A stretch of DNA of 64,000 nucleotides, taken from NCBI RefSeq assembly GCF_030036535.1, contig NZ_CP080388.1, positions 496,001 to 560,000 of the forward strand. Reading direction: 5' to 3'. Positions 1 through 64,000 of the stretch are shown piece after piece; position 1 is the stretch's first letter, and each line of letters begins with the position of its first letter. Position numbers and translations under genes: made by a program. Under the pieces are notes generated by a model. The model saw only the letters and a list, made by a program, of their open reading frames with translations, was not told the origin of the DNA and made no database searches. The stretch is from Agrobacterium cucumeris. GTDB lineage: Bacteria > Pseudomonadota > Alphaproteobacteria > Rhizobiales > Rhizobiaceae.

Positions 1-607
1 ATTTGGCGAGGCGGATATATTCGCCTTTCTTCCATTCGTCCCACTGGAACGGACCGGTGCCGATCGGCTTGACGAAACTGCCGTCGGCAGCAACCGATTC
101 CGGCGAGATCATGCCGGTATAACCGCATTCCGGCCGAGACATCAGGCCGAGGAAAACGGCGGAGGGTTTTTCAAGCGTGATCTCGACCGTGGATGCATCC
201 GTGGCCTCGACGCCGGTGACGTGCGCTGCCCCGCCTTCCGCGAAATCGTTGAGGCAGGTCCATTTTGTTTCCGGCTTCAGATAACGTGTCCAGTTCCAGG
301 CAACATCCTCTGCGGTGAGCGGCTTGCCATTGTGGAATTTCACGTCCTTGCGCAGCTTGAACGTATAGGTCAGGCCGTCAGGCGCAACCTCGACGCTTTC
401 GGCCAGAAGCGGCTTCACCTCTCCGGCATTGTTATAACCGACGAGGCCTTCGACGATGTGCAGGATAACCCCGTCCGTATTGCCGTCGCGGTTCACGCCG
501 GGATTGTTGCTGCGCAGATCCGAGCTTTGCGCAATGGTGACGTCGCGGGCCGCCGCGATGTTGGCCGTTACCAGCAGGGCAACGCCTGCGAGAAGAAGTT
601 TTTTCAC
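1..607 (-). CDS. Peptide/solute ABC transporter substrate-binding protein (family 5), 3'-truncated by window edge
   Basis: N-terminal 202 residues of a periplasmic family 5 (DppA/OppA-type) binding protein. I read it from a GTG start at 607 with an AGAGGG ribosome site upstream. A signal peptide (MKKLLLAGVALLVTANIAAA) is followed by the family's hallmark stretches: LTYTFKLRKDVKFHNGKPL and later the GTGPF motif. It would deliver a peptide or similar oligomer to the permeases at 3125-4884. It is the last gene seen of a minus-strand operon, 36 bp after the beta-lactamase-like gene. The C-terminal part lies outside the window. Family assignment is firm; the substrate is unknown. Confidence 0.9.
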   Translation of the reverse strand, partial: MKKLLLAGVALLVTANIAAARDVTIAQSSDLRSNNPGVNRDGNTDGVILHIVEGLVGYNNAGEVKPLLAESVEVAPDGLTYTFKLRKDVKFHNGKPLTAEDVAWNWTRYLKPETKWTCLNDFAEGGAAHVTGVEATDASTVEITLEKPSAVFLGLMSRPECGYTGMISPESVAADGSFVKPIGTGPFQWDEWKKGEYIRLAK

Positions 608-643
608 TGTTCTACCCTCTTTGTTGTCGTTGATTGTAATTGA

Positions 644-1480
644 TTAAAAACCGTCCCAGCAGGCCTGTGCCAGCCGGCCGATCGTCTCGAGCGCGATGGT
701 GTATCCCGGCGTTCCGTCGGGCATGGTTTGCGGCACCTCATCGGTATAGGTGGTGATGATGAAGGACGGCTCGCCGTTTCTGTAGACGATGCCGGCATCC
801 ATGCGCCCGCGCTTGCCGCGGCCGCTCTTGCTGGCCACCACCGCCTCGAAAGGCAGGCGGGAGCGAATTCCATACCGCAAAATCTGGTTCTTCAGCGTCT
901 GCATCGCCCACTCGCACAATTGCGGGCTGCAACCGAGCTTTGCCTGCGCCTCCGGTGAAGATTGCGCATCGAGAATGGTCTGCAGCAGAAGCACCTGATC
1001 CGCCGCCGAGGTGGTCGTAACTGTCTTCAACGGATGGTCGGCCGCCAGCGCCAGCGGCGGGATGAGGAAACGGTGGTGGGTATTGGCCATGCCGAGCGAT
1101 TTGCAATAGCCGTCCACCTCTTCCAGCGTCAGCCTCTCCAGCACCATCTTGGTGCAGACATTGTCGCTCAGCACCATCATGCCGGCAACGGCATCGCGTA
1201 GTGAGATGACGATGCCCGGCGTCATATAACGGAACATGCCGCTCGCGACCTCTTCCGCCAGCCGTTTTTCATAGGTGACGGGCTGGTCGAGATCGATCCG
1301 CCCTTCGCTGGCGGCTTTCAGCACAGCCATCATGATCGACGTCTTGCGGGTGCTGCCCGATGGCGTCTCCTCGTTTTCTCCCCGGCCGATCTCTTCACCG
1401 GTCAGGAGATTGCGCACCATGAAGCGCGTCACGAAAGGCTGTGCATCACAGATCGCATTTAATTGGGCAGCCACAGTCAT
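644..1480 (-). CDS. Class A beta-lactamase-fold serine hydrolase
   Basis: Serine hydrolase of the beta-lactamase2/class A fold, 278 residues from the ATG at 1480. That start sits at proper spacing from AGGAAG; in-frame ATGs at 1486 and 1504 are alternatives. The three active-site boxes are visible: STRK (Ser-x-x-Lys) about residue 43, SDN about 120, and KSG in VASKSGRG near the C-terminus. No signal peptide is seen, so it is probably cytoplasmic and unlikely to be a classical secreted beta-lactamase. It sits inside a peptide ABC operon between the ATPase and the binding-protein gene. This suggests processing of an imported peptide, amide or lactam compound. That role is inferred. Confidence 0.8.
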   Translation of the reverse strand: MTVAAQLNAICDAQPFVTRFMVRNLLTGEEIGRGENEETPSGSTRKTSIMMAVLKAASEGRIDLDQPVTYEKRLAEEVASGMFRYMTPGIVISLRDAVAGMMVLSDNVCTKMVLERLTLEEVDGYCKSLGMANTHHRFLIPPLALAADHPLKTVTTTSAADQVLLLQTILDAQSSPEAQAKLGCSPQLCEWAMQTLKNQILRYGIRSRLPFEAVVASKSGRGKRGRMDAGIVYRNGEPSFIITTYTDEVPQTMPDGTPGYTIALETIGRLAQACWDGF

Positions 1481-1493
1481 TGTCATCTTCCTG

Positions 1494-3128
1494 TTAAACT
1501 TCATCTTCCAGACGCCATTTCAGTGTCACACCGCCCTTTTCATTCTGGTCGAGGGCGGGAATGGCCGAGAGCAGCCGGCGCGTATAGGCCTCTCTCGGAC
1601 TGTCGAAAATCGTGTCGCGGTCACCCTCTTCGATGATGCGACCGTCCTGCATGACGACGACACGGTCGGCCACCTGCTCCACCACGCCGAGATCGTGGCT
1701 GATGAACAGGCACGAAAAGCCATAACGTTTCTGCAGATCGGAAAAGAGATCGAGCACTTGCGCCCGCACTGTCACGTCGAGTGCCGAGACCGGTTCGTCG
1801 GCGATCAGGAACCGCGGGCGGCGGGCAATGGCGCGGGCAATCGCCACGCGCTGGCGCTGGCCGCCGGAAAGCTCATGCGGATAGCGGGCGGCAAAATCGG
1901 CGCCGAGCCCCACTTCCTCCAGCGTTTCCAGCGCCCGCTTGCGCTTGGCGGCCTGGTCGAGGTCAGGCACGAGGCGCAGCGCCTCCTCCACCAGCGCCTG
2001 AATGGTCATGCGCGGATCGAGCGAGGAATAGGGATCCTGAAACACCATCTGGCAGTTGAGGCGATAATCCTTCCAGTCCTCGTTGCGCTCGCGGCCCTGA
2101 AAGCGGATATGCCCTTCGCTTTCCTTGACGAGCCCGGCAATGGTGCGGCCAAGCGTCGTTTTGCCGGAACCGGAACCACCGACGAGCGCCACGACCTCGC
2201 CCTCATGAATATCGATGCTGACGCCATGCAGCGCCCGCTTCGGTTTGGCTTTTTTCAGCAGCGATTTGCGGCCGGCATAATCCACAACGATATCGCGGGC
2301 CGAAACCATTGGCGCCTTGGAGGTGTCGATGCTGCGCGGCTCGCCACGGAATGGCAGGGAGGAAAGCAGCTTTTTCGTATAGGGGTGCTGCGGCGCGTCC
2401 AGCAGGTCCTCGGTGCGGCCCTGCTCGACGATCGTGCCTTTTTCCATCACCACGATGCGGCTGGTATAACGTGCCACCATCGGCAGATCGTGACTGATGA
2501 GGAGAACGGCGGTGCCTTCCGCCCGCGTCAGTTCCACCATCAGTTCCATGACATCGCGCTGGATGACCGCGTCAAGCGCCGTCGTCGGCTCATCGGCAAT
2601 CAGCAAAGCGGGTTTCAGCAGCATGACCGAGGCCAGCATGATGCGCTGGCGCATGCCGCCGGAAAACTCGTGCGGATAGGCCGTCAGCGCACCTTCGGGA
2701 TCGCGGATGCCGACCCGGCGCAGCATGTCGAGAATTTTCTCGCGGCGCTCTTCAGGCGACAACTTCGTGTGAAGGATCAGCCCCTCTTCCAGCTGCCGAC
2801 CAATCGTCATCGATGGGTTGAGGGAGGTCATCGGCTCCTGAAACACCACGCCGATCTCCGCGCCGCGCAGACGCCGCAGATCCTTCACCGGCAGGGACAT
2901 GACATCCTGCCCCTTGTAGATGATCGACCCGCCGGTGACGGCGATGGCCGGCGGCAGAAGCGAGATGAGCGCGCGGGTGGCGAGCGTCTTGCCCGAGCCG
3001 CTTTCGCCGACGATGCCGAAGATTTCGCCCGCAGCAATATCGAATGAGACATCCTTGACCACCCGGTGGCCGGTTCTGGCGACTTCGAGCGAAAGGCCGC
3101 GAACAGTGAGAAGTGTATTGTCTGTCAT
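1494..3128 (-). CDS. Dipeptide/oligopeptide ABC transporter, fused double ATP-binding protein (DppD-DppF type)
   Basis: 544-residue cytoplasmic ATPase with two complete nucleotide-binding domains in tandem. The N-terminal half has Walker A GESGSGKT and signature FSGGMRQR. The C-terminal half has Walker A GGSGSGKTT and signature LSGGQRQR. Each half is followed by the oligopeptide-transporter C-terminal extension. One chain therefore supplies both ATPase subunits that are separate DppD and DppF proteins in enteric bacteria, an arrangement common in Rhizobiaceae. Its ATG overlaps the permease stop (ATGA), showing translational coupling with 3125-3943. Confidence 0.95.
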   Translation of the reverse strand: MTDNTLLTVRGLSLEVARTGHRVVKDVSFDIAAGEIFGIVGESGSGKTLATRALISLLPPAIAVTGGSIIYKGQDVMSLPVKDLRRLRGAEIGVVFQEPMTSLNPSMTIGRQLEEGLILHTKLSPEERREKILDMLRRVGIRDPEGALTAYPHEFSGGMRQRIMLASVMLLKPALLIADEPTTALDAVIQRDVMELMVELTRAEGTAVLLISHDLPMVARYTSRIVVMEKGTIVEQGRTEDLLDAPQHPYTKKLLSSLPFRGEPRSIDTSKAPMVSARDIVVDYAGRKSLLKKAKPKRALHGVSIDIHEGEVVALVGGSGSGKTTLGRTIAGLVKESEGHIRFQGRERNEDWKDYRLNCQMVFQDPYSSLDPRMTIQALVEEALRLVPDLDQAAKRKRALETLEEVGLGADFAARYPHELSGGQRQRVAIARAIARRPRFLIADEPVSALDVTVRAQVLDLFSDLQKRYGFSCLFISHDLGVVEQVADRVVVMQDGRIIEEGDRDTIFDSPREAYTRRLLSAIPALDQNEKGGVTLKWRLEDEV

Positions 3129-3943
3129 TTGAGACCTCTCATGCGCGGGTCAAGCCTGTCGCGAAGGGCATCGCCCAGAAGATTGATGCCAAGCAGCGTC
3201 AGCGCGATGCAGAGACCGGGGAAAAGCCCGAGCCACACGGCCTGCTGGATGAAGGGACGGCCGGCGGCCAGCATGTTGCCCCAGGTGGGCGCCGGCGGCG
3301 GCACGCCAAGGCCGAGGAAGGAGAGCGCGCTTTCCGACAGGATGGCCCAGCCGAACATGGAGGTGGCAAGAACCGTGATCGGCGCGATGCAATTGGGCAG
3401 GATGTGGCGGAACATGGTGTAGATCTCGCCATTGCCCATCACCAGCGACGCCTCGATGAATTCCCGCTCGCGCAGAGAAAGCACGGCACCGCGCACCACG
3501 CGGGCCATGGATGGCGTATAGGCGATGCCGAGCGCGAAGATGATGCCATACTGGTTTGCGCCGAAAACCGCGAGCAGGCCGAGCGCGAGTAGAATGCCCG
3601 GGAAGGCCAAGAGCGCATTGTTGATGGCCATGATGACGCCATCCACCCAGCCCCGCGCATAACCGCTGACAAGGCCGATCAGCGTACCGAAGATCGTCGC
3701 GAAGCTGACCGTCAGGAAGCCGATCCAGACACTGGCGCGCGCGCCCACCATCAGGCGGCTCAAAACATCGCGCCCGAATTCGTCGGTGCCGAGAAGATGG
3801 CTGGCGCTTGGACCGGCCAGACGCGAGGCAAAACCGAGCTTCATCGGGTCATAGGGGGTCCAGAACAGACCTGTTGCGGCGGTGATGAGCAGGAGGGCGA
3901 TGAGAAAGCCGCCGATAAGCCCGTTAAGTGTGAACTTTTTCAT
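3125..3943 (-). CDS. Peptide ABC transporter permease, DppC type
   Basis: 272-residue inner-membrane permease. It has a first membrane segment at about residues 8-30, then the DppC-type N-terminal stretch ending in LLGTDEFGRDVLSRL. The EAA coupling loop is visible (EASLVMGNGEIYTMFRHILPN, shown to 20 residues as EASLVMGNGEIYTMFRHILP). It pairs with the DppB-like permease encoded just upstream, whose stop overlaps this start by four bases (ATGA). It forms half of the translocation pore of the peptide importer of this operon. Confidence 0.93.
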   Translation of the reverse strand: MKKFTLNGLIGGFLIALLLITAATGLFWTPYDPMKLGFASRLAGPSASHLLGTDEFGRDVLSRLMVGARASVWIGFLTVSFATIFGTLIGLVSGYARGWVDGVIMAINNALLAFPGILLALGLLAVFGANQYGIIFALGIAYTPSMARVVRGAVLSLREREFIEASLVMGNGEIYTMFRHILPNCIAPITVLATSMFGWAILSESALSFLGLGVPPPAPTWGNMLAAGRPFIQQAVWLGLFPGLCIALTLLGINLLGDALRDRLDPRMRGLK

Positions 3944-4884
3944 TCGGCAACCACACGCGGATCGAAGAGGGGATAAAGAAGGTCGACGAACAGGTTGACC
4001 AGCACATAGGACAGCGAGACGAACAGCAGGCAGCCCTGTATGACCGGATAGTCACGGGCAAAAATACTGTCGACCATCAGCCGTCCGAGGCCGGGAATGG
4101 TGAACACCGTCTCGATGACGGCGATGCCGCCGAGGAGATTGCCGAGGATGAGGCCGATCATCGTCCAGGTCGGGCCGAAGGCGTTCTTGAAGGCGTGCCG
4201 CCAGAGCACGGCGCTTTCCGAAAGGCCCTTGGCACGGGCATGGGTAATGTAATCCAGCCGCAGCACTTCCAGTGTCGAGGCGCGCGCCATGCGGATCAGA
4301 ACACCCATTTCGTGGATGACAAGCGTCATGACGGGCAGGACGAGATAAAGCATGCCGCCGACAAGATTATCGCTGATCGACACATATCCCAGCACCGGCA
4401 GCCAGCCGAGCTTGAGGCCGAAAAACAGAAGAAGCAGCAGGCCCAGCCAGAATGTCGGGATGGAGAGGAGCAGGGTCGCCGTTCCCACCAGCGCAAGATC
4501 GGTCAGGCTGTTCTGTTTCCAGGCGGCGATCACGCCGGCCGGAACCGCAATCAGGCTGGCGAGCACTACGGCGACCACAACGATCTCGGCGCTGACGAGA
4601 AAGCGCGACACGACCAGCGGCAACACCGCTTCGTCATTAACGATGGAGCGGCCGAAATCGCCCTGCACCACATTGCCGGCCCAGATCATGAATTGTTGCG
4701 GCATGGACTTGTCGAGGCCGAGTTCGGTCCTCATGGCTTCGATCTGTTCCGGTTGCGCCATGTCGCCCAGCATCAGGGCAGCCGGATCGCCCGGAATGAA
4801 GCGGATGAGCGCAAAGACCGTGATCGACACGAATGCGATCGTCGGCAGCGCCATCAAAAGACGGCTCAGTATGAATCTTATCAT
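3940..4884 (-). CDS. Peptide ABC transporter permease, DppB type
   Basis: 314-residue inner-membrane permease. It starts MIRFILSRLLMALPTIAFV at the ATG at 4884, preceded by GGGGAA; the open frame extends 30 codons further upstream without a ribosome site. The signature FIPGDPAALMLG follows the first membrane segment, and the C-terminal part carries the coupling loop near HARAKGLSESAVLWRHAFKN. It is the first gene of the transporter operon 4884 to 1. A 180-bp gap separates it from the LysR gene on the same strand. Confidence 0.93.
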   Translation of the reverse strand: MIRFILSRLLMALPTIAFVSITVFALIRFIPGDPAALMLGDMAQPEQIEAMRTELGLDKSMPQQFMIWAGNVVQGDFGRSIVNDEAVLPLVVSRFLVSAEIVVVAVVLASLIAVPAGVIAAWKQNSLTDLALVGTATLLLSIPTFWLGLLLLLFFGLKLGWLPVLGYVSISDNLVGGMLYLVLPVMTLVIHEMGVLIRMARASTLEVLRLDYITHARAKGLSESAVLWRHAFKNAFGPTWTMIGLILGNLLGGIAVIETVFTIPGLGRLMVDSIFARDYPVIQGCLLFVSLSYVLVNLFVDLLYPLFDPRVVAE

Positions 4885-4968
4885 CGGTTCCCCACGATTG
4901 ATGGCCGGGAATGACATCCCGCCTCTATCGGTTTCGTTGCTTGCGACTATGACGGATTGAGAAATATC

Positions 4969-4984
4969 ACGCAATATTATGCGT
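4969..4984. promoter_or_regulatory. Possible LysR operator upstream of the peptide transporter operon
   Basis: ACGCA-N6-TGCGT inverted repeat, 85 bp upstream of the DppB start and just downstream of the LysR gene at 5065. It is AT-rich in the centre and has the T-N11-A geometry typical of LysR-family boxes. Binding is inferred from position only. Confidence 0.35.
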
Positions 4985-5064
4985 AAATGTCATATGTCTA
5001 TGCAGAATGGCGGCGCGTTTCTTCCTGATGAGGACAATGAGATTTTCCGCCCAAAATCCCGTTT

Positions 5065-5970
5065 TCAGTCGATTTTTTGCGAAAGCTGGATTTCCCGCTT
5101 CAGGGCATCGCTCAGTGCCTGCGCCGCGATGGACAAGGGTGCACCGGAAGCGCGGGCAAGACCGAATTCCTGTGTCGCCTGCGGAACGAATGGTCGGGCG
5201 ACAACGGGAAGGTGCCGGTAGAGGTTAGCATAAAAACTGCTGATGATCGTTACCCCCAACCCGTGCGCCACATAGGCGCAGGCGGAACTGTTGGTATGGG
5301 TCTCGATCTTCACCATCGGCTTGACGCCGGCCTTCTTGAACACCTGATCGAGCGCCATGCGGTTCGGCCGCTGCCGGCCAATCAGGATGAGCGGAACATT
5401 GCGCAGATCCTTGACGGTGATTTCAGTGAGTTCAGCCAGCGGATGATCCTCCCGGACCACGCAGACGCTCTTGCCGGTCGCAACACGTTCGACATCGATG
5501 CCCGGCCCGATCTCACCTTCCATCCGCAGGAAACCGAGATCGATCACCCGCTCGCCCACCAGCTTGTTGATGGCGGTGGTCGTCTCGAAGAAGGTTTCGA
5601 TACGCACGCCGGGAAAATCCCGGACATAATCGATCAGCATGGCGGGCGCGAAGTTTTCCCACATGCTGCTCGGTAGGCCGATGCGAACGATTTCCGGGCC
5701 GGCCGCACCATTGCGCAGATCTTCGGCGTGGCCGGACATGCGATCGACGGCGAGCAGCACGTTTTCGGCATCACGGGCAAGAAGTGCGGCTTCCGGCGTC
5801 GGAATGAGCCGCCCTTTGTCACGGGCAAACAGTGTCAGCGACAGATCCGATTCGAGCTGCGCCAGAAGCCGGCTGACACCGGACTGGCTGAGACCCATGG
5901 CCTTGGCCGTGGCAATGGTCGAGCCGGTGGAAAGAAGCGTGCGCAGGACTTCGAGCTGCTTGATGTTCAT
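5065..5970 (-). CDS. LysR-family transcriptional regulator
   Basis: 301 residues. An N-terminal winged helix-turn-helix (MNIKQLEVLRTLLSTGSTIA, then LSQSGVSRLLAQLE at about residues 28-41) is followed by the two-lobed LysR effector domain (about 95-295). It lies between the isoaspartyl peptidase and the peptide transporter, all on the minus strand. It is therefore a good candidate for regulating the transporter operon just downstream, though the effector is unknown. It is not divergently oriented to its likely target, which is less usual for LysR genes. Confidence 0.92.
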   Translation of the reverse strand: MNIKQLEVLRTLLSTGSTIATAKAMGLSQSGVSRLLAQLESDLSLTLFARDKGRLIPTPEAALLARDAENVLLAVDRMSGHAEDLRNGAAGPEIVRIGLPSSMWENFAPAMLIDYVRDFPGVRIETFFETTTAINKLVGERVIDLGFLRMEGEIGPGIDVERVATGKSVCVVREDHPLAELTEITVKDLRNVPLILIGRQRPNRMALDQVFKKAGVKPMVKIETHTNSSACAYVAHGLGVTIISSFYANLYRHLPVVARPFVPQATQEFGLARASGAPLSIAAQALSDALKREIQLSQKID

Positions 5971-6073
5971 GAGGCCAGCACCATGGATGAAAAACGCGCC
6001 TGTATCGGTTCAAACCTTTTGCCGCCGATAGCGCTTCCTGTCACCGGTTTTTTATCCTACCCGCGACAGCGAC

Positions 6074-7018
6074 CTACAATTTCACCTCATAGACCGTGTC
6101 ATGGGTGGCCACGCGTGCCTCTCCCGATGGCGTCACCCAGCCGCGAAACATGCCGGATGTATTATAGGGCGCGGATATGCCGCCTTCGGCATCGATCGCC
6201 ACTAGCCCGGCACCGATATTGTAGGGGGCCAGATCCTTGTGCACGAGATTGCCGGCGGCGGTCTCCAGATCCTGCCCAAGATAGGCAACGCGGGACGCGA
6301 TCTCGTGGCCGACGACATAACGGATGAAAAACTCGCCCTTGCCGGTGCCCGAGACCGCACAGGCGCCATCCCGCGCATAGGTGCCGGCGCCGATCACCGG
6401 GCTGTCTCCCACCCGGCCGTCCGGCTTGTTGGTGTAACCGCCGGTCGAGGTGGCCGCAGCAAGATGCCCCGCCGCATCGAGCGCCACTGCGCCGACGGTC
6501 CCGTGCTTTTCGTTTTCAGTCGCTTCCGTGCCTGTGGCGGCGTGGCGCTTCATCGCCGCCAGTGCCTCCACGCGCTTTTGCGTGGTGAAGTAGGATTGAG
6601 GCTCGGTGGCTAGCCCCTTTTCCCTGGCGAAGCGGTCCGCCGCCTCACCCGTCAGGTAGACGGCACGCTCATCCACCATCAGCGCACGCGCCGCCTTCAC
6701 CGGGTTGCGGATGGCGCGGGACGCGCTGATCGCGCCCGCCGCAAGTGTGGCACCATCCATGATGGATGCATCGAGTTCGTGAATGCCGTTTTCGTTGAGT
6801 GCGGCACCATGCCCGGCATTAAAATGCGGGCTGTCCTCCATGACAACGACCGCCGCCTCGACCGCCTCAAGCGCGCTTCCGCCAGCCTTCAGCACGCCGT
6901 AGCCGGCACGCAGCGCCGCTGCCAGATCATCGCGCGCAGCAGCCCACTCCTCAGACGTCATGCTGTCTTCCGGCATCACGCCGCAACCACCATGGATGGC
7001 CAGTGCGATCTTCGTCAT
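6074..7018 (-). CDS. iaaA: Isoaspartyl peptidase / plant-type L-asparaginase (Ntn hydrolase)
   Basis: 314-residue type 2 asparaginase of the N-terminal-nucleophile hydrolase superfamily. It begins with the typical AIHGGCG stretch. The autocleavage/nucleophile site is HGTVGAVA with Thr at about residue 174, followed by the substrate-binding STGG. The precursor would cut itself before that Thr to form alpha and beta subunits, then hydrolyse beta-aspartyl peptides and asparagine. The start has AAGGAG at good spacing. Its position beside a peptide importer suggests use of imported isoaspartyl or related peptides. The gene is probably cytoplasmic, since no signal peptide is visible. Confidence 0.92.
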   Translation of the reverse strand: MTKIALAIHGGCGVMPEDSMTSEEWAAARDDLAAALRAGYGVLKAGGSALEAVEAAVVVMEDSPHFNAGHGAALNENGIHELDASIMDGATLAAGAISASRAIRNPVKAARALMVDERAVYLTGEAADRFAREKGLATEPQSYFTTQKRVEALAAMKRHAATGTEATENEKHGTVGAVALDAAGHLAAATSTGGYTNKPDGRVGDSPVIGAGTYARDGACAVSGTGKGEFFIRYVVGHEIASRVAYLGQDLETAAGNLVHKDLAPYNIGAGLVAIDAEGGISAPYNTSGMFRGWVTPSGEARVATHDTVYEVKL

Positions 7019-7062
7019 GTGCTCACTCCTTCGTCACCCCACTCCGGCAGGGCCTCTTACCA

Positions 7063-7302
7063 TCAATGAAAGGCGATATCGCCGATGACCCGTACGCGCA
7101 CTCTGCGAGCGCCGCCCGGCAGATAGGCGATCGGGATATCCTCCACCTCAAGCGTCTTGAGGCTCGCCCGCTCCGCGCCAGACGCAACGGCTGCGTTCTG
7201 CGCCTCGGTCTCGGCTTTTGCAAGCAACTGTTCCGCAAGCTGGATTGCAAACGCCGTGCGGAGGCGATCCGCGCGGCAAAAACACTGGGTTGGCTGTAAG
7301 GC
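7063..7302 (-). pseudogene. Open stretch of unknown origin, possible remnant of a lost gene
   Basis: Directly after the stop of the RraA-like gene, the same frame stays open for 79 codons to a TGA at 7063-7065. There is no ATG or GTG with a ribosome site at its beginning. It encodes a helix-like, Ala/Glu-rich part (AEQLLAKAETEAQNAAVASG) and then LEVEDIPIAYLPGGARRVRV. Third codon positions are about two-thirds G or C, so it looks formerly coding. It could be the C-terminal remnant of a gene deleted between the RraA and isoaspartyl peptidase genes, or a readthrough extension. I do not recognise the family. Confidence 0.35.
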
Positions 7303-8013
7303 TCAGCGGTTGTTCTTCTTGCGCCATTCGGCAAAAGCCGTCTGGTGTTCTTCCTTGGTGCAGGGGTAAAGCCCGATGATCGTCTGGCCGGCCTTGACCT
7401 GCTCCACCACGAAATCCTCATAAGCCGTCATTTCCACCGCCTCGGTGGCGATCTCGTCGGCAATGCCGGCGGGAATGACGATGACGCAGTCCGCATCGCC
7501 AACGATGATGTCGCCGGGAAAGACAGGCGCGTCGCCGCAGCCGATCGGGCCGTTGATCTCGATCGCCTCATGTTTGGTGAGGTTGGTCGGGCTGGAAGGC
7601 CGGGTGTGATAGGCCGGAATATCCAGTTCGGCGATGGTGGCGGCGTCGCGGAAACCCCCATCGCTGACGATGCCGGCACCGCCGCGCACCATAAGGCGCG
7701 TTACCAGAATATCGCCGGCCGAGGCGGCGCTTGCATCCTTGCGGCTGTCGATCACCATCACATGGCCCGGCGGGCAGGTTTCGATGGCAACGCGTTGCGG
7801 ATGGGCGGGATTGCGAAATTCCACGAGCTGGTTGCGGTCCTCGCGTGCGGGCATGTAACGCAGCGTAAATGCCGGCCCGACCATGTTGGTGCCCTTATAG
7901 CCGAGCGGATGTACGCCCTGTATGACCTGGTTTCGCAGGCCACGCTTGTAAAGCGCTGTCGCCAGCGTGGCGACGGAAATGGTTTTCAGCTTGTCGCGGG
8001 TCTCTTGGTTCAT
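7303..8013 (-). CDS. RraA-like family protein (HMG/CHA aldolase superfamily)
   Basis: 236 residues from the ATG at 8013, which has AGGAG at good distance; an ATG 18 bp upstream lacks one. The family includes RNase E inhibitor RraA and class II 4-hydroxy-4-methyl-2-oxoglutarate aldolases. The hallmark nucleotide/Mg2+-binding core GGAGIVSDGGFRD (Arg and Asp of the aldolase site) is present. Members linked to sugar-acid dehydratases are often annotated as ribonuclease activity regulators, but here an aldolase or decarboxylase role in sugar-acid breakdown fits better. It lies 56 bp downstream of the dehydratase gene, in the same minus-strand operon. Confidence 0.85.
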   Translation of the reverse strand: MNQETRDKLKTISVATLATALYKRGLRNQVIQGVHPLGYKGTNMVGPAFTLRYMPAREDRNQLVEFRNPAHPQRVAIETCPPGHVMVIDSRKDASAASAGDILVTRLMVRGGAGIVSDGGFRDAATIAELDIPAYHTRPSSPTNLTKHEAIEINGPIGCGDAPVFPGDIIVGDADCVIVIPAGIADEIATEAVEMTAYEDFVVEQVKAGQTIIGLYPCTKEEHQTAFAEWRKKNNR

Positions 8014-8069
8014 CCCGGTCTCTCCTGTCATTCTATATCATTGGCGAGGGCTCTGCCCTGCTCGTGGCT

Positions 8070-9794
8070 TCAATAAATATCCGGCTCACCAGCCGAGCGG
8101 CCGAAATCGGTCTGCAGGAAGTCGAAATCGCACCCCTGATCGGCCTGGCTCACATGTTTGGAAAAGATGTAACCGTAGCCGCGCTCATAGCGCCGCGGCG
8201 GCGCCTGCCAGGCGGCCCGGCGGCTGGCGAGCTCCTCATCGCTGACCAACATGTCAAGGCGGCGCTGCGGAAGGTCGAGCCGTACGATATCACCTGACTT
8301 CAGCAAGGCGAGCGGCCCGCCGATGAAACTCTCCGGCGCGACATGCAGCACGCAGGCGCCATAAGAAGTGCCGGACATGCGGGCATCGGAGATGCGCAAC
8401 ATGTCGCGATGGCCTTTCTTGATCAGCGCCTTGGGGATCGGCAGCATGCCCCACTCTGGAAAACCGGGGCCGCCGAGCGGACCGGCATTGCGCAGCACCA
8501 GCACATGATCCGGCGTCACATCGAGATTTTCATCGTCGATTGCCGCCTTCATCTCGGGATAGCTGTCAAAAACCAGCGCCGGGCCTTCATGGATGTGAAA
8601 TTTCGGATCGCAGGCGGCGGGTTTGATGACCGCTCCATCCGGACAGAGATTGCCGCGCAAAACAGCGAGTGAGCCTTCCGCATAGACCGGATTGTCGAGC
8701 GAACGGATCACATCGTCATTATAAACCTTCGCGCCCTCGAGATTTTCACCCATGCTGCGGCCGGTCACCGTGAGAGAAGAGCAGTCAAGCCGGCTTTCAA
8801 GCTGCTTCATCAGGGCGCGCAAACCGCCCGCATAATAAAAATCCTCCATCAGATAGTCTTTGCCCGAGGGGCGGACATTGGCGATGAGCGGCGTGACACG
8901 GCCAAGCTCGTCCAGCTCATCGAGCGTCATCGGCACACCGGCGCGGCGCGCCATGGCGATGAGGTGAACGACTGCATTGGTGGAGCAGCCGGTCGCCATG
9001 GCAACGATGGCGGCATTGCGGAATGCAGCCGCCGTCAGAATGCGATCCGGGGTCAGATCCTCACCCACCATTTCCACGATGCGGCGGCCGCAGCCTGCCG
9101 ACATGCGCTGGTGTTCGGCATCAACAGCCGGAATGGAGGATGCGCCCGGCAGCGTCAGGCCCAGCGCATCGGTAATCGCCGTCATGGTCGATGCCGTGCC
9201 CATGGTCATGCAGACACCGGCGGAACGGGCGATGCCGCCCTGCAGCCCACGCCATTCCTCGTCACTGACATTGCCAGCCCGGCGTTCGTCCCAATATTTC
9301 CAGGCGTCGGAACCGGAACCCAGCACCTTGCCGGCATAATTGCCGCGCAGCATCGGCCCGGCCGGCAGATAGATCATCGGTACGCCGGCCGAAATCGCGC
9401 CCATGACAAGGCCGGGCGTCGTCTTGTCGCAACCACCCATCAGCACCACGCCGTCAAGCGGATGCGAGCGGATCATCTCTTCCGTCTCCATCGCCAGCAT
9501 GTTGCGATAGAGCATCGAGGTCGGCTTGGTGAAACTCTCATCGACCGAAAGCGATGGCATTTCCACCGGGAAGCCGCCCGCCTGCAAGACACCGCGCTTC
9601 ACATCCTTCACACGTTCGGGAAAATGCGAATGGCAGGTGTTCAATTCGGACCAGGTGTTGAGGATGCCGATGACGGGTTTGCCGACAAAATCTTCCTCCG
9701 CATAACCGAGCTGCATCATGCGGGAGCGGTGGCCGAAACTGCGCAGGTCATCGGGTGCGAACCAGCGGTCGGATCTCAATTTTCTGTCGGTCAT
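8070..9794 (-). CDS. IlvD/Edd-family sugar-acid dehydratase (L-arabinonate dehydratase-like)
   Basis: 574-residue Fe-S dehydratase from the ATG at 9794, one base after the stop of the preceding oxidoreductase. The cluster-ligand cysteines are visible in SELNTCHSHF, MGGCDKTTPG and MATGCSTNAV. The family splits into dihydroxy-acid dehydratase, phosphogluconate dehydratase and sugar-acid dehydratases. The operon context (sugar dehydrogenases, lactonase, RraA-like protein) and the sequence style favour an aldonate such as L-arabinonate or D-fuconate. It would convert the aldonate to a 2-keto-3-deoxy acid. The exact sugar is not determined. Confidence 0.88.
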   Translation of the reverse strand: MTDRKLRSDRWFAPDDLRSFGHRSRMMQLGYAEEDFVGKPVIGILNTWSELNTCHSHFPERVKDVKRGVLQAGGFPVEMPSLSVDESFTKPTSMLYRNMLAMETEEMIRSHPLDGVVLMGGCDKTTPGLVMGAISAGVPMIYLPAGPMLRGNYAGKVLGSGSDAWKYWDERRAGNVSDEEWRGLQGGIARSAGVCMTMGTASTMTAITDALGLTLPGASSIPAVDAEHQRMSAGCGRRIVEMVGEDLTPDRILTAAAFRNAAIVAMATGCSTNAVVHLIAMARRAGVPMTLDELDELGRVTPLIANVRPSGKDYLMEDFYYAGGLRALMKQLESRLDCSSLTVTGRSMGENLEGAKVYNDDVIRSLDNPVYAEGSLAVLRGNLCPDGAVIKPAACDPKFHIHEGPALVFDSYPEMKAAIDDENLDVTPDHVLVLRNAGPLGGPGFPEWGMLPIPKALIKKGHRDMLRISDARMSGTSYGACVLHVAPESFIGGPLALLKSGDIVRLDLPQRRLDMLVSDEELASRRAAWQAPPRRYERGYGYIFSKHVSQADQGCDFDFLQTDFGRSAGEPDIY

Positions 9795-9795
9795 G

Positions 9796-10875
9796 TCAGA
9801 CTTTCCGCGAAACGGGCGTCTCAGGCGCCCAACCTTTATAGAGATCGTCACCCTCGCTCAGCGGCAACCGCACGGGCTGCCCCTGCCGTACCGACTTATA
9901 GATGGCGGTGACGAGTTCGATGGAACGCAACCCGTCGGCAACGGTCACTTCATTGCCGCCCCTGCCCTTGATCGCATCGGCGATGGCTTCGAGGAAACCG
10001 GCAAAACCATCCAGCCCCGTACCGACCCGCGCCAGAACCGCATCGATCTCCTGCTGCGTCGTCGGCGCGCGGGCAGTGAAGTGCCACGTGTCCTCGGCCG
10101 GCGCATAGGGTTTGGTGCCGCTTTCAGCGGTCAGCCCCTCGAAACAGAAACGCAGCCGCGACGTGTCATTGCCAGCGCCAAGCGTCACGGAGCTCGTCAC
10201 CAGCGCACCGCTTTTCATGCGCAGGCTGATGGCTGCACAATCTTCCGTTTCAATGGTGTTCACCCGCGTATCGGCGAAGGCAAACACCTCCTCGACCGGG
10301 CCGAGCACGTGGCAGATAAGATCATGGGCATGGATGGCATGCCCGAGCGTCGCGCCGCCACATTCACCCTTCCAGGTGCCGCGCCATGGAATTGAATAAT
10401 AGTCAGCACCACGGTTCCAGTGCACTTCGGAACTGGCGACAAAGGCCTTGCCGGCAAGGCCGGCATCGATCAGTGCACGCAGCTGCCGCATGGCGTGGCC
10501 GAACCGGTACTGGAACACCGGAAACACCTGCCGTCCGGTGTTTCTCACCGAAACAAGCAGCGCATGCGCCTCCTCCAGTGAGCGCACCAGCGGCTTTTCG
10601 CAGATCACATCCTTGCCGGCGGCATGGGCCTGCAGGGCAACCGGAAAATGCAGGTGCGGCGGCAGGCAGATATCGATCAGCGAAATGCTGTCATCCGCCA
10701 GCACCTCCTCAAGACTTGCCGTCACCTTTATCGAGGGATCATCCTCGGCGAGCTTGCGCGCCCGCTCCAGATCGAGATCGCAGATGGCCTTTACCGTAAA
10801 GCGGCCTGGAAGCGCGCGATAGCCCTTGAGATGCAACGCGCCGATGCCCGCGCCGATGATTGCAACGCCGATCAT
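9796..10875 (-). CDS. Gfo/Idh/MocA family oxidoreductase (1)
   Basis: 359 residues. The N-terminal Rossmann fold starts with VAIIGAGIGALHLKGY (NAD(P)-binding GxGxxxxH type) and contains the catalytic-lysine motif CEKPLVRS at about residues 94-101. A C-terminal beta-sheet domain follows. It probably oxidises a sugar or sugar derivative. Its start overlaps the end of the next upstream oxidoreductase by four bases, so the two are translationally coupled. Confidence 0.9.
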   Translation of the reverse strand: MIGVAIIGAGIGALHLKGYRALPGRFTVKAICDLDLERARKLAEDDPSIKVTASLEEVLADDSISLIDICLPPHLHFPVALQAHAAGKDVICEKPLVRSLEEAHALLVSVRNTGRQVFPVFQYRFGHAMRQLRALIDAGLAGKAFVASSEVHWNRGADYYSIPWRGTWKGECGGATLGHAIHAHDLICHVLGPVEEVFAFADTRVNTIETEDCAAISLRMKSGALVTSSVTLGAGNDTSRLRFCFEGLTAESGTKPYAPAEDTWHFTARAPTTQQEIDAVLARVGTGLDGFAGFLEAIADAIKGRGGNEVTVADGLRSIELVTAIYKSVRQGQPVRLPLSEGDDLYKGWAPETPVSRKV

Positions 10876-11888
10876 GCCGTTCTCCCTTCGGCTTTTGCCT
10901 GCGCCTTCAGCGCCAGCTCACACACCCTGAAAGCGTGAGCCTGAGGCACGGCGGTTTCGGTGCGGTTGCGGATATCGGCGGACAGGCGGTCGAAATAGGG
11001 CAGGCCGGCATCCGAGGCATCTATGTATTCGCAGCGGTCGCCATTGACGAGAATAAGCCTGTCCGTGCCCGGCTTGTTGCCGAGATCGACATATTTCCGT
11101 AGCTCGATATAGCCTTCCGTTCCCAAAATGGTCAGGCGGCCATCGCCCCAGGTGGGCAGCGCATCCGGCGTGTACCAGTCGACACGAATATAGCCATGGC
11201 CGCGATCACCGCGCAGCAGCACCTCGCCGAAATCCTGCAAGCCCGGATCGCCGGGATTGGCATAATTCGCGACTGTCGCAGAAACGACTTCCACATCCGT
11301 CGAGCCGGTGAAGAACATGAACTGGTCGATCTGGTGGCTGGCAATATCGGTGAGGATACCACCATAGGATTCCAGATCGAAAAACCAGTCGGCGCGCAGC
11401 GCCCGGTTGAGACGGTGCGGCCCCGTGCCAATGGTCTGCACCACCCGGCCGATAGCGCCCGCCGCCACCAGTTCCGTCGCCTTCGTCACGCTCGGCACTT
11501 CGAAACGCTCCGAAAAATTCACCGACCAGATGCGTTTCGTGCGGGCCACGGTGGCGCGCAGCTGCTCCAGCTGGGCAAGCGTGGTGCATCCCGGCTTGTC
11601 CGACATCACATCCTTGCCCGCTTCCATGGCACGAACGGCAAGGTCGGCGCGCTTCTTCGGAACATCGGCAATCAGGACGAGATCGATGGTCGGATCGGCA
11701 AGAATTTCTTCAACGCTCTCCACACGCGGAACATCGGGGAAGCGCTTCAGGAAACCCTCCACAATTTCGGGTTCGCCTTCCGTCCACCAGCCGGCAAATT
11801 CCGCGCCGGCATTCAGCATGTTCTGTGACATGCCGAAAATATGCCGGTGCTCGATACCGAGAGCCGCAAACTTGATCGGTTTAGTCAT
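10872..11888 (-). CDS. Gfo/Idh/MocA family oxidoreductase (2)
   Basis: 338 residues from the ATG at 11888, which overlaps the stop of the upstream oxidoreductase by eight bases. The open frame begins 16 codons earlier but lies inside that gene. The N-terminus KFAALGIEHRHIFGMSQNML departs from the usual GxGxxG. The catalytic-lysine motif is replaced by SDKPGCTT, with Lys kept. It is the most divergent of the three paralogues and may act on a different intermediate. Confidence 0.87.
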   Translation of the reverse strand: MTKPIKFAALGIEHRHIFGMSQNMLNAGAEFAGWWTEGEPEIVEGFLKRFPDVPRVESVEEILADPTIDLVLIADVPKKRADLAVRAMEAGKDVMSDKPGCTTLAQLEQLRATVARTKRIWSVNFSERFEVPSVTKATELVAAGAIGRVVQTIGTGPHRLNRALRADWFFDLESYGGILTDIASHQIDQFMFFTGSTDVEVVSATVANYANPGDPGLQDFGEVLLRGDRGHGYIRVDWYTPDALPTWGDGRLTILGTEGYIELRKYVDLGNKPGTDRLILVNGDRCEYIDASDAGLPYFDRLSADIRNRTETAVPQAHAFRVCELALKAQAKAEGRTA

Positions 11889-12933
11889 TGCGCAGTTCCA
11901 CTTCCTTGCCGCCTTCGGCAGATTTGACGATTGCATCGATCAGTCGGTGAGAAAGGAGCGCGGCCTCACCGGTCACCACCGGCTCCCGCTCCAAAACAAG
12001 GGCATCGACAAAATCCTCGATAATGCCCTGATGCCATTCATGGGTGAACGCCATGGGATCGGCGCCGCCACCCGTGCCGGATGCCGCCCCGCCAAAGACC
12101 TCGCTGCGCCCATCCCGCCAGTCGACTTGCAACACGCCGGAGGCAAGCCGCAGACTGGCCTTGTCGAAATGCAGGGCAATGGTTTCGGCACTTCCGGGAA
12201 AACTGGCCGTGCTTGCCATCAGCGAACCAACAGCGCCATTTTCGAAACGCAGCCCGGCAGAGACGAAATCCTCGGTCTCCATCCGATGAAACCGCGTCGT
12301 CGCCGCCATGGCCTGCACACGTGCCACCGGCCCGGCAAGGCTGAGCGCCAAGTCGATCGTATGGATCGCCTGCGATATCAAGACACCGCCGCCATCCCGC
12401 TCCCGCGTTCCGCGGCCCGGCTCGTCGTAATAGGCCTGTGCGCGCCACCACGGCACGGAAATTTCGCAGACGCCCAATGCACCGAGGGTGCCGCCCGCGA
12501 CAAGTTCCTTCGCCTTGAGCGAAGCCGCGCGCATGCGGTGCTGGAAAACAATGCCAAGCGAGATACCAGCGCTTCGGCAGAAGGCAACCAATGCGGATGC
12601 TTCCGCCGTGTTACGGGCAACCGGCTTTTCAAGCAGGACATGTTTTCCGGCGCGGGCGAGCGGCTCCACCACGCTTGCGCGGGCATTTGGCGGCGTCACC
12701 ACGATGGCGAAATCCACTCCGGGATCAGCCGCCACATCTTCAACGGAGCGATAGACTATGACCTCATGGCCCATCAGCGCGGAAGCTTCCTGCGCCAGAC
12801 GGGCGGCCCGGCCGGAGCCGCCATCCACGATGCCCTTGAGATTGACTTTGTCAGGAGATGCAGCTGCGGCAAGTAAATGCGTTCTGGCGACCATTCCGGC
12901 ACCCACAATGACACAAGTTTTGCCTGTTCGCAT
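11881..12933 (-). CDS. Gfo/Idh/MocA family oxidoreductase (3), first gene of the operon
   Basis: 350 residues from the ATG at 12933, preceded by GGGAGG; 14 upstream codons lack a ribosome site. The Rossmann motif CVIVGAGMVARTHLLAA and the catalytic motif LEKPVARN are both present. It is the promoter-proximal gene of the sugar-acid operon and faces the FadR-type regulator across a 118-bp divergent region holding two operator-like palindromes. The likely role is NAD(P)-dependent sugar dehydrogenation; the substrate is unknown. Confidence 0.9.
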   Translation of the reverse strand: MRTGKTCVIVGAGMVARTHLLAAAASPDKVNLKGIVDGGSGRAARLAQEASALMGHEVIVYRSVEDVAADPGVDFAIVVTPPNARASVVEPLARAGKHVLLEKPVARNTAEASALVAFCRSAGISLGIVFQHRMRAASLKAKELVAGGTLGALGVCEISVPWWRAQAYYDEPGRGTRERDGGGVLISQAIHTIDLALSLAGPVARVQAMAATTRFHRMETEDFVSAGLRFENGAVGSLMASTASFPGSAETIALHFDKASLRLASGVLQVDWRDGRSEVFGGAASGTGGGADPMAFTHEWHQGIIEDFVDALVLEREPVVTGEAALLSHRLIDAIVKSAEGGKEVELRND

Positions 12934-12971
12934 GATCGCGAGCCTCCCAACCCACGTTTGGTGGTTAAAGT

Positions 12972-12985
12972 GCATACCGGTATGC
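12972..12985. promoter_or_regulatory. Operator palindrome 1 for the FadR-type regulator
   Basis: Perfect 14-bp palindrome GCATACCGGTATGC, 39 bp upstream of the oxidoreductase (3) start, in the divergent promoter region. Assignment to the adjacent regulator is inferred from position and symmetry. Confidence 0.65.
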
Positions 12986-13002
12986 CGGTTGTCAATAAAT
13001 TT

Positions 13003-13016
13003 GCATTCCGGTAAAC
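13003..13016. promoter_or_regulatory. Operator palindrome 2 (imperfect copy)
   Basis: GCATTCCGGTAAAC matches 11 of 14 positions of the palindrome at 12972 and lies exactly 31 bp (three helical turns) from it, on the regulator-proximal side. The pair fits cooperative binding of two dimers. Confidence 0.55.
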
Positions 13017-13051
13017 AGGTTCATGAAAAATTGCCGGACGCAGGGGGGAAA

Positions 13052-13765
13052 ATGCGAAAAGGCCTGACAACGGAATATCCGACTCCGGAAATGGAGCCGC
13101 TGGATCTGAACCGCCCGGCGGTGGACCAGATTTATGCCGCGCTGAAAGCGGCAATCCTTGACCGGCAGCTTGCGCCGGGTCAGGCCGTCTCGGAAAACGA
13201 TATCGGCCAGCTTTTCAATTCCAGCCGCACGCCGGTTCGTGAAGCATTGAGCCGCCTGCGCGACGACGGCCTGATCGTCACCCTGCCGAGCCGGGGAACC
13301 TATGTCTCCAAGCTCTCTGAACTGCAGATCAGAAGTGCGCAGTTCATTCGCGAGGCGCTGGAAGTGGCGGCCATACGCAGGCTTTGCCAGATGGACCTGT
13401 CGGGGCGGGCCATGCGCGACATCGAACAGGCTCTGGCTGCGCAGCGCCAGGCGATGACCGACGGTGACCGAAAGGCGTTCCGCCTGCATGACGACCAGTT
13501 TCACAGCGCGCTGGCGGCCGCCACCGGCCTCGATCGTCTGGAAACCTTGCTGATGCGGGAAAAAGCCGCTCTCGACCGGTTAAGGGTGCTCGCCATCACC
13601 GACGAGGCGCATATGGCCCGCCTGCTTTCCGAACACGAGGCCGTTTATGACGCGGTCAAGGCGAAGGACGAGGACCGTGCGGTGGAATGGCTGCGCCAGC
13701 ATCTGCGCCGCGTCCTTGGCATCCTGTCGCAAATCTACGAGGCCCATCGCGAATATTTCGAATAG
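13052..13765 (+). CDS. GntR-family (FadR/FCD type) transcriptional regulator
   Basis: 237 residues from the ATG at 13052, preceded by a strong GGGGGGAA; the open frame runs much further upstream without support. The N-terminal winged helix has the GntR signature NSSRTPVREALSRLRDDGLI. The C-terminal all-helical FCD domain contains the metal-site pattern around HDDQFHSAL and LLSEHEAVYDAV. It probably represses the divergent sugar-acid operon, released by a pathway sugar acid, and probably controls itself. The lactonase gene follows 46 bp downstream. Confidence 0.92.
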   Translation: MRKGLTTEYPTPEMEPLDLNRPAVDQIYAALKAAILDRQLAPGQAVSENDIGQLFNSSRTPVREALSRLRDDGLIVTLPSRGTYVSKLSELQIRSAQFIREALEVAAIRRLCQMDLSGRAMRDIEQALAAQRQAMTDGDRKAFRLHDDQFHSALAAATGLDRLETLLMREKAALDRLRVLAITDEAHMARLLSEHEAVYDAVKAKDEDRAVEWLRQHLRRVLGILSQIYEAHREYFE

Positions 13766-13811
13766 GCCAGCAAGATACGTCGAATATCAGCCCCAGTGAA
13801 ATGAGAGTGCC

Positions 13812-14720
13812 ATGGCAAAAATGATGCTGAATATGGAACGAGCGGAACTCGTCTGCGATGTGATCGGCACTCTTTCGGAATCACCCGTATGGGACGAACG
13901 GCGGCAGACGCTTTTCTGGTGCGATATCATGGAAAAGAAGCTCCATTCCATCGTGCCCTCGAGCGGCAAACACTGGACACGCGCACTTCCAGACACGGTC
14001 TCCTGTCTCGGCCTTTGTGAAAGCGGCAAGCTGATCGTTGCCTGCGGCATGCAGATTCTGCTGGTGGACCCGGAAAACGACACGATTGAGACGCTTGCCA
14101 CCATTCCCGCACCCGACGACCTGCCCTGCCGGCTGAATGACGGGCGTGTTGGTCCCGATGGCGCCTTCTGGCTTGGCACGATGGACGCCGGTGCCTTCAA
14201 CGATATTCGGCCGATGGGGCAATTATGGCGGGCCACGGCGACGGACATTCGCTGTACCGAAACGGGGCTGACCTGTCCCAACGGCCTTGCGTTTTCCGCC
14301 GATGGCACGGTGATGTGGCACAGCGATTCCGTGCAGCGCTGGATCCGCCGACGGCATTTCGACCGGCGAACCGGTCTCTTCGACGAAGGCCGGATCATCG
14401 CCAGGCCGACAAAGGAAGACGGACGCCCGGACGGTGGATGCGTGGATGGCGACGGCCGCTATTGGAGCGCCGGCGTTTCCGCCGGCGTGCTGAACATTCA
14501 CGGCGATGACGGCACGCTGCTGGAAAAAATCCCGATGCCGGTGCCGCACCCCACAATGTCCTGTTTCGGCGGCCCGGATTTCCGGACACTTTTCGTCACC
14601 TCACACCGCAACAACATGGACGAAGAGACCCGCACGCGTTTTCCGCGCTCGGGCGGCGTATGGGCCATTCCGGCCAATGTTGAGGGTTTTCCGGCCTTCC
14701 GCTTTGCGGATGGAGCTTGA
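13812..14720 (+). CDS. SMP-30/gluconolactonase/LRE family lactonase
   Basis: 302-residue six-bladed beta-propeller lactonase. Family landmarks are LSESPVWDERRQTLFWCDI near the N-terminus (metal-binding Glu in SESP), RLNDGRVGPDGAFWLGTMD (Asn and Asp ligands) and SADGTVMWHSDS. It would open the sugar lactone made by one of the Gfo/Idh dehydrogenases to the aldonate used by the dehydratase. Cytoplasmic, as no signal peptide is seen. It follows the FadR-type regulator on the plus strand and is convergent with the has operon end. Confidence 0.9.
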   Translation: MAKMMLNMERAELVCDVIGTLSESPVWDERRQTLFWCDIMEKKLHSIVPSSGKHWTRALPDTVSCLGLCESGKLIVACGMQILLVDPENDTIETLATIPAPDDLPCRLNDGRVGPDGAFWLGTMDAGAFNDIRPMGQLWRATATDIRCTETGLTCPNGLAFSADGTVMWHSDSVQRWIRRRHFDRRTGLFDEGRIIARPTKEDGRPDGGCVDGDGRYWSAGVSAGVLNIHGDDGTLLEKIPMPVPHPTMSCFGGPDFRTLFVTSHRNNMDEETRTRFPRSGGVWAIPANVEGFPAFRFADGA

Positions 14721-14744
14721 GCCGGCCGCTGCCTTTCCGAAAAT

Positions 14745-16058
14745 CTAATCCTCCCGGAAGGCGCGGCTGATCTGGTCCGTCAGCGGTTTGGCGATATAGG
14801 AGAGCGCCGTGCGCTCGCTGGTCTGGATGAAAGCCTCTGCCGGCATGCCCGGCACCAGCGGCGCGTTGTTCAGCTTTTCCCGCTCTGTGACCGGCACGGA
14901 AATCCGCGCCAGATAATAGGAGAGACCGGTGCGCTGATCGGTGGTGATATCCGCCGCGATGCGGCTGATATGGCCTTCCAGTTCCGGCGTGACGCGCTGG
15001 TTGAAGGCGGTCATGCGCAGCATGGCCTTTTGCCCCACCTGCAACTGGTCGATATCTTTCGGCACGATCTGCACCTCGAGCGCCAGCTCGTCTCCGTCGG
15101 GTACAATAAGCATGATCGGGTCAGCCGGCGTTACCACCCCGCCGACGGTGTGCACGGCCATTTCATGCACCATGCCGGATTGCGGCGCGATGATATCGAT
15201 GCGTTTCAATTCATCTTCGGCGGCGACCTTGCGCTCGACAAATTCGCCCATCTGGGCCTGTATCTCACGCAGCTCCCGCCCGACTTCGGTGCGCAATTCC
15301 TGATCGATCTGCAGAATTTGCAGCTTCGTTTCAGTAATCCGGCCGGCTGTCTGCGCCTGATAGGCAATTTTTTCGCCACGCTCGCCGCCAAATGTCGCGG
15401 CCTGCGTCTGCAGGCTGTTCAGCCGCTGCACGGACACGACGCCCTGTTCCCGCAGGGATTTCTGCGAGGTGATTTCAGCCTGTAAAACCGCAAGGCCGTT
15501 ATCATAGGCAACTTCCTGCGCCTTCAGGCCTTCGATTTCATGCTCGAACTGGGTAATTCGTTCGGAAAGCTGCGCTTTTCGACCCTCACGATAGGACTTG
15601 CGGAACTCGAACAGCTTGGTTTCGCTACGCATGGAGGAAGCGACATCGGGATCGTCCCTGCGTACCACCAGAGCCTGCGGGAAGACCAGTTCGGGCATAT
15701 CGTCCCGCTCGGCTTCCAGCCTCGCCATGCGCGCATTCAGTTCATCCAGCCGTTTGGTGACGATGGCGAGATTGGCGCGGGTCTGGGTCGCATCGAGACG
15801 CATGACGACATCTCCGGCCTTCACCCTGTCGCCTTCATTCACCAGAATTTCGCCGACGACGCCACCGCTCGGGTGCTGCACTTTCTTGCTGTAGGAATCC
15901 ACCACCAGATGACCGGAGGCGACGACGGCACCGGCAAGATTGGTCGTCGCAGCCCAGCCGCCGACACCGGCCAGCAACGCAACACCTGCGGCAAGACCGG
16001 CGAGCAGATGTGTGCGGATGGAACGCGACACATGGGTGCGTTGATCAATGTTTGACAT
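14745..16058 (-). CDS. hasE: Type I secretion membrane fusion protein (HasE/PrtE-like, HlyD family)
   Basis: 437 residues from the ATG at 16058, with AAGGAG seven bases upstream; the frame extends another 52 codons without support. There is one N-terminal membrane segment (LLAGLAAGVALLAGVGGWAA), a biotinyl-lipoyl-like hairpin (VNEGDRVKAGDVVMRLDATQ) and a long coiled coil at about residues 110-260. The C-terminal barrel contains VPGMPAEAFIQT. It links the inner-membrane ABC exporter to an outer-membrane TolC-type channel, which is not encoded here. It overlaps the exporter gene by 14 bp and closes the has operon. Confidence 0.9.
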   Translation of the reverse strand: MSNIDQRTHVSRSIRTHLLAGLAAGVALLAGVGGWAATTNLAGAVVASGHLVVDSYSKKVQHPSGGVVGEILVNEGDRVKAGDVVMRLDATQTRANLAIVTKRLDELNARMARLEAERDDMPELVFPQALVVRRDDPDVASSMRSETKLFEFRKSYREGRKAQLSERITQFEHEIEGLKAQEVAYDNGLAVLQAEITSQKSLREQGVVSVQRLNSLQTQAATFGGERGEKIAYQAQTAGRITETKLQILQIDQELRTEVGRELREIQAQMGEFVERKVAAEDELKRIDIIAPQSGMVHEMAVHTVGGVVTPADPIMLIVPDGDELALEVQIVPKDIDQLQVGQKAMLRMTAFNQRVTPELEGHISRIAADITTDQRTGLSYYLARISVPVTEREKLNNAPLVPGMPAEAFIQTSERTALSYIAKPLTDQISRAFRED

Positions 16059-17907
16059 CCGCATCTCCTTCCTGGCTGTTCTCTTCCCGGGCATCGTCCA
16101 GCGCCACTGGCTGGGCCTGAGCATTGGCCACGACACGCAACGGCGAGATCGTCTGGGCGGATGCGGCGTATCCCTTGGGAGCCTGCCCTTTTTGAGCCTG
16201 CCCCTGGGGAACACGCAGCACCTTCGAGAGCACCTCGTCGCGCGGGCCGAAAGCCTTCATCCGCCCCTCTTCCATCATCAGAATGAAATCGACGACGCCG
16301 ATGGCGCTCGGTCGGTGGGCGACGACGACGGCAATACCGTTGCGCGCCTTGACCGACGCAATCGCCTTGACCACGGCGGCTTCGCCTTCCGCATCGAGAT
16401 TGGCGTTCGGCTCGTCCAGCACCACGATGAAGGGATCGCCGTAAAGCGCGCGGGCAAGCCCGATACGCTGGCGCTGCCCGGCAGAAAGCGCAGAGCCTGC
16501 CTCGCCGATATCGCTGTCATAGCCCTTTTCGAAACGCAGGATCAGTTCATGCGCTCCGGCAGCTTTTGCCGCAGCGATAATCGCCTCGGGATCGGGATTG
16601 TCCTCGAAACGGGAGATATTTTCGCCGATCGTGCCGTCGAACAGCTCCACGCCCTGCGGCAGATAGCCGATGTGGCGGCCAAGGGCCTCGCGATCCCATT
16701 GATCGAAGCTCGCGCCATCCAGCCGCACCTTGCCGGCCGCCGGCATCCAGGCGCCGGTGAGAATACGTGACAGGGTAGATTTACCGGAGCCGGAGGGGCC
16801 GATTACCCCAAGCGCATTTCCGGCAGTGATGACAAAACCAAGGCCGGTCACAGTCGGCTTTCTCTCGCCCGGCGGGACAATGGTGGCGTTCTCTACCCGC
16901 AGTTCCTTTTCAGGTTTCGGCAGCGCCATGGCCGTGGCATTGGCCGGCATCTGCGCGAATAGCTCCCTCAGCCGCGCCCAGCTCTGCCGAGCGGCCACGA
17001 AGGACTTCCAGTTGGAAATGGCAAGATCGACGGGCGCCAATGCCCGGCCCATCATGATCGAGCTGGCAATCATCACGCCGCCCGAAGCCTCTTGGTTGAT
17101 GACGAGCCACGCACCAACCGCAAGAATGGCCGATTGCAGCACGACCCGCAGCGATTTCGCGATATTGCCAAGACCGCCGGCCACATCGCCCGCCTTGCGA
17201 TTGGCGGCGAGATAGGCCTCGTTGGAGTTTTGCCAGCGTTTGCCGAGCCGGCCGGAAAGCCCCATGGCCTGCACAACCTCGGCATTGCGGCGCGAGGCCT
17301 CCAGCTGGCGATTGCGGGCCATGTTTTCGACCATCGTGTCGCGGATCGGTTTCTGGGAAAAGATGTTGGTCAGGATCGTCAGCGATATGAGCAGAATGGC
17401 GCCGGCAAGGGCCGTCACGCCGATCCAGAAATGAAACAGAAAACATATGCCGAGATAAAGCGGCATCCACGGCAGATCGAAAAAGGCGGTCGGCCCGGTG
17501 CCGGAGAGGAAGCCGCGCACATTGTCGAGATCGCGCAGCGGCTGTAACCCGTCGCCCGGCATGCGGTTGACGAGCGGCAGGCGCACGACGGCATCATGCA
17601 CCCTGCCGGAATGGCGCATGTCGAAATCTTCGCCGATGCGGATCAGAACGCGGGCGCGGATGATATCAAGCAGGCACTGAAAACCGTAAAGGCCAAGCGC
17701 CAGAAGGGCGAGCCCGACCAGTGTCGGCAGGCTGCCGCTGGCCAGCACCCGGTCATAGACCTGCAGCATGAAGAGCGGCGAGGTGAGCGCCAGTATGTTG
17801 ACCACGCCGCTGACGAGCGCGACACCGAGAAACGTACTTTTAAGGGGCGAAACAACCGCCGCAGTGAGGGACTGCGGCGGTGTCTGCTGGTGGTTTTGAA
17901 AGCCCAC
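16045..17907 (-). CDS. hasD: Type I secretion ABC exporter (HasD/PrtD-like)
   Basis: 620 residues from a GTG at 17907, 15 bp after the hemophore stop. The upstream 61 codons of the open frame lie over the hemophore gene in another frame and are not used. An N-terminal six-helix transmembrane domain (about 20-310) carries the PrtD-type SPLFMLQVYDRVL stretch. The nucleotide-binding domain has Walker A GPSGSGKST, signature LSAGQRQRIGLARAL and Walker B FIVVLDEPN. It exports the hemophore, whose C-terminus would be the secretion signal. Confidence 0.92.
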   Translation of the reverse strand: MGFQNHQQTPPQSLTAAVVSPLKSTFLGVALVSGVVNILALTSPLFMLQVYDRVLASGSLPTLVGLALLALGLYGFQCLLDIIRARVLIRIGEDFDMRHSGRVHDAVVRLPLVNRMPGDGLQPLRDLDNVRGFLSGTGPTAFFDLPWMPLYLGICFLFHFWIGVTALAGAILLISLTILTNIFSQKPIRDTMVENMARNRQLEASRRNAEVVQAMGLSGRLGKRWQNSNEAYLAANRKAGDVAGGLGNIAKSLRVVLQSAILAVGAWLVINQEASGGVMIASSIMMGRALAPVDLAISNWKSFVAARQSWARLRELFAQMPANATAMALPKPEKELRVENATIVPPGERKPTVTGLGFVITAGNALGVIGPSGSGKSTLSRILTGAWMPAAGKVRLDGASFDQWDREALGRHIGYLPQGVELFDGTIGENISRFEDNPDPEAIIAAAKAAGAHELILRFEKGYDSDIGEAGSALSAGQRQRIGLARALYGDPFIVVLDEPNANLDAEGEAAVVKAIASVKARNGIAVVVAHRPSAIGVVDFILMMEEGRMKAFGPRDEVLSKVLRVPQGQAQKGQAPKGYAASAQTISPLRVVANAQAQPVALDDAREENSQEGDADVKH

Positions 17908-17921
17908 AGCCTGTTTTTCCT

Positions 17922-18677
17922 TTACGCGGCAAGCGCCGATGCGCTGGCGAAAATGAAGTCCGATGCGTCGAGTACGCTTGCATCGACACCGACGAGTGTG
18001 ATCGAAACGGAGGCGTTGGAGTCGGATTCCACCACCGCATTGCCGTTGAGGTTGTACCAGAACAGGTCTGCGACCGAGGTCGAACCCCAACCGGATACGT
18101 CAAGCTTATCAGCACCATCCTGATAACCATAGGTGCCGGTTGGTCCAGCGGTTACGATATCGTTACCCCCGGAGAAGACGAATGTATCAGCGCCGGCAAA
18201 ACCGGTCAGCGTGTTCGAAGATGCAGTATCTTCGATTACAGTGCCGGTAGCTGCGAAGTAGTCATAAAAACCGGCAAGCGAGCCAAAACGGGCAAGCTGG
18301 TAAACGGCGAGATCGAGCAGATCGCGGGCGCCGGCAAGCGAGTAAGCGCTGTCGGGATCGATCAGCAGTTCCTGCTGGCTGACGGCAATGCCGCTGGTGG
18401 ACTGGCTGTAGCCGGTGCCGAGAACAATGCTGTCGACCGAACCCGTCAGGTTGCCCTGGGAGTATTGCAGAGCGCCGCTCATGACGATGCCCTTGCCGCC
18501 GTTGCTGCCATCACCCCACGCCTCATAGGTCGTGCTCGGGTTGATGGTGGTCGTGGCGAGAGAGCTGGTCTGAGCGTCGTAGAACGCACCATAGGTCGAA
18601 CCGAAACCGCTCGTCCAACCGTTGAGGTAGCCGATCAGGTCGGAGGAAGACTGCGTCAGTTGAATTGTGGTAGCCAT
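17922..18677 (-). CDS. hasA: HasA-like secreted hemophore with RTX/serralysin-like C-terminal domain
   Basis: 251 residues with no N-terminal signal peptide, as expected for type I secretion; AAGGAG precedes the ATG. Residues 1-130 resemble the HasA hemophore: DLIGYLNGWTSGFG near the start, then MSGALQYSQGNLTGSVDSIV, where Tyr72 aligns by eye with heme ligand Tyr75 of Serratia HasA. The histidine-bearing loop is shorter. Residues about 150-251 form a serralysin-type RTX end: TLTGFAGADTFVFSGGNDIV and LDASDFIFASASALAA. HasA proteins are usually about 190 residues, so this is an extended form. It would scavenge heme outside the cell and hand it to the receptor encoded upstream. Confidence 0.8.
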   Translation of the reverse strand: MATTIQLTQSSSDLIGYLNGWTSGFGSTYGAFYDAQTSSLATTTINPSTTYEAWGDGSNGGKGIVMSGALQYSQGNLTGSVDSIVLGTGYSQSTSGIAVSQQELLIDPDSAYSLAGARDLLDLAVYQLARFGSLAGFYDYFAATGTVIEDTASSNTLTGFAGADTFVFSGGNDIVTAGPTGTYGYQDGADKLDVSGWGSTSVADLFWYNLNGNAVVESDSNASVSITLVGVDASVLDASDFIFASASALAA

Positions 18678-18708
18678 AGGTGTACTCCTTTACTGGCCAA
18701 TATAGATA

Positions 18709-18728
18709 CCTTCGTCCTGTGACGAAGG
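18709..18728 (-). terminator. Stem-loop between receptor and hemophore genes (1)
   Basis: CCTTCGTC-CTGT-GACGAAGG: perfect 8-bp stem with a 4-base loop in the 104-bp gap between hasR and hasA. There is no U-tract, so it is more likely an attenuator, processing site or mRNA stabiliser than a full terminator. Confidence 0.5.
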
Positions 18729-18735
18729 CGTTTCA

Positions 18736-18767
18736 TCTCCGGGACGGGCTGCAACCCAACCCGGAGA
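18736..18767 (-). other. Stem-loop between receptor and hemophore genes (2)
   Basis: TCTCCGGG pairs with CCCGGAGA 16 bases later, with a nested GGG/CCC inside the loop. It is adjacent to the first hairpin and just past the receptor stop. The two may trim or protect the transcript so that hemophore is made in excess over receptor. That function is inferred. Confidence 0.45.
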
Positions 18768-18781
18768 ATTTCTTCCGCGCC

Positions 18782-21556
18782 TCAGAACTTCACGTTCATC
18801 GTCGCGATGAAGGTACGGCCAGGCGCGGTGTAGGCGCTTGTTGCCGGAATATATTTGCGGTCCATCAGGTTGTTGACGGCGAAACGAAGTGTCGCCTTGT
18901 CATTGAAAGCGTAGGACCCATAGAGGTCGACCGTCGTGTAGGGATCGGTCACCTCACGCAGATTGCCCTCCGTATCGAGCGAGCGCGATTGTGTCGGTGT
19001 GACGTGGTTCAACCGTGCGCCGAGAGCGAATTTCTCTTCAAAGAAACGCATACCGCCATCGAGCGTGAGTTTCACCTTTGGCGCCACATCGCCGGGCCAG
19101 GCGACGATCTCGCCGCTCGTTGTTGTGGTGCCGTTGGAAAAAACCTGCGTTTTGTCCGGCCAGTCGGTCTTCAGCAACGTTGCCGAACCACCAAGCCAGA
19201 AGCTTCGCGCATCATAATTGCCCTCAAATTCAAGCCCGCGCATATAGGTCGTGCCGTCAAGATTGACGAAGCTGGTATAGGTGCGGTCGGGAACCTGATC
19301 GGTGACGAGATAACCGAGCGCGATGTAATCTTTCACCTCGCGGCGAAAGGCAGCCATTTTGATGCGCACGGAATCGTGGTCCAGCAACACGCCGTCGAAG
19401 CTCATATTCGCGCCGATTTCATAGGTCGTGGCTTTTTCGGCCCGGAGGGACTGGTTCGGGGCATACTCGTAACCAACGGAATCTCCGGGGCGAGCACCGG
19501 CGAAAAAAGCCTCGAGAATTGTTGGCGGGCGCAGGCTCTGGGAATAACTTACATAGGGCCGGAACCAGTCGAACGGCTTGAACTCTATCGTGGCGGAGGG
19601 CAGCCACGCACTGTATGTGCGGTCGATATCCATCTCATAAGCAGGATTTTCGACGACATTTTCGTAAGTGGTCGCCAGCGGACCTGTACCAGGCATGCAG
19701 TTCGCCGCAATGCCCGACCATAAGCGGCTAGTAAATCGAGCTTCGGTAATCGTCGTTCCCGGATTTTGCCCCAAGAACACGTTATTATAATATTGAGACG
19801 CCGTGTAATTGTTGCCTATCGGATCACAGGCTACCGTTATCGTCCGCCTATAGGAGTTTTCGCTGTAGTAAGTGGCGGATCCCTTCAGACGCGACCAATC
19901 ATAACGCACCCCGCCACTTATCGTTATCCAGTCTGCCGGCTCAAGCTCTCCATTTAAGAACAGGCTGGCGACATCACGGCGACCGGGGGGGCTAAAGGCG
20001 GTGAAGCTGCTGGCATAGGCGGGATTTTTCGCGATCGCAGAACTCATGGCAGCCGACGAGGCTATATCCCGGAAGGCTTCAGCCCCATAATTAAGGCTGA
20101 GCGTGCCGACTTTGGTATCGAAACGGCTGGTGTTTTCCACGCTACCACCGAAGCTGCGCAAGCCCATGTCGAGTTCGGTTTCGGAGGCATAGGAACGCGC
20201 CGACCGCAGCTCATGCGTCATGTTATCGTTCAGCCATAGCGACGACTTGAAGTCGATGAGTTCGCTTTCCGGATCCCAGTCCAGCTTGGCCACGATGCTG
20301 TCGTTGCGTACACTTTCCCGGTCAACCTGCTCGGCCGCGCCCTGCACGAAATCATTCTGCTGATGCATCCATGACAATGAAGTCTGCACGTCCCCAAAAT
20401 CGCCTTCTCCCTTGAAGAAGGTCGACCAGCCGTCCCGGCCGAGCAGGTCTTTCATTGTCAGTGCGGTGCTTCGGGCCTCACCTTTCGTTCCGATCTCGTA
20501 TTCGTCCATGATCGTGCGGCTGTAACCTGCGACGAAAGAAAGAGGACCATCCGGCTCTCGAACGGCAGCCAGAACCGAACCCTGAAAGTCGTAACCATTG
20601 GTGCCGCGGGAGATATTGACCTCACCACCCTTGTTCGCGCCTTCGGGGATCAGATCGGCGGCGCGGATGGTGCGGAACTCAACCTTGCCACCCAGAGAAC
20701 CGGCATTACCGGAGGTGGCGTTGGTCATTTTCTCGACTTCGACCGCACGGATAAAGGCCGTATCCACATAGGCCTGGCCATTATTTGCGGAATAAATCGA
20801 AGCGCCGCCGGTGCTGAAACCACGCTGCGCATTCTGCCGCGCTCCATCGATGGAGACGACCACGCGGCCGCTCTCCTGCAAACCGCGCACATTGGGCGAA
20901 ACTGTCGGGAAGCTGCCGTTGCCTTCACCGGCATAAACACCGGACACGCGGTTGAAAACATCGCGCGTATTGCGCACGCCGGCGGATTGAATCGCCTCGC
21001 GGCTGACGATACTGATGCTGGCAGGGGTTTCATAAACCCAGTCCGGCGTCCCCTGATAACCGGTGCCGGCAATGGAATTGCGCCCGGTTTTACCGGTGAC
21101 GGTGATTGCTTCCAGAACGGTCGTGCCTTCGGTCCCGGAAAGATCGGCCGCCGCCTGCCCCGTGCCGATGACAACAGCTCTGCCATTTCCGGCGATGCGG
21201 AAATTGACGCCCGTGCCAGCCAGCAGCCGTGATAGGGCCTCCCGCACCGTGAAACTGCCGGTGACGGCATTGGTGCGCACATTGCCGGCAGATGGCGTGG
21301 CAAGCGTGACCTGAAGGCCGGATTGCCGCCCGAAAGCGCCGACGACCGACGATAGTGACTGGGCCGGAATATTGAATGGCCGCGTTGCGCCCTGCTCACC
21401 ACCGGCGCGCTGACCATTTGCGGTATTCGTTGCGGTCTGCGCAAAAGCCGGCATCGAAATTGACACGGCGACCACTGTCGTGGCCAGCAGGGCGGCCCTG
21501 TGCGCCCGCTGCCCCGCTTTTTTCTGTGAACCGGTCGTACGTATCTGGAGGCGCAT
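18782..21556 (-). CDS. hasR: TonB-dependent heme/hemophore receptor with STN signalling domain (HasR-like)
   Basis: 924-residue outer-membrane receptor. A signal peptide ends at MPAFAQ. A secretin/TonB short N-terminal (STN) signalling domain (about residues 58-115, FNIPAQSLSSVVGAFGRQSG) is followed by a plug starting near EAITVTG and a beta-barrel ending in Phe (ATMNVKF). A heme-receptor-like segment SQSLRPPTILEAFF then APNQSLRAEK recalls the FRAP/NPNL box, with Pro in place of Ala. The STN domain fits signalling through the FecR-like protein to the ECF sigma factor encoded upstream. Substrate assignment rests on the adjacent hemophore gene. Confidence 0.88.
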   Translation of the reverse strand: MRLQIRTTGSQKKAGQRAHRAALLATTVVAVSISMPAFAQTATNTANGQRAGGEQGATRPFNIPAQSLSSVVGAFGRQSGLQVTLATPSAGNVRTNAVTGSFTVREALSRLLAGTGVNFRIAGNGRAVVIGTGQAAADLSGTEGTTVLEAITVTGKTGRNSIAGTGYQGTPDWVYETPASISIVSREAIQSAGVRNTRDVFNRVSGVYAGEGNGSFPTVSPNVRGLQESGRVVVSIDGARQNAQRGFSTGGASIYSANNGQAYVDTAFIRAVEVEKMTNATSGNAGSLGGKVEFRTIRAADLIPEGANKGGEVNISRGTNGYDFQGSVLAAVREPDGPLSFVAGYSRTIMDEYEIGTKGEARSTALTMKDLLGRDGWSTFFKGEGDFGDVQTSLSWMHQQNDFVQGAAEQVDRESVRNDSIVAKLDWDPESELIDFKSSLWLNDNMTHELRSARSYASETELDMGLRSFGGSVENTSRFDTKVGTLSLNYGAEAFRDIASSAAMSSAIAKNPAYASSFTAFSPPGRRDVASLFLNGELEPADWITISGGVRYDWSRLKGSATYYSENSYRRTITVACDPIGNNYTASQYYNNVFLGQNPGTTITEARFTSRLWSGIAANCMPGTGPLATTYENVVENPAYEMDIDRTYSAWLPSATIEFKPFDWFRPYVSYSQSLRPPTILEAFFAGARPGDSVGYEYAPNQSLRAEKATTYEIGANMSFDGVLLDHDSVRIKMAAFRREVKDYIALGYLVTDQVPDRTYTSFVNLDGTTYMRGLEFEGNYDARSFWLGGSATLLKTDWPDKTQVFSNGTTTTSGEIVAWPGDVAPKVKLTLDGGMRFFEEKFALGARLNHVTPTQSRSLDTEGNLREVTDPYTTVDLYGSYAFNDKATLRFAVNNLMDRKYIPATSAYTAPGRTFIATMNVKF

Positions 21557-21703
21557 GCTGGCTTTGTCTTCCTGTCTTTCACTCCGGACATATGTTGACC
21601 GGATTACTCAACAAAAAGACGATTGCCTCGGCAATTTTTTTCAGGCTTTCGGAAGAAATTTTATAAATCACTGAAAATAAATACGTTTTTGTTTCAGAAG
21701 GTT

Positions 21704-22699
21704 TCAGAAGCGGGTAATGATGCGGGCGCTATCGCCAATCGCGTGAACTTTACCCTTATAGGGCTCCACCAAAGCTTCCAGCGCGCGGTCAGGGTCGCGT
21801 AGATCGTAAAAACCCGTCACCCGCTGCCCGGCAAGCGTCTTGTCGGCCATTGTCAGCCACGCCGGATGGTAACGCTGGATCTGTTCCACCACAGAACCGA
21901 TCGTCGCGTCCACAACGTAGAGCTCGCCGTTGCGCCAGCCGCCAATATCCTCGACGGAAACATTCTCTTTCCGGATCGCACCGGAAGCGTCGACAATCAG
22001 CATCTCGCCCGGCACAAGCCGGGTTGGCGGTGCATTACGGAAGGAGGCCTCCACGGAACCATGGGCAAGCGCGACTTGCGTTACACCGTCCGTGAGGTCA
22101 ACGTCGAAAGCCGTGCCCAGCACCTGAACCGTGACGTTTTGCGCCTCCACGGTGAAGGGGCGTGTGGTATCCGGTACGACATCGAAGAAAGCTTCGCCCT
22201 TCAGCACTTTCACAGTGCGGCGGCCATTGGTGAAATCCGTGGAAAGCGCACTCGCCGCCGCAAGCTGTACCCTGCTGCCATCATCGAGGGTTATCGTGCG
22301 GCTTTCACCGGTGGTGGTCTGATAATCGGCCTTGATACGGACGAGAGATACCGGGACGAACAGCACGGCAAGACAGAGAGCAGCCGCCGCCATCGCCGCA
22401 CCGGCATAATGCCGCCCGGACCAACGTCGCCGCGATATCGGTTTCATAGCCTTTTCCGGCAAATGCGGCGCGTCTTCCCAGAGGTTCTTGAATTCCGGCT
22501 CTACCAGACCAAGGTTGCGCCACGTCCTGCAGGTCCGCTCCCAGGCAAGACGGTTTGCCGCAGACGCTGCCAGCCATCGGTCGAATTCAGCCTTCAGCCG
22601 CGGTTCCACTGCGCCTGCCTGGAGGCGGAGCAGCCACTCGGCCGCTTCTTCCGCCTTCCCGTCCGGTAATTCTATTTTGTTATCTGGATCAATGGTCAT
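21704..22699 (-). CDS. hasS: FecR-family anti-sigma factor/signal transducer (HasS-like)
   Basis: 331 residues. A cytoplasmic sigma-binding N-terminus has the DUF4880-type AAEWLLRLQAG and RWLAASAANRLAWERT. One membrane segment lies at about 98-120 (AGAAMAAAALCLAVLFVPVS), and a periplasmic FecR domain starts near TTTGESRTITLDDGSRV. The C-terminal stretch (LVEPYKGKVHAIGDSARI) would contact the receptor's STN domain. It sits between the sigma factor and receptor genes, the standard order for cell-surface signalling. Confidence 0.9.
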   Translation of the reverse strand: MTIDPDNKIELPDGKAEEAAEWLLRLQAGAVEPRLKAEFDRWLAASAANRLAWERTCRTWRNLGLVEPEFKNLWEDAPHLPEKAMKPISRRRWSGRHYAGAAMAAAALCLAVLFVPVSLVRIKADYQTTTGESRTITLDDGSRVQLAAASALSTDFTNGRRTVKVLKGEAFFDVVPDTTRPFTVEAQNVTVQVLGTAFDVDLTDGVTQVALAHGSVEASFRNAPPTRLVPGEMLIVDASGAIRKENVSVEDIGGWRNGELYVVDATIGSVVEQIQRYHPAWLTMADKTLAGQRVTGFYDLRDPDRALEALVEPYKGKVHAIGDSARIITRF

Positions 22700-22811
22700 T
22701 GAACCCGGCCAGTTCCTTTGGGCAGGCGGAGGTGCCGCCTCGTCTTCCGCGTTGTTATAAAGACGTTTGAGAGAGAGATTTTTTTCACGGGATGTGGCAA
22801 GCAGGGCAATT

Positions 22812-23312
22812 TTACTTCATTTCTCTGGTAATCGCGGCAATGCTGCCCTTGATCAGACGGTGAGCGCTGGCCACGGACACCCCGAGGTGACGCGCGATCT
22901 CTTCCATATTGTAACCACCGAACCTGTGCATTTCCAATGCCACACGTGCCTGAACCGGCAGGGAGGCCAAAATCGTCTGCATCTGCCGAACTTCATCGCA
23001 GAACAGCGCATGCTCCTCCGGCGTACCATGATCCTGCGGCACACCCCAGAACGGCGTGTCATCCGGCCGCTCCCGCAGGTCCTGCCGGCTGCGCCGGCGA
23101 TTATCAAGGGCAAGGTTGCGAACGATCCGGAAGAGATAGGATTTGAGGTTGGAGGGATTGCCGGAGGCTTCCGGAACGAATTTCAGGAATGCCTCCTGAA
23201 CAACGTCTTCCGCATCCGCCCGGGACCCCAGAATGAGGGTGGCGTATTTGATCAGGTCGACCCTATGCGCGACGTAAGCGTTATAACGCTTGTCATCTTC
23301 CCGTATGCCCAT
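22812..23312 (-). CDS. hasI: FecI-type ECF sigma factor (HasI-like)
   Basis: 166 residues with sigma region 2 (ADAEDVVQEAFLKFVPEA, then LFRIVRNLALDNRRR) and region 4 (LPVQARVALEMHRFGGYNME, then LGVSVASAHRLIKGSI). It is the first gene of the has locus. It would direct transcription of the receptor/hemophore genes when the receptor meets heme-loaded hemophore. A TGA-N9-TCA iron-box candidate lies 114 bp upstream. Confidence 0.92.
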   Translation of the reverse strand: MGIREDDKRYNAYVAHRVDLIKYATLILGSRADAEDVVQEAFLKFVPEASGNPSNLKSYLFRIVRNLALDNRRRSRQDLRERPDDTPFWGVPQDHGTPEEHALFCDEVRQMQTILASLPVQARVALEMHRFGGYNMEEIARHLGVSVASAHRLIKGSIAAITREMK

Positions 23313-23425
23313 GTCTCAACCGAGAGAAATTTCAAGGATCAACGAAACTGCAAGCCGCCGATTGGCAGCGCAGATTTCCGGTAAAGACCTCTAGCACCCA
23401 AACCGTCAGCCGAACAGATATTTCA

Positions 23426-23440
23426 TGACAATTATCATCA
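23426..23440. promoter_or_regulatory. Candidate RirA iron-responsive (IRO) box
   Basis: TGACAATTATCATCA fits TGA-N9-TCA, the IRO motif recognised by the rhizobial iron regulator RirA. It lies 114 bp upstream of the sigma-factor gene in an AT-rich stretch suited to a promoter. A 6-base specified motif can arise by chance, so the evidence is position plus fit. Confidence 0.45.
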
Positions 23441-23469
23441 AGAATCACAGTTTTTGTCGCAATGTTGAT

Positions 23470-23630
23470 CGGAATGCTTTGAATTCCAACCCGATTGCAT
23501 CCACGCCTGGCCCGGTCAGAATGAGATCGAGACGGTCAGCCAGAAGTTTCGGGATAAGGCGGATCGATTTGCCTTCCACGAGTTGCGTCAGGGTTTCCGG
23601 TGAACGCTCGCGAAAATCCTGAAGCAATTG
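23470..23630 (-). pseudogene. Fragment of a LysR-family effector-binding domain
   Basis: Within the 690-bp gene-free stretch 23313-24002, the minus strand encodes [19 protein letters not shown] followed by [19 protein letters not shown]. This resembles the start of a LysR substrate-binding domain. No helix-turn-helix domain, ribosome site or C-terminal lobe accompanies it, so it is a broken remnant. The rest of the stretch holds only the iron-box candidate and the operator at 23724. Confidence 0.4.
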
Positions 23631-23723
23631 GGGACGAGGCCCGCCGCCGCACTGTCTATGGCAGGAAGCCGCAGAACGTGAGTGGGCAGTGCGTTGCCAG
23701 ATCGGCCGACGCACCGCTCTTTC

Positions 23724-23740
23724 GTTTAGTTATTCTAAAC
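23724..23740. promoter_or_regulatory. Operator-like inverted repeat, copy B, upstream of the reductase operon
   Basis: GTTTAG-TTATT-CTAAAC followed by AAAAACA. It is a perfect 6-bp inverted repeat with a 5-bp spacer, 263 bp upstream of the reductase start. It matches the site at 35296 in spacing, arms and trailing A-rich sequence. This points to shared control by the LysR regulator encoded at 35338. Confidence 0.55.
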
Positions 23741-24002
23741 AAAAACACATGACCGGCGGGATTGTTTCTGCCTATGCCCGCGCAAATAATCAGTTTTGTC
23801 AGAGGGATAAATCGAGGTCCGGCGTGGGACGATAGATTGGTCGTGGCCAATCAGCAAACACAGTCTTAAGGGGCTCGCGCCTCCCGCCAAAACCTTGGGC
23901 CTTCTGAAGATTGAATCCAGCCGTTGTCGATCGGTCTCGTGGGCAGTCCCCAGGGTGACGCCTGCGGATCGCCGACACGGCAATCATGAGGACAAGCACA
24001 TT

Positions 24003-25112
24003 ATGGCGAATACCCTAGATACGCGCTTTCGGCCGTTCAAGGTAAAGATGAAAAAGCAAGAGAGCACCACGATCTCGTCTTTTTACCTCGCACCCGTCAA
24101 CCCCGAGGATTGGCGTCCTTTCGAAGCGGGCCAGTTTCTCACGATCCAGATACCCAATCCCGAAGGTGGTGAACCGCTTATCCGGAACTACACCGTGTCG
24201 TCAGGACCGGGTGACGTCGGGATTTATCGCATCACCGTCAAACGGGAGGCGGCCCTGACGCCGGATATGGCCGATGGTATCGCGTCGTGCTGGCTGCATG
24301 ACACGGTCGAAGAAGGCATGGTGGTGCATATCGACAGGCCACGCGGCGCCTTCAAGCTCGACAGGGCCAGTCAGCGACCGGTCATTCTGCTATCCGGTGG
24401 CGTCGGGCTGACGCCGACCGTTTCGATGTTGAAGGTACTGGTTGCGGAAAGCGACCGGCCCGTCTGGTTCGTGCATGCCTGCGACGGGGCCGCCACCCAC
24501 GCGCTACGCGATGAAATACGGGCGCTCGCCGAACAGCGCGACAATGTTCATGTGCACACCTGTTATCGCTTTGCGACCGATGAAGACGCGAAGGCGGGGC
24601 TGTTCCATTCCACCGGCTTCATCACACGTCAGACCTTGCAGTCTTGTCTGCCGCTGGACGACTACGAGGTCTATATGTGCGGCCCGCCGCCTTTCATGCA
24701 GGCGATGTATGATCTGCTTCTTTCACTCGGGTTGGAAAAGAGCAGGATCGCCTATGAGTTCTTCGGACCCGCATCGCTGCTTTCACCATCGCCGCCGAAG
24801 ACGGATGCAAATCCCAGCCCAAATAGCGCTGCCGCTCCGCAAGCAGCCAAAAGCACTGGCATCGAGATCGTCCTTGGAAAGTCAAATGCCAGGTTCGAGT
24901 GGGATGCAGCCTCGGAATCGATCCTGAGTTTTCTGGAAAATCAGGGTGTCGAACCTGCATTTTCATGCAGGGCTGGCGTTTGTGGAAGCTGCGTTCAGGG
25001 CCTCGTTTCCGGCGACGTGGAATATGTGGAAGAGCCGCTGGATGACGTGCCGGCCGGCCAGGTTCTCCTCTGTTGTACCAAACCCGTCAATTCGGTCGTG
25101 CTCGACCTCTGA
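24003..25112 (+). CDS. FAD/NAD(P)H oxidoreductase with C-terminal 2Fe-2S ferredoxin domain (Rieske oxygenase reductase)
   Basis: 369 residues from the ATG at 24003. A ferredoxin-NADP reductase-like FAD domain (FNR motif IRNYTVSSGP at about residues 59-68) is followed by an NAD domain (LLSGGVGLTPTVSMLK, YMCGPPPFMQAM). A linker leads to a plant-type ferredoxin domain with CRAGVCGSC and a distal Cys. Layout matches electron-transfer partners of Rieske oxygenases or flavohaemoglobin-like reductases. It heads a plus-strand operon with the aminotransferase and FAD-linked dehydrogenase. The VanA-like oxygenase at 34171-35211 is its probable partner, although 9 kb away. Confidence 0.88.
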   Translation: MANTLDTRFRPFKVKMKKQESTTISSFYLAPVNPEDWRPFEAGQFLTIQIPNPEGGEPLIRNYTVSSGPGDVGIYRITVKREAALTPDMADGIASCWLHDTVEEGMVVHIDRPRGAFKLDRASQRPVILLSGGVGLTPTVSMLKVLVAESDRPVWFVHACDGAATHALRDEIRALAEQRDNVHVHTCYRFATDEDAKAGLFHSTGFITRQTLQSCLPLDDYEVYMCGPPPFMQAMYDLLLSLGLEKSRIAYEFFGPASLLSPSPPKTDANPSPNSAAAPQAAKSTGIEIVLGKSNARFEWDAASESILSFLENQGVEPAFSCRAGVCGSCVQGLVSGDVEYVEEPLDDVPAGQVLLCCTKPVNSVVLDL

Positions 25113-25154
25113 AAGCCAGTTTCCAGCATCCATCCAAAATCAGCGAGACAAGCC

Positions 25155-26276
25155 ATGGTCGAACCACTCAGACTCAATCCGTACGTTGCGGAACTCCCGC
25201 CCTATAATGCCGGGATGAACATTGCGGTGGCGCGCAGCAAGACGGGTTTGACCGATATTGCAGCGCTTGCCAGCAACGAGAACCCCTATGGCTGTTCGCC
25301 AAAGGTGGCCGCGGCGCTGGCCGACCTTGATCCATCCCGTTATGCGGACCCCACCTGTGTGATCCTGCGGGACGCGCTGAGTAAAAAGCTTGGTGTTGAC
25401 GGCGACCGAATTGTCATCGGAAACGGCTCCGAAGAGATGATCGCTGCGGTTTGCCGCGCGGTTCTGCGTCCGTTTGCCACCGTGGTGGCAATGACGCCGG
25501 GCTTCGGTCTCCATGAAATCGAGCCCAGAGCAAACGGCGCGCAAATCGTCAGGATACCGATGACGAAAGACCTGCGGTTCGATCTTGAGGCGATGACGAT
25601 TGCCCTGCGAGACAAACCGTCAATATTCTTCATCTCTTCGCCTTCAAACCCGGTCGGGCCGGCGCTGGAGCGGGATCAGCTCTCACGCCTCATCTCGGCT
25701 GTTCCGAATAAGACATTGCTTGTTTTTGATGAGGCGTATTTCGAATTCTGTGACGAGAATATGCCCGACGGGCTCGAGCTTTTGGCGAAGAGCGCGATTT
25801 CCTATGTCGTACTGCGAACATTCTCCAAGGCCTACGGGCTGGCTGGATTGCGCGTGGGTTATGCCGTTGCCTCCGATGCACGGCTGGCGCAGGCCATGTC
25901 ATCGGCAAAAACACCGTTCAACGTCAATGCCGCCGCACAATTGGCAGCGGTTGCCGCCCTTGAAGACGAGGGCTGGATGCGCGGTTCGGTGGCGAAGGTT
26001 ATTGGGGAACGCAGACGCATGGCTGAGGCAATGACATCGCTTGGCCTGTTCGTTCCGCAATCCCGTACCAATTTTCTGTTCATCGACATCGGTTGTGACA
26101 GCACGATCGCTTTCGATCATTTTCTGTCGCATGGCGTTATCGTCAAGCCCTGGAAAGAACCGGGATTTACAAGCTTTATCCGTGTGACCGTTGGACTGCC
26201 CGCGCAAAACGATCGTTTTCTCGACGCATTGCGCCTGCTGAAAGAAAAGCTGCTTGAGGCGAACGTCCCGTCATGA
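25155..26276 (+). CDS. Histidinol-phosphate aminotransferase-family PLP enzyme
   Basis: 373-residue class I/II PLP aminotransferase of the HisC subgroup. Landmarks are ASNENPYGCSPKVAAAL near residue 38, SSPSNPVG (Asn contacting PLP), VFDEAYFEF (Asp) and the PLP-lysine motif RTFSKAYGLAGLRVGY. It is unlikely to be the housekeeping HisC, given its location between an oxygenase reductase and a 2-hydroxyacid dehydrogenase. It probably transaminates the amino-acid product of the demethylation pathway to a 2-oxo acid; an imidazole-like or other aromatic side chain is possible. Overlaps the next gene by four bases. Confidence 0.87.
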   Translation: MVEPLRLNPYVAELPPYNAGMNIAVARSKTGLTDIAALASNENPYGCSPKVAAALADLDPSRYADPTCVILRDALSKKLGVDGDRIVIGNGSEEMIAAVCRAVLRPFATVVAMTPGFGLHEIEPRANGAQIVRIPMTKDLRFDLEAMTIALRDKPSIFFISSPSNPVGPALERDQLSRLISAVPNKTLLVFDEAYFEFCDENMPDGLELLAKSAISYVVLRTFSKAYGLAGLRVGYAVASDARLAQAMSSAKTPFNVNAAAQLAAVAALEDEGWMRGSVAKVIGERRRMAEAMTSLGLFVPQSRTNFLFIDIGCDSTIAFDHFLSHGVIVKPWKEPGFTSFIRVTVGLPAQNDRFLDALRLLKEKLLEANVPS

Positions 26277-27694
26277 TCGAGCAAAATGCCCATGCGACAG
26301 GGGATTTGCCCGTGACGTTCCTCAGGGATATCGAAACGACCATCGGCCTTTCCCACCTGAAACAGGGGGATGCCATCGCCAATCTCGATTATGGCGTAAC
26401 CCCCGCAAATTTCGGCGCGGACGCGGTGGCTTTCCCGTCATCGACACAGGAGATCGCCTGCATCATCAGAAGCGCCGCTGCGCATGGCGTTCCCGTTGTG
26501 CCGCAGGGCGGTCGAACCGGGCTTGTCGGCGGCGGTGTTTCCAGTCCCGGTCAGATCGTCGTATCCACCACCCGGCTCAATCGGATCGTTGAAATTTATC
26601 CCGATGAGCGGGTTGCTGTGGTTGAGGCGGGCGTGACGCTACAGGCATTGCAGGCGGCCGCGTCGGAATATCAGCTTGAGCCGGGCATCGACCTGCCGTC
26701 GCGTGGTTCCGCCACGATCGGTGGCATGGTTTCGACGAATGCCGGCGGGATTTCGGCTTTTCGTTATGGGGTGATGCGCCATCGCGTCCTCGGTCTGGAG
26801 GCCGTCCTGCCGGATGGCTCGATTTATTCCGACCTGACACGGGTGGTGAAAAACGTTGCCGGCTACGATCTCAAGCATCTCTTCATCGGGGCTGAGGGAA
26901 CGCTTGGCATCGTCACCAGGGCGGCGATCAAGCTGGAACCCGTTCCCGCAGCGACGGCCACGGCGCTTTTCGGGCTCCCCTCGGTGGAAGCGGCTCTTGA
27001 GGCGACCAAACTCGGGCTCAGCGTCGAGTACGGCCATATGCGTGCGGCGGAAGCCATCTGGAACTCGTTTTTTTCCCTGACATCGGGCGAGCATCTCTGG
27101 TCAGCGACCGACTATTACCCCGACTATCCCGTCAATCTCATCATGGCACTTGGCGGAGGGGACGAGGAACAGCTGCAGACGCAGCTTGGCCGGATATATG
27201 AGGAACTATATGAGACCTATCCCGAGATGTCCGCCGTCGTTGCAACATCGCAGACGCAGGAAGCGGAGTTGTGGCGTCTCAGGGAAGATACGGACCTCAT
27301 CTATCGCAGATATCCGGCCGCGCCGTCTTTTGACGTCTCCGTCCCACTGTCGCGCATCGAAGCGTATGTGACCCGTTGCATACCGGAACTTCAGTCAATC
27401 GATCCAACCTTCGATCCCTACCTTTTCGGGCATATTGCCGACGGCAATCTTCATATCGTCCTGAACGCGGCAGGTGCGGATCTGACGCCTGAAAAGGCCG
27501 CCGCCGTCGAAGCTGTTCTCTACCGTGACCTGACGCAATCGGGAGGCTCGTTCTCGGCAGAGCACGGCATCGGCTCCAAACGCGTTCACGCGCTGCGTGC
27601 GACAGCCGACCCCGTAAAATTTGCCCTGATGACCCGGATCAAGGCCGCCATTGATGCAGGACACACCCTGAACCCCGGCAAGGTCACCGGCTGA
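26273..27694 (+). CDS. FAD-binding oxidoreductase, GlcD/D-2-hydroxyacid dehydrogenase family
   Basis: 473 residues. The PCMH-type FAD domain contains VPQGGRTGLVGGG at about residues 79-91 and the long LPSRGSATIGGMVSTNAGGI. The C-terminal FAD-oxidase domain has GHIADGNLH (metal-binding His) and SAEHGIGSKR. These are the marks of D-lactate, glycolate and D-2-hydroxyglutarate dehydrogenases. Its ATG overlaps the aminotransferase stop (ATGA). The pair could interconvert an amino acid, its 2-oxo acid and its 2-hydroxy acid. The substrate is unknown. Confidence 0.9.
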   Translation: MIEQNAHATGDLPVTFLRDIETTIGLSHLKQGDAIANLDYGVTPANFGADAVAFPSSTQEIACIIRSAAAHGVPVVPQGGRTGLVGGGVSSPGQIVVSTTRLNRIVEIYPDERVAVVEAGVTLQALQAAASEYQLEPGIDLPSRGSATIGGMVSTNAGGISAFRYGVMRHRVLGLEAVLPDGSIYSDLTRVVKNVAGYDLKHLFIGAEGTLGIVTRAAIKLEPVPAATATALFGLPSVEAALEATKLGLSVEYGHMRAAEAIWNSFFSLTSGEHLWSATDYYPDYPVNLIMALGGGDEEQLQTQLGRIYEELYETYPEMSAVVATSQTQEAELWRLREDTDLIYRRYPAAPSFDVSVPLSRIEAYVTRCIPELQSIDPTFDPYLFGHIADGNLHIVLNAAGADLTPEKAAAVEAVLYRDLTQSGGSFSAEHGIGSKRVHALRATADPVKFALMTRIKAAIDAGHTLNPGKVTG

Positions 27695-27703
27695 CATGGC
27701 AAC

Positions 27704-27726
27704 GCCGCGCTTTCTGGAAGCGCGGC
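27704..27726. terminator. Bidirectional terminator hairpin between convergent operons
   Basis: GCCGCGCTT-TCTGG-AAGCGCGGC: a perfect 9-bp GC-rich stem with a 5-base loop, 10 bp after the GlcD-family stop and 27 bp before the end of gfa on the other strand. No strong U-tract on either side. Confidence 0.55.
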
Positions 27727-27752
27727 GCCGAGAAATGTGAACCGATTACGTG

Positions 27753-28325
27753 TCAGTTCGCCAGAACGCCGTTCTTCTTGGCCGTCCAGGTCGCGATATA
27801 GTCCATCAGGGCGGGAGACAGGCAGTCGTAGGGTTCAAGGCCGCTATCCTTCAGCTTGGCGCGTACCCCGGACATCTTGTCTGGAGAAAAACCCGCCTCA
27901 ATGATGGATGACACGAAGGCGGCGAAGCCCGGTGCTGCCCAACCCTTTTCCTCGAACCGCTCAGGGTGAATGAATGCCAGTCCCTTGAAGGGATGATCAC
28001 GCTCCACGGGGCCGTACATGTGGACGCCGCATTGAGTGCAGGCATGCCGCTGGATCAGCGCGGATGGATCGACAACAGCCAGTTTGTCGCCGTGTTCCAA
28101 AACTTCCACACTCTCGGTCGGCGCAACCGCGACCACGGAGAACAGCGATCCCTCCGGTTTCCAGCATTTGGTGCAACCACAGGCGTGGTTGTGGGCAATG
28201 TCACCTTTAACCCGGAGTTTGACCGGCCGGGATGTACATGCACACACCAGTGTTCCGCCTGAGAAGGCTGTATCGGTTGCTCGATAGCCCGAGTCGACAG
28301 TCGGATGAATGGCAATCATCGTCAT
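27753..28325 (-). CDS. gfa: S-(hydroxymethyl)glutathione synthase / formaldehyde-activating enzyme
   Basis: 190 residues from the ATG at 28325, with GGAGG upstream; the frame extends another 32 codons without support. Zinc cysteines typical of Gfa are visible in [16 protein letters not shown] and [12 protein letters not shown]. It accelerates the reaction of formaldehyde with glutathione, feeding the dehydrogenase encoded immediately upstream in the same operon. Length matches the family. Some related GFA-domain proteins do not act on formaldehyde, but the frmA neighbour supports this call. Confidence 0.9.
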
Positions 28326-28346
28326 GATAAGGTTCCTCCCTTTTTT

Positions 28347-28367
28347 GCCGGCGCGAAGTGCGCCGGC
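28347..28367 (-). other. Stem-loop between frmA and gfa
   Basis: GCCGGCGC-GAAGT-GCGCCGGC: perfect 8-bp GC-only stem in the 64-bp intercistronic gap. On the transcribed strand it is followed by A residues, so it is probably an mRNA processing or stability element rather than a terminator. Confidence 0.45.
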
Positions 28368-28389
28368 TATCTTGCATGGGGCATCACGC

Positions 28390-29517
28390 CTAGTAGACCA
28401 CGACGCCGCGGATGCTCTCACCCTTGTGCATCAGTTCGAAGCCCCTGTTGATGTCTTCGAGCGGCATGGTGTGTGTGATCATCGGATCGATCTGGATTTT
28501 GCCTTCCATGTACCAGTCGACGATCTTCGGCACGTCGGTGCGGCCGCGCGCGCCGCCAAAGGCGGTGCCCATCCAGTTGCGACCGGTGACCAGCTGGAAC
28601 GGGCGGGTCGAGATTTCCTGGCCGGCGCCGGCAACGCCGATGATGACCGACTTGCCCCAGCCGCGATGCGAGGCTTCCAGCGCCTGGCGCATGACCTTCG
28701 TGTTGCCGGTGCAGTCGAAGGTGTAGTCAGCACCGCCGATCAGGTCGCCATTGCGCTTCGTCATGTTGACGAGATAGGGCACGATGTCGTCACCGATATC
28801 CTTCGGATTGACGAAGTGGGTCATGCCGAACTTCTCGCCCCAGGCCTTGCGGTCATTGTTGATGTCGACGCCGATGATCATGTCGGCGCCGGCAAGGCGC
28901 AGGCCCTGCAGAACGTTAAGGCCGATGCCGCCGAGACCGAAGACGATGGCTGTGGAGCCAATCTCGACCTTGGCGGTGTTGATGACCGCACCGATGCCGG
29001 TGGTGACGCCGCAGCCGATGTAACAGACCTTGTCGAAGGGCGCGTCGGGATTGATCTTGGCGAGCGCGATTTCCGGCAGGACGGTGTAGTTCGAGAAGGT
29101 CGAGCAGCCCATGTAGTGGTGGATCTTGTCCTTGCCGATCGAGAAGCGCGAGGTACCATCCGGCATGACGCCCTGACCCTGGGTGGCGCGGATGGAGGTG
29201 CAGAGATTGGTCTTGCGCGAGGTGCAGGAATAACACTCGCGGCATTCCGGCGTGTAGAGCGGAATGACATGGTCACCCTTCTTGACCGAGGTGACGCCGG
29301 GGCCGACATCGACGACGATACCGGCACCCTCATGGCCGAGGATGGCCGGAAACAGACCTTCCGGATCGGCACCGGAAAGCGTGAAATCATCGGTGTGGCA
29401 GATGCCGGTCGCCTTGACCTCAACAAGTACTTCGCCGGCGCGCGGACCTTCCAGCTGAACGGTCATGACCTCGAGCGGTTTTCCTGCCTGAATGGCAACA
29501 GCGGCGCGTACGTCCAT
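28390..29517 (-). CDS. frmA: S-(hydroxymethyl)glutathione dehydrogenase / class III alcohol dehydrogenase
   Basis: 375-residue zinc alcohol dehydrogenase. The catalytic zinc region has [19 protein letters not shown] and [12 protein letters not shown]. The structural-zinc cysteines are in [17 protein letters not shown], and the NAD site is [14 protein letters not shown]. Length and motifs match glutathione-dependent formaldehyde dehydrogenase. It oxidises S-hydroxymethylglutathione to S-formylglutathione. No S-formylglutathione hydrolase gene (frmB/fghA) is in the window. It sits downstream of an ABC importer and a Rieske oxygenase, suggesting removal of formaldehyde from oxidative demethylation. 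Confidence 0.95.
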
Positions 29518-29555
29518 CTCAATTTCCTTTTCATGTTTGTTCGAGGTTCGGCAAT

Positions 29556-29575
29556 CAGGCGACAGGGTTCGCCTG
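29556..29575 (-). other. Stem-loop upstream of frmA
   Basis: CAGGCGA-CAGGGT-TCGCCTG: perfect 7-bp stem in the 137-bp gap between the ABC permease stop and the frmA start. No U-tract; it may separate expression of importer and formaldehyde genes. Confidence 0.4.
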
Positions 29576-29654
29576 GCAATTCTGGCGAAACACCATGGTC
29601 AGCTTATCGGCAATCAGACGATGCATGCCGTTGTCTCTCCGGCATCATATACTC

Positions 29655-30341
29655 TCAGCGCGCCGCATGCCGCATCATATGTCGCTCGGCCACGCGGATG
29701 AGCATCACAAGGGTGAGATTGATGACGAGGTAGATCGCACCCGCCAGGGCGAAGACCTCAAAAATCGCGAATGTCTGGCTCATCAGACGTTTTGCATATC
29801 CGGTGATCTCGAGAACCGTGATTGTCGAGGCAAGGCTCGTCCCCTTGACGACGAGGATAAGCTCGTTGCCGTAAGCTGGCAGCGCCTGACGAATGGCGAG
29901 CGGGAATTCGATCCGGCGGAAGCGCAGAAATGGCGACATTCCGGTGGCTTTGGCCGCTTCCTTGAGACCCACGGGAACGGAGAGCAACCCGCCACGCAGA
30001 ATTTCGGATGTGTAGGCCGCCGTGTTCAGAGCCATGGCCATGACCGCACAGCGCGTGCCGTCACTGACGATCCACCAGGTGATCGCATTGTTTTTGATGA
30101 AGCCGAGCTGGCCGAGCCCGTAATAAAACAGGAACAGCTGCACCAGAAGCGGCGTCCCACGAAAAACCATGCTGTAATATTTCGCAAACCCCGAAACGAA
30201 GCGGTTTTCGGACAGTCTCATCAAGGCAAGGCCAAGACCGAGGTTGAAACCGATCGCGACGGATATCACGGTTATCGCCGCCGTTGTCGAAAGACCTCTT
30301 AAAAGGAACGGCAACGATGTTTCCCAAAATTCGATATCCAT
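29655..30341 (-). CDS. Polar amino-acid ABC transporter permease, HisM type
   Basis: 228-residue inner-membrane permease of the His/Glu/Gln/Arg/opine family. The N-terminal membrane region is followed by NRFVSGFAKYYSMVFRGTPL, and the coupling loop is near LKEAAKATGMSPFLRFRRI. It is the last of the importer genes; permease (2) ends four bases upstream of its start. The family includes opine (NocM/OccM-like) transporters, so an amino-acid conjugate or betaine-like substrate is possible. Confidence 0.92.
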   Translation of the reverse strand: MDIEFWETSLPFLLRGLSTTAAITVISVAIGFNLGLGLALMRLSENRFVSGFAKYYSMVFRGTPLLVQLFLFYYGLGQLGFIKNNAITWWIVSDGTRCAVMAMALNTAAYTSEILRGGLLSVPVGLKEAAKATGMSPFLRFRRIEFPLAIRQALPAYGNELILVVKGTSLASTITVLEITGYAKRLMSQTFAIFEVFALAGAIYLVINLTLVMLIRVAERHMMRHAAR

Positions 30342-30345
30342 CGCG

Positions 30346-31053
30346 TTATGTCCTTGCCCTAAGTCTCACCATACGCTCCACCCTGTCAAAGCCGGCCTGG
30401 CTGATCAGGGTGATAGCGAAGTACACGGAAGCTGCGATAAGGAAAAAAATCAGCGGATTGCGTGTGCTGCCAGCACCAACGGAGGCGGTACGCATCAATT
30501 CCTGCAATCCGACGACCGATACCAGCGCCGTGTCCTTGATGGTTGTTTGCCAGACATTATTCATGCCGGGGATGGCGATGCGCAGCATTTGCGGCAAGAT
30601 GATGCGCCTGAAGATGCGGCGTCCGGGAATTCCCAAGGCCCGCGCCGCCTCGATATGTCCTGCCGGGATGGAGGCCAGTGCGCCCCTGATGACCTCGGTC
30701 GAATAGGCGCCCGAGATCGTTCCGACGGCAACCACGGCGATGATGAAGGCGTATCCGCTGTCGGCAAGAGCCGCATATCCGAACGCCGTGGCAACCTGCG
30801 TGACGAATTCCACCGAGGAAAAGAACAGCAGATAGATGATCAGCAGTTCAGGCACACCGCGCACGAGCGAAGTATAGGCGTCCACCACAAGTGTCAGCGG
30901 AAATATCCGCGCCCACTTGATAACCCCGCACAGGGTCCCGATCAGCGCACCGACAACGATGCTCACCGTGCCGACGGCAATGGTTATCGCCGCGCCCTGC
31001 AGAATGGCCCTTATCCACCCACCCTGCCAAACCAGCATCAGACTAGACTCCAT
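30346..31053 (-). CDS. Polar amino-acid ABC transporter permease, HisQ type
   Basis: 235 residues from the ATG at 31053; an upstream start 48 bp earlier is less likely. Motifs are SLVRGVPELLIIYLLFF and the coupling loop IEAARALGIPGRRIFRRIIL. It forms the heteromeric pore with the HisM-type permease that follows directly. The binding-protein gene lies 138 bp upstream. Confidence 0.92.
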   Translation of the reverse strand: MESSLMLVWQGGWIRAILQGAAITIAVGTVSIVVGALIGTLCGVIKWARIFPLTLVVDAYTSLVRGVPELLIIYLLFFSSVEFVTQVATAFGYAALADSGYAFIIAVVAVGTISGAYSTEVIRGALASIPAGHIEAARALGIPGRRIFRRIILPQMLRIAIPGMNNVWQTTIKDTALVSVVGLQELMRTASVGAGSTRNPLIFFLIAASVYFAITLISQAGFDRVERMVRLRART

Positions 31054-31191
31054 GAGACCTGCCCCCAAGTTTTGCTGGCTCTTCCAGCACCTTGCCGGCA
31101 CCGGACATCTTCAGCATTTTCGACCGTGCAAACCCTTAGAGCTTGCGATGGAACGATCGCCCCGCACTCCGGTGGAGAGCGGGGCAGACAC

Positions 31192-31986
31192 TTAGTTACA
31201 AGGGCGGGAGATATCCATTTTGAACCATTTCTGGCTCGACTTTCCAATCGATCCATCGGCAACGAGGTCGCAGAGGGCCTTGTCGATCTTTGCTTTAAGT
31301 TCCGTGTTATCTTTGGCGATGCCGACACCGATGCCTTCACCAAGGGTGGAATCGAATTTGCTCTGGACCTTCACGTCGACAAACTGAAAGTCTTTGCCTT
31401 CAGGCTTGGCCAGAAAATCCTGCAGCGCGGAGGCATCGGCAAATGCCGCCTCGATGCGGCCGCTTGCGAGATCGATCTGCATGTTGTCGAGCGTGTCGTA
31501 AGTCTTGAGATTGGCTCCGGGGATCCGCTTTTCGACGAAGTGGGCGTGTGTCGTGCCAGTCTGAACCCCGATGGTTTTCCCATCGAGCCCCTTCAGCAAG
31601 GCATCGATGTCCTTGATGCCGGCGAGATCCGAGGTCTTGGGGACCAGGAACATGTTCGCCAGTTCGGCATAGCCGACCGAAAAATTGATTTCCTTTTTCC
31701 GATCCTGAGTAATCGACATCCCGGAAATGATGATGTCGAAGCGTTTCGCCTTGAGGGCCGGTATCAGCCCATCGAAGGCCTGCACGACGAACCGACATTT
31801 CATGGCGAGTTTCGTGCATAGTAGATTGCCGACATCCGCATCAAAACCGGTCACCTTGCCGGCGGAATCGGCCATGCTCCACGGCGGATACGCGCCTTCG
31901 GTGCCGATCGACAGTTCACCTTCCGCGGCGTTGGCCGTGCTGACGCCGGCAAGAAGCAGGGCAAGAGACAAAACTTTCAAATTCAT
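31192..31986 (-). CDS. Amino-acid ABC transporter periplasmic substrate-binding protein
   Basis: 264 residues from the ATG at 31986; the signal peptide ends ...GVSTANAA. Family 3 binding-protein landmarks are GTEGAYPPWSMADSAGKVTG, GFDADVGN and FDIIISGMSITQDRKKEI (the Ser/Arg-containing ligand hinge). The mature protein resembles lysine/arginine/ornithine, histidine and opine binders. It sits directly after the DUF2817-ATPase fusion gene in the operon. The exact ligand cannot be read from the sequence. Confidence 0.93.
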   Translation of the reverse strand: MNLKVLSLALLLAGVSTANAAEGELSIGTEGAYPPWSMADSAGKVTGFDADVGNLLCTKLAMKCRFVVQAFDGLIPALKAKRFDIIISGMSITQDRKKEINFSVGYAELANMFLVPKTSDLAGIKDIDALLKGLDGKTIGVQTGTTHAHFVEKRIPGANLKTYDTLDNMQIDLASGRIEAAFADASALQDFLAKPEGKDFQFVDVKVQSKFDSTLGEGIGVGIAKDNTELKAKIDKALCDLVADGSIGKSSQKWFKMDISRPCN

Positions 31987-32060
31987 AACGCGAGTTCCCC
32001 TATTGGTTATTTGTTGCGTTTTAGGTGCCGGACGCCGTCCGACAGAAAATCGGCGGCAGC

Positions 32061-34037
32061 TCATAAAGTCCGCGACAGGAACTGACGCAGTCGTTCCGAT
32101 CGCGGATTGCTGAACAATTCCGCAGGCGTACTCTCTTCCTCCACCTTTCCCTGGTGCAGGAACAGAATCTTGTGCGATACCTCGCGCGCAAACTGCATTT
32201 CATGCGTGACGAGGATCATGGTGTTGCCCTCTTCCGCCAGCTGGCGGATCACCCGCAGGACTTCGCCCACGAGTTCCGGGTCGAGAGCCGATGTCGGCTC
32301 ATCGCAGAGGATGACTTTCGGCCGCATGGCAAGCGTTCTGGCAATGGCGGCGCGTTGCTGCTGGCCGCCGGAGAGCTGACCGGGATACTGGGCATGTTTT
32401 TCCGAAAGCCCGACCTTCTTCAGCAACTGATGGGCGTGTTCGATCGCATCATGACGACGTTCACCCAGCACATGCACCGGCGCCTCGATGATGTTTTCAA
32501 GCACGGACATATGGGGCCAGAGATTGAAGTTCTGAAACACCATACCGACGCGAGCGCGAATACGCTCGACCTGGCGCATGTCGGCGGGATGAGAGCGGCC
32601 GTTCCCTGCGCTCTTCATCCGTATTTCCTCACCATCGATGACGATCGTGCCGCTGCTGGGCTGTTCGAGCAGGTTTATGCAGCGCAAAAACGTGCTCTTG
32701 CCGGAACCGGACGATCCGATCATCGAGACGACTTCGCCGGGGTCGGCGCTCAGCCCGACACCTGACAGCACCTCGTGCGTGCCGAAGCTTTTATGCAGAT
32801 CGCGAACTTCAACGGCTGGTCGGTCATGACGCTTGATGTTGACCGGGATCGCCGGTGGCCAGTTGATGACGGACGCAGGAGCGGCCGCTGTTGTGATTTC
32901 TCTCTCCCTATCCGGCCCGGCGACCGAGGCGAGCGCCGTCAGTGCGCGGTCGAAATATCGCAGGCTTGTCCCAAGACAGTTCTGCTGCCATTCGGGATCA
33001 ACCGGAATGAAGGCTGTGCGCAGCGTCGTCTTGATTTTCCGGCCAAGCGGAGATTCGATATTTCCGAACAGATGCAGCCAGTTATCCGCCTGCACGGCAT
33101 CCATCACAACAGGGCCTTCAAGGGTTCCGCATTCGATCACGAGCGGCAGCACACGGCTGTTCGGCAGGGATTTGCGCACAGCTGCCGAGACATAACCCGT
33201 GGCGGTCGCGGCAATGCCGGTATCTGTCGTTGCACCCTTGCCGGTCATCACGACCGCCAGCGCATGCCCATAGGTTTTCCTGCCCCATTCCAGCCCGTCA
33301 TGGTCCTCTTCGGCGACGCTGAGCAAAGCGGGATATCCGTAAGGTCCGGCACCGGTATGCAGATCGAAGACGATGACATCGGACGCACCGCTGACGAAGG
33401 TATTCAAAACATCCCTGAGAGTGTGGTTCGACCATGTCGGACCGCTGCCGCCGTAAAATAGTCCGTCCGGACAGTCATATTGGCCTGCTTCAACGATTGC
33501 AGCGATGCCGGCATGACCACCCGCTGCGGCTTTGGCGTCTTTCAGTTTTTGATCGGCACGATCACGATCAGGCCCATCCCACTCGGCGCAGGCAAAGGCC
33601 TCGTGAAGCGCCGCATATCGCTCGTTTCGCGGAACGGCGGCTTCCCAGTCAATGAAATTGCGGTTGAGATCGACATTGTCTTCGTTGACCCGACGGCTCC
33701 ATGCCGTCCCCCAGGGATTGATCAGGTGAATGATCACGACAGCCGTATCGGCGGCGAGGGGCAACGGATTGTTCGCAGAGAGCCATTCGGCCTGGCATGC
33801 CGATCCGAATTGCCCCTCCACCCCGTGGGTGCCGGACAGGATGACAAGCTTTTTCGATGCATTGCGTTCACCGAGATAAGCAACATCGGTAAAAAGCGGC
33901 TCGCCGCCGGGGCCATGCAATGGATGTTTGTATTCAAACAGGGCAGCGCCGGACCGGCGTGCCGCGGAGAGAAAACGCTGTCGCAGCACAGTATAGTCCA
34001 CAGAATAGAGCTCAGGCTGCCTGATGTGGCGCATCAA
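32061..34037 (-). CDS. Fusion: DUF2817 peptidase-like domain + amino-acid ABC transporter ATPase
   Basis: 658 residues in one uninterrupted frame. Residues about 15-370 form a DUF2817/M14-like zinc hydrolase domain: LSGTHGVEGQFGS gives an HxxE zinc pair, DLNRNFIDW is the Asn-Arg motif of carboxypeptidase-like enzymes, and VFDLHTGAGPYG gives the third histidine. Residues about 405-658 are a HisP/GlnQ-type ATPase with Walker [10 protein letters not shown], signature LSGGQQQR and Walker [15 protein letters not shown] short linker (SVINWPPAIPVNIKRHDR) joins them. The importer has no other ATPase gene nearby, so the fusion must energise it. It may hydrolyse the imported amide or ester as it enters. 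I know of no described fusion like this. Confidence 0.85.
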   Translation of the reverse strand: MMRHIRQPELYSVDYTVLRQRFLSAARRSGAALFEYKHPLHGPGGEPLFTDVAYLGERNASKKLVILSGTHGVEGQFGSACQAEWLSANNPLPLAADTAVVIIHLINPWGTAWSRRVNEDNVDLNRNFIDWEAAVPRNERYAALHEAFACAEWDGPDRDRADQKLKDAKAAAGGHAGIAAIVEAGQYDCPDGLFYGGSGPTWSNHTLRDVLNTFVSGASDVIVFDLHTGAGPYGYPALLSVAEEDHDGLEWGRKTYGHALAVVMTGKGATTDTGIAATATGYVSAAVRKSLPNSRVLPLVIECGTLEGPVVMDAVQADNWLHLFGNIESPLGRKIKTTLRTAFIPVDPEWQQNCLGTSLRYFDRALTALASVAGPDREREITTAAAPASVINWPPAIPVNIKRHDRPAVEVRDLHKSFGTHEVLSGVGLSADPGEVVSMIGSSGSGKSTFLRCINLLEQPSSGTIVIDGEEIRMKSAGNGRSHPADMRQVERIRARVGMVFQNFNLWPHMSVLENIIEAPVHVLGERRHDAIEHAHQLLKKVGLSEKHAQYPGQLSGGQQQRAAIARTLAMRPKVILCDEPTSALDPELVGEVLRVIRQLAEEGNTMILVTHEMQFAREVSHKILFLHQGKVEEESTPAELFSNPRSERLRQFLSRTL

Positions 34038-34109
34038 GGATACTCCCGATTGATTGCAGAGGTCGGCTTTTGCCGTTCACCCGCTATGTTCCAGATTATT
34101 TTTTGTGAT

Positions 34110-34138
34110 CTTCGCCTGGCTCCATGGGCCAAGCGAAG
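34110..34138 (-). other. Stem-loop between the Rieske oxygenase and the fusion gene
   Basis: CTTCGC and GCGAAG arms with inner TGGC/GCCA pairing (one bulged base each side) in the 133-bp intercistronic gap. It could give the oxygenase a higher transcript level than the importer downstream. There is no U-tract. Confidence 0.45.
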
Positions 34139-34170
34139 AACCTATTGCTAAAGCATTCCGGCGCTGGCGA

Positions 34171-35211
34171 TTATTCTGCGGCAGCGACCATGCTCACAGT
34201 CTCGCTTTCGATCATCTGCGAAAGTTTACGCCGGAACCGCAGGGGGCCAACGTCGATCTTCAGATCAAGGTTGGGGGTCTGCTTGTTGGCAATACCGTGA
34301 TGAACCGCTTCCAGCACGATACGGTCCTCTTCAAACGCACCACGAACGGAGGTTGCAAAACGCGCCGAAACATCCGGGTCGTCGGGTGCGAAATTGCGCA
34401 TCTGGAACCAGTAATATTTCGTGCGGTTCTCATCCACCGGTGTCATGAAGTTGTAGCTGTCCATCAGGAACGTATTGTCCGGCAATTCCCGGCCCTCGCC
34501 ACCGGAGCCGGACGGTGCAAAGATCGCCTTGATGATGGCGTTGCTGGGATAGCGAACCTCGTAATGCTGTTTGCGGTCGCACGTCCCTTCAAACTGCAGA
34601 AAGGGGGCGTAGAAAGGCGCGGGTTCCGAATCCAGCATCCACCGCCAGACCACCACGCCATCGCTTTTCACCGTCGTTTCCAGCGGCGTTTCTTCGCAGG
34701 CCGAACTGGCGAACGAACTCTGATGCACCCAGGCAACGTGGGACGGATCAAGCAGATTGTCCGTCATATAGAGGTAATTGCAGTTGATCGTCATGGACTC
34801 GCCGCGATTGACGCCCCAGGACGGATCGCCGAAATGCTCGACATGGAAAATCTCGGCGGGATCGGCTTTCGCAGCGTCACCCATCCAGATCCAGACAAGT
34901 CCGTAACGTTCTTCGACCGGATAGGACCGCACGCAGGCCACATGTGGAATACGCTCTGCCCCCGGTACGCGGGTGCAGGCGCCCGAACAGTCGAAGGTCA
35001 GGCCATGATAACCACATTCGACATCATCGCCCTTGATGCGCCCCATGGATAAGGGCAGCTTGCGATGGGGACAGGCATCTTCAAGGGCTGCCAGCTTTCC
35101 ACTCTGCAGGCGATAAAGGACGATATTTTCGCCGAGCATCGTAACGGGTGTCAGGTCGCGGCCGATTTCATGATCCCATGTCGCGACGTACCAGGCATTC
35201 CTGAGAAACAT
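34171..35211 (-). CDS. VanA-like Rieske [2Fe-2S] oxygenase (oxidative demethylase family)
   Basis: 346 residues from the ATG at 35211, with GGGGAAG before it; 25 upstream codons of the frame lack a ribosome site. The N-terminal Rieske domain has CPHRKLPLSMG and CGYHGL (C-x-H ... C-x2-H). The mononuclear iron motif is DNLLDPSHVAWVH. The opening FLRNAWYVATWDHEIG is typical of the vanillate O-demethylase/dicamba demethylase group. Such enzymes remove O- or N-methyl groups as formaldehyde, which fits gfa and frmA downstream in the same operon. Electrons would come from the reductase at 24003. The substrate is unknown. Confidence 0.9.
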   Translation of the reverse strand: MFLRNAWYVATWDHEIGRDLTPVTMLGENIVLYRLQSGKLAALEDACPHRKLPLSMGRIKGDDVECGYHGLTFDCSGACTRVPGAERIPHVACVRSYPVEERYGLVWIWMGDAAKADPAEIFHVEHFGDPSWGVNRGESMTINCNYLYMTDNLLDPSHVAWVHQSSFASSACEETPLETTVKSDGVVVWRWMLDSEPAPFYAPFLQFEGTCDRKQHYEVRYPSNAIIKAIFAPSGSGGEGRELPDNTFLMDSYNFMTPVDENRTKYYWFQMRNFAPDDPDVSARFATSVRGAFEEDRIVLEAVHHGIANKQTPNLDLKIDVGPLRFRRKLSQMIESETVSMVAAAE

Positions 35212-35295
35212 TTTTCTTCCCCTTCTTCCAGCTTCCAGTGAGAGAAGTATTTTCTTTGTGGCGCTGGCCGACAAGCGGATTTCCATTGCGTTCTT

Positions 35296-35312
35296 GTTTA
35301 GAAAAACTTAAC
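35296..35312. promoter_or_regulatory. Operator-like inverted repeat, copy A, between Rieske and LysR genes
   Basis: GTTTAG-AAAAA-CTTAAC followed by AAAAGACA. The arms match with one substitution. It is centred in the divergent promoter region, 25 bp before the LysR start and 85 bp before the oxygenase start. It is the same as the site at 23724 in arms, spacer length and following A-rich sequence. Confidence 0.6.
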
Positions 35313-35337
35313 AAAAGACAGAATCGGAGATACCGTC

Positions 35338-36264
35338 TTGGCCATGCCTCCCCTCCATGCCCTGCAAGCTTTTGAAGCCGTTGGAAGGTGCGGTACGATG
35401 AGGACCGCTGCAAAAGAGCTTGGCGTGACACCCAGCGCCATCAGCCAACAGGTGCGCAAGCTTGAGGATCATCTCGGCGTCACGCTTCTTGAGCGCGTGG
35501 GACGCCGTGTGGAGTTGACGTCATGGGGCGTCCTTCTTCACAAGGAGGTCGCCAAGGGTTTCAATCAGCTTCATCATTCCGTCGATGTGCTTGAGCGGGC
35601 GCGGAGCCAAACCGGCATTGTGCTCACCGCTCTCAGTTCGGTCGTCAACAAATGGATCGGCCGCAAAATCTTCGATTGGCAGGCTCTCTACCCCGAAGCC
35701 AATGTTCGCATCATCGGCAAGGACGACGAACCCAGCCTCACAGCCGGGCAGAGCGATTTCCGCATAACCTATGGAAAGCGCGCAGAAGTGCACGCCCATT
35801 TCGCTCCTCTCTACACGGACTGGGTAGTTCCCGCCTGCTCGCCCCGTCTGCTGGGCGACCGAACTCTGGCGACCGCCGCGGACGTTCTCAAATTCCCTTT
35901 GCTCAACATCGAGTGGGAATCCCATTACAGCCGGCCGCCACAGTGGAGCGAATGGGCGCAGCTCGTTGGTGCGACCGTGAATGAAAGGCTCTCAAGTCTG
36001 TTTTTCGCACTTTCGAGCAACGCAATCGACGCCGCCGTCAACGGCCACGGCTTCGTTCTGGCTCAGCTTTCTATGATCGAGGACGAGTTGGAGGCAGGCA
36101 CTCTTATCGTGCCGTTTGATATTCGCCTTCCACTTCCCGAGAGTTATTATCTGGCCTGGGATCGCTCCGCATTTGAGAAACCCTATGGAAGAGAATTTCA
36201 TATGTGGGTGATGGGGATTGCGAAAAAGCAATCCGTCATCTCATCTCCAGCGGGCAGCGCCTGA
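35338..36264 (+). CDS. LysR-family regulator (GcvA-like), divergent from the Rieske operon
   Basis: 308 residues. A TTG at 35338 lies 8 bases after GGAG and is a better start than the ATG at 35344. The winged helix has HALQAFEAVGRCGTMRTAAK and GVTPSAISQQVRKLEDHLG, typical of the GcvA subgroup, followed by a full effector domain. Divergent placement and the paired operators make it the likely regulator of both the Rieske/importer operon and the reductase operon. The effector is probably the imported substrate or its product (inferred). Confidence 0.92.
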   Translation: MAMPPLHALQAFEAVGRCGTMRTAAKELGVTPSAISQQVRKLEDHLGVTLLERVGRRVELTSWGVLLHKEVAKGFNQLHHSVDVLERARSQTGIVLTALSSVVNKWIGRKIFDWQALYPEANVRIIGKDDEPSLTAGQSDFRITYGKRAEVHAHFAPLYTDWVVPACSPRLLGDRTLATAADVLKFPLLNIEWESHYSRPPQWSEWAQLVGATVNERLSSLFFALSSNAIDAAVNGHGFVLAQLSMIEDELEAGTLIVPFDIRLPLPESYYLAWDRSAFEKPYGREFHMWVMGIAKKQSVISSPAGSA

Positions 36265-36291
36265 TCGGGGAAACTTCGCAGATCGCGATCG

Positions 36292-37221
36292 CTATTGCGG
36301 CCTTTCTGTTTGCCCATTTGGAAGTGTCATCCTCAAGCGGTGAATATGGGCAGCCCCGATGCCGCAGCAGCCGCCGATGATCGTCGCGCCGGCCTCTGCC
36401 CAGGAGCAGGCATAACGCGAATAGACATCGTCATTCAAATCCTTGCGCGTGTCGTGCAGGCCCTCATTGGCGGCCGCTTCACCCTGTTCGCCTTCGAAGG
36501 CATTGGCGTAGACACCGATTTCGAGGCGGACATTCTTCTCCCGGAAGACACGCGCTGCCACCTCTACGGCCCCCTGCATGACCTCGGGCTTGCTGCAATT
36601 GAACAAAATGGCTTCGGCACCCGATGAAGCCGCCCAGGAGGCGGCATTTTCAACAGTTTCGGTTGACCGGAGTTTCGGTTCGTCGCCGCTTATCGCTGCC
36701 TCGCCATCCTCCAGTGTAAACGAAATCCAGAGCGGTTTGCCGGTTGCCGCCACCGCTTCGCGGACGGCGTCCGCCTCGGCGATCAGGCTCAGCGTCTCGC
36801 CGAGCCATACGTCGACGAAGGGCGCAAGGTTTTCGACGAGCACTTTCAGATAGTCCTGCACTCGCGAAGGCTGAAAATTCTGCGGCTCGTAGGAGCCGAA
36901 GATCGGCGGCAGCGAACCGGCAACCAGCACTTTGCGATCCGTGACCGCATCGGCTGCTTCCCGCGCCAGACGGCCTGCGAGGCGGATCAGCGCTGGCCCC
37001 TCGTTCCGGAACCTTTCCTCACCGATGTGGAAGGGGACGAGCGCGTAGCTGTTCGTGGTGATGATCTGCGTCCCCGCGGCGATGAATTCCCTGTGAACCT
37101 CGCGCACGATGTCAGGTGAATTCATCAGCGCCAGTGCCGACCATTCAGGCTGCTTAAGCTCGGCGCCGAGCCGCAGCAGCTCGCGACTCATACCGCCGTC
37201 GAGAATTCGTATTGTGCTCAT
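36292..37221 (-). CDS. Homocysteine S-methyltransferase family protein
   Basis: 309-residue TIM-barrel methyltransferase. The N-terminal ILDGGMSRELLRLGAEL stretch is followed by the zinc cysteines in LFNCSKPEVM and the C-terminal GGCCGIG. The family includes MmuM (S-methylmethionine donor) and betaine-homocysteine methyltransferase. It is the last gene of the second amino-acid importer operon, so its methyl donor may be an imported methylated amino acid such as S-methylmethionine or a betaine. It is convergent with the LysR gene, 27 bp apart. Confidence 0.9.
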   Translation of the reverse strand: MSTIRILDGGMSRELLRLGAELKQPEWSALALMNSPDIVREVHREFIAAGTQIITTNSYALVPFHIGEERFRNEGPALIRLAGRLAREAADAVTDRKVLVAGSLPPIFGSYEPQNFQPSRVQDYLKVLVENLAPFVDVWLGETLSLIAEADAVREAVAATGKPLWISFTLEDGEAAISGDEPKLRSTETVENAASWAASSGAEAILFNCSKPEVMQGAVEVAARVFREKNVRLEIGVYANAFEGEQGEAAANEGLHDTRKDLNDDVYSRYACSWAEAGATIIGGCCGIGAAHIHRLRMTLPNGQTERPQ

Positions 37222-37299
37222 GAGTTCATCTCCATTCAGGCTATCGCGCCGTCACCGGCAGCGGGATTTTCAAAACAATGTGGTGGATTGTCCGTGCAG

Positions 37300-37989
37300 C
37301 TAGCGGCGAACCGGCACCTGTGCTTCCAGACCTCGAAAGACACGGGCGATCAAGGCCGTCAGGGCAAGATAGAAGCAGGTAACAACGAGCAGCGGCTCAT
37401 AGACCAGCAGGGTGTCCTGGCGAACCTTGTTGGCCACGGCATAGAGATCCATCACGGTGACGGTGAAGGCGAGCGGCGTCGCCTTTAGCTGCATGATGAT
37501 TTCTCCCGCAATCGTCGGCAGGGCGATGCGAATGGCGCGTGGCAGCCAGATGCGGCGGGTCAGCTTCCAGGGTGAAAGGCCAAAGGCCCGACCGGCCTCG
37601 AGTTCGCCCTTGGGAACGGCAAGCAGCGCGCCGCGCAAGACCTCGGCCTCATAAGCCGCATAATTCAGCGTGAAGCTGACGGCAGCGAAAAAGAAGCCCT
37701 CGCGCAAAATCGGCCAGAACAGGCTCTGGCGAAGCCCGGGAACCATGGGCAGCAGCGAACCGACCCCGTAATAAAGCAGCCAGAGCTGGATCAGCAGCGG
37801 CGTGCCGCGAAAGAAGGTGCAGTAGCCGCGAGCCAAAAACCGCGTCAGCCTGCCGCCGCTGACCTGCGCGAAAGCAAGCCCGATGGCGAGGATGAAGCCG
37901 AACACCACCGAGATCACCAGCAGCGCCACCGTCTGCCACGCACCCGTCAGAAGCAGCGGCCAATAGTTCGGTATCCAGTCAAAACTCAT
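37300..37989 (-). CDS. Amino-acid ABC transporter permease (second system), HisM type
   Basis: 229-residue inner-membrane permease with FLARGYCTFFRGTPLLIQLW and the coupling loop LEAGRAFGLSPWKLTRRIWL. It follows the HisQ-type permease by 12 bp and precedes the homocysteine methyltransferase gene by 78 bp. It belongs to the second, separate polar amino-acid importer. Confidence 0.92.
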   Translation of the reverse strand: MSFDWIPNYWPLLLTGAWQTVALLVISVVFGFILAIGLAFAQVSGGRLTRFLARGYCTFFRGTPLLIQLWLLYYGVGSLLPMVPGLRQSLFWPILREGFFFAAVSFTLNYAAYEAEVLRGALLAVPKGELEAGRAFGLSPWKLTRRIWLPRAIRIALPTIAGEIIMQLKATPLAFTVTVMDLYAVANKVRQDTLLVYEPLLVVTCFYLALTALIARVFRGLEAQVPVRR

Positions 37990-38001
37990 GGGGTGCTTTC
38001 C

Positions 38002-38727
38002 TCAGGCAAGGCGCGGCTGTCCGCGCCGCACCCGTCCTTCGATCATTTTGACGACGACGTTGGAAACGAGCGTGATGGCGAGGTAAAGAAATGCCGACGC
38101 CAGGAAGAACAGGAAGTAATGTTTGGTGCTTGCCCCGGCGAGACGGGTGGCGAGCGCCAGCTCCTGATAACCGACCACCGCGACCAGCGCGCTATCCTTG
38201 GTGACCGACATCCATAGATTGGCAAGGCCCGGCAGCGCATTGGGCAGAAGTGCCGGCAACAGGACCCGGCGGAACCTCAGGACCGGCCCCATGCCAAAGG
38301 CCTTGGCGGCGTCGATCTGCCCGGCGGGGATGGCGAGGATTGCACCGCGCAGCACCTCTGTCATGTAGGCGCCCTGAACGAAACCCAACACGGCGACGGC
38401 CGCGATGAAACCGTTGACCTCGACAGGCGGCAGGTTGAGAGCCGCCAGCAGCCGATTGAGACCATCGGTGCCCGCATAATAAAGCCCGACGATCAGGATC
38501 AATTCCGGAACGGAGCGGATCACCGTCGTATAGAGATCAAGCGGAAGCCGGAGCAAAGGATGACCCGAAAGCTTTCCAAGCGCACCGGCCGTGCCAAGCA
38601 ACAGCCCGATCGCGAAGGCGCAGGCCGAGATGGCGACCGTGGCGACGGCACCTGCCAAAAGCACGCCGCCCCATCCCGGAGGATAGGGAGACAGCAGTTC
38701 CAGAATGCCCTGTTGCGCGTTCGCCAT
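38002..38727 (-). CDS. Amino-acid ABC transporter permease (second system), HisQ type
   Basis: 241 residues with TTVIRSVPELILIVGLYYAG and the coupling loop IDAAKAFGMGPVLRFRRVLL. It lies 11 bp downstream of the binding-protein gene. Together with the HisM-type subunit it forms the pore of the second importer. Confidence 0.92.
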   Translation of the reverse strand: MANAQQGILELLSPYPPGWGGVLLAGAVATVAISACAFAIGLLLGTAGALGKLSGHPLLRLPLDLYTTVIRSVPELILIVGLYYAGTDGLNRLLAALNLPPVEVNGFIAAVAVLGFVQGAYMTEVLRGAILAIPAGQIDAAKAFGMGPVLRFRRVLLPALLPNALPGLANLWMSVTKDSALVAVVGYQELALATRLAGASTKHYFLFFLASAFLYLAITLVSNVVVKMIEGRVRRGQPRLA

Positions 38728-38738
38728 CTGATGACTGC

Positions 38739-39512
38739 TTATTTCGCGCCGTAGATGTCGAAATCGAAGTATTTCTTCGTGATCGCTTCATACTGGCCGT
38801 TGGTGTGAACCTCAGCTATCGCCTTGTTCAGCCTGGCTTTCAGTTCGGTGTCTTCCTTGCGCAGGCCGCCCGAAACGCCGGCTCCAAGTATTTCCTTGTC
38901 ATCGGAAACGTCGCCCATTTTCACGCAGCAATCCTTGCCACCATCGCTTTTCAGGAAGGCGTCGAGTGCCAGTGAATCACCGAAGACATAGTCGATGCGG
39001 CCAGCAGCCAGATCCTGGAATGCCTCATCGAGTGTCTGATAGGTCTTTTCGTCGGCGACGCCGGCAAAATACTTTTTGTAGTACTCAGACTGGATGGTCG
39101 ACACCTGGATGCCGATCGTCTTGCCCTTCACGTCTTCAGCCGCGGCGCCGGGCTTCTGGTCTTTGGGGCCGATCAGCGTGCTTGGCGTGTTGTAATATTT
39201 GTCGGTGAAGTCGATCACCTTCGAGCGCTCCGCCGTGTTCGACATGGACGACCAGATCACATCGAACTTTTTGCTCTGCAGGGCCGGAATGAGGCCGTCC
39301 CAGGAAATATCCACGATGGAGCATTTTTCCTTCATCTCTTCGCAGACCGCGTTCATAAGGTCGATTTCCCATCCGTGCCATGTGCCCGAGGCGTCCTTGG
39401 CGAAGAAGGGCGGATAGGATTCGTTCATGATGCCAAAGCGGACTTCGGCCTGTGCCGTGAAGGCAGACAGCGCAAACGCAGCGCCAGCGAAAAACATGGG
39501 AAGCAGTTTCAT
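38739..39512 (-). CDS. Amino-acid ABC transporter substrate-binding protein (second system)
   Basis: 257 residues from the ATG at 39512; a TTG two codons earlier is closer to AGGAG and is a possible start. The signal peptide is MKLLPMFFAGAAFALSAFTA(QA). The mature N-terminus EVRFGIMNESYPPF and the ligand hinge FDVIWSSMSNTAERSKVIDF are family 3 features. The CCVK segment adds an unusual Cys pair in the second lobe. Specificity is likely for a cationic or methylated amino acid, inferred from the neighbours. Confidence 0.92.
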   Translation of the reverse strand: MKLLPMFFAGAAFALSAFTAQAEVRFGIMNESYPPFFAKDASGTWHGWEIDLMNAVCEEMKEKCSIVDISWDGLIPALQSKKFDVIWSSMSNTAERSKVIDFTDKYYNTPSTLIGPKDQKPGAAAEDVKGKTIGIQVSTIQSEYYKKYFAGVADEKTYQTLDEAFQDLAAGRIDYVFGDSLALDAFLKSDGGKDCCVKMGDVSDDKEILGAGVSGGLRKEDTELKARLNKAIAEVHTNGQYEAITKKYFDFDIYGAK

Positions 39513-39560
39513 TCGCAAGGTTTCTCCTGATGGGTGTTGTCGATGATGGCGGGTTGTGCG

Positions 39561-40340
39561 TCAGTGGGCGATGAGGCCGGTGAATTCCCGGCATCGGGCG
39601 CTGACGGGTGCACCGAATATTTGTTCCGGCGGGCCTTCCTCCTCGACCTGTCCCTGATGAAGGAAGAGAACGCGGTTCGAGACATCGCGGGCAAAGCGCA
39701 TTTCATGCGTGACGATCAGCATGGTTCTGCCCTCTTCCGCGAGATCGCGGATGACTTTGAGAACCTCGCCGACCAGTTCCGGATCAAGCGCCGATGTCGG
39801 CTCATCGAACAGCATGACATCAGGGTCGACGCAAAGCGCTCTGGCGATCGCCGCACGCTGCTGCTGCCCCCCGGAAAGGAAGGCCGGATAGGTATCGCGC
39901 TTTTCGAAAAGCCCAACCTTGTGAAGCAGGGCCTCGGCTTTTTCGACCGCTTCACGCCGCGGCATGCCCATGACATGAACAGGCGCCTCGATGACGTTCT
40001 CCAGCACGGTGCGATGCGCCCAGAGATTGAAGCTTTGAAAGACCATGCCGAGCCCGGTGCGCAGCCGTTCAACCTGTCGCCAGCTGCGCGGCTGCAACCG
40101 CCCGTCGCGACCGGCCTTCAGCGCTATCTCCTCGCCGTTCACAGCAATGCGGCCGCGATCGGGCGTTTCCAGAAAATTGATGCATCTGAGGAAGGTGCTT
40201 TTGCCGGAACCCGAGGAGCCAATAATGGAAATCACATCAGACTTGTGGGCCTGCACCGAAATCCCTTTGAGAACCTGATGCGGGCCGAAGCTTTTGTGGA
40301 GATCTTCGACGCGAAGAGCAGGAAAGGACTGGTCTGGCAT
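39561..40340 (-). CDS. Amino-acid ABC transporter ATP-binding protein (second system)
   Basis: 259-residue HisP/GlnQ-type ATPase: Walker [11 protein letters not shown]-loop [10 protein letters not shown], signature [15 protein letters not shown], Walker [14 protein letters not shown] and switch His in VTHEM. It is the first gene of the operon ATPase, binding protein, HisQ, HisM, homocysteine methyltransferase. It is a close relative of the ATPase half of the fusion at 32061, but without the DUF2817 domain. Confidence 0.94.
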
Positions 40341-40413
40341 GCATGGTTCCGGCTAATTTGAATTTGCGGAGAATAATGACAAAATAACGCGGTTTTTTCG
40401 CGCAATTTCTATC

Positions 40414-40438
40414 TATTTTGCTTTTTTCATGCAAAATA
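40414..40438. promoter_or_regulatory. Inverted repeat, likely Lrp/AsnC operator
   Basis: TATTTTGC-N9-GCAAAATA, perfect 8-bp arms, in the 167-bp divergent region between the ABC ATPase and Lrp genes. A further half-like CAAAATAA lies nearby on the ATPase side. AT-rich symmetric arms fit Lrp-family binding. Confidence 0.6.
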
Positions 40439-40507
40439 ATCTTCTTCATGCGGCAAGTGCGGCGAAATACCTGAAGGGCCGCAGCTGAAACCGAACTGGA
40501 TCAGACA

Positions 40508-40972
40508 ATGGAACAACTGGATCGTTTTGACCGTGACATTCTGGATATCATTCAGCGAGACTGCCAGTTGAGGGCCGAAACGATCGCGGAACGGGTGGGC
40601 CTGTCCGCCTCGGCCGTACAAAGACGGTTGAAGCGTCTGCGCGAAGAAGGGATTATCAGAGCGGAAGTCGCCGTCATCGATCGAAAAGCAACGGCAACAT
40701 CGATGGTGTTTATCGTCGGAATGGAGATCGAGCGGGACAATTATGACGCGCTGGCGAAGTTTCGCGTCTGGGTGGAGAAGCAGGATCATATCCAGCAGGT
40801 CTATTACGTTACCGGCGCGGTCGATCTTATTGCGATCGTCACCGCCCGCGACGTCGAACACTATGACGACATCGCCGCGTTGATCATGGCGGAAAATCCG
40901 CAGATCCGCCGAATGCACACGAATGTAGTGCTGCGCGACGTCAAACTCGGCCTGTTCGTGCCGCCGGAGTAA
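40508..40972 (+). CDS. Lrp/AsnC-family transcriptional regulator
   Basis: 154 residues. An N-terminal helix-turn-helix (LDRFDRDILDIIQRDCQLRA, then VGLSASAVQRRLKRLREEGI) is followed by the ligand-binding RAM domain (about 70-150, with VYYVTGAVDLIAIV). It diverges from the second amino-acid importer operon and is its likely regulator, responding to the transported amino acid. No strong ribosome site is visible before the ATG. Confidence 0.92.
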   Translation: MEQLDRFDRDILDIIQRDCQLRAETIAERVGLSASAVQRRLKRLREEGIIRAEVAVIDRKATATSMVFIVGMEIERDNYDALAKFRVWVEKQDHIQQVYYVTGAVDLIAIVTARDVEHYDDIAALIMAENPQIRRMHTNVVLRDVKLGLFVPPE

Positions 40973-41046
40973 TGCTCACGCCCACTACGGCGGATCTCAG
41001 ATGCACCGACCATTTGGCGTTGCCGGCCGTGTGTCTTCGAGTGAGT

Positions 41047-41409
41047 TTACGTGGGTGTCGATTCCTCAAACGCTTTTAACAGCCCGGCCAAAAGGTTCCG
41101 GCTTTCTGATAGTTTGCGGCTCTTCTCGTCAATCGAACTTATTTGCGTATGCAATTGTGACTTCAATTCGTCGCAGGGTTCGAAAGCGTGCCGTCGGTCA
41201 AGGGAACACGGTAGGAACTGCCGGATGACTGCCAATGTCATGCCTGCATCTGAAAGCAATCCGATACGTCCAACGGTCTCCACGTCGGCATGACTGTAAT
41301 CACGATATCCCGATTGAGTACGAACCGGTGAGAGAAGACCCTCTGTTTCGTAATAACGCAGCATTCTTATGCTGATGCCGGTCCTTCGAGACAATTCGCC
41401 GATCTTCAT
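41047..41409 (-). CDS. MerR-family transcriptional regulator
   Basis: 120 residues from the ATG at 41409; the frame extends 74 codons further into the divergent gene without support. The MerR start MKIGELSRRTGISIRMLRYY is followed by GYRDYSHADVETVGRIGLL and a C-terminal dimerisation helix. The short effector part contains two cysteines (residues about 66 and 77) but not a clear metal site. It probably controls the divergent class IV aminotransferase through the palindrome between them. Confidence 0.9.
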   Translation of the reverse strand: MKIGELSRRTGISIRMLRYYETEGLLSPVRTQSGYRDYSHADVETVGRIGLLSDAGMTLAVIRQFLPCSLDRRHAFEPCDELKSQLHTQISSIDEKSRKLSESRNLLAGLLKAFEESTPT

Positions 41410-41423
41410 GTTAGCCCTTGACT

Positions 41424-41439
41424 CTGACAGTACTGTCAG
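41424..41439. promoter_or_regulatory. MerR-type operator palindrome
   Basis: Perfect 16-bp palindrome CTGACAGTACTGTCAG. A TTGACT -35-like hexamer directly abuts it at 41418-41423, the arrangement of MerR-activated promoters with a lengthened spacer. It lies between the MerR and aminotransferase starts. Confidence 0.65.
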
Positions 41440-41487
41440 ACTGTAGGGAGAAGGCTCCAGAATGTAAATTGCAAAAGGAGCATTAGA

Positions 41488-42300
41488 ATGACTAATCAGT
41501 TTGATTTTAGGACGGAGATCGACGGCCGTGAGGCTACAGTCGAAGCTCTCTCTTCTCTGGCTTTCGCAGGCTTCGCGCACTTTACGGCCATGCAAGTTCG
41601 CGATGGCGCAGTAAGGGGATTGGACCTTCACTTAGCTCGGCTGCATCGTGCATCGGTTGAGTTTTTTGGGCAAGCACTGTCCGACGATCTGGTGCGGGAA
41701 CGTATTCGGAACGTCTTACAGGATGCGCCTTCGGCAGTTTCGGTAACGGCAACGATGTACTCTCGGAGCGGCGAGTTTACGCCGACCGGAGTTGACAACG
41801 ATCCGGCCGTTTTAGTGCGCACAGCACCCTCGTTCGATGGCCCTGAAGGACCTCTGCGCTTGACCGTCGTCCAGCACGAGAGGCCATTTCCAACGATCAA
41901 ACATGTCGGCGAGGCATCAAAAACGCAGTATCTCCGACGCGCTGTCGAAAATGGTTTTGACGATGCGGTATTCGTCGATAGTCATGGACATGTAAGCGAA
42001 GCCACTATCTGGAACATAGTGTTCTGGGACGGAAAAGCCGTTGTCTGGCCCAAGGCAGCGCTTCTGCCAGGCGTCACGATGGGGATCATCCGCCGTCAAC
42101 TTGCAATCCTTGGAATTACCCAGCGGGCAGAGCAGATCACACTCGCGCGGCTGGCTGATATGAAAGGCGCAGCACTCATGAATTCGTGGACGCCGGGTGT
42201 TGCCGTCAACGGCTTTGATGCTGTTTCTGTACCCTCGTCAGCGACCCTAATAGAAATCCTCAAAGAGGCCTATGCGCGAGAGCCGTTGGTCGCCATCTAA
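41488..42300 (+). CDS. Class IV aminotransferase-family protein
   Basis: 270-residue fold-type IV PLP enzyme related to branched-chain aminotransferase and aminodeoxychorismate lyase. The PLP lysine is probably the one in FPTIKHVGEASKTQYLRRA, followed by the family pattern FDDAVFVDSHGHVSEATIWN. AAAGGAG precedes the ATG. A MerR gene on the opposite strand probably controls it. Nucleotide composition is slightly less GC-rich than flanking genes, hinting at later acquisition. The reaction is not predictable from sequence alone. Confidence 0.85.
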   Translation: MTNQFDFRTEIDGREATVEALSSLAFAGFAHFTAMQVRDGAVRGLDLHLARLHRASVEFFGQALSDDLVRERIRNVLQDAPSAVSVTATMYSRSGEFTPTGVDNDPAVLVRTAPSFDGPEGPLRLTVVQHERPFPTIKHVGEASKTQYLRRAVENGFDDAVFVDSHGHVSEATIWNIVFWDGKAVVWPKAALLPGVTMGIIRRQLAILGITQRAEQITLARLADMKGAALMNSWTPGVAVNGFDAVSVPSSATLIEILKEAYAREPLVAI

Positions 42301-42452
42301 AAGGCATGATGTCCGCTTTCGGCAAAGGTAACCGTTTGAGAGAGCGTTCAATCAGGAACTCACCGATTTTCCTGTCGAACCAAGAAGAGTGCGACGAGCT
42401 TGAGCGTCGCCTCAAATGCAGAAATACATGTCAGGAAGGCAGTACGCAGCCG

Positions 42453-43490
42453 CTACTTTTCATTCCACGTCATCGTGTAACGCGTTCCCGCGTTCCGTTC
42501 CGGATGAGTATACGTCTGATTGACGCGGGCATTGATGTTCTTCGCCATTGCCATGATCAGTTTTGTGCCTAGCCCGGTGCCCTTCGGCGATGCATCAGGC
42601 CCCGATCCTATTCCGTCATCTTCCACGACAAGAACGAACTGTCCGTCCTGTTCTGACAGATTGACCCGCACGGTCCCGGTTTGATCGGGATAGGCATATT
42701 TCAGCGCGTTGGTCAGTAGTTCGGTGATGATAACACCGAGAGCAACGGCGTGGTCTGCGCTCAGATCAACCTCGCATAGCGACGTTTCAACCGTGATGGA
42801 GGAGGAGCCGGGTACGGCTTGAAACAGATCGCTGATGATGGAGGTCAGGTACGAACCGAGGGATACAAGTCCCACATTGGCTGTATTATAGAGGCTGCGA
42901 TGAACGCCGGCGATGGCGGAAATCCTGCTTTGCGTTTCCAGCAACGCGGTTTCTGCTTCCTGCGACTTCAGGGTATTTATTTGCAGGCGGATCATGGCCG
43001 AGACCAGCGAAAGGCTGTTTGCGACACGGTGGTTCATCTCTTTCACCATCATTTCCGCGTGCTCCTTGGCTTTTACCAGCAGACGGTCAGCCTCCTCCTT
43101 CGTCTGGCGCAGGCGATGATTTTCCAGAGCCTGATTAATGGCGGTGAGCAAGAGTGGAAAAAAGTCGTCTCCGACGTTTTTGATGACGTAGTCCGCAGCG
43201 CCCGCCTTGATGGCATCTATGGCGATCTGGGCCTCGTTTGACCCCGTCACATAGAGAACCGGAACGCGCGCCGGTATCGTCTGGATCGCGGCGAGAAATT
43301 CCATGCCTGTCGCCGTCTGGAAATAGTGGTCGAGAACCACGACATCGAACTGTCCGTTTTGAAAAAGCTCGAGTCCGGACGCTACGGAGGCGGCATGAAC
43401 CACCTCCATTCCATGACGACCAAGAACGCGGCTCGAAAGCCGCGCCAGAGCCGGATCGTCATCAACATACAAAATGCGCAGAGCCATCAT
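42453..43490 (-). CDS. Receiver-HisKA_2/HWE-type histidine kinase
   Basis: 345 residues. The N-terminal receiver domain (ILYVDDDPA; phosphate-acceptor Asp in VVVLDHYFQ; Lys in YVIKNV) is joined to a HisKA_2-type dimerisation domain (EMNHRVANSLSLV, phospho-His) and an ATPase domain (ELLTNALKYAYP N-box, then DDGIGSGP and GTGLGTKLI). It is the third gene of the CHASE3 cassette, 4 bp after the single-domain regulator. Receiver-first kinases of this type often act as phosphorelay hubs in Rhizobiales. Confidence 0.9.
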   Translation of the reverse strand: MMALRILYVDDDPALARLSSRVLGRHGMEVVHAASVASGLELFQNGQFDVVVLDHYFQTATGMEFLAAIQTIPARVPVLYVTGSNEAQIAIDAIKAGAADYVIKNVGDDFFPLLLTAINQALENHRLRQTKEEADRLLVKAKEHAEMMVKEMNHRVANSLSLVSAMIRLQINTLKSQEAETALLETQSRISAIAGVHRSLYNTANVGLVSLGSYLTSIISDLFQAVPGSSSITVETSLCEVDLSADHAVALGVIITELLTNALKYAYPDQTGTVRVNLSEQDGQFVLVVEDDGIGSGPDASPKGTGLGTKLIMAMAKNINARVNQTYTHPERNAGTRYTMTWNEK

Positions 43491-43494
43491 GCTT

Positions 43495-43932
43495 TCAGGG
43501 TATCTGGATTACGGAAAAGAACAGGCCGAGGTTTTTGATGGCATTCGCAAAGCCCTCATAATCGACCGGCTTGGTTATATAAACATTCGCACCGAGATCA
43601 TAACATTTCTGAATTTCAGTCTCATCATCGGTTGTCGTCAAAACCACCACAGGCAAACGGCGTGTGTATTCATTGCTCTTGATCTGCTCAAGGATGTTGA
43701 TGCCCGACATATCGGGGAGATTAAGGTCGAGTAACACGAGAAGATAACGATCTTTGCTGACAAGCCCATCCCGACTTTCGCCCAAGATGTAATCCAGCGC
43801 CTTCGCACCGAGCGTAAAGGGCACAATCTCGTTGTTCACGCCGGCGCGCCGCACGTTTTTTTCGATCAGGCGCGCATGGCCCTCGTCGTCTTCGATCATC
43901 ACGATCGTTACTTCCTGACCGGTCGCTTTCAT
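43495..43932 (-). CDS. Rcp1-like single-domain response regulator
   Basis: 145-residue CheY-like receiver of the cyanobacterial-phytochrome-partner (Rcp1) type. It has acidic pocket IEDDEGHA, phosphorylation site LLDLNLPDMSG, Thr in VVLTTTDD and Lys in YITKPVDY. There is no output domain. Its ATG overlaps the stop of the CHASE3 kinase by four bases, so it is almost certainly that kinase's direct phospho-acceptor. Confidence 0.93.
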   Translation of the reverse strand: MKATGQEVTIVMIEDDEGHARLIEKNVRRAGVNNEIVPFTLGAKALDYILGESRDGLVSKDRYLLVLLDLNLPDMSGINILEQIKSNEYTRRLPVVVLTTTDDETEIQKCYDLGANVYITKPVDYEGFANAIKNLGLFFSVIQIP

Positions 43933-45422
43933 TTGTCGCCTTCCTTCGTCACTCTTCTGAGGTCACTCGGCAGCAGCAGGAAAAACGTGCTGCCCTCACC
44001 GAGTTTGGACTCCACCCTAATGTCCCCGCCTAAATTTCTTATTAGCGAACGAACATGTGCGAGACCTATTCCCTCTCCCGGCTGATCCTGACTGCCTGCC
44101 CGACGAAAAAGCTCGAAGACCCGTTCAAGATCCTGCTCGCCGATACCACGCCCATTGTCGCCAACCTCGATACAAATCGCTCCGCGCCCGGCCGGGTAGG
44201 CACGCGCGGTCAACCGCAACGGACGACCCGGCATCTGGTATTTCACCGCATTGTCAAAGAGATTTCCAAGAATCTGATCGAGAGATATGCGATCGGTGAC
44301 AATCGTGAGCTTTGGCGTATCAACATCGATCTCGCCGCCATTGGCGGTGATCTGATGACGCACCGTCTCGGATAGTGACGAGAGCAATGTTTCTATATCG
44401 ACCTTCTCCGGCTGCAGCTTTCGCTGACCGTCGCGGGATATTTTCAGGATGGCGTTGATCAGTTGATCCATTTTCCGCGTCGATGAACGGATAAAGCCAA
44501 TGGCCTCGGGAATATCCTCCTGAACCGCCAGCCGTGCTTCCCGGACCACCTCTTCCGGTGGGGTTTTACCGTCGGCCAGGACATAACTGGTCACCGGCTT
44601 GAGCGAGGTATCGAATTCGGAGAGGAAACCCATGATATTGACGAGCGGCGCGCGCAGGTCATGGGTGACAATGTAGGCAAAGCGCTGAATTTCCTGATTG
44701 GCGCGACGAAGATCGCGCGTCCTTTCCTCGACACGTTCCTCCAGATGGCGATTGAGCTCATCAACATCCTCCCGAGACCTGGTCAAAGCGCGGATATAGG
44801 TGAAAACGAGAAAGATCGAGCCGCCGACGACAAGGAGAATTGCAAGGGCGCCGCCCACCGTCACCCATCGAAGCGTATTGGCTGCACCGAGCTGATCGCC
44901 GACGATGACGCGCAATCGATCGTCAGTGTCTGTTTGCAAGCGCGACAGGACATCCCTGATTTCGGTCATGAAGCGTTTGCCGTCATTGTTTCGGACGACA
45001 TCCACCGCCTCGGTCATGCGGCCGGCCTTTTGCAAATCGATCGTTTCGCGGGTCTCGGCCAGTTTCGCATCGATCGCTTCGGTCAGTTGCGACAAGGCCT
45101 GTTTATATCGGTCCTCGTCCTTTAGGAGATCAAGAATTCTGGACTGGCGCTGTGGCAGGCCGCGCAACGCCTCTTCATAGGGCACCAGATAATCGACATT
45201 GTTGCTAAGCAGATATCCTCTCTGGCCGGTTTCAATGTCCTGCATTGTTGTCAGCACATCGAGAACCGCTGCACGCACACGTCGCAATTCCGCGGTTTCC
45301 TGAGAGTACCGGTTGTTCACCTGAACAAGCCATAATGACATGGAGACCATGCCAATCAAAATTGCGACACCCACAGCAAGCATCAAAAGGCTTCGCTGGG
45401 CAAACGGTGAAAAACCAGTCAC
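43929..45422 (-). CDS. CHASE3-domain sensor histidine kinase
   Basis: 497 residues from a GTG at 45422. Two membrane segments (about 10-32 and 183-207) flank a CHASE3 extracytoplasmic sensor (QDIETGQRGYLLSNN). A short coiled linker (DELNRHLEERVEERTRDLRR) leads to HisKA (FAYIVTHDLRAPLVNI, phospho-His) and the ATPase (LGNLFDNAVKY, EVGDNGRGIG, GEGIGLAHVRSL). The kinase core resembles that of phytochromes. It heads a three-gene minus-strand cassette. The signal sensed is unknown. Confidence 0.92.
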   Translation of the reverse strand: MTGFSPFAQRSLLMLAVGVAILIGMVSMSLWLVQVNNRYSQETAELRRVRAAVLDVLTTMQDIETGQRGYLLSNNVDYLVPYEEALRGLPQRQSRILDLLKDEDRYKQALSQLTEAIDAKLAETRETIDLQKAGRMTEAVDVVRNNDGKRFMTEIRDVLSRLQTDTDDRLRVIVGDQLGAANTLRWVTVGGALAILLVVGGSIFLVFTYIRALTRSREDVDELNRHLEERVEERTRDLRRANQEIQRFAYIVTHDLRAPLVNIMGFLSEFDTSLKPVTSYVLADGKTPPEEVVREARLAVQEDIPEAIGFIRSSTRKMDQLINAILKISRDGQRKLQPEKVDIETLLSSLSETVRHQITANGGEIDVDTPKLTIVTDRISLDQILGNLFDNAVKYQMPGRPLRLTARAYPAGRGAICIEVGDNGRGIGEQDLERVFELFRRAGSQDQPGEGIGLAHVRSLIRNLGGDIRVESKLGEGSTFFLLLPSDLRRVTKEGDK

Positions 45423-45594
45423 AGCAATAACATTCCCGGTAGGCAGCTAATAAGTGCGACAAACTAGATGACGGTTGCGGCAGATGCGAATGATTTCTTT
45501 TTACGCAACCGTGGAACCACGTCACATTTCAGGAGTTCAGCAATGTTGGTGAAAACAGCCCCCGACACGGCTGAAACGATGTGAATGCGGTGAG

Positions 45595-45969
45595 ATGAGA
45601 TATAATTTTCAGGGAAAACAGATCCTTGTTTTGGAAGACGACGCACTTCTGGCGATGGATATGGAAGACTTTCTGTCAGATCTGGGTGTCAACGTTGTCG
45701 GACCCGTCTCCCACATAGAAGCGGCGCTGGAAAAAATAAACGCAACCGAGCTGGATGGTGCCGTCATCGATCTCAATCTGAGGGGTGAATTGTCCTTTCC
45801 GGTTATCGAGGAACTGAGGGCCGCAAAGGTGCCTTTCGTCGTTTGCAGCGGATATGCGGAAATACCCGGAGTGCGAGCGCAGCTGGCCGGGCTGACAGTG
45901 GTTTCAAAACCCTGCAACTTTGACGATCTCTCACATGTTCTGGCGAATGAATTCTCACCCAATCAGTGA
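45595..45969 (+). CDS. Single-domain response regulator (FAT GUY-like)
   Basis: 124-residue receiver: VLEDDALLAMD, phospho-Asp in GAVIDLNLRGE, and PFVVCSGYAE followed by VSKPCNF. The PFxxxSGY stretch resembles the FAT GUY subfamily of alphaproteobacterial receivers that partner HWE/HisKA_2 kinases. It is the only plus-strand gene in the sensory region. It lies between the two cassettes, divergent from the CHASE3 kinase and convergent with the second receiver-kinase, so it may take phosphate from either. Confidence 0.88.
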   Translation: MRYNFQGKQILVLEDDALLAMDMEDFLSDLGVNVVGPVSHIEAALEKINATELDGAVIDLNLRGELSFPVIEELRAAKVPFVVCSGYAEIPGVRAQLAGLTVVSKPCNFDDLSHVLANEFSPNQ

Positions 45970-46026
45970 GGCGAGAATTCCGGGCTTAATACGCCACACC
46001 GTATGCAGGTCCTTTCATCTTCCACA

Positions 46027-47043
46027 TCAATCCAGTGGAAAGGCCACCTGGTATTGCAGACCGGCCTGATCATAGTGGATTTCGCTTTCCGCCTGCAGTT
46101 CGTATCTGGCGCCTTTTGTTATCAGGGTCGTTCCAAAACCGGTTTCCTGGGGCGCAGAAACCGGGGGCCCACCGCTTTCTTGCCACCGGAGATCGACATG
46201 ATCGCGCCCCTGACTGTCACGCAGCGTCTTCCAGAAAACCTCCACCTTCCCGTGCGCTCCGGAAAGTGAGCCGTATTTCTGAGCATTCGTCAGCAGCTCA
46301 TGCAGGATCATCCCGAGCGCCAGTGCGGATTTTGGTGACACCTGAACACCTTCAGGACCCTCAAGTTCGACCCGGCTTGCGAAACTATTATGGGGCTCAA
46401 TCGCCCGCTTCACGACATCCTTCAGATCTGTCTCGCCCCAGTTGCTCTGAAAAAGCAGGGCGTGGCTTTCGGCAAGGGCCGTTACGCGGGCCACAAGCCT
46501 CTCCTGATAATCGTCGACGGACGTGCTGCCTTTTGCCGTTCTGCGGATGATGGAAATGACCATCGCCATGGTGTTCTTGACGCGGTGGCTAAGCTCACGG
46601 ACAAGCAACTCCTTGTGGATCTCCGCCCGCTTCCGCTCCTGTTTCTCCCGCGCTTCCGCAAGCGCCCGTTCGACAGCAGACGGCAATCTTGCCAATCGTT
46701 GTTTGAGGACGTAATCGGTCGCACCGCGCCTGAATGCATCGATTGCTGCGTCTTCACCCAAAATGCCCGACACAAAAATGAACGGTGTGTCTGGAAACCT
46801 TTGCATGGTGACATCGAGCGCAGACATGCCATCGAAATCCGGCAGAGAAAAATCAGCAAGGATGATATCGAACTGCTGGTTTTCCAATGCCTCCATGAAC
46901 GATGCCTTGCCTACCGCCCTTGTCACCGCAGGCGGCGGCAAAATGCGCGAAAGCTGCTCTTCGATCAGCTCCGCATCAACAGAGCTGTCCTCAAGGAGAA
47001 GAAGCCTGCTTGCTTCCATTTGCAGCATTGCCTCATTCACCAT
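46027..47043 (-). CDS. Receiver-HisKA_2/HWE-type histidine kinase (phytochrome cassette)
   Basis: 338 residues from the ATG at 47043; later in-frame ATGs at 47028 and 47016 are possible because this region overlaps the previous gene's stop. Receiver domain: LLLLEDSSVDA, Asp in IILADFSLPDFDG, Lys in YVLKQRL. HisKA_2: RELSHRVKNTMAMV. ATPase: ILHELLTNAQKYGSLSG with a degenerate C-terminus (RWQESGGPPV, GFGTTLI). It has the same architecture as 42453-43490. It probably takes phosphate within the phytochrome pathway. Confidence 0.88.
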   Translation of the reverse strand: MVNEAMLQMEASRLLLLEDSSVDAELIEEQLSRILPPPAVTRAVGKASFMEALENQQFDIILADFSLPDFDGMSALDVTMQRFPDTPFIFVSGILGEDAAIDAFRRGATDYVLKQRLARLPSAVERALAEAREKQERKRAEIHKELLVRELSHRVKNTMAMVISIIRRTAKGSTSVDDYQERLVARVTALAESHALLFQSNWGETDLKDVVKRAIEPHNSFASRVELEGPEGVQVSPKSALALGMILHELLTNAQKYGSLSGAHGKVEVFWKTLRDSQGRDHVDLRWQESGGPPVSAPQETGFGTTLITKGARYELQAESEIHYDQAGLQYQVAFPLD

Positions 47044-47503
47044 TGCGACGCGCACCCGGTGGTGGCTCGTTCAAGAGCGCCCAGAAAACCCCGAGATCCT
47101 TGATGGCCTTGAAAAAATCGTTGAACTCGACGGGCTTGACGACAAAGGCGTTCACGCCGAGTTCGTAGCTCTTCACAAGATCCTGTTCTTCGCGGGACGA
47201 GGTCAGCATGACAACGGGGATATGCCGCAGGTGATCGCTGCCCTTGACCATCTGCAAAACCTCAAGCCCGTCTACTTTTGGTAATTTGAGGTCAAGAAGA
47301 ACGACCGTGGGATCACCCGTTGGGCGATTGTGATAGGCGCCCGTGACATTGAGATAATCAAGTGCCTCGGCTCCGTCCCGCGCAACAACAACCTCGTTTG
47401 CAAGTTGGCATTTCTCAAGTGCGGTCAGCGTTAATTCCAGATCGCGTGGATTATCTTCCACCAGCAAAATAGGTCTGAGTTCAGGCAATTTCGTCCTCTT
47501 CAA
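47033..47503 (-). CDS. Bacteriophytochrome response regulator (Rcp1-like)
   Basis: 156-residue single-domain receiver: LLVEDNPRDLEL, phospho-Asp in VVLLDLKLPKVDG, Ser/Thr in VMLTSSREE, Lys in FVVKPVEF. It overlaps the phytochrome gene by 23 bp and the next kinase gene at its 3' end. This is the standard partner position for Agp1-type phytochromes and for cyanobacterial Cph1/Rcp1. Confidence 0.93.
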   Translation of the reverse strand: MKRTKLPELRPILLVEDNPRDLELTLTALEKCQLANEVVVARDGAEALDYLNVTGAYHNRPTGDPTVVLLDLKLPKVDGLEVLQMVKGSDHLRHIPVVMLTSSREEQDLVKSYELGVNAFVVKPVEFNDFFKAIKDLGVFWALLNEPPPGARRNGE

Positions 47504-49691
47504 TTTTCATAACCGGCAATGTGAAGGAGAACGAGGCTCCCTCGCCTACGGTTCCCTGTGCACCGACCGAACCGTGATGGCGCTCAACAATGCGCCTGAC
47601 GAGAGCAAGCCCGATACCTGTTCCCTCAAAATCCTCAACACGTTGCAGCCTCTGGAACACACCAAAGAGCTTGCTGTAATAGGCCATATCGAAGCCGACG
47701 CCATTATCGTCCACCGAATAAGTGACGTCGTCTTCGGTTTCAACCGCACCGATAGTGATGATCGAGACCGGTTCCTGGCGGGAATATTTGATCGCGTTGT
47801 CGATGAGATTGTACCAGACCTGCCGCAACAGGGTCGGATCGCCGCGCGTAACCGGCAGACGACCAATACGCCACTCGATCTGACGATCAGTCATGGAAGG
47901 GGCCAGGGAGCGGCGAACCTCGCTCACCACCTTTTCCATGTCCACGGATTTCATGGCGATTTGCGTGCGGCCAAGTTGCGAGAACTTCAGAAGATCGTCC
48001 ACGAGCCTGCCTGCCCCTAGAGCCGCCTCGGAGATCATTTGCAGATAATGCACTGATTTGTCGTCCATGGTGTCGCTGCGCTCGCGCAGCAACTGCGCAA
48101 AGCCGACAATATGGCGGAAAGGCGCGCGCAGGTCGTGCGAAACGGAATAGGAAAAAGCTTCCAGCTCCTTATTGGTTCGCTGCAATTCTCGCGTCAGATC
48201 TGCCATTTCCTCGGCCTTGCGCAGGACAATGCCGATAATCGCACTTCGAAGCTCCCGTGCCGCCGAAAGTTCCGGTTCAGACCACGGCAAAGCCGTGTTA
48301 CGCACCTGCTCCTTCCAGATTTCGAAGGACTTGCGCGGATGTATCCGCCCACTTTCCTGCACGGTTTTGTGCGGATCTCCTCCCCAGCGTACGGTTTTTA
48401 CGACTTCCGGCCGAAACCAGATAAGCCAGCTGCCGTGCAGTTCCGAGATGCGCATCGCAATAATCCCGCTTGCTGCGCCGGCATAAGACGCAGCTGCAGG
48501 ATAATCGTTCACAAGGTTCTCGGCCGCAAAGACATCCGTGACCGCCTGCTCGCCGAGCCACAGGACCAGCTCTTCAACCTGCTGCCGTGACGGCGTCTTG
48601 CCGACCAGCTGATATTCATTGCCCCGGACGAGCGCAGCGCCATCCGCTCCCACCTGTTTCAGCAGATCTTCTCTTTGATCATCGCCTTCAAGAAGGCCAT
48701 CAGCCCATTTTTCGGCCCCTGCCATCCCCTTCAGCAGGCGCGCCTGAATATGGCCAAGCTCCACGCGGCGGGACGCATCCTGGGAACTCTGCTCCATGGC
48801 TATCCGCATCGACAGGAGCTGTGCGGCAAAATCACAGGCTTCACGCACGGCAAGGGACACCGAATGAGACGTGGCGTGATGACAGGCAATCAGACCCCAC
48901 AGGGTGCCGTTGACGATAATCGACACCGACATGGAAGCGGCCGTACCCATGTTGCGCATATATTCGAGATGGACCGGCGACACGCTGCGAAGCTGCGAAA
49001 AGCTCATATCAAGCACCGCCCCCGTTGCCGCATTCAACTGCGGTGTGACCGGGACAGGTCGATAATCGACATCGGGGATCATCCGCAGGCGGTTGATCGT
49101 GTAGAGCTGCCGTGCCTGCGGCGGAATATCGGCCGCCGGAAAGCGAAGTCCAAGATAAGACGGCAAATTGCCACTTCCGGCTTCCGCAACGACATGGCCG
49201 CTCCAGTCCAGCCCGAAGTCATAGATCAAGGTACGGTCATAACCGCTGATAGAGGACACCAGTTGGGTTGTCCGCAAAAGCGCGTCTTCCAGCGAGGGTG
49301 CGCTGTTCAGATATTGCGCCAAACCGGTGAGTTCGCCCATCGACTTTTCAGCCGATTCGCCGTGCCTCGCTTTTTCGAATTCGATTATGATCAAGGCGCC
49401 GGATCGATACGCAGAAACATCGAGTGCCTTTTCGGTCCAGACATATCTGAAATTGTTTTCGTCACCGGAATACCATTCGGATAAGGCAGCTATGAACGGC
49501 AGGACCATAACATTTGCAGCCGCACCAATCGGCAGGGGCGCCTCAATGTAATCATGGAGATTATCACTCGCCTGCACGACAAAAAATTCGCTGGCAGCCA
49601 GGACCAGAAGCGCACCATGTTCCTGAATAGCGCCGGGGATGTGGATGGGCTCGGCGCCGCAACTATCCAGTTTCGGCGTAACTGAACTCAT
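47481..49691 (-). CDS. bphP: Bacteriophytochrome sensor histidine kinase (Agp1-type)
   Basis: 736-residue red/far-red photoreceptor. The N-terminal PAS domain carries the biliverdin-binding Cys in LDSCGAEPIHIPGAIQEHGA (Cys about residue 11). The GAF domain has the chromophore-pocket motif RFPAADIPPQARQLY. A PHY domain follows, with the tongue motif near PRKSFEIWKE. Then come HisKA (FSYSVSHDLRAPFRHI) and the ATPase (NLIDNAIKYSR, DDNGVGFD, EGTGIGLALV). Length, order and text match Agrobacterium Agp1. Light controls autophosphorylation and transfer to the regulator encoded just downstream. Confidence 0.96.
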   Translation of the reverse strand: MSSVTPKLDSCGAEPIHIPGAIQEHGALLVLAASEFFVVQASDNLHDYIEAPLPIGAAANVMVLPFIAALSEWYSGDENNFRYVWTEKALDVSAYRSGALIIIEFEKARHGESAEKSMGELTGLAQYLNSAPSLEDALLRTTQLVSSISGYDRTLIYDFGLDWSGHVVAEAGSGNLPSYLGLRFPAADIPPQARQLYTINRLRMIPDVDYRPVPVTPQLNAATGAVLDMSFSQLRSVSPVHLEYMRNMGTAASMSVSIIVNGTLWGLIACHHATSHSVSLAVREACDFAAQLLSMRIAMEQSSQDASRRVELGHIQARLLKGMAGAEKWADGLLEGDDQREDLLKQVGADGAALVRGNEYQLVGKTPSRQQVEELVLWLGEQAVTDVFAAENLVNDYPAAASYAGAASGIIAMRISELHGSWLIWFRPEVVKTVRWGGDPHKTVQESGRIHPRKSFEIWKEQVRNTALPWSEPELSAARELRSAIIGIVLRKAEEMADLTRELQRTNKELEAFSYSVSHDLRAPFRHIVGFAQLLRERSDTMDDKSVHYLQMISEAALGAGRLVDDLLKFSQLGRTQIAMKSVDMEKVVSEVRRSLAPSMTDRQIEWRIGRLPVTRGDPTLLRQVWYNLIDNAIKYSRQEPVSIITIGAVETEDDVTYSVDDNGVGFDMAYYSKLFGVFQRLQRVEDFEGTGIGLALVRRIVERHHGSVGAQGTVGEGASFSFTLPVMKIEEDEIA

Positions 49692-49841
49692 GACTTTCTC
49701 CAGCCGCTCTCTGTAGAAGAACGATCGACCTGCTCAAAAGATGCCGCCAACCTATTGATTATTGCGGCGATGTAAACGCTCGTTTTCAGCAAATCGTGTC
49801 AGGACGACCACCAGAATTTCCGAAGATCGTCGCTCCAGTCG

Positions 49842-50873
49842 CTATGACCCAACGCTTGTCATGAGATAATGACCCACCCCCCAGACGTCACCGCCGTCAT
49901 GGCCGAAAAGCCCGGCGGTTGCCAGAAAGAACAGTCGCCAGCGCCGTTCCCACAAGCGCGCATCAACGCCGTAAACCCGCCGCAGGATCGGTCGTATATG
50001 CTCGATCTCCCGGTCGAAATTCGCCAGCCAGTCGAGCGCTGTCCGACGATAATGCGATCCCGACCAGCGCCATTCCCGTTCGACGGTGAAAAGCGTGTCG
50101 AAACGATGGGGAAGATCGAAGGCAGGCATGATGCCGCCGGTGAAGAAATGCTGCGCGATCCAGTCTGCCGGATTATTGTGGTCAAAACGGTAGGATCGGT
50201 CACGGTGATTAAAGACGTGCAGGAAAAAGCGGCCTTCCGGCTTCAGCCATGCATGAACACGCTCAAACAATGCGCGCCAGTTGGACATGTGCTCGAACAT
50301 TTCCACCGAGACGACGCGATCGAAACGCGCGCCAACGGTGAAATCATTCATATCGGCGGTCACTACCGACAGATTGGAAAAGCCGCGCTCCCGGGCGCAG
50401 CCGATTATATATTCGCGTTGCGATGCGGAATTTGAGACGGACGTGATCCGCGCGTTGGGAAAACGCCCCGCCATATAAAGGGAAAGCGAGCCCCAGCCGC
50501 AGCCGAGTTCGAGAATGTCCATACCATCCTGCAACCCGGCATGGGACACGGTCTCGGCCAGCGCAGCAGTTTCCGCCTCATCAAGGGTCGTCGCGGCATC
50601 GGGATAATAACAGCAGGAATATTTGCGCTGGCCCCCAAGAACGAGCGCGAAAAATTCCGCCGGGACCTCGTAGTGCTGCCTGTTCGCCTCGTCGGTATGG
50701 CTGGCAATGGGGAATTTCGCCATATCGGCCGCAAAAACCAATTCGGCATCGGCCGGGATTTTTGCAAGCCGCCGTTTCGTTCTTGCGCAGAGCATATCTA
50801 TCCCGGCGAGAGTGACGCTGTCGTTAAGCGGCGTACGTTCCGCGGCATTGATGGCGAAGGAGAGCATGTTCAT
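49842..50873 (-). CDS. Cyclopropane-fatty-acid-synthase-family SAM methyltransferase
   Basis: 343-residue class I methyltransferase with ILELGCGWGSLSLYMAGRFP (SAM motif I), VSVEMFEHMSNW and FTGGIMPAFDLP. It is shorter than true Cfa and lacks the Cfa N-terminal lipid-binding domain layout seen in 54028-55260. Similar proteins occur in oxidative-stress lipid loci. It is coupled by four bases to the DUF1295 gene and shares a divergent ECF-type promoter region with the plus-strand lipid operon. Confidence 0.85.
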   Translation of the reverse strand: MNMLSFAINAAERTPLNDSVTLAGIDMLCARTKRRLAKIPADAELVFAADMAKFPIASHTDEANRQHYEVPAEFFALVLGGQRKYSCCYYPDAATTLDEAETAALAETVSHAGLQDGMDILELGCGWGSLSLYMAGRFPNARITSVSNSASQREYIIGCARERGFSNLSVVTADMNDFTVGARFDRVVSVEMFEHMSNWRALFERVHAWLKPEGRFFLHVFNHRDRSYRFDHNNPADWIAQHFFTGGIMPAFDLPHRFDTLFTVEREWRWSGSHYRRTALDWLANFDREIEHIRPILRRVYGVDARLWERRWRLFFLATAGLFGHDGGDVWGVGHYLMTSVGS

Positions 50874-51658
50874 GGCGTTTCCTCGTTCTTGCGCGGCCCC
50901 GGAAAGAAAGCGTTGACGCGGCGTTGCAGGGCGCGGAATTTTTCCCCGCGCGATTTCAGCATGTGCTCTTCAAGCGGCGGAATGCCGGAGACATGGACGA
51001 GCAGCCAGTACATCATGACCGGTGCGGCGAGCGAGGCCCATGACAAGGCGTGGGCCTGAACCGCCAGCAACGGCAGGCTGCACCAGAAGAGCCATTCGAA
51101 GAAATAATTGGGATGGCGGGAATAACGCCAGAGACCGGTTTCACACACGCCGGTTTTTGCTTCAGGGGTTTTCCTGAATTTCGATAGCTGTGCGTCCGAG
51201 AGAGCTTCCCCTGCCAGCGCTGCAACGGCAATCATGGTGGCAAGAAGGTCGAGAACACGCAGGAAACTCTGGCCATTACTGGCCGCAAGGTAAACCGCCA
51301 GAACAAGCACGAAGGCGGCAATGGCCTGTATCTGGAGGAAGATGAAAAGTCGCAGGGAGGCCGCGCTGCCCCATTTTTCGATGAGTTTCGCATAACGCGG
51401 ATCTTCCCCGCCGCCCCGCGTGCGCAGGCCGATATGGCCGGCAAGCCGCAGGGACCAGACGGCAATAAGCAAAAATACGATGGCGCGTCGCCCGCCGTCT
51501 CCTTCCGCCAGTAAAACAGCCAAGACGCCTCCGAGCCCCACGCTTGCCGACCAGACGGTGTCGATCCAGCCGCTAGAGCCGGTTGCTCTCTGTAATGCCC
51601 ACGCTCCGGCCATGAGCAGCGACATGAGAATGGCAAGCATCAAGATCACAGAAAACAT
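50870..51658 (-). CDS. DUF1295 membrane protein (steroid 5-alpha reductase-like)
   Basis: 262 residues from the ATG at 51658, with about six membrane helices. The C-terminal hallmark LWRYSRHPNYFFEWLFWCSL (conserved RHPNY) marks the DUF1295/3-oxo-5-alpha-steroid dehydrogenase superfamily, whose members act on lipid substrates. First gene of the two-gene minus-strand unit that runs from an ECF-type promoter at 51713-51740. The role is probably membrane-lipid reduction or methylation, inferred from neighbours. Confidence 0.88.
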   Translation of the reverse strand: MFSVILMLAILMSLLMAGAWALQRATGSSGWIDTVWSASVGLGGVLAVLLAEGDGGRRAIVFLLIAVWSLRLAGHIGLRTRGGGEDPRYAKLIEKWGSAASLRLFIFLQIQAIAAFVLVLAVYLAASNGQSFLRVLDLLATMIAVAALAGEALSDAQLSKFRKTPEAKTGVCETGLWRYSRHPNYFFEWLFWCSLPLLAVQAHALSWASLAAPVMMYWLLVHVSGIPPLEEHMLKSRGEKFRALQRRVNAFFPGPRKNEETP

Positions 51659-51712
51659 CACTACTTCGCTCACCGTTTTGAACAGATCGAGGCCGGGTGT
51701 CCGTGATGGCAA

Positions 51713-51740
51713 ATACGAGCGAACCGGCAAAAGAGTTTCA
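51713..51740 (-). promoter_or_regulatory. ECF-sigma-type promoter for DUF1295/methyltransferase operon
   Basis: On the minus strand TGAAAC, then 17 bases, then CGTAT, 55 bp before the DUF1295 start. Its -35 and -10 elements are identical to those of the plus-strand promoter at 51776. Confidence 0.6.
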
Positions 51741-51775
51741 GGGTTCGGAAAAAAATCAAAAAAACTGCCGGCCGC

Positions 51776-51803
51776 TGAAACTTATCAGGCGCCGGCCTCG
51801 TAT
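51776..51803 (+). promoter_or_regulatory. ECF-sigma-type promoter for the lipid operon
   Basis: TGAAAC-N17-CGTAT, 47 bp before the FAD-oxidase ATG. The elements follow the GAAC/CGTAT pattern of group IV sigma factors. The likely cognate sigma is encoded at 56322. Confidence 0.6.
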
Positions 51804-51849
51804 CTGCGCTGTCCCAGGGCAAATTTCTGTAATGCGATAGCGAGGATAG

Positions 51850-53223
51850 ATGACCGACACCGAAGCAACACGAGGACATAGCCGGCGGCGCATCGCCATA
51901 GTGGGAACAGGAATTTCCGGCCTGTCGGCGGCCTGGCTTTTGTCGCAACGGCACGATATCACGGTCTTCGAGGCGGCGGATCGCATCGGCGGCCACACCA
52001 ACACGGTAACATTCAATACGGATAATGGGCCGGTTCACGTCGATACCGGCTTCATCGTTTATAACGAATCGACCTATCCCAATCTCACCGCGCTTTTTCA
52101 GACACTGGACGTGCCGACCGCGGCCTCCAACATGTCTTTCGCCGTTTCGCTGAACAATGGCAGCTTTGAATATTCCGGCGGAAACGGTCTTGGCCTGCTG
52201 GCACAAAAGAGAAATGCGCTACGACCTCGTTTCTGGTCGATGCTGGCGGACCTGCTGCGGTTCTACCGCAACGCTCCGCGAGACCTGCATGTGATGGGCG
52301 ACGTGTCTCTCGACGACTATCTCACGCGCAATCGCTACGGGGCGGCCTTCCGCGACGATCATCTTTACCCCATGGCCGCGGCCATATGGTCCACGCCGGC
52401 GATGGAGGTCGGTCGTTATCCAGCGGCACATTTCATCAAATTCTGCCGCAATCACGGTCTGCTGCTGCTACGCAATCGGCCGGTCTGGCGCACCGTCGTC
52501 GGTGGCGCACACGAATATGTAAAACGCATCACCGCACCGTTTGCGGATCGAATTCGTCTCTCGACGCCGGTGACGCGCATCCACCGCCTGCCTGACGGCA
52601 TCGAAATCATCACTGCGGAGGGCGAAACCGCTCGCTTCGATGACGTGGTGATCGCAACCCATGCGGATCAGGCGCTCGATATGCTTGTGGATACAACGCG
52701 CGCCGAACGGCGCATTCTCGGCGCCTTTACCTACACCCGAAACCGCGCCGTGCTTCACACCGACAGCAGCTTCATGCCGCGCCGGCGCGCTGCCTGGTCA
52801 AGCTGGAACTATGTGGCCGACAAGAGCATTGAAGCTCGTCAACCGAGCATCACCTACTGGATGAACAGGCTGCAGCCGCTGGGCAAAACCCCTGATACTT
52901 TTGTAACGCTGAACCCGGCGCGGGAACCGGATCAAGGAAAAATCATCGCCGAGGAAACCTATCACCACCCGGTTTTTGACGCTGGCACCGAACAGATGCG
53001 TCAGGAATTATGGGCCTTGCAGGGCCTGCGAAACACCTGGTTCTGCGGCGCCTATTTCGGCTCTGGTTTTCATGAAGACGGCCTTCAGGCGGGCCTTGCG
53101 GTTGCCGAAGATCTTGGCGGCGTATCCCGCCCATGGAAGGTTGCGGACGACAGCGGCCGGATCATTCGCCTGGATTTGGCGGCGATTGCGACGGACACAC
53201 AACTCATGGAGGCAACGTCATGA
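51850..53223 (+). CDS. FAD-dependent oxidoreductase (NAD(P)/FAD, amine-oxidase-like)
   Basis: 457 residues. The N-terminal dinucleotide fold AIVGTGISGLSAAWLLSQ is followed by FEAADRIGGHTNTV (second FAD motif) and DTGFIVYNESTYPNL. The C-terminal FAD-contact stretch is FCGAYFGSGFHEDGLQAGL. This subgroup regularly neighbours DUF1365 and Cfa genes and is thought to modify membrane lipids. It is the first gene of the plus-strand operon; the DUF1365 start overlaps its stop (ATGA). Confidence 0.9.
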   Translation: MTDTEATRGHSRRRIAIVGTGISGLSAAWLLSQRHDITVFEAADRIGGHTNTVTFNTDNGPVHVDTGFIVYNESTYPNLTALFQTLDVPTAASNMSFAVSLNNGSFEYSGGNGLGLLAQKRNALRPRFWSMLADLLRFYRNAPRDLHVMGDVSLDDYLTRNRYGAAFRDDHLYPMAAAIWSTPAMEVGRYPAAHFIKFCRNHGLLLLRNRPVWRTVVGGAHEYVKRITAPFADRIRLSTPVTRIHRLPDGIEIITAEGETARFDDVVIATHADQALDMLVDTTRAERRILGAFTYTRNRAVLHTDSSFMPRRRAAWSSWNYVADKSIEARQPSITYWMNRLQPLGKTPDTFVTLNPAREPDQGKIIAEETYHHPVFDAGTEQMRQELWALQGLRNTWFCGAYFGSGFHEDGLQAGLAVAEDLGGVSRPWKVADDSGRIIRLDLAAIATDTQLMEATS

Positions 53224-54041
53224 CGCCTCCCCTCACATCGGCGCTTTTCCCGGGCCACGTGACCCATGCGCGTTTCAAGCCAAAAACCCACAAACTGGAC
53301 TACCGGATTTATTCGCTGCTTCTCGATCTCGATGAGTTGGAGACGCTCGACCGGAAATTGCGGTTTTTCTCTGTCGACCGTTTCAACCTGTTTTCATTTC
53401 ATCGCAAGGATCGCGGCAACGGTGACAACACGATCGGGCTGCGCCAGCAGATAGAAACGGCCATGGCGGCGGCGGGCATGGCCGCCGATGGCGGACCCAT
53501 CCGCCTGCTTACCATGCCGCGCCTGCTTGGCTGGGCCTTCAACCCGCTCAGCGTGTTCTTCTGCCACGGGCGCGACATGTCACTTAAAGCCATCCTCTGG
53601 CAGGTCGACAACACCTTCGGCCAAAGACACTCCTATCTGATCCCGGTAGAGGCCGGCGCGGGGACAGAGATCGTCCAGCGATGCGACAAGGCCTTTTATG
53701 TCTCGCCCTTCATGGACATGAACCTCCACTATGTTTTCCGCGTCGTCCCGCCCGGTGACAGGCTGAAGATCGTCATTGAAACTTTCGACGATGAAGGCGC
53801 CGTCCTGACAGCCCGCCATTTTGCCCGAAGGGTCGAGCTGACTGATGGCGCGCTGCTGAAAGCCTTCGTCGCCATCCCCTTTCTCACGCTGAAAGTCGTT
53901 GTCGGCATTCACTGGGAAGCCCTGAAAATCTGGCTGAAGGGCGTGCGGCTGAGAAAACGTCCGCTGCCACCCGTCGAGCCCATCTCCTTCGTTTCCCCTT
54001 CATCGTCGCAAATCGAGGCCAGAATTCATGACCCCGTTTGA
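53220..54041 (+). CDS. DUF1365 family protein
   Basis: 273 residues from the ATG at 53220, coupled to the FAD-oxidase stop; an open frame further upstream overlaps that gene and is rejected. DUF1365 features are ALFPGHVTHARFKPKTHKLD at the N-terminus, MPRLLGWAFNPLSVFFC and FYVSPFMDMNLHYVFRV. The molecular function is unknown, but the family travels with Cfa and FAD oxidases in proteobacterial lipid-stress loci. It overlaps cfa by 14 bp. Confidence 0.9.
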   Translation: MTPPLTSALFPGHVTHARFKPKTHKLDYRIYSLLLDLDELETLDRKLRFFSVDRFNLFSFHRKDRGNGDNTIGLRQQIETAMAAAGMAADGGPIRLLTMPRLLGWAFNPLSVFFCHGRDMSLKAILWQVDNTFGQRHSYLIPVEAGAGTEIVQRCDKAFYVSPFMDMNLHYVFRVVPPGDRLKIVIETFDDEGAVLTARHFARRVELTDGALLKAFVAIPFLTLKVVVGIHWEALKIWLKGVRLRKRPLPPVEPISFVSPSSSQIEARIHDPV

Positions 54042-55260
54042 AAATCTCTCCGAGTTACCGGCGCAGAATACCCGCCTCAAGGGCCGCACAGGCATGGGCA
54101 TATGGCTCATCAACCGGCTGCTGAACAATATCGACCGGGGACGGCTGCGCGTCGTCCTTCCTGGCGGCGGAACCGTCGAAAAATCAGGAAAATCGGAAGG
54201 CAGCGACGCCGTTATCGTGCTGCATAACTGGCGGGCAATCCGCAGGCTGCTCGTTAACGGCGATATCGGCTTCGCGGAAGGCTTTATCGAGAATGACTGG
54301 TCTACGCCTGACCTGACGGCGCTCATCCGTTTCGCCGCTCAAAATCGCGAGGCATTTGCAAGGTCGATGCGCGGCAGCCTGCCCATGCGCCTCATCAACC
54401 GGCTTGCACACGGGCTGAATGCCAATACCCGACGCGGCAGCCGCCGCAATATCGAGGCGCATTACGATCTCGGCAACGAGTTTTACCGGCAATGGCTCGA
54501 CCCCTCGATGCTCTATTCGTCGGCGATTTTCGACGGCACGACACCCAGCCTTGAGGCCGCGCAACGTAAGAAACTCGAGCGCATTGCGGAAAAACTCCAG
54601 TTAACCGGCAACAAGAGCGTATTGGAAATCGGCTGCGGCTGGGGTGCGCTCGCCATCCACCTCGCCACGCAGCACAATGCCAGCGTGACCGGCATCACCC
54701 TGTCCCCGTCCCAGTTGAACTGGGCGAAAAATGCGGTGGAAAAAGACGGCAAGGCCAGCCGGATCGATCTCAGATTGCAGGACTACCGCGACGTGACCGG
54801 CCAATTCGACAATATCGTCTCCGTGGAAATGTTTGAAGCGGTCGGTGAAGCCTACTGGCCAAGTTATTTCGAAACGCTGAAACGCTGCCTGAAACCCGGC
54901 GGCCGTGCGGTGCTGCAAATCATCTCCATCGAGGAAAACCGCTTCGATACCTATCGGCGCAAGGCAGATTTCATCCAGAAATACATCTTTCCCGGCGGTT
55001 TCCTGCCCTCCGATTCAGCGCTCGAAAAAGCCGTCGGGCAAGCCGGCCTGAAGCTCACGGAGACAGAACTTTTCGGCCAGTCCTATGCGCTCACGCTTTC
55101 GGAGTGGCGTCAGCGTTTCCATGCCCGGTGGCAGACGATTTCACTGCTTGGATTCGACGACCGCTTCCGGCGGCTCTGGGATTATTACCTCTGCTATTGC
55201 GAAGCAGGTTTTGCCGAAGGGACCATAAATGTCGGCCTGTACACGATAGAACAAGGATAA
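54028..55260 (+). CDS. cfa: Cyclopropane-fatty-acyl-phospholipid synthase
   Basis: 410 residues. An N-terminal lipid-binding domain (about 1-130) is followed by a SAM methyltransferase domain: SMLYSSAIFDG, VLEIGCGWGALAIHLATQH (motif I), GITLSPSQLNWA and FIQKYIFPGGFLPS. It transfers a methylene from SAM to unsaturated acyl chains, or performs a related methylation, at the inner membrane. It is the third gene of the operon, start overlapping DUF1365. Because a second Cfa-like enzyme is nearby, it may make a less common methylated fatty acid. Confidence 0.92.
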   Translation: MTPFENLSELPAQNTRLKGRTGMGIWLINRLLNNIDRGRLRVVLPGGGTVEKSGKSEGSDAVIVLHNWRAIRRLLVNGDIGFAEGFIENDWSTPDLTALIRFAAQNREAFARSMRGSLPMRLINRLAHGLNANTRRGSRRNIEAHYDLGNEFYRQWLDPSMLYSSAIFDGTTPSLEAAQRKKLERIAEKLQLTGNKSVLEIGCGWGALAIHLATQHNASVTGITLSPSQLNWAKNAVEKDGKASRIDLRLQDYRDVTGQFDNIVSVEMFEAVGEAYWPSYFETLKRCLKPGGRAVLQIISIEENRFDTYRRKADFIQKYIFPGGFLPSDSALEKAVGQAGLKLTETELFGQSYALTLSEWRQRFHARWQTISLLGFDDRFRRLWDYYLCYCEAGFAEGTINVGLYTIEQG

Positions 55261-55287
55261 GGCGGGGCCAACCGGTGGAGAAAGACA

Positions 55288-55665
55288 ATGAAAATCATGA
55301 GATTGGCAATTGTATCTGCCCTGTCCCCGATGCTGGTCGGCTTCGGTGCGACAGCGGCGGAGATCGACGGCAACTGGGCGCGCGGCGACGGCAAGGCAAA
55401 AGTGCTGATCGCGCCCTGCGGTGAAAAAATATGCGCCACAAACACCTGGATCAAACCCGGCACGCCGAAGGAGAAGACCGGCGACCGCCTGATCATGGAC
55501 ATCAAAGAGAGCGAGGCGGGCATCTATTCCGGCACCGCCTTCGATCCTCAGCGGGACAAATCCTACAGGATAACAGTCACCCTTGCCGGCAATAACATGA
55601 CCACGAAGGGCTGTATCGTCGCCGGCCTTCTGTGCAAGGGCATAAGCTGGACCCGGATCGACTAG
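55288..55665 (+). CDS. DUF2147 secreted protein
   Basis: 125 residues with a signal peptide (cleavage after GFGATAA) and the DUF2147 core: EIDGNWARGDGKAKVLIAPC, a cysteine pair (APCGEKICATN), LIMDIKESEAGIYSGTAFDP and a C-terminal Cys pair region. Probably a small periplasmic beta-barrel, lipocalin-like in overall style. It follows cfa by 27 bp. The function is unknown. Confidence 0.85.
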   Translation: MKIMRLAIVSALSPMLVGFGATAAEIDGNWARGDGKAKVLIAPCGEKICATNTWIKPGTPKEKTGDRLIMDIKESEAGIYSGTAFDPQRDKSYRITVTLAGNNMTTKGCIVAGLLCKGISWTRID

Positions 55666-55758
55666 CGCAGATCACGCGCCGTTCCGCCTATTAATTGCAT
55701 TGTCTGCCGAACGAAAAAAACTCGCCGCCTTCTCAATGCCCGGCAAAGGAAAACACCG

Positions 55759-56190
55759 ATGAAGACCTATTTCGCAGCCTATTTTTTCACGCTCGTCGCG
55801 TTTCTGGTGATCGATTTCATCTGGCTGAGCACCATGGCGTCGCGTCTTTACCGCCCGGCTATCGGCGATCTCCTGGCGGAAAATTTCCGGCTCGCTCCAG
55901 CGGTCGTCTTCTACCTCATCTACGCCGGCGGGCTGACCTTTCTTGCCGTGCGCCCGGCCCTGCTTTCCGGTGAATGGACGACGGCGCTGCTTTACGGCGC
56001 GATTGTCGGTTTCATGGCCTACGCCACCTATGATCTGACCAATCAGGCGACGTTGAAGAACTGGCCAACCACCCTCACCATTGCCGATCTTCTTTGGGGG
56101 ACCTTCGTTTCCGCCGCAGCGGCGATCATCGGTTACCTCGTCACGGTGCGCCTCCTCGGCCCGCTGGAAAATTCGACGGGCATATCATGA
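55759..56190 (+). CDS. DUF2177 membrane protein
   Basis: 143 residues with four membrane helices (about 5-25, 45-68, 75-95, 110-130). Family landmarks are VIDFIWLSTMASRLYRPAIG and YATYDLTNQATLKNWP. This family is found beside Cfa, DUF1365 and ECF/anti-sigma genes in alphaproteobacteria. It is 93 bp after DUF2147 and 131 bp before the sigma gene. The function is unknown. Confidence 0.88.
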   Translation: MKTYFAAYFFTLVAFLVIDFIWLSTMASRLYRPAIGDLLAENFRLAPAVVFYLIYAGGLTFLAVRPALLSGEWTTALLYGAIVGFMAYATYDLTNQATLKNWPTTLTIADLLWGTFVSAAAAIIGYLVTVRLLGPLENSTGIS

Positions 56191-56321
56191 CGACGCTTCC
56201 TCTCGGCTACGGCGCAAGTGCGGCCCTCCTGTGGGGGTCCCATCGTGAACTTCCTCTTCCTCGTCCCTTGTCTTCGTGTGAAAGACGACCTTATAAAGGA
56301 AGCGCAGCAAGGAAGGTTCGA

Positions 56322-56864
56322 ATGCAGGGCACAGAGATAGCAAGCCTAATCAACCGTGTCGGCATGGGTGATCGTTCAGCATTCGTTTCGCTCTACCAGG
56401 CAACCAGTCCGAAGCTTTTCGCGATCTGCCTGAAGATCCTGCGGGACAGAACCGAAGCCGAAGAGGCGCTGCAGGAAATCTATATCAAGGTGTGGCAGCG
56501 CGCCCGCACATTCGCCGCAAGCGCCGGCAAGCCGGCCACATGGCTTGCCGCCATCGCCCGCAACCACGCGATCGACACGATCCGGGCCCGTAAACCCATA
56601 AGCGATGATATTGATGAGGCCTATGAGCTGGCCGACGATGGCATTCGCGATCCTGAACAGCAGGTCGTTCTGGCGGACGAAGGCCGCAGGATCGAGGATT
56701 GCATGCGTGAACTTGAAACTGTTCACGCAAAGGCGGTACGCCGAGCCTATGTTGAGGGTTTAAGCTATCTCGAACTGGCAGATGAATTGCGCGTGCCACT
56801 GAACACGGTCAGAACGTGGCTGCGGCGCAGTCTTCTCAAACTCAGAGAGTGCATGCAGCGATGA
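56322..56864 (+). CDS. ECF-family RNA polymerase sigma factor
   Basis: 180 residues from the ATG at 56322, which has AAGGAAGG; an in-frame ATG at 56187 overlapping the DUF2177 stop would add 45 residues but looks unlike sigma sequence. Region 2 is AEEALQEIYIKVWQRARTF and AIARNHAIDTIRARKP. Region 4 is VRRAYVEGLSYLELADEL and VPLNTVRTWLRRSLLKLRE. It is co-transcribed and translationally coupled with the anti-sigma gene. It probably drives the TGAAAC-N17-CGTAT promoters at 51713 and 51776. Confidence 0.92.
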   Translation: MQGTEIASLINRVGMGDRSAFVSLYQATSPKLFAICLKILRDRTEAEEALQEIYIKVWQRARTFAASAGKPATWLAAIARNHAIDTIRARKPISDDIDEAYELADDGIRDPEQQVVLADEGRRIEDCMRELETVHAKAVRRAYVEGLSYLELADELRVPLNTVRTWLRRSLLKLRECMQR

Positions 56865-57571
56865 CAACGGGCGACCAGAGCGGCGGAATGTACTCGCGCG
56901 ACGAAATCCTCGCCGGCGAATATGTGCTGGGCGTCCTGCCACTCGAAAAGCGCCGCGAACTGGAGCGGCGTATTGAGGACGACAGGGTCTTCGCGCAACT
57001 GGTGCAGCGTTGGGAGCAGGAATTTTCCGACTTCAATGCCGATTATGAAGAGCAGGTACCGAATGCGGCTGTTCTTGCTCGCATCGAAGAGCGCCTGTTC
57101 GGCAGCAGGGATATCAACGCCAACGGCAGCCTGTGGAATTCCGCGTCCTTCTGGCGCTGGATATCGGTTGCCACCAGCGCGACCGCCGTGGCCGCCGTCG
57201 TCTACGCCGCCTTTCCCGAAAAACGGCAGGGCGTCACCCCGCTGGTGGCGGAACTTGCGACAACCGACAGCCAGGTCAATCTGCTTGCCTCCTATGACGC
57301 GGAATCCGGACGGATGCGCATCATCCCCGTCGCAACCGGTAAGACGGACGAAAAATCACTGGAACTGTGGCTGGTCATGGATGGCGGCAAGACGCGCTCG
57401 CTGGGCGTGTTCCAGCCCGGCACGTCTGGCGATCTCATCATCCCCGCCGATATGCGCAGCACAATCACGGAAGGCACGACCTTCGCGATCAGCGTGGAGC
57501 CCTTCGGCGGATCGCCAACCGGTCAGGCAACCGGCCCAGTTATCGCCGTCGGCAGCGCGCGGCTGTTATAG
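56861..57571 (+). CDS. Anti-sigma factor, RskA family
   Basis: 236 residues from the ATG at 56861, overlapping the sigma stop (ATGA). The N-terminal sigma-binding part contains AGEYVLGVLPLEKRRELERR. A membrane segment lies at about residues 98-118 (WRWISVATSATAVAAVVYAA). The C-terminal RskA domain has LELWLVMDGGKTRSLGVF. No ChrR-type zinc cupin is present, so it is a membrane-bound RskA-type rather than a ChrR-type anti-sigma. Release would require a membrane or periplasmic signal. Confidence 0.92.
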   Translation: MTTGDQSGGMYSRDEILAGEYVLGVLPLEKRRELERRIEDDRVFAQLVQRWEQEFSDFNADYEEQVPNAAVLARIEERLFGSRDINANGSLWNSASFWRWISVATSATAVAAVVYAAFPEKRQGVTPLVAELATTDSQVNLLASYDAESGRMRIIPVATGKTDEKSLELWLVMDGGKTRSLGVFQPGTSGDLIIPADMRSTITEGTTFAISVEPFGGSPTGQATGPVIAVGSARLL

Positions 57572-57629
57572 AAGGCCCTTGCAGCAGCATCCCACGGACC
57601 CGGGATTGCTACACCGTTGAGGAGGCATA

Positions 57630-57652
57630 GGCTCTCCTTGCAAAGGAGAGCC
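57630..57652. terminator. Bidirectional terminator hairpin
   Basis: GGCTCTCCTT-GCA-AAGGAGAGCC: perfect 10-bp stem with a 3-base loop between the convergent anti-sigma and SDR genes. No U-tract, but stem strength and position support a terminator. Confidence 0.65.
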
Positions 57653-57659
57653 CAACCGA

Positions 57660-58433
57660 TCAGATCCGGGCGCCACCGGTTGCATCTATCATCTGTCCCG
57701 TCGTCCAACGCGCATCGTTCGATGCGAGGAAAGCAATGACGTCGGCAATATCCTCCGCTCGTCCGACACGCGAGAAGACCGAGAGGGCTTCCGCACCGGC
57801 GCGCGCATCAGGCGATGCCAGCCACTCGGCATTCATATCCGTTTCCGTCACACCCGGTAGCACGGCATTGACTGTAATTCCGCGCGCTGCAAATTCAGGT
57901 GCCAGTGCAAGCGTCAATGTCTCAAGCGCGCCTTTGGAAGCAGCGTAGGCGGGATGCGTCGGCGCCGCGATCCGTGTAAACCCGGTCGAGACATTGATGA
58001 TCCGGCCGTTCTCGCGAATATGGTCGGCGACCGCCTGGATCAGGAAGAACGGCGCCTTGTAGTTAATCGTCATCACCTCGTCGAAAACAGACTCGCTCGT
58101 CTGCTTCAACGGCAATGCAGGCGCGATGCCGGCATTGTTCACCAGTATGTCGAAACCGGACGAACCCGTCTCGTTACGCGCCGCTTCACTGAACTGCGCC
58201 CACAGGCTGTCGGCCGCCTCCTTACCCTGTCTGAGGTCGGCCTTCACCGCGACGGCCTTGACGCCAAGCGCCTCGATGTCGCGTACCGTTGCATTGGCCG
58301 CATCCAAATTGGCGGTGTAGTGAACGCCAATCAAGGCGGCGCCCTCCCTGGCAAAAGCGAGGCCAACTGCCCGGCCGATACCGCGTGAACTTCCAGTAAT
58401 AAGGGCTATTTTGCCTGCGAGACGCTTGGACAT
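57660..58433 (-). CDS. Short-chain dehydrogenase/reductase (classical SDR)
   Basis: 257 residues. NAD(P) motif ALITGSSRGIGRAVG is followed by ILVNNAGIAP and the catalytic Ser and Tyr-x-x-x-Lys (INVSTGFTRIAAPTHPAYAA, then SKG). A C-terminal TDMNAEWLASPDA loop and WTTGQMIDATGG close the fold. It diverges from a TetR gene with two operator copies between, the common pattern of an inducible SDR. The substrate is unknown. Confidence 0.92.
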   Translation of the reverse strand: MSKRLAGKIALITGSSRGIGRAVGLAFAREGAALIGVHYTANLDAANATVRDIEALGVKAVAVKADLRQGKEAADSLWAQFSEAARNETGSSGFDILVNNAGIAPALPLKQTSESVFDEVMTINYKAPFFLIQAVADHIRENGRIINVSTGFTRIAAPTHPAYAASKGALETLTLALAPEFAARGITVNAVLPGVTETDMNAEWLASPDARAGAEALSVFSRVGRAEDIADVIAFLASNDARWTTGQMIDATGGARI

Positions 58434-58457
58434 GGATCACTCCGTTGCTAAAATAAA

Positions 58458-58469
58458 TAGTGATCCCTA
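58458..58469. promoter_or_regulatory. TetR operator site 1
   Basis: TAGTGATCCCTA fits TAG-N-GATC-N-CTA, a palindrome found twice in the 88-bp SDR/TetR divergent region. It lies 25 bp before the SDR start, so binding would block that promoter. Confidence 0.65.
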
Positions 58470-58504
58470 CAATAAGAGCTGAAATACGTCTGTCAACAAT
58501 TTAA

Positions 58505-58516
58505 TAGGGATCGCTA
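58505..58516. promoter_or_regulatory. TetR operator site 2
   Basis: TAGGGATCGCTA, the second TAG-N-GATC-N-CTA copy, 47 bp from the first and 5 bp before the TetR ATG. It overlaps the place a ribosome site would occupy, suggesting tight autorepression. Confidence 0.65.
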
Positions 58517-58521
58517 TTTTA

Positions 58522-59166
58522 ATGGAGAAGCCAGTCCGCAAACGCGGCAGACCCCGCATGTTCGACCGCGATATTGGCCTCGACATCGCGGCCCGGCTGT
58601 TCTGGGAACATGGCTACGAAGGGACATCGATCGCCGATCTTACGAGGTCGATGGGTATCAATCCGCCAACTCTCTATTCCACCTTCGGCTCAAAGGAAGA
58701 ATTGTACCGTCAGGCGCTCGACTTCAGCATTGCCCGTGAAAACAGCCGCCGGTCGAACATCCTGCAATCGGATCTTCCGGTTTATGAAGCCTTGAGGCTC
58801 TATCTTTACGATATCGCTGACGGAGACACCCAGCCGGACAAACCGCCCGGCTGCATGGTCTCGACGGCCGTCCTGCAACATGCGCAAGAAAATGCATCCG
58901 TGGCGCGGATGACGGCATCCTTGCGCGAAACGTCAATGCAGACACTCAAAGCCCGTTTCGACCGCGCCGTCGAGGAAGGGGCGTTGCCTGCAAATACTGA
59001 TACCGACACGCTCGCACGCTTTTATGGCGCGATCATCCAGGGCATGTCCGCCCAGGCTTGCGACGGCGCCTGCAATGCCTTGCTGAAACGGCTGATCGAC
59101 CTTGCACTTGTGGCCTGGCCTGGAAAACGTCAGACCTCCGCAGAGACGCAGATTAGGAGCACTTAA
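58522..59166 (+). CDS. TetR/AcrR-family transcriptional regulator
   Basis: 214 residues. The N-terminal TetR DNA-binding domain has RGRPRMFDRDIGLDIAARLF, then GYEGTSIADLTRSMGINPPT and LYSTFGSKEELYRQAL. A helical effector domain with the TetR C-terminal pattern GCMVSTAVLQHAQENASVA follows. It probably represses the divergent SDR gene and itself. No clear Shine-Dalgarno is visible because operator site 2 occupies that region. Confidence 0.92.
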   Translation: MEKPVRKRGRPRMFDRDIGLDIAARLFWEHGYEGTSIADLTRSMGINPPTLYSTFGSKEELYRQALDFSIARENSRRSNILQSDLPVYEALRLYLYDIADGDTQPDKPPGCMVSTAVLQHAQENASVARMTASLRETSMQTLKARFDRAVEEGALPANTDTDTLARFYGAIIQGMSAQACDGACNALLKRLIDLALVAWPGKRQTSAETQIRST

Positions 59167-59251
59167 CCACGCAATCACCAATCCGCGACTGACAATTGGA
59201 CCGCGCTTACTTGTGCGTTTATGCCCGTTCAGGAAAGTGGGACAGGTGAAA

Positions 59252-60757
59252 TCATGGTTTTGCCACCGCCCGAAGCGCCTTCGCCAGTTTCTTGATGGCC
59301 TCTTCTATCTCGAGAGGTGTGTATGCAGCAAAACCCATCAGGAAACCGGCCTTCGGGTCACCGGCAGCGTATAGACCCGATAACCCCAGAAGCTCGATAC
59401 CCACGCGCCGTGCCGCATCGATGGCAGAGCGTTCCGAAAGTTCACCAGTCAATACACAGGACATTTGCAGCCCACCAACGGGAACATGCGGCTCGATGAA
59501 ATCCGACAGATGCTTGCTGGCGAGACGAGCCAATACGTCGAGCCGTTCGGCGTAGATGCCGCGCATGGCGCGTACATGTGCTCCGAAATGCCCACCTTCC
59601 ATAAAGCGGGCGAGCGTCAGCTGCGCCATCGGCGCCGTATGACCGTCCAGCAATGTGCGCGCAACGGTCATCGGCTTGACGAGCTGGGACGGCAACACGA
59701 CATAGCCGATCCGCAAACCCGGAAAGAGCGATTTGGTGAAGGTGCCGATGTAGATAGTCCGGTCGTGGGGATCCAGACCTTGCACACAGGCAGTTGGCTT
59801 GCCCGCGTAATGAAATTCACTGTCATAGTCGTCTTCGATGATCCACATCTGATGCCGGGCCGCCCATTCAATCAGCGCCAGACGACGGTCCAGAGCCAGC
59901 GTCGCACCAGTCGGAAATTGATGGGATGGGGTCAGGAAAATCGCCTTGGCCCGGCGCGGGTGAGCCATGATCTGCTCGACGACGACGCCCTGCCGGTCGA
60001 CAGGGATAGAAACACATTCCAGTCCCGCTGCATCGAACGCCTTGCGCGCGCCGTAATAGGCGGGATCTTCGATGAATATCCGATCGCCGGGATCAAGCAG
60101 CATGTTGGCGCACAACGACATAGCCTGCTGCGAACTGGTCAATACCAGCACCCTGTCGGCGGTCGCGCGTGCGCCCCGCTCAAGGTTGACATAATCGGCG
60201 ATGGCGCGCCGAAGCGGTTCTGCTCCCTGCGGGTCACCGTGAAGCAGAGTTTGTGCGCCAACCTCCTTGCGAACCTGCCGTTCGAGACGCTCCCAGATCT
60301 GAAGCGGAAAGGTGCGCGTCTCCGGTATCCCGTGAGCGAACGGCCGCGGTGACAGCATCTCGCGAACACCGCCGCTGCGAAACATGGCCGCTCCCCGCCT
60401 GCTGAGACTGGGGGCCTGACTGCGCAGGAGCATGGCCTGCCGGGAAAGACGGGGCCCGGGCATGAACTCCGTCATCTCCGCGACGAAGCTGCCGCTGCCA
60501 ACACGCCGGTCGATGAAACCTTCGGCGTGAAGCTGGGCATAGGCCGCTTCGATCGTATCACGCGATACCTCCAGCGATTTGGCGAGCGCGCGTGAGGCGG
60601 GCAACGGCCTGCCCGGCCCCAATGCACCACCGACAATCAATTGGCGGATCGCCCTTTGAATCCGCACGTGAAGCGGCATGGCGGCATGGGCTGGATCGGC
60701 AATCCAAGCCTTTACGGTTTCGAGTTGGGAATGCTTGAACAAATGGTCTGCTCGCAT
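59252..60757 (-). CDS. MocR/PdxR-family regulator (GntR helix-turn-helix + aminotransferase-like domain)
   Basis: 501 residues from the ATG at 60757; a TTG two codons earlier is possible. The N-terminal GntR winged helix (GALGPGRPLPASRALAKSLE, then VSRDTIEAAYAQLHAEG) is joined to a fold-type I aminotransferase domain. That domain has TPSHQFPTGATL, EDDYDSEFHY (PLP Asp) and the PLP-lysine TFTKSLFPGLRIGYV. The regulator senses PLP or a PLP-amino-acid adduct. It is divergent from the BenE-family transporter with a perfect palindrome between. Target and effector are not known. Confidence 0.92.
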   Translation of the reverse strand: MRADHLFKHSQLETVKAWIADPAHAAMPLHVRIQRAIRQLIVGGALGPGRPLPASRALAKSLEVSRDTIEAAYAQLHAEGFIDRRVGSGSFVAEMTEFMPGPRLSRQAMLLRSQAPSLSRRGAAMFRSGGVREMLSPRPFAHGIPETRTFPLQIWERLERQVRKEVGAQTLLHGDPQGAEPLRRAIADYVNLERGARATADRVLVLTSSQQAMSLCANMLLDPGDRIFIEDPAYYGARKAFDAAGLECVSIPVDRQGVVVEQIMAHPRRAKAIFLTPSHQFPTGATLALDRRLALIEWAARHQMWIIEDDYDSEFHYAGKPTACVQGLDPHDRTIYIGTFTKSLFPGLRIGYVVLPSQLVKPMTVARTLLDGHTAPMAQLTLARFMEGGHFGAHVRAMRGIYAERLDVLARLASKHLSDFIEPHVPVGGLQMSCVLTGELSERSAIDAARRVGIELLGLSGLYAAGDPKAGFLMGFAAYTPLEIEEAIKKLAKALRAVAKP

Positions 60758-60780
60758 CGTCAAAATTGGCTGGGTTAATC

Positions 60781-60796
60781 AGTCCATTAATGGACT
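60781..60796. promoter_or_regulatory. MocR operator palindrome
   Basis: Perfect 16-bp palindrome AGTCCATTAATGGACT in the 95-bp divergent region between the MocR-type regulator and the BenE gene. Its closeness to both starts fits control of both genes. Confidence 0.65.
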
Positions 60797-60852
60797 AAAT
60801 GTCAATGCGCCTTGTTCACGGCCTACGCAAACTGCAGGAGATTTCCCAGACT

Positions 60853-62085
60853 ATGCCACCGCATTTCTCGCCTTCATCCGTCCGCCTTGACGACCTTCCC
60901 CATCCCGTTGTTGCGGGATTGATCTCCGTCATCGTCAACTATGGCGGCACGTTCATCCTGGTCTTTCAGGCAGCGAAGATTGCAGGCCTGAGCCCACAAC
61001 TCACGGCATCCTGGGTGTGGTCGATCTCGATCGGCGTCGGATTGACTGGGCTTTTCCTCAGCCTGTGCTATCGCGAACCGATCATCACGGCATGGTCGAC
61101 ACCGGCTGCGGCATTTCTCGTCACCGCGCTGGCGGGAACACCATATGCCGAGGCAATTGGCGCTTACATGATCTCTGCGGCGGCCTTCGTCGTGCTCGGC
61201 GTATCCGGCTACTTCGAGAAAGTCATCCGCCTGATCCCACCCGGTATCGCCTCAGGTTTGCTTGCCGGCATTCTGCTGCAATTCGGCATCGGAGCCTTCG
61301 CTGGTGCAAGTGTCGATCCGCTATTGGTCGGCTCGCTAATCTTCGCCTACGTGGCATTGAAAAGGCTCTCCGCTCGCTACGCAGTGGTCGGTATTCTGGT
61401 TCTGGGGCTCGTTTTCCTCCTGGCGCAAGATCGCGTCGATCTGTCCGGCCTCACGCTGAAGTTTGCAGCGCCGGTCTTCACCATGCCGGAATTCTCGTTG
61501 AATGCGCTGCTGTCCGTCGCGCTTCCGCTATTCCTGATTACGCTGTCCGGCCAATATATGCCGGGAATGCTGGTCTTGCGGAATGACGGCTTCAAGACAA
61601 GCGCCAATCCCATTGTGACCGTGACCGGACTTGGTTCGCTCGCCATGGCTCCTTTCGGCTCCCATGCCTTCAACATCGCAGCGATCACGGCGGCGATCGC
61701 CACGGGTAAAGAAGCGCATGACGATCCTTCCAAACGCTGGATTGCCGGAGTTGCCGCTGGCTGTTTCTATATTCTGGTCGGCGTGTTCGGCGTAACGCTG
61801 GCTGCCCTCTTCATGGCGTTTCCAGCAACCTTCATCACCACGCTCGCCGGTCTTGCACTTCTTGGTACCATCGGCAGCAGTCTTGCGGCAGCGATGGCAG
61901 ACCCGAGTTCCCGCGAGGCGGCGCTGATTACCTTCCTCGCATCTGCCGCCAATATCAAATTGCTCGGCATTGGTGGGGCGTTCTGGGGCCTGCTAATCGG
62001 CCTCGCCGCCGCCATCGTCCTCAACGGGCAACTGCCGCGGCGCGTACGCCAACCAAAGACAGCAAGCGAAGGAACCTCCAAATGA
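60853..62085 (+). CDS. benE: BenE-family transporter (benzoate/H+ symporter family)
   Basis: 410 residues from the ATG at 60853 after AGGAG; an in-frame ATG at 60799 without a ribosome site would add 18 residues. About 11-12 membrane helices. Family motifs are NYGGTFILVFQAAKIAGLSP, AWSTPAAAFLVTALAGTPY and APFGSHAFNIAAITAAIATG. BenE proteins are annotated as benzoate symporters, but many members have untested substrates. Regulation by a MocR protein suggests an amine or amino-acid-related substrate instead. The final 168 bp before the next gene (62086-62253) hold nothing recognisable. Confidence 0.88.
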   Translation: MPPHFSPSSVRLDDLPHPVVAGLISVIVNYGGTFILVFQAAKIAGLSPQLTASWVWSISIGVGLTGLFLSLCYREPIITAWSTPAAAFLVTALAGTPYAEAIGAYMISAAAFVVLGVSGYFEKVIRLIPPGIASGLLAGILLQFGIGAFAGASVDPLLVGSLIFAYVALKRLSARYAVVGILVLGLVFLLAQDRVDLSGLTLKFAAPVFTMPEFSLNALLSVALPLFLITLSGQYMPGMLVLRNDGFKTSANPIVTVTGLGSLAMAPFGSHAFNIAAITAAIATGKEAHDDPSKRWIAGVAAGCFYILVGVFGVTLAALFMAFPATFITTLAGLALLGTIGSSLAAAMADPSSREAALITFLASAANIKLLGIGGAFWGLLIGLAAAIVLNGQLPRRVRQPKTASEGTSK

Positions 62086-62253
62086 GCCGCAGACCGCCAC
62101 CATTTCTCGATCCAGAGCCAAGTCGTGCACAGGGCTCGGGGCAATAGCGCGGCTCTGCCACGCCTGCCCACGGGCCGATCGATACCAGCCGTCACATTAG
62201 TCCGACTATAGCGAGTTTCGTGGAAACGCGGCGTTGTGGCACGGGGAAATTCG

Positions 62254-63453
62254 TCATTCACTGTGCGCGAGAGCTATTGCGATACCTTGCATCACGCCTC
62301 GGATTTCGGCGAGGCCCTTCAAGCGTCCGATTAGGGAATAGCCGGGATTGATCCGATCCTTGCCGATATCATCGGCTAGCAGGTGTCCGTGATCCGGACG
62401 AAGTGGGATTTGCCAGTCGGCGCGGCCCTCGCCTACGCGCCGCTCCTGCTCCTGCATCAGTGCAAGGATCACCGCCGGCATGTCGCTCGATCCGCCGAGA
62501 TGATCGGCTTCGTAGAACGAGCCATCATCCTCGCGCTGGACATTGCGGAGGTGCGCGAAGTGAATGCGCGGGCCGAACTCGCGAACCATGGCCGGCAGGT
62601 CGTTGTTGGCGCGTGTGCCATATGAGCCGGTGCAAAAAGTGATACCGTTGGCGGGACTATCGACAGCGGAGAGTATGCGTCTGACATCGGCGGCCGTCGA
62701 GACGATACGCGGCAGACCATAGAGCGAAAAGGCCGGATCATCGGGGTGGATGCAAAGCCGTATACCGACCTCTTCGGCAACGGGCACGATCTCCCTGAGG
62801 AAGCGCGCGAGATTCGCATGCAGGACATCGGCGGCCACACCGTCATATTCGGCGAGCGCGGCGAGAAAGCTCGCTCGGTTGAACTGGCGCTCGGTTGCCG
62901 GCAGGCCAGCAATGAGATTGCGCTCGATCCGGTCGATCTTTGCCTGATCCATGCCATCGAGACGCTGACGCGCCGTGAATATCTGCTCTTTGGAGTAACT
63001 TTCTTCGACACGCGGCCGCTTCAGCACGAAAAGATCGTAGGCGGCAAAATCAACCGCGTCAAAGCGCAGCGCATAACCGCCATTAGCCAGGGGCTGCATC
63101 AGCTCGGTGCGCGTCCAGTCCACCACCGGCATGAAATTGTAGCAGACGATCTCAATGCCAGAGCGCGCCAGTGCCCGCAGTGTGTCCTTGTACCAGCCGA
63201 TATAGCGCGCGCTGTCTGATGTTCCTAGTTTGATCGAGTTGTGAACCGGGATGCTCTCGACGACGCTCCAGCGCATTCCGGCAGCTTCGATCTGCGCCTT
63301 CTGCGCCAGGATTGCGTCGTCAGACCAGGGCGAGCCATCATAAATGTGGTGCAGCGCCGAAACGATCCCCGTAGCGCCTGCCTGCCGGATATGGCTGAGC
63401 GGCACCGGATCGTTTGGCCCGTACCAGCGAAAGCACTCTTCCATCAGTCTCAT
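62254..63453 (-). CDS. uxuA: Mannonate dehydratase
   Basis: 399 residues; ATG at 63453 with TAGGAG. UxuA landmarks are [20 protein letters not shown] at the N-terminus, [31 protein letters not shown] (metal His and Asp) and [20 protein letters not shown]. It dehydrates D-mannonate to 2-keto-3-deoxygluconate in glucuronate breakdown. It is divergent from a FadR-type regulator, with three copies of an operator-like sequence between and around. The fructuronate reductase gene (uxuB) is not in the window. Confidence 0.95.
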
Positions 63454-63481
63454 GCAGAACTCCTACCGCTTCAGGTGGCTA

Positions 63482-63492
63482 TTGTTGGACCA
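63482..63492 (+). promoter_or_regulatory. FadR-type operator copy 1
   Basis: TTGTTGGACCA, 28 bp upstream of uxuA. It is one of three copies of TTGTTGG-N-CCA in the 192-bp uxuA/regulator divergent region; the core TTGG-N-CCA is palindromic, as in UxuR/ExuR-like boxes. Confidence 0.6.
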
Positions 63493-63513
63493 CAAAGACC
63501 GATAATGTCCAAT

Positions 63514-63524
63514 TGGCCCAACAA
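63514..63524 (-). promoter_or_regulatory. FadR-type operator copy 2
   Basis: On the minus strand TTGTTGGGCCA, in opposite orientation to copy 1 and 32 bp away, forming with it a larger inverted repeat (ATTGTTGG ... CCAACAAT). Confidence 0.6.
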
Positions 63525-63608
63525 TTCAAGCCTGACATTATGTAATTTTGCGATTTAAGCTCTGATAAGAAAATATTTTGAGAGGTTCTCTTGACTGAGG
63601 TTTAAATC

Positions 63609-63619
63609 TGGACCAACAA
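63609..63619 (-). promoter_or_regulatory. FadR-type operator copy 3
   Basis: On the minus strand TTGTTGGTCCA, 26 bp before the regulator's GTG start, suited to autoregulation. Confidence 0.6.
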
Positions 63620-63645
63620 ATAAGCCATCGCACGGAGGATGATCG

Positions 63646-64000
63646 GTGAGCAGTTCTGCAAGGGAAGATGCGCTGTCGAGCATGGAGATTGTCGAACCCG
63701 GCAAGACCTCGGCGGTCGATCGGCTGGTTGATCAGATCCGCGAGATGATCTCGGAACGCGGCCTTGGGATAGGCGACGCGCTGCCAACCGAGCGCGATCT
63801 CGGCGAGCAGTTTCAGACCGGCCGCAACACCGTGCGCGAGGCACTGCAGGTGCTTCGCGCCTTTGGTATGGTCGAGACCAGGCCAAAGGTCGGTGCCGTC
63901 ATCAGCGGTGGCCATGGCGAGGCAATCCGCCGCCTTTTCGCCTTTCACAACGGTATTTCGCCGGACTCCTTCCGAGATCTGCAGGGCTTCCGTCGCATCA
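63646..64000 (+). CDS. GntR-family (FadR/FCD) regulator, 3'-truncated by window edge
   Basis: First 118 residues from a GTG at 63646, seven bases after GGAGG. The winged helix reads DRLVDQIREMISERGLGIGD, LPTERDLGEQFQTGRNTVRE and ALQVLRAFGMVETRPKVGAV, a clear GntR/FadR domain, and the FCD effector domain begins after it. It is probably the UxuR/ExuR-like repressor of uxuA and further hexuronate genes, binding the TTGTTGG-N-CCA sites. The gene continues beyond the window. Confidence 0.9.
   Translation, partial: MSSSAREDALSSMEIVEPGKTSAVDRLVDQIREMISERGLGIGDALPTERDLGEQFQTGRNTVREALQVLRAFGMVETRPKVGAVISGGHGEAIRRLFAFHNGISPDSFRDLQGFRRI

Follow-up and report, generated by a model that had tools for sequence, protein, structure and literature searches.

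A conserved fusion of a DUF2817 hydrolase-like domain with a HisP-type ABC ATPase in an alphaproteobacterial amino-acid importer operon

The fused gene and its operon

The DNA analysed here, referred to as the window, is a stretch of 64,000 nucleotides from Agrobacterium cucumeris (contig NZ_CP080388.1, positions 496,001 to 560,000). One of its minus-strand genes encodes a DUF2817 domain and an ABC ATPase on a single chain and is followed by genes for a periplasmic solute-binding protein (SBP) and two permeases, with a Rieske oxygenase, a LysR regulator and further enzymes encoded nearby (Table 1). The ATG at 34034, one codon inside the TTG that opens the frame, is likely the true start because relatives such as P0006 begin at that codon (MRHIRQ..). 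Only with its upstream start would the SBP frame overlap the fusion gene, by 4 bases; judging from the length of relatives (264 aa in L015 and 267 aa in L016), the SBP probably starts at ATG 31986, leaving a 74-base gap. Elsewhere in the window, at 18782-22699, a gene for a TonB-dependent receptor with an STN domain adjoins one for a FecR-type regulator.

Table 1. Genes and domains at the fusion locus (window coordinates)
Feature	Position	Strand	Remark
FAD/NAD/2Fe-2S reductase, presumed Rieske partner	23895..25112	+	beside the Rieske gene in most fused relatives
HisC-like aminotransferase	25155..26276	+	
GlcD-like FAD-linked oxidase, presumed D-2-hydroxyacid dehydrogenase	26273..27694	+	
GFA-family protein (glutathione-dependent formaldehyde-activating enzyme)	27753..28421	-	ORF coordinates
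S-(hydroxymethyl)glutathione dehydrogenase (formaldehyde oxidation)	28390..29517	-	TIGR02818 above cut-off
ABC permease 2 (BPD_transp_1)	29655..30341	-	
ABC permease 1 (BPD_transp_1)	30346..31101	-	nearest ArtQ/HisQ models
Periplasmic solute-binding protein, family 3 (SBP_bac_3)	31192..31986	-	ORF extends to 32064
DUF2817::HisP-type ATPase fusion gene	32061..34034	-	657 aa from ATG 34034; ORF 32061..34037 open from TTG 34037 (658 codons)
ABC ATPase domain, residues 408-658	32064..32816	-	HisP-like, ABC motifs present
Flexible linker, residues 367-407	32817..32939	-	no in-frame ATG/GTG/TTG
DUF2817 domain, residues 11-355, predicted M14-like carboxypeptidase-type fold	32973..34007	-	profile and fold search, alignment
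Rieske oxygenase, VanA_C type	34171..35286	-	nearest solved structures 7qwt (GdmA), dicamba O-demethylase
LysR regulator, divergent	35338..36264	+	

The initial annotation described one uninterrupted frame joining a DUF2817 domain to a complete HisP-type ATPase, and the ORF, Pfam and motif patterns all confirmed this. Pfam assigned the N-terminal domain to DUF2817 (PF10994) with 321.3 bits against a cut-off of 23 (E 1.2e-95 for the whole protein) and residues 425-583 to ABC_tran (E 1.1e-35). The ATPase carries Walker A at 441, the Q-loop at 500, the signature at 555, Walker B at 576 and the H-loop at 610, and the five motif patterns are present in 26 of 26 fused genes. The zinc-hydrolase motifs reported by the same annotation, HGVE (71-74), DLNRNF (123-128) and DLHTGAG (225-231), were all found, and the predicted active site is apparently intact. 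The two domains are separated by a flexible, poorly conserved linker, long at about 40 residues, and their orientation is uncertain in the predicted full-length model (pTM 0.70).

Conservation and origin of the fusion

Within the genus, the N-terminal domain (N-domain) was detected in 6 of 39 genomes (E<=1e-40; the source genome among the six), every time in an open frame of 667-681 codons. A family sample yielded 16 carriers among 394 genomes (E<=1e-100; source genome included), 15 of them with 671-822 codons in the frame. In L132, the sixteenth, the frame of 437 stops inside the linker, and none of the six frames of its 4140 bases contains an ABC motif; we regard it as a natural or assembly break of a fused gene. 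In the protein database, both Pfam domains were present in 117 of the 120 matches listed out of 1991, the exceptions being P0020, P0064 and P0074; this proportion overstates fusion among all relatives because the length filter applied to the 7999 candidates scored (0.55-1.75 times 658 aa) drops unfused proteins shorter than about 362 aa. The gene is annotated as a single CDS of 1965-1968 bases on plasmids of R. leguminosarum, Shinella sp. and S. meliloti, and the fusion spans Rhizobiaceae, Phyllobacteriaceae and Paracoccaceae. The two-domain architecture is real and conserved: it recurs in many genomes, and close relatives in the genus, the family and the protein database are fused rather than consistently encoded by two genes.

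Both domains are kept by purifying selection. Comparison of the window gene with six relatives gave dN/dS values of 0.07-0.18 for the hydrolase domain, 0.02-0.10 for the ATPase and 0.21-0.47 for the linker, ranges that omit saturated comparisons (one for the hydrolase and two for the linker). Production of a separate ATPase by an internal restart was considered and rejected, since a search of the window linker for in-frame ATG, GTG and TTG codons found none and only 2 of 26 fused genes combine an in-frame start in the linker with a Shine-Dalgarno-like match of 4 bases.

Among one-per-species genomes, the best 80 of 569 loci, which were fetched by patterns over residues 116-123 and 224-231 and ranked against fused queries, comprised 25 fused and 55 unfused ones. 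The fused loci come from named alphaproteobacteria and one metagenome-assembled genome named only as a proteobacterium, and the unfused loci from Pseudomonas, Burkholderia, Caballeronia, Paraburkholderia and Serratia. In a class-level sample, 70 of 385 genomes matched the N-domain (E<=1e-60; 34-42% identity outside the source genome), many in frames of the size of the DUF alone and some in longer ones of up to 1137 codons; a stand-alone DUF2817 protein of about 370 aa occurs in many genomes. Five Pseudomonas loci (L040, L044, L046, L055 and L092) carry SBP, permease, permease, ATPase, DUF2817, Rieske and reductase in this order as separate genes, and three Burkholderia/Caballeronia loci have the order Rieske, reductase, DUF2817, SBP, and nothing there is related to these permeases. 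More distant gamma- and betaproteobacterial relatives encode the parts separately, so the pathway does not need the fusion. In one Burkholderia locus (L084, 7763-13525) the Rieske, reductase, DUF2817 and SBP genes are followed by a gene for an M81 (MlrC-type) metallopeptidase, and relatives of the operon's permeases are absent from that locus. The sequence cluster of a gamma-glutamyltranspeptidase gene (identified in L060, 7973-11080) has members in 33 of the 55 unfused loci, in most cases immediately next to DUF2817; these 33 loci are related to each other and do not represent 33 independent events.

A quick, unrooted DUF2817 tree of 53 rows (47 of 81 window and locus sequences and 6 database proteins) placed all 30 fused N-domains together with two proteins of stand-alone length, P0020 and P0064, apart from 21 unfused ones, and this split was fully supported; pseudomonads had been thinned by hand, and long branches (L039, L053 and others) were flagged. 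The tree fits one fusion event with rare later breakage. The ATPase tree was not used to date the fusion because of its long branches, its weak support (81 for the fused set) and its narrow coverage of the genome's numerous ABC ATPases, of which it contains 6. A simple stop loss starting from the Pseudomonas gene order was rejected as the route to the fusion, since the ATPase precedes DUF2817 there.

The predicted hydrolase, its transporter and neighbouring genes

Predicted zinc ligands of the N-domain are H71, E74 and H227, accompanied by the conserved residues R115, N125, R126, Y282 and E302, which we take to match residues of carboxypeptidase A. All 40 aligned N-domains, every one of which matches the DUF2817 profile, carry each of these eight residues, and all nine catalytic-type residues checked are identical across the 20 fused and 20 unfused members; H227 and R116 fall within the two peptide patterns used for locus retrieval, which by itself accounts for part of their invariance. 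Loss of the predicted zinc ligands was not seen among these 40. When the set is widened to 73 N-domains, E74 is missing in two and H227, Y282 and E302 in one each. L020 and L021 escaped the strict patterns LHTGAG and DLNRN, and nonetheless both retain H227, N125 and R126.

Structure prediction gave a carboxypeptidase-type fold, and the fold search returned matches with the carboxypeptidase (M14) fold, with low Foldseek TM-scores to M14 chains of about 0.3-0.5. Identity to the listed M14 and AstE/AspA-type structure matches is 7-17%, and a sequence search against solved structures found weak similarity (best E 0.023). The proposed family assignment held for DUF2817 but not for M14 proper, as the Pfam M14 profile PF00246 scored 11.6 bits against a cut-off of 21.6; we therefore call the domain M14-like rather than filing it as M14. 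The AstE/AspA profile PF24827 scored 24.1 bits with the full protein and 26.3 bits with the N-domain alone (cut-off 25). We infer a cytoplasmic hydrolase with an M14 carboxypeptidase fold, which would bind zinc and cleave amide bonds.

The fused ATPase is nearest to HisP (1b0u at 60% identity in the fold match). In the 25 fused loci the SBP gene is always the next gene, the two permease genes are present in 24 and 23, and the separate-ATPase cluster has no member there; L019 and L024 hold another ABC-ATPase-like ORF elsewhere. The initial annotation stated that the operon has no separate ATPase, which is right for the operon itself, and that the fused protein must be the motor of the transporter. 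The latter is too strongly worded: the ATPase is complete and is probably the motor of the adjoining importer, but one from elsewhere in the genome might serve instead, such as the ATPase of a second amino-acid ABC system (39561-40340), which shares 63% identity with the fused one and is encoded on this strand 5.5 kb further upstream. This second ATPase is part of a complete polar-amino-acid ABC system, with permeases at 37300-37989 and 38002-38727 and an SBP at 38739-39518, which stands in line with a homocysteine S-methyltransferase gene at 36292-37221 (stretch 36292-40340).

The SBP is nearest to the nopaline-binding protein (5.8e-52), followed by the lysine/arginine/ornithine-binding protein LAO (5.1e-45). 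In an alignment of 37 operon-near SBPs, inspected by eye, R77 and D161 (LAO numbering) appear to be kept in most; the nopaline-binding protein does not have an aspartate corresponding to D161. In LAO these residues presumably bind the alpha-carboxylate and the alpha-ammonium group, so their retention gives a hint that the alpha-amino-acid head of the ligand is free.

The Rieske (demethylase-type), reductase, aminotransferase and formaldehyde-oxidation neighbours, which the initial annotation overlooked, bear on the substrate. Within 10 kb of the 25 fused genes, some of whose contigs end inside this distance, we counted Rieske genes in 23 loci, reductase in 22, HisC-like in 21, LysR in 21, GlcD-like in 17, FrmA-like in 8 and Gfa in 6; the HisC-like and FrmA-like counts were made by BLAST at 40% identity (ORF clusters alone gave 16 and 5), and the FrmA-like count may include other alcohol dehydrogenases. 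The Rieske enzyme scores above the cut-offs of PF00355 and PF19112, and its best matches are 7qwt (8.2e-48) and DdmC (6.2e-43). 7QWT is listed as GdmA, and guaiacol O-demethylation by Rieske enzymes is cited in an excerpt of PMC12445004. A demethylation step is likely, because the Rieske relatives are demethylases and formaldehyde genes lie alongside in some loci. The Rieske gene was not found in 2 of the 25 fused loci (one of them a 5-kb contig), nor within 8 kb around the fusion in S. meliloti L141, so the pathway does not always include demethylation. On that replicon (strain LMB1, plasmid pB, 3625-9941) the fusion gene faces genes for a gamma-glutamyltransferase, an alpha/beta hydrolase and an ABC transporter.

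Proposed function and its alternatives

The reading we favour, and consider fairly probable, is that the fused protein is the motor of a polar amino-acid importer with a tethered carboxypeptidase-like hydrolase, which opens an imported and often methylated conjugate before demethylation; our confidence is reduced by the low Foldseek TM-scores and the bias of the retrieval patterns. The SBP, the two permeases and the fused ATPase would import an amino-acid conjugate, and the tethered hydrolase would cut its amide (or isopeptide) bond to free the amino acid. In most carriers the two-component Rieske oxygenase would then strip a methyl group, the resulting formaldehyde would be oxidised by FrmA/Gfa where these are present, and the HisC-like enzyme would transaminate the amino acid. 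A functional ABC importer requires two ATPase domains, so two hydrolase domains would sit beside the inner mouth of the channel. By holding the motor and the first enzyme close together and at a fixed ratio, the fusion would keep free conjugate low and favour uptake, and one machine may handle both import and the first step of digestion. That the ATPase cycle also sets the timing of hydrolysis or stimulates it, or that substrate is handed from permease to hydrolase so that the conjugate is never free in the cell, strikes us as improbable.

Candidate substrates include methylated dipeptides, for instance anserine, and conjugates formed through a side chain (gamma-glutamyl or other) that leave the alpha-amino-acid head free; an anserine-like compound (beta-alanyl-methylhistidine) and a gamma-glutamyl conjugate are each, at best, a rather unlikely identification. 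P. fragi, P. lundensis and P. psychrophila are known from meat, and an anserine-like substrate would explain the hydrolase, the demethylase, the HisC-like enzyme and the presence of the system in these species. A gamma-glutamyl conjugate fits better than anserine, given the SBP residues R77 and D161 and the gamma-glutamyltranspeptidase neighbours. Cleavage of a small isodipeptide, beta-Asp-Arg, by M14/AspA-type enzymes offers a precedent in an excerpt of PMC10206079. A search for literature on methylhistidine or anserine catabolism and on Rieske demethylases with amino-acid ABC transporters returned nothing relevant among the matches listed.

The strongest competing explanation, to which we give somewhat less than an even chance, is that the fusion merely fixes co-expression: the domains would work independently, the hydrolase on a cytosolic substrate, and the tether would have no kinetic or mechanistic effect. 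The five Pseudomonas clusters with the same parts as separate genes, the character of the linker, and the truncated form and two stand-alone lengths within the fused clade are all consistent with it. However, an operon alone would achieve co-expression, and the fusion is nevertheless retained in 15 of 16 family carriers and across three families. Artefactual loss, in assembly or sequencing, of a stop codon separating two genes, a concern raised by the initial annotation, has a negligible probability and was rejected; no support for it was found, and both domains occur on one chain in independent genomes, in metagenomes and in the plasmid CDSs.

MetN and NrtC are importer ATPases with regulatory accessory domains, and such domains are usually regulatory, so the DUF2817 domain could be a non-catalytic sensor that regulates the ATPase through bound imported substrate. 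We consider this quite improbable, as the catalytic-type residues are identical in fused and unfused members alike and the domain also stands alone in many genomes. It is less probable still that the ATPase powers the hydrolase and not a transporter, in the manner of the ABC domains PhnK/PhnL, which bind C-P lyase: the HisP affinity of the ATPase, the constant SBP gene, the permeases and the lack of a separate-ATPase cluster in the fused loci all speak against it, although PhnK-C-P lyase complexes (7z19) are among the ATPase fold matches and the ABC domains of C-P lyase, as described in an excerpt of PMC9947105, are near in concept to a hydrolase-ATPase fusion.

Compared with known systems, the importer tethered to a hydrolase resembles HisP/HisQMP-J, ArtPQMJ and the opine (Noc/Occ) importers in its HisP-like ATPase, nopaline/LAO-type SBP and two BPD_transp_1 permeases, but its ATPase chain is more than twice as long owing to the N-terminal hydrolase; to our knowledge, the known polar amino-acid importer ATPases are single-domain. 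It differs from M14 and AstE/AspA-type hydrolases, including the cyanophycin dipeptide hydrolase CphZ, in the low identity and sub-cut-off M14 score given above and in its fusion to an importer ATPase. Peptidase-containing ABC transporters (PCATs) are exporters in which a C39 cysteine peptidase is fused to a membrane-spanning half. Like the proposed system, they unite peptidase and ATPase within one transporter, and in them processing is coupled to translocation, according to an excerpt of PMC13001449; here, in contrast, the transporter is an importer, the hydrolase is of a predicted zinc type and the chain has no membrane part, neither a C39 nor a membrane domain being found among the Pfam matches of the fusion protein (E<=0.001). 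The two-gene Pseudomonas version clusters LysR, SBP, permeases, ATPase, DUF2817, Rieske and reductase genes in the same way, but its ATPase and DUF2817 genes are separate and in the opposite order, and HisC and GlcD relatives were not found in the five loci.

Databases name the fusion "DUF2817 domain-containing protein" or "polar amino acid transport system ATP-binding protein". Among the texts listed by a search that most subscription journals lie outside of, none described an importer whose motor carries a catalytic hydrolase, and DUF2817 occurred in one unrelated paper, on trypanosome transcription. Exporters with a built-in cargo-processing peptidase are already known; ATPase-coupled hydrolysis by an ABC importer, if true, would be a vectorial form of catabolism resembling group translocation. 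Should the domain prove active, the family would lend itself naturally to testing whether joining the first catabolic enzyme to the importer motor alters uptake, and DUF2817, a Pfam family of unknown function, would gain a context in small conjugated amino acids, within a possibly uncharacterised demethylation pathway common to rhizobia, Rhodobacterales and some pseudomonads.
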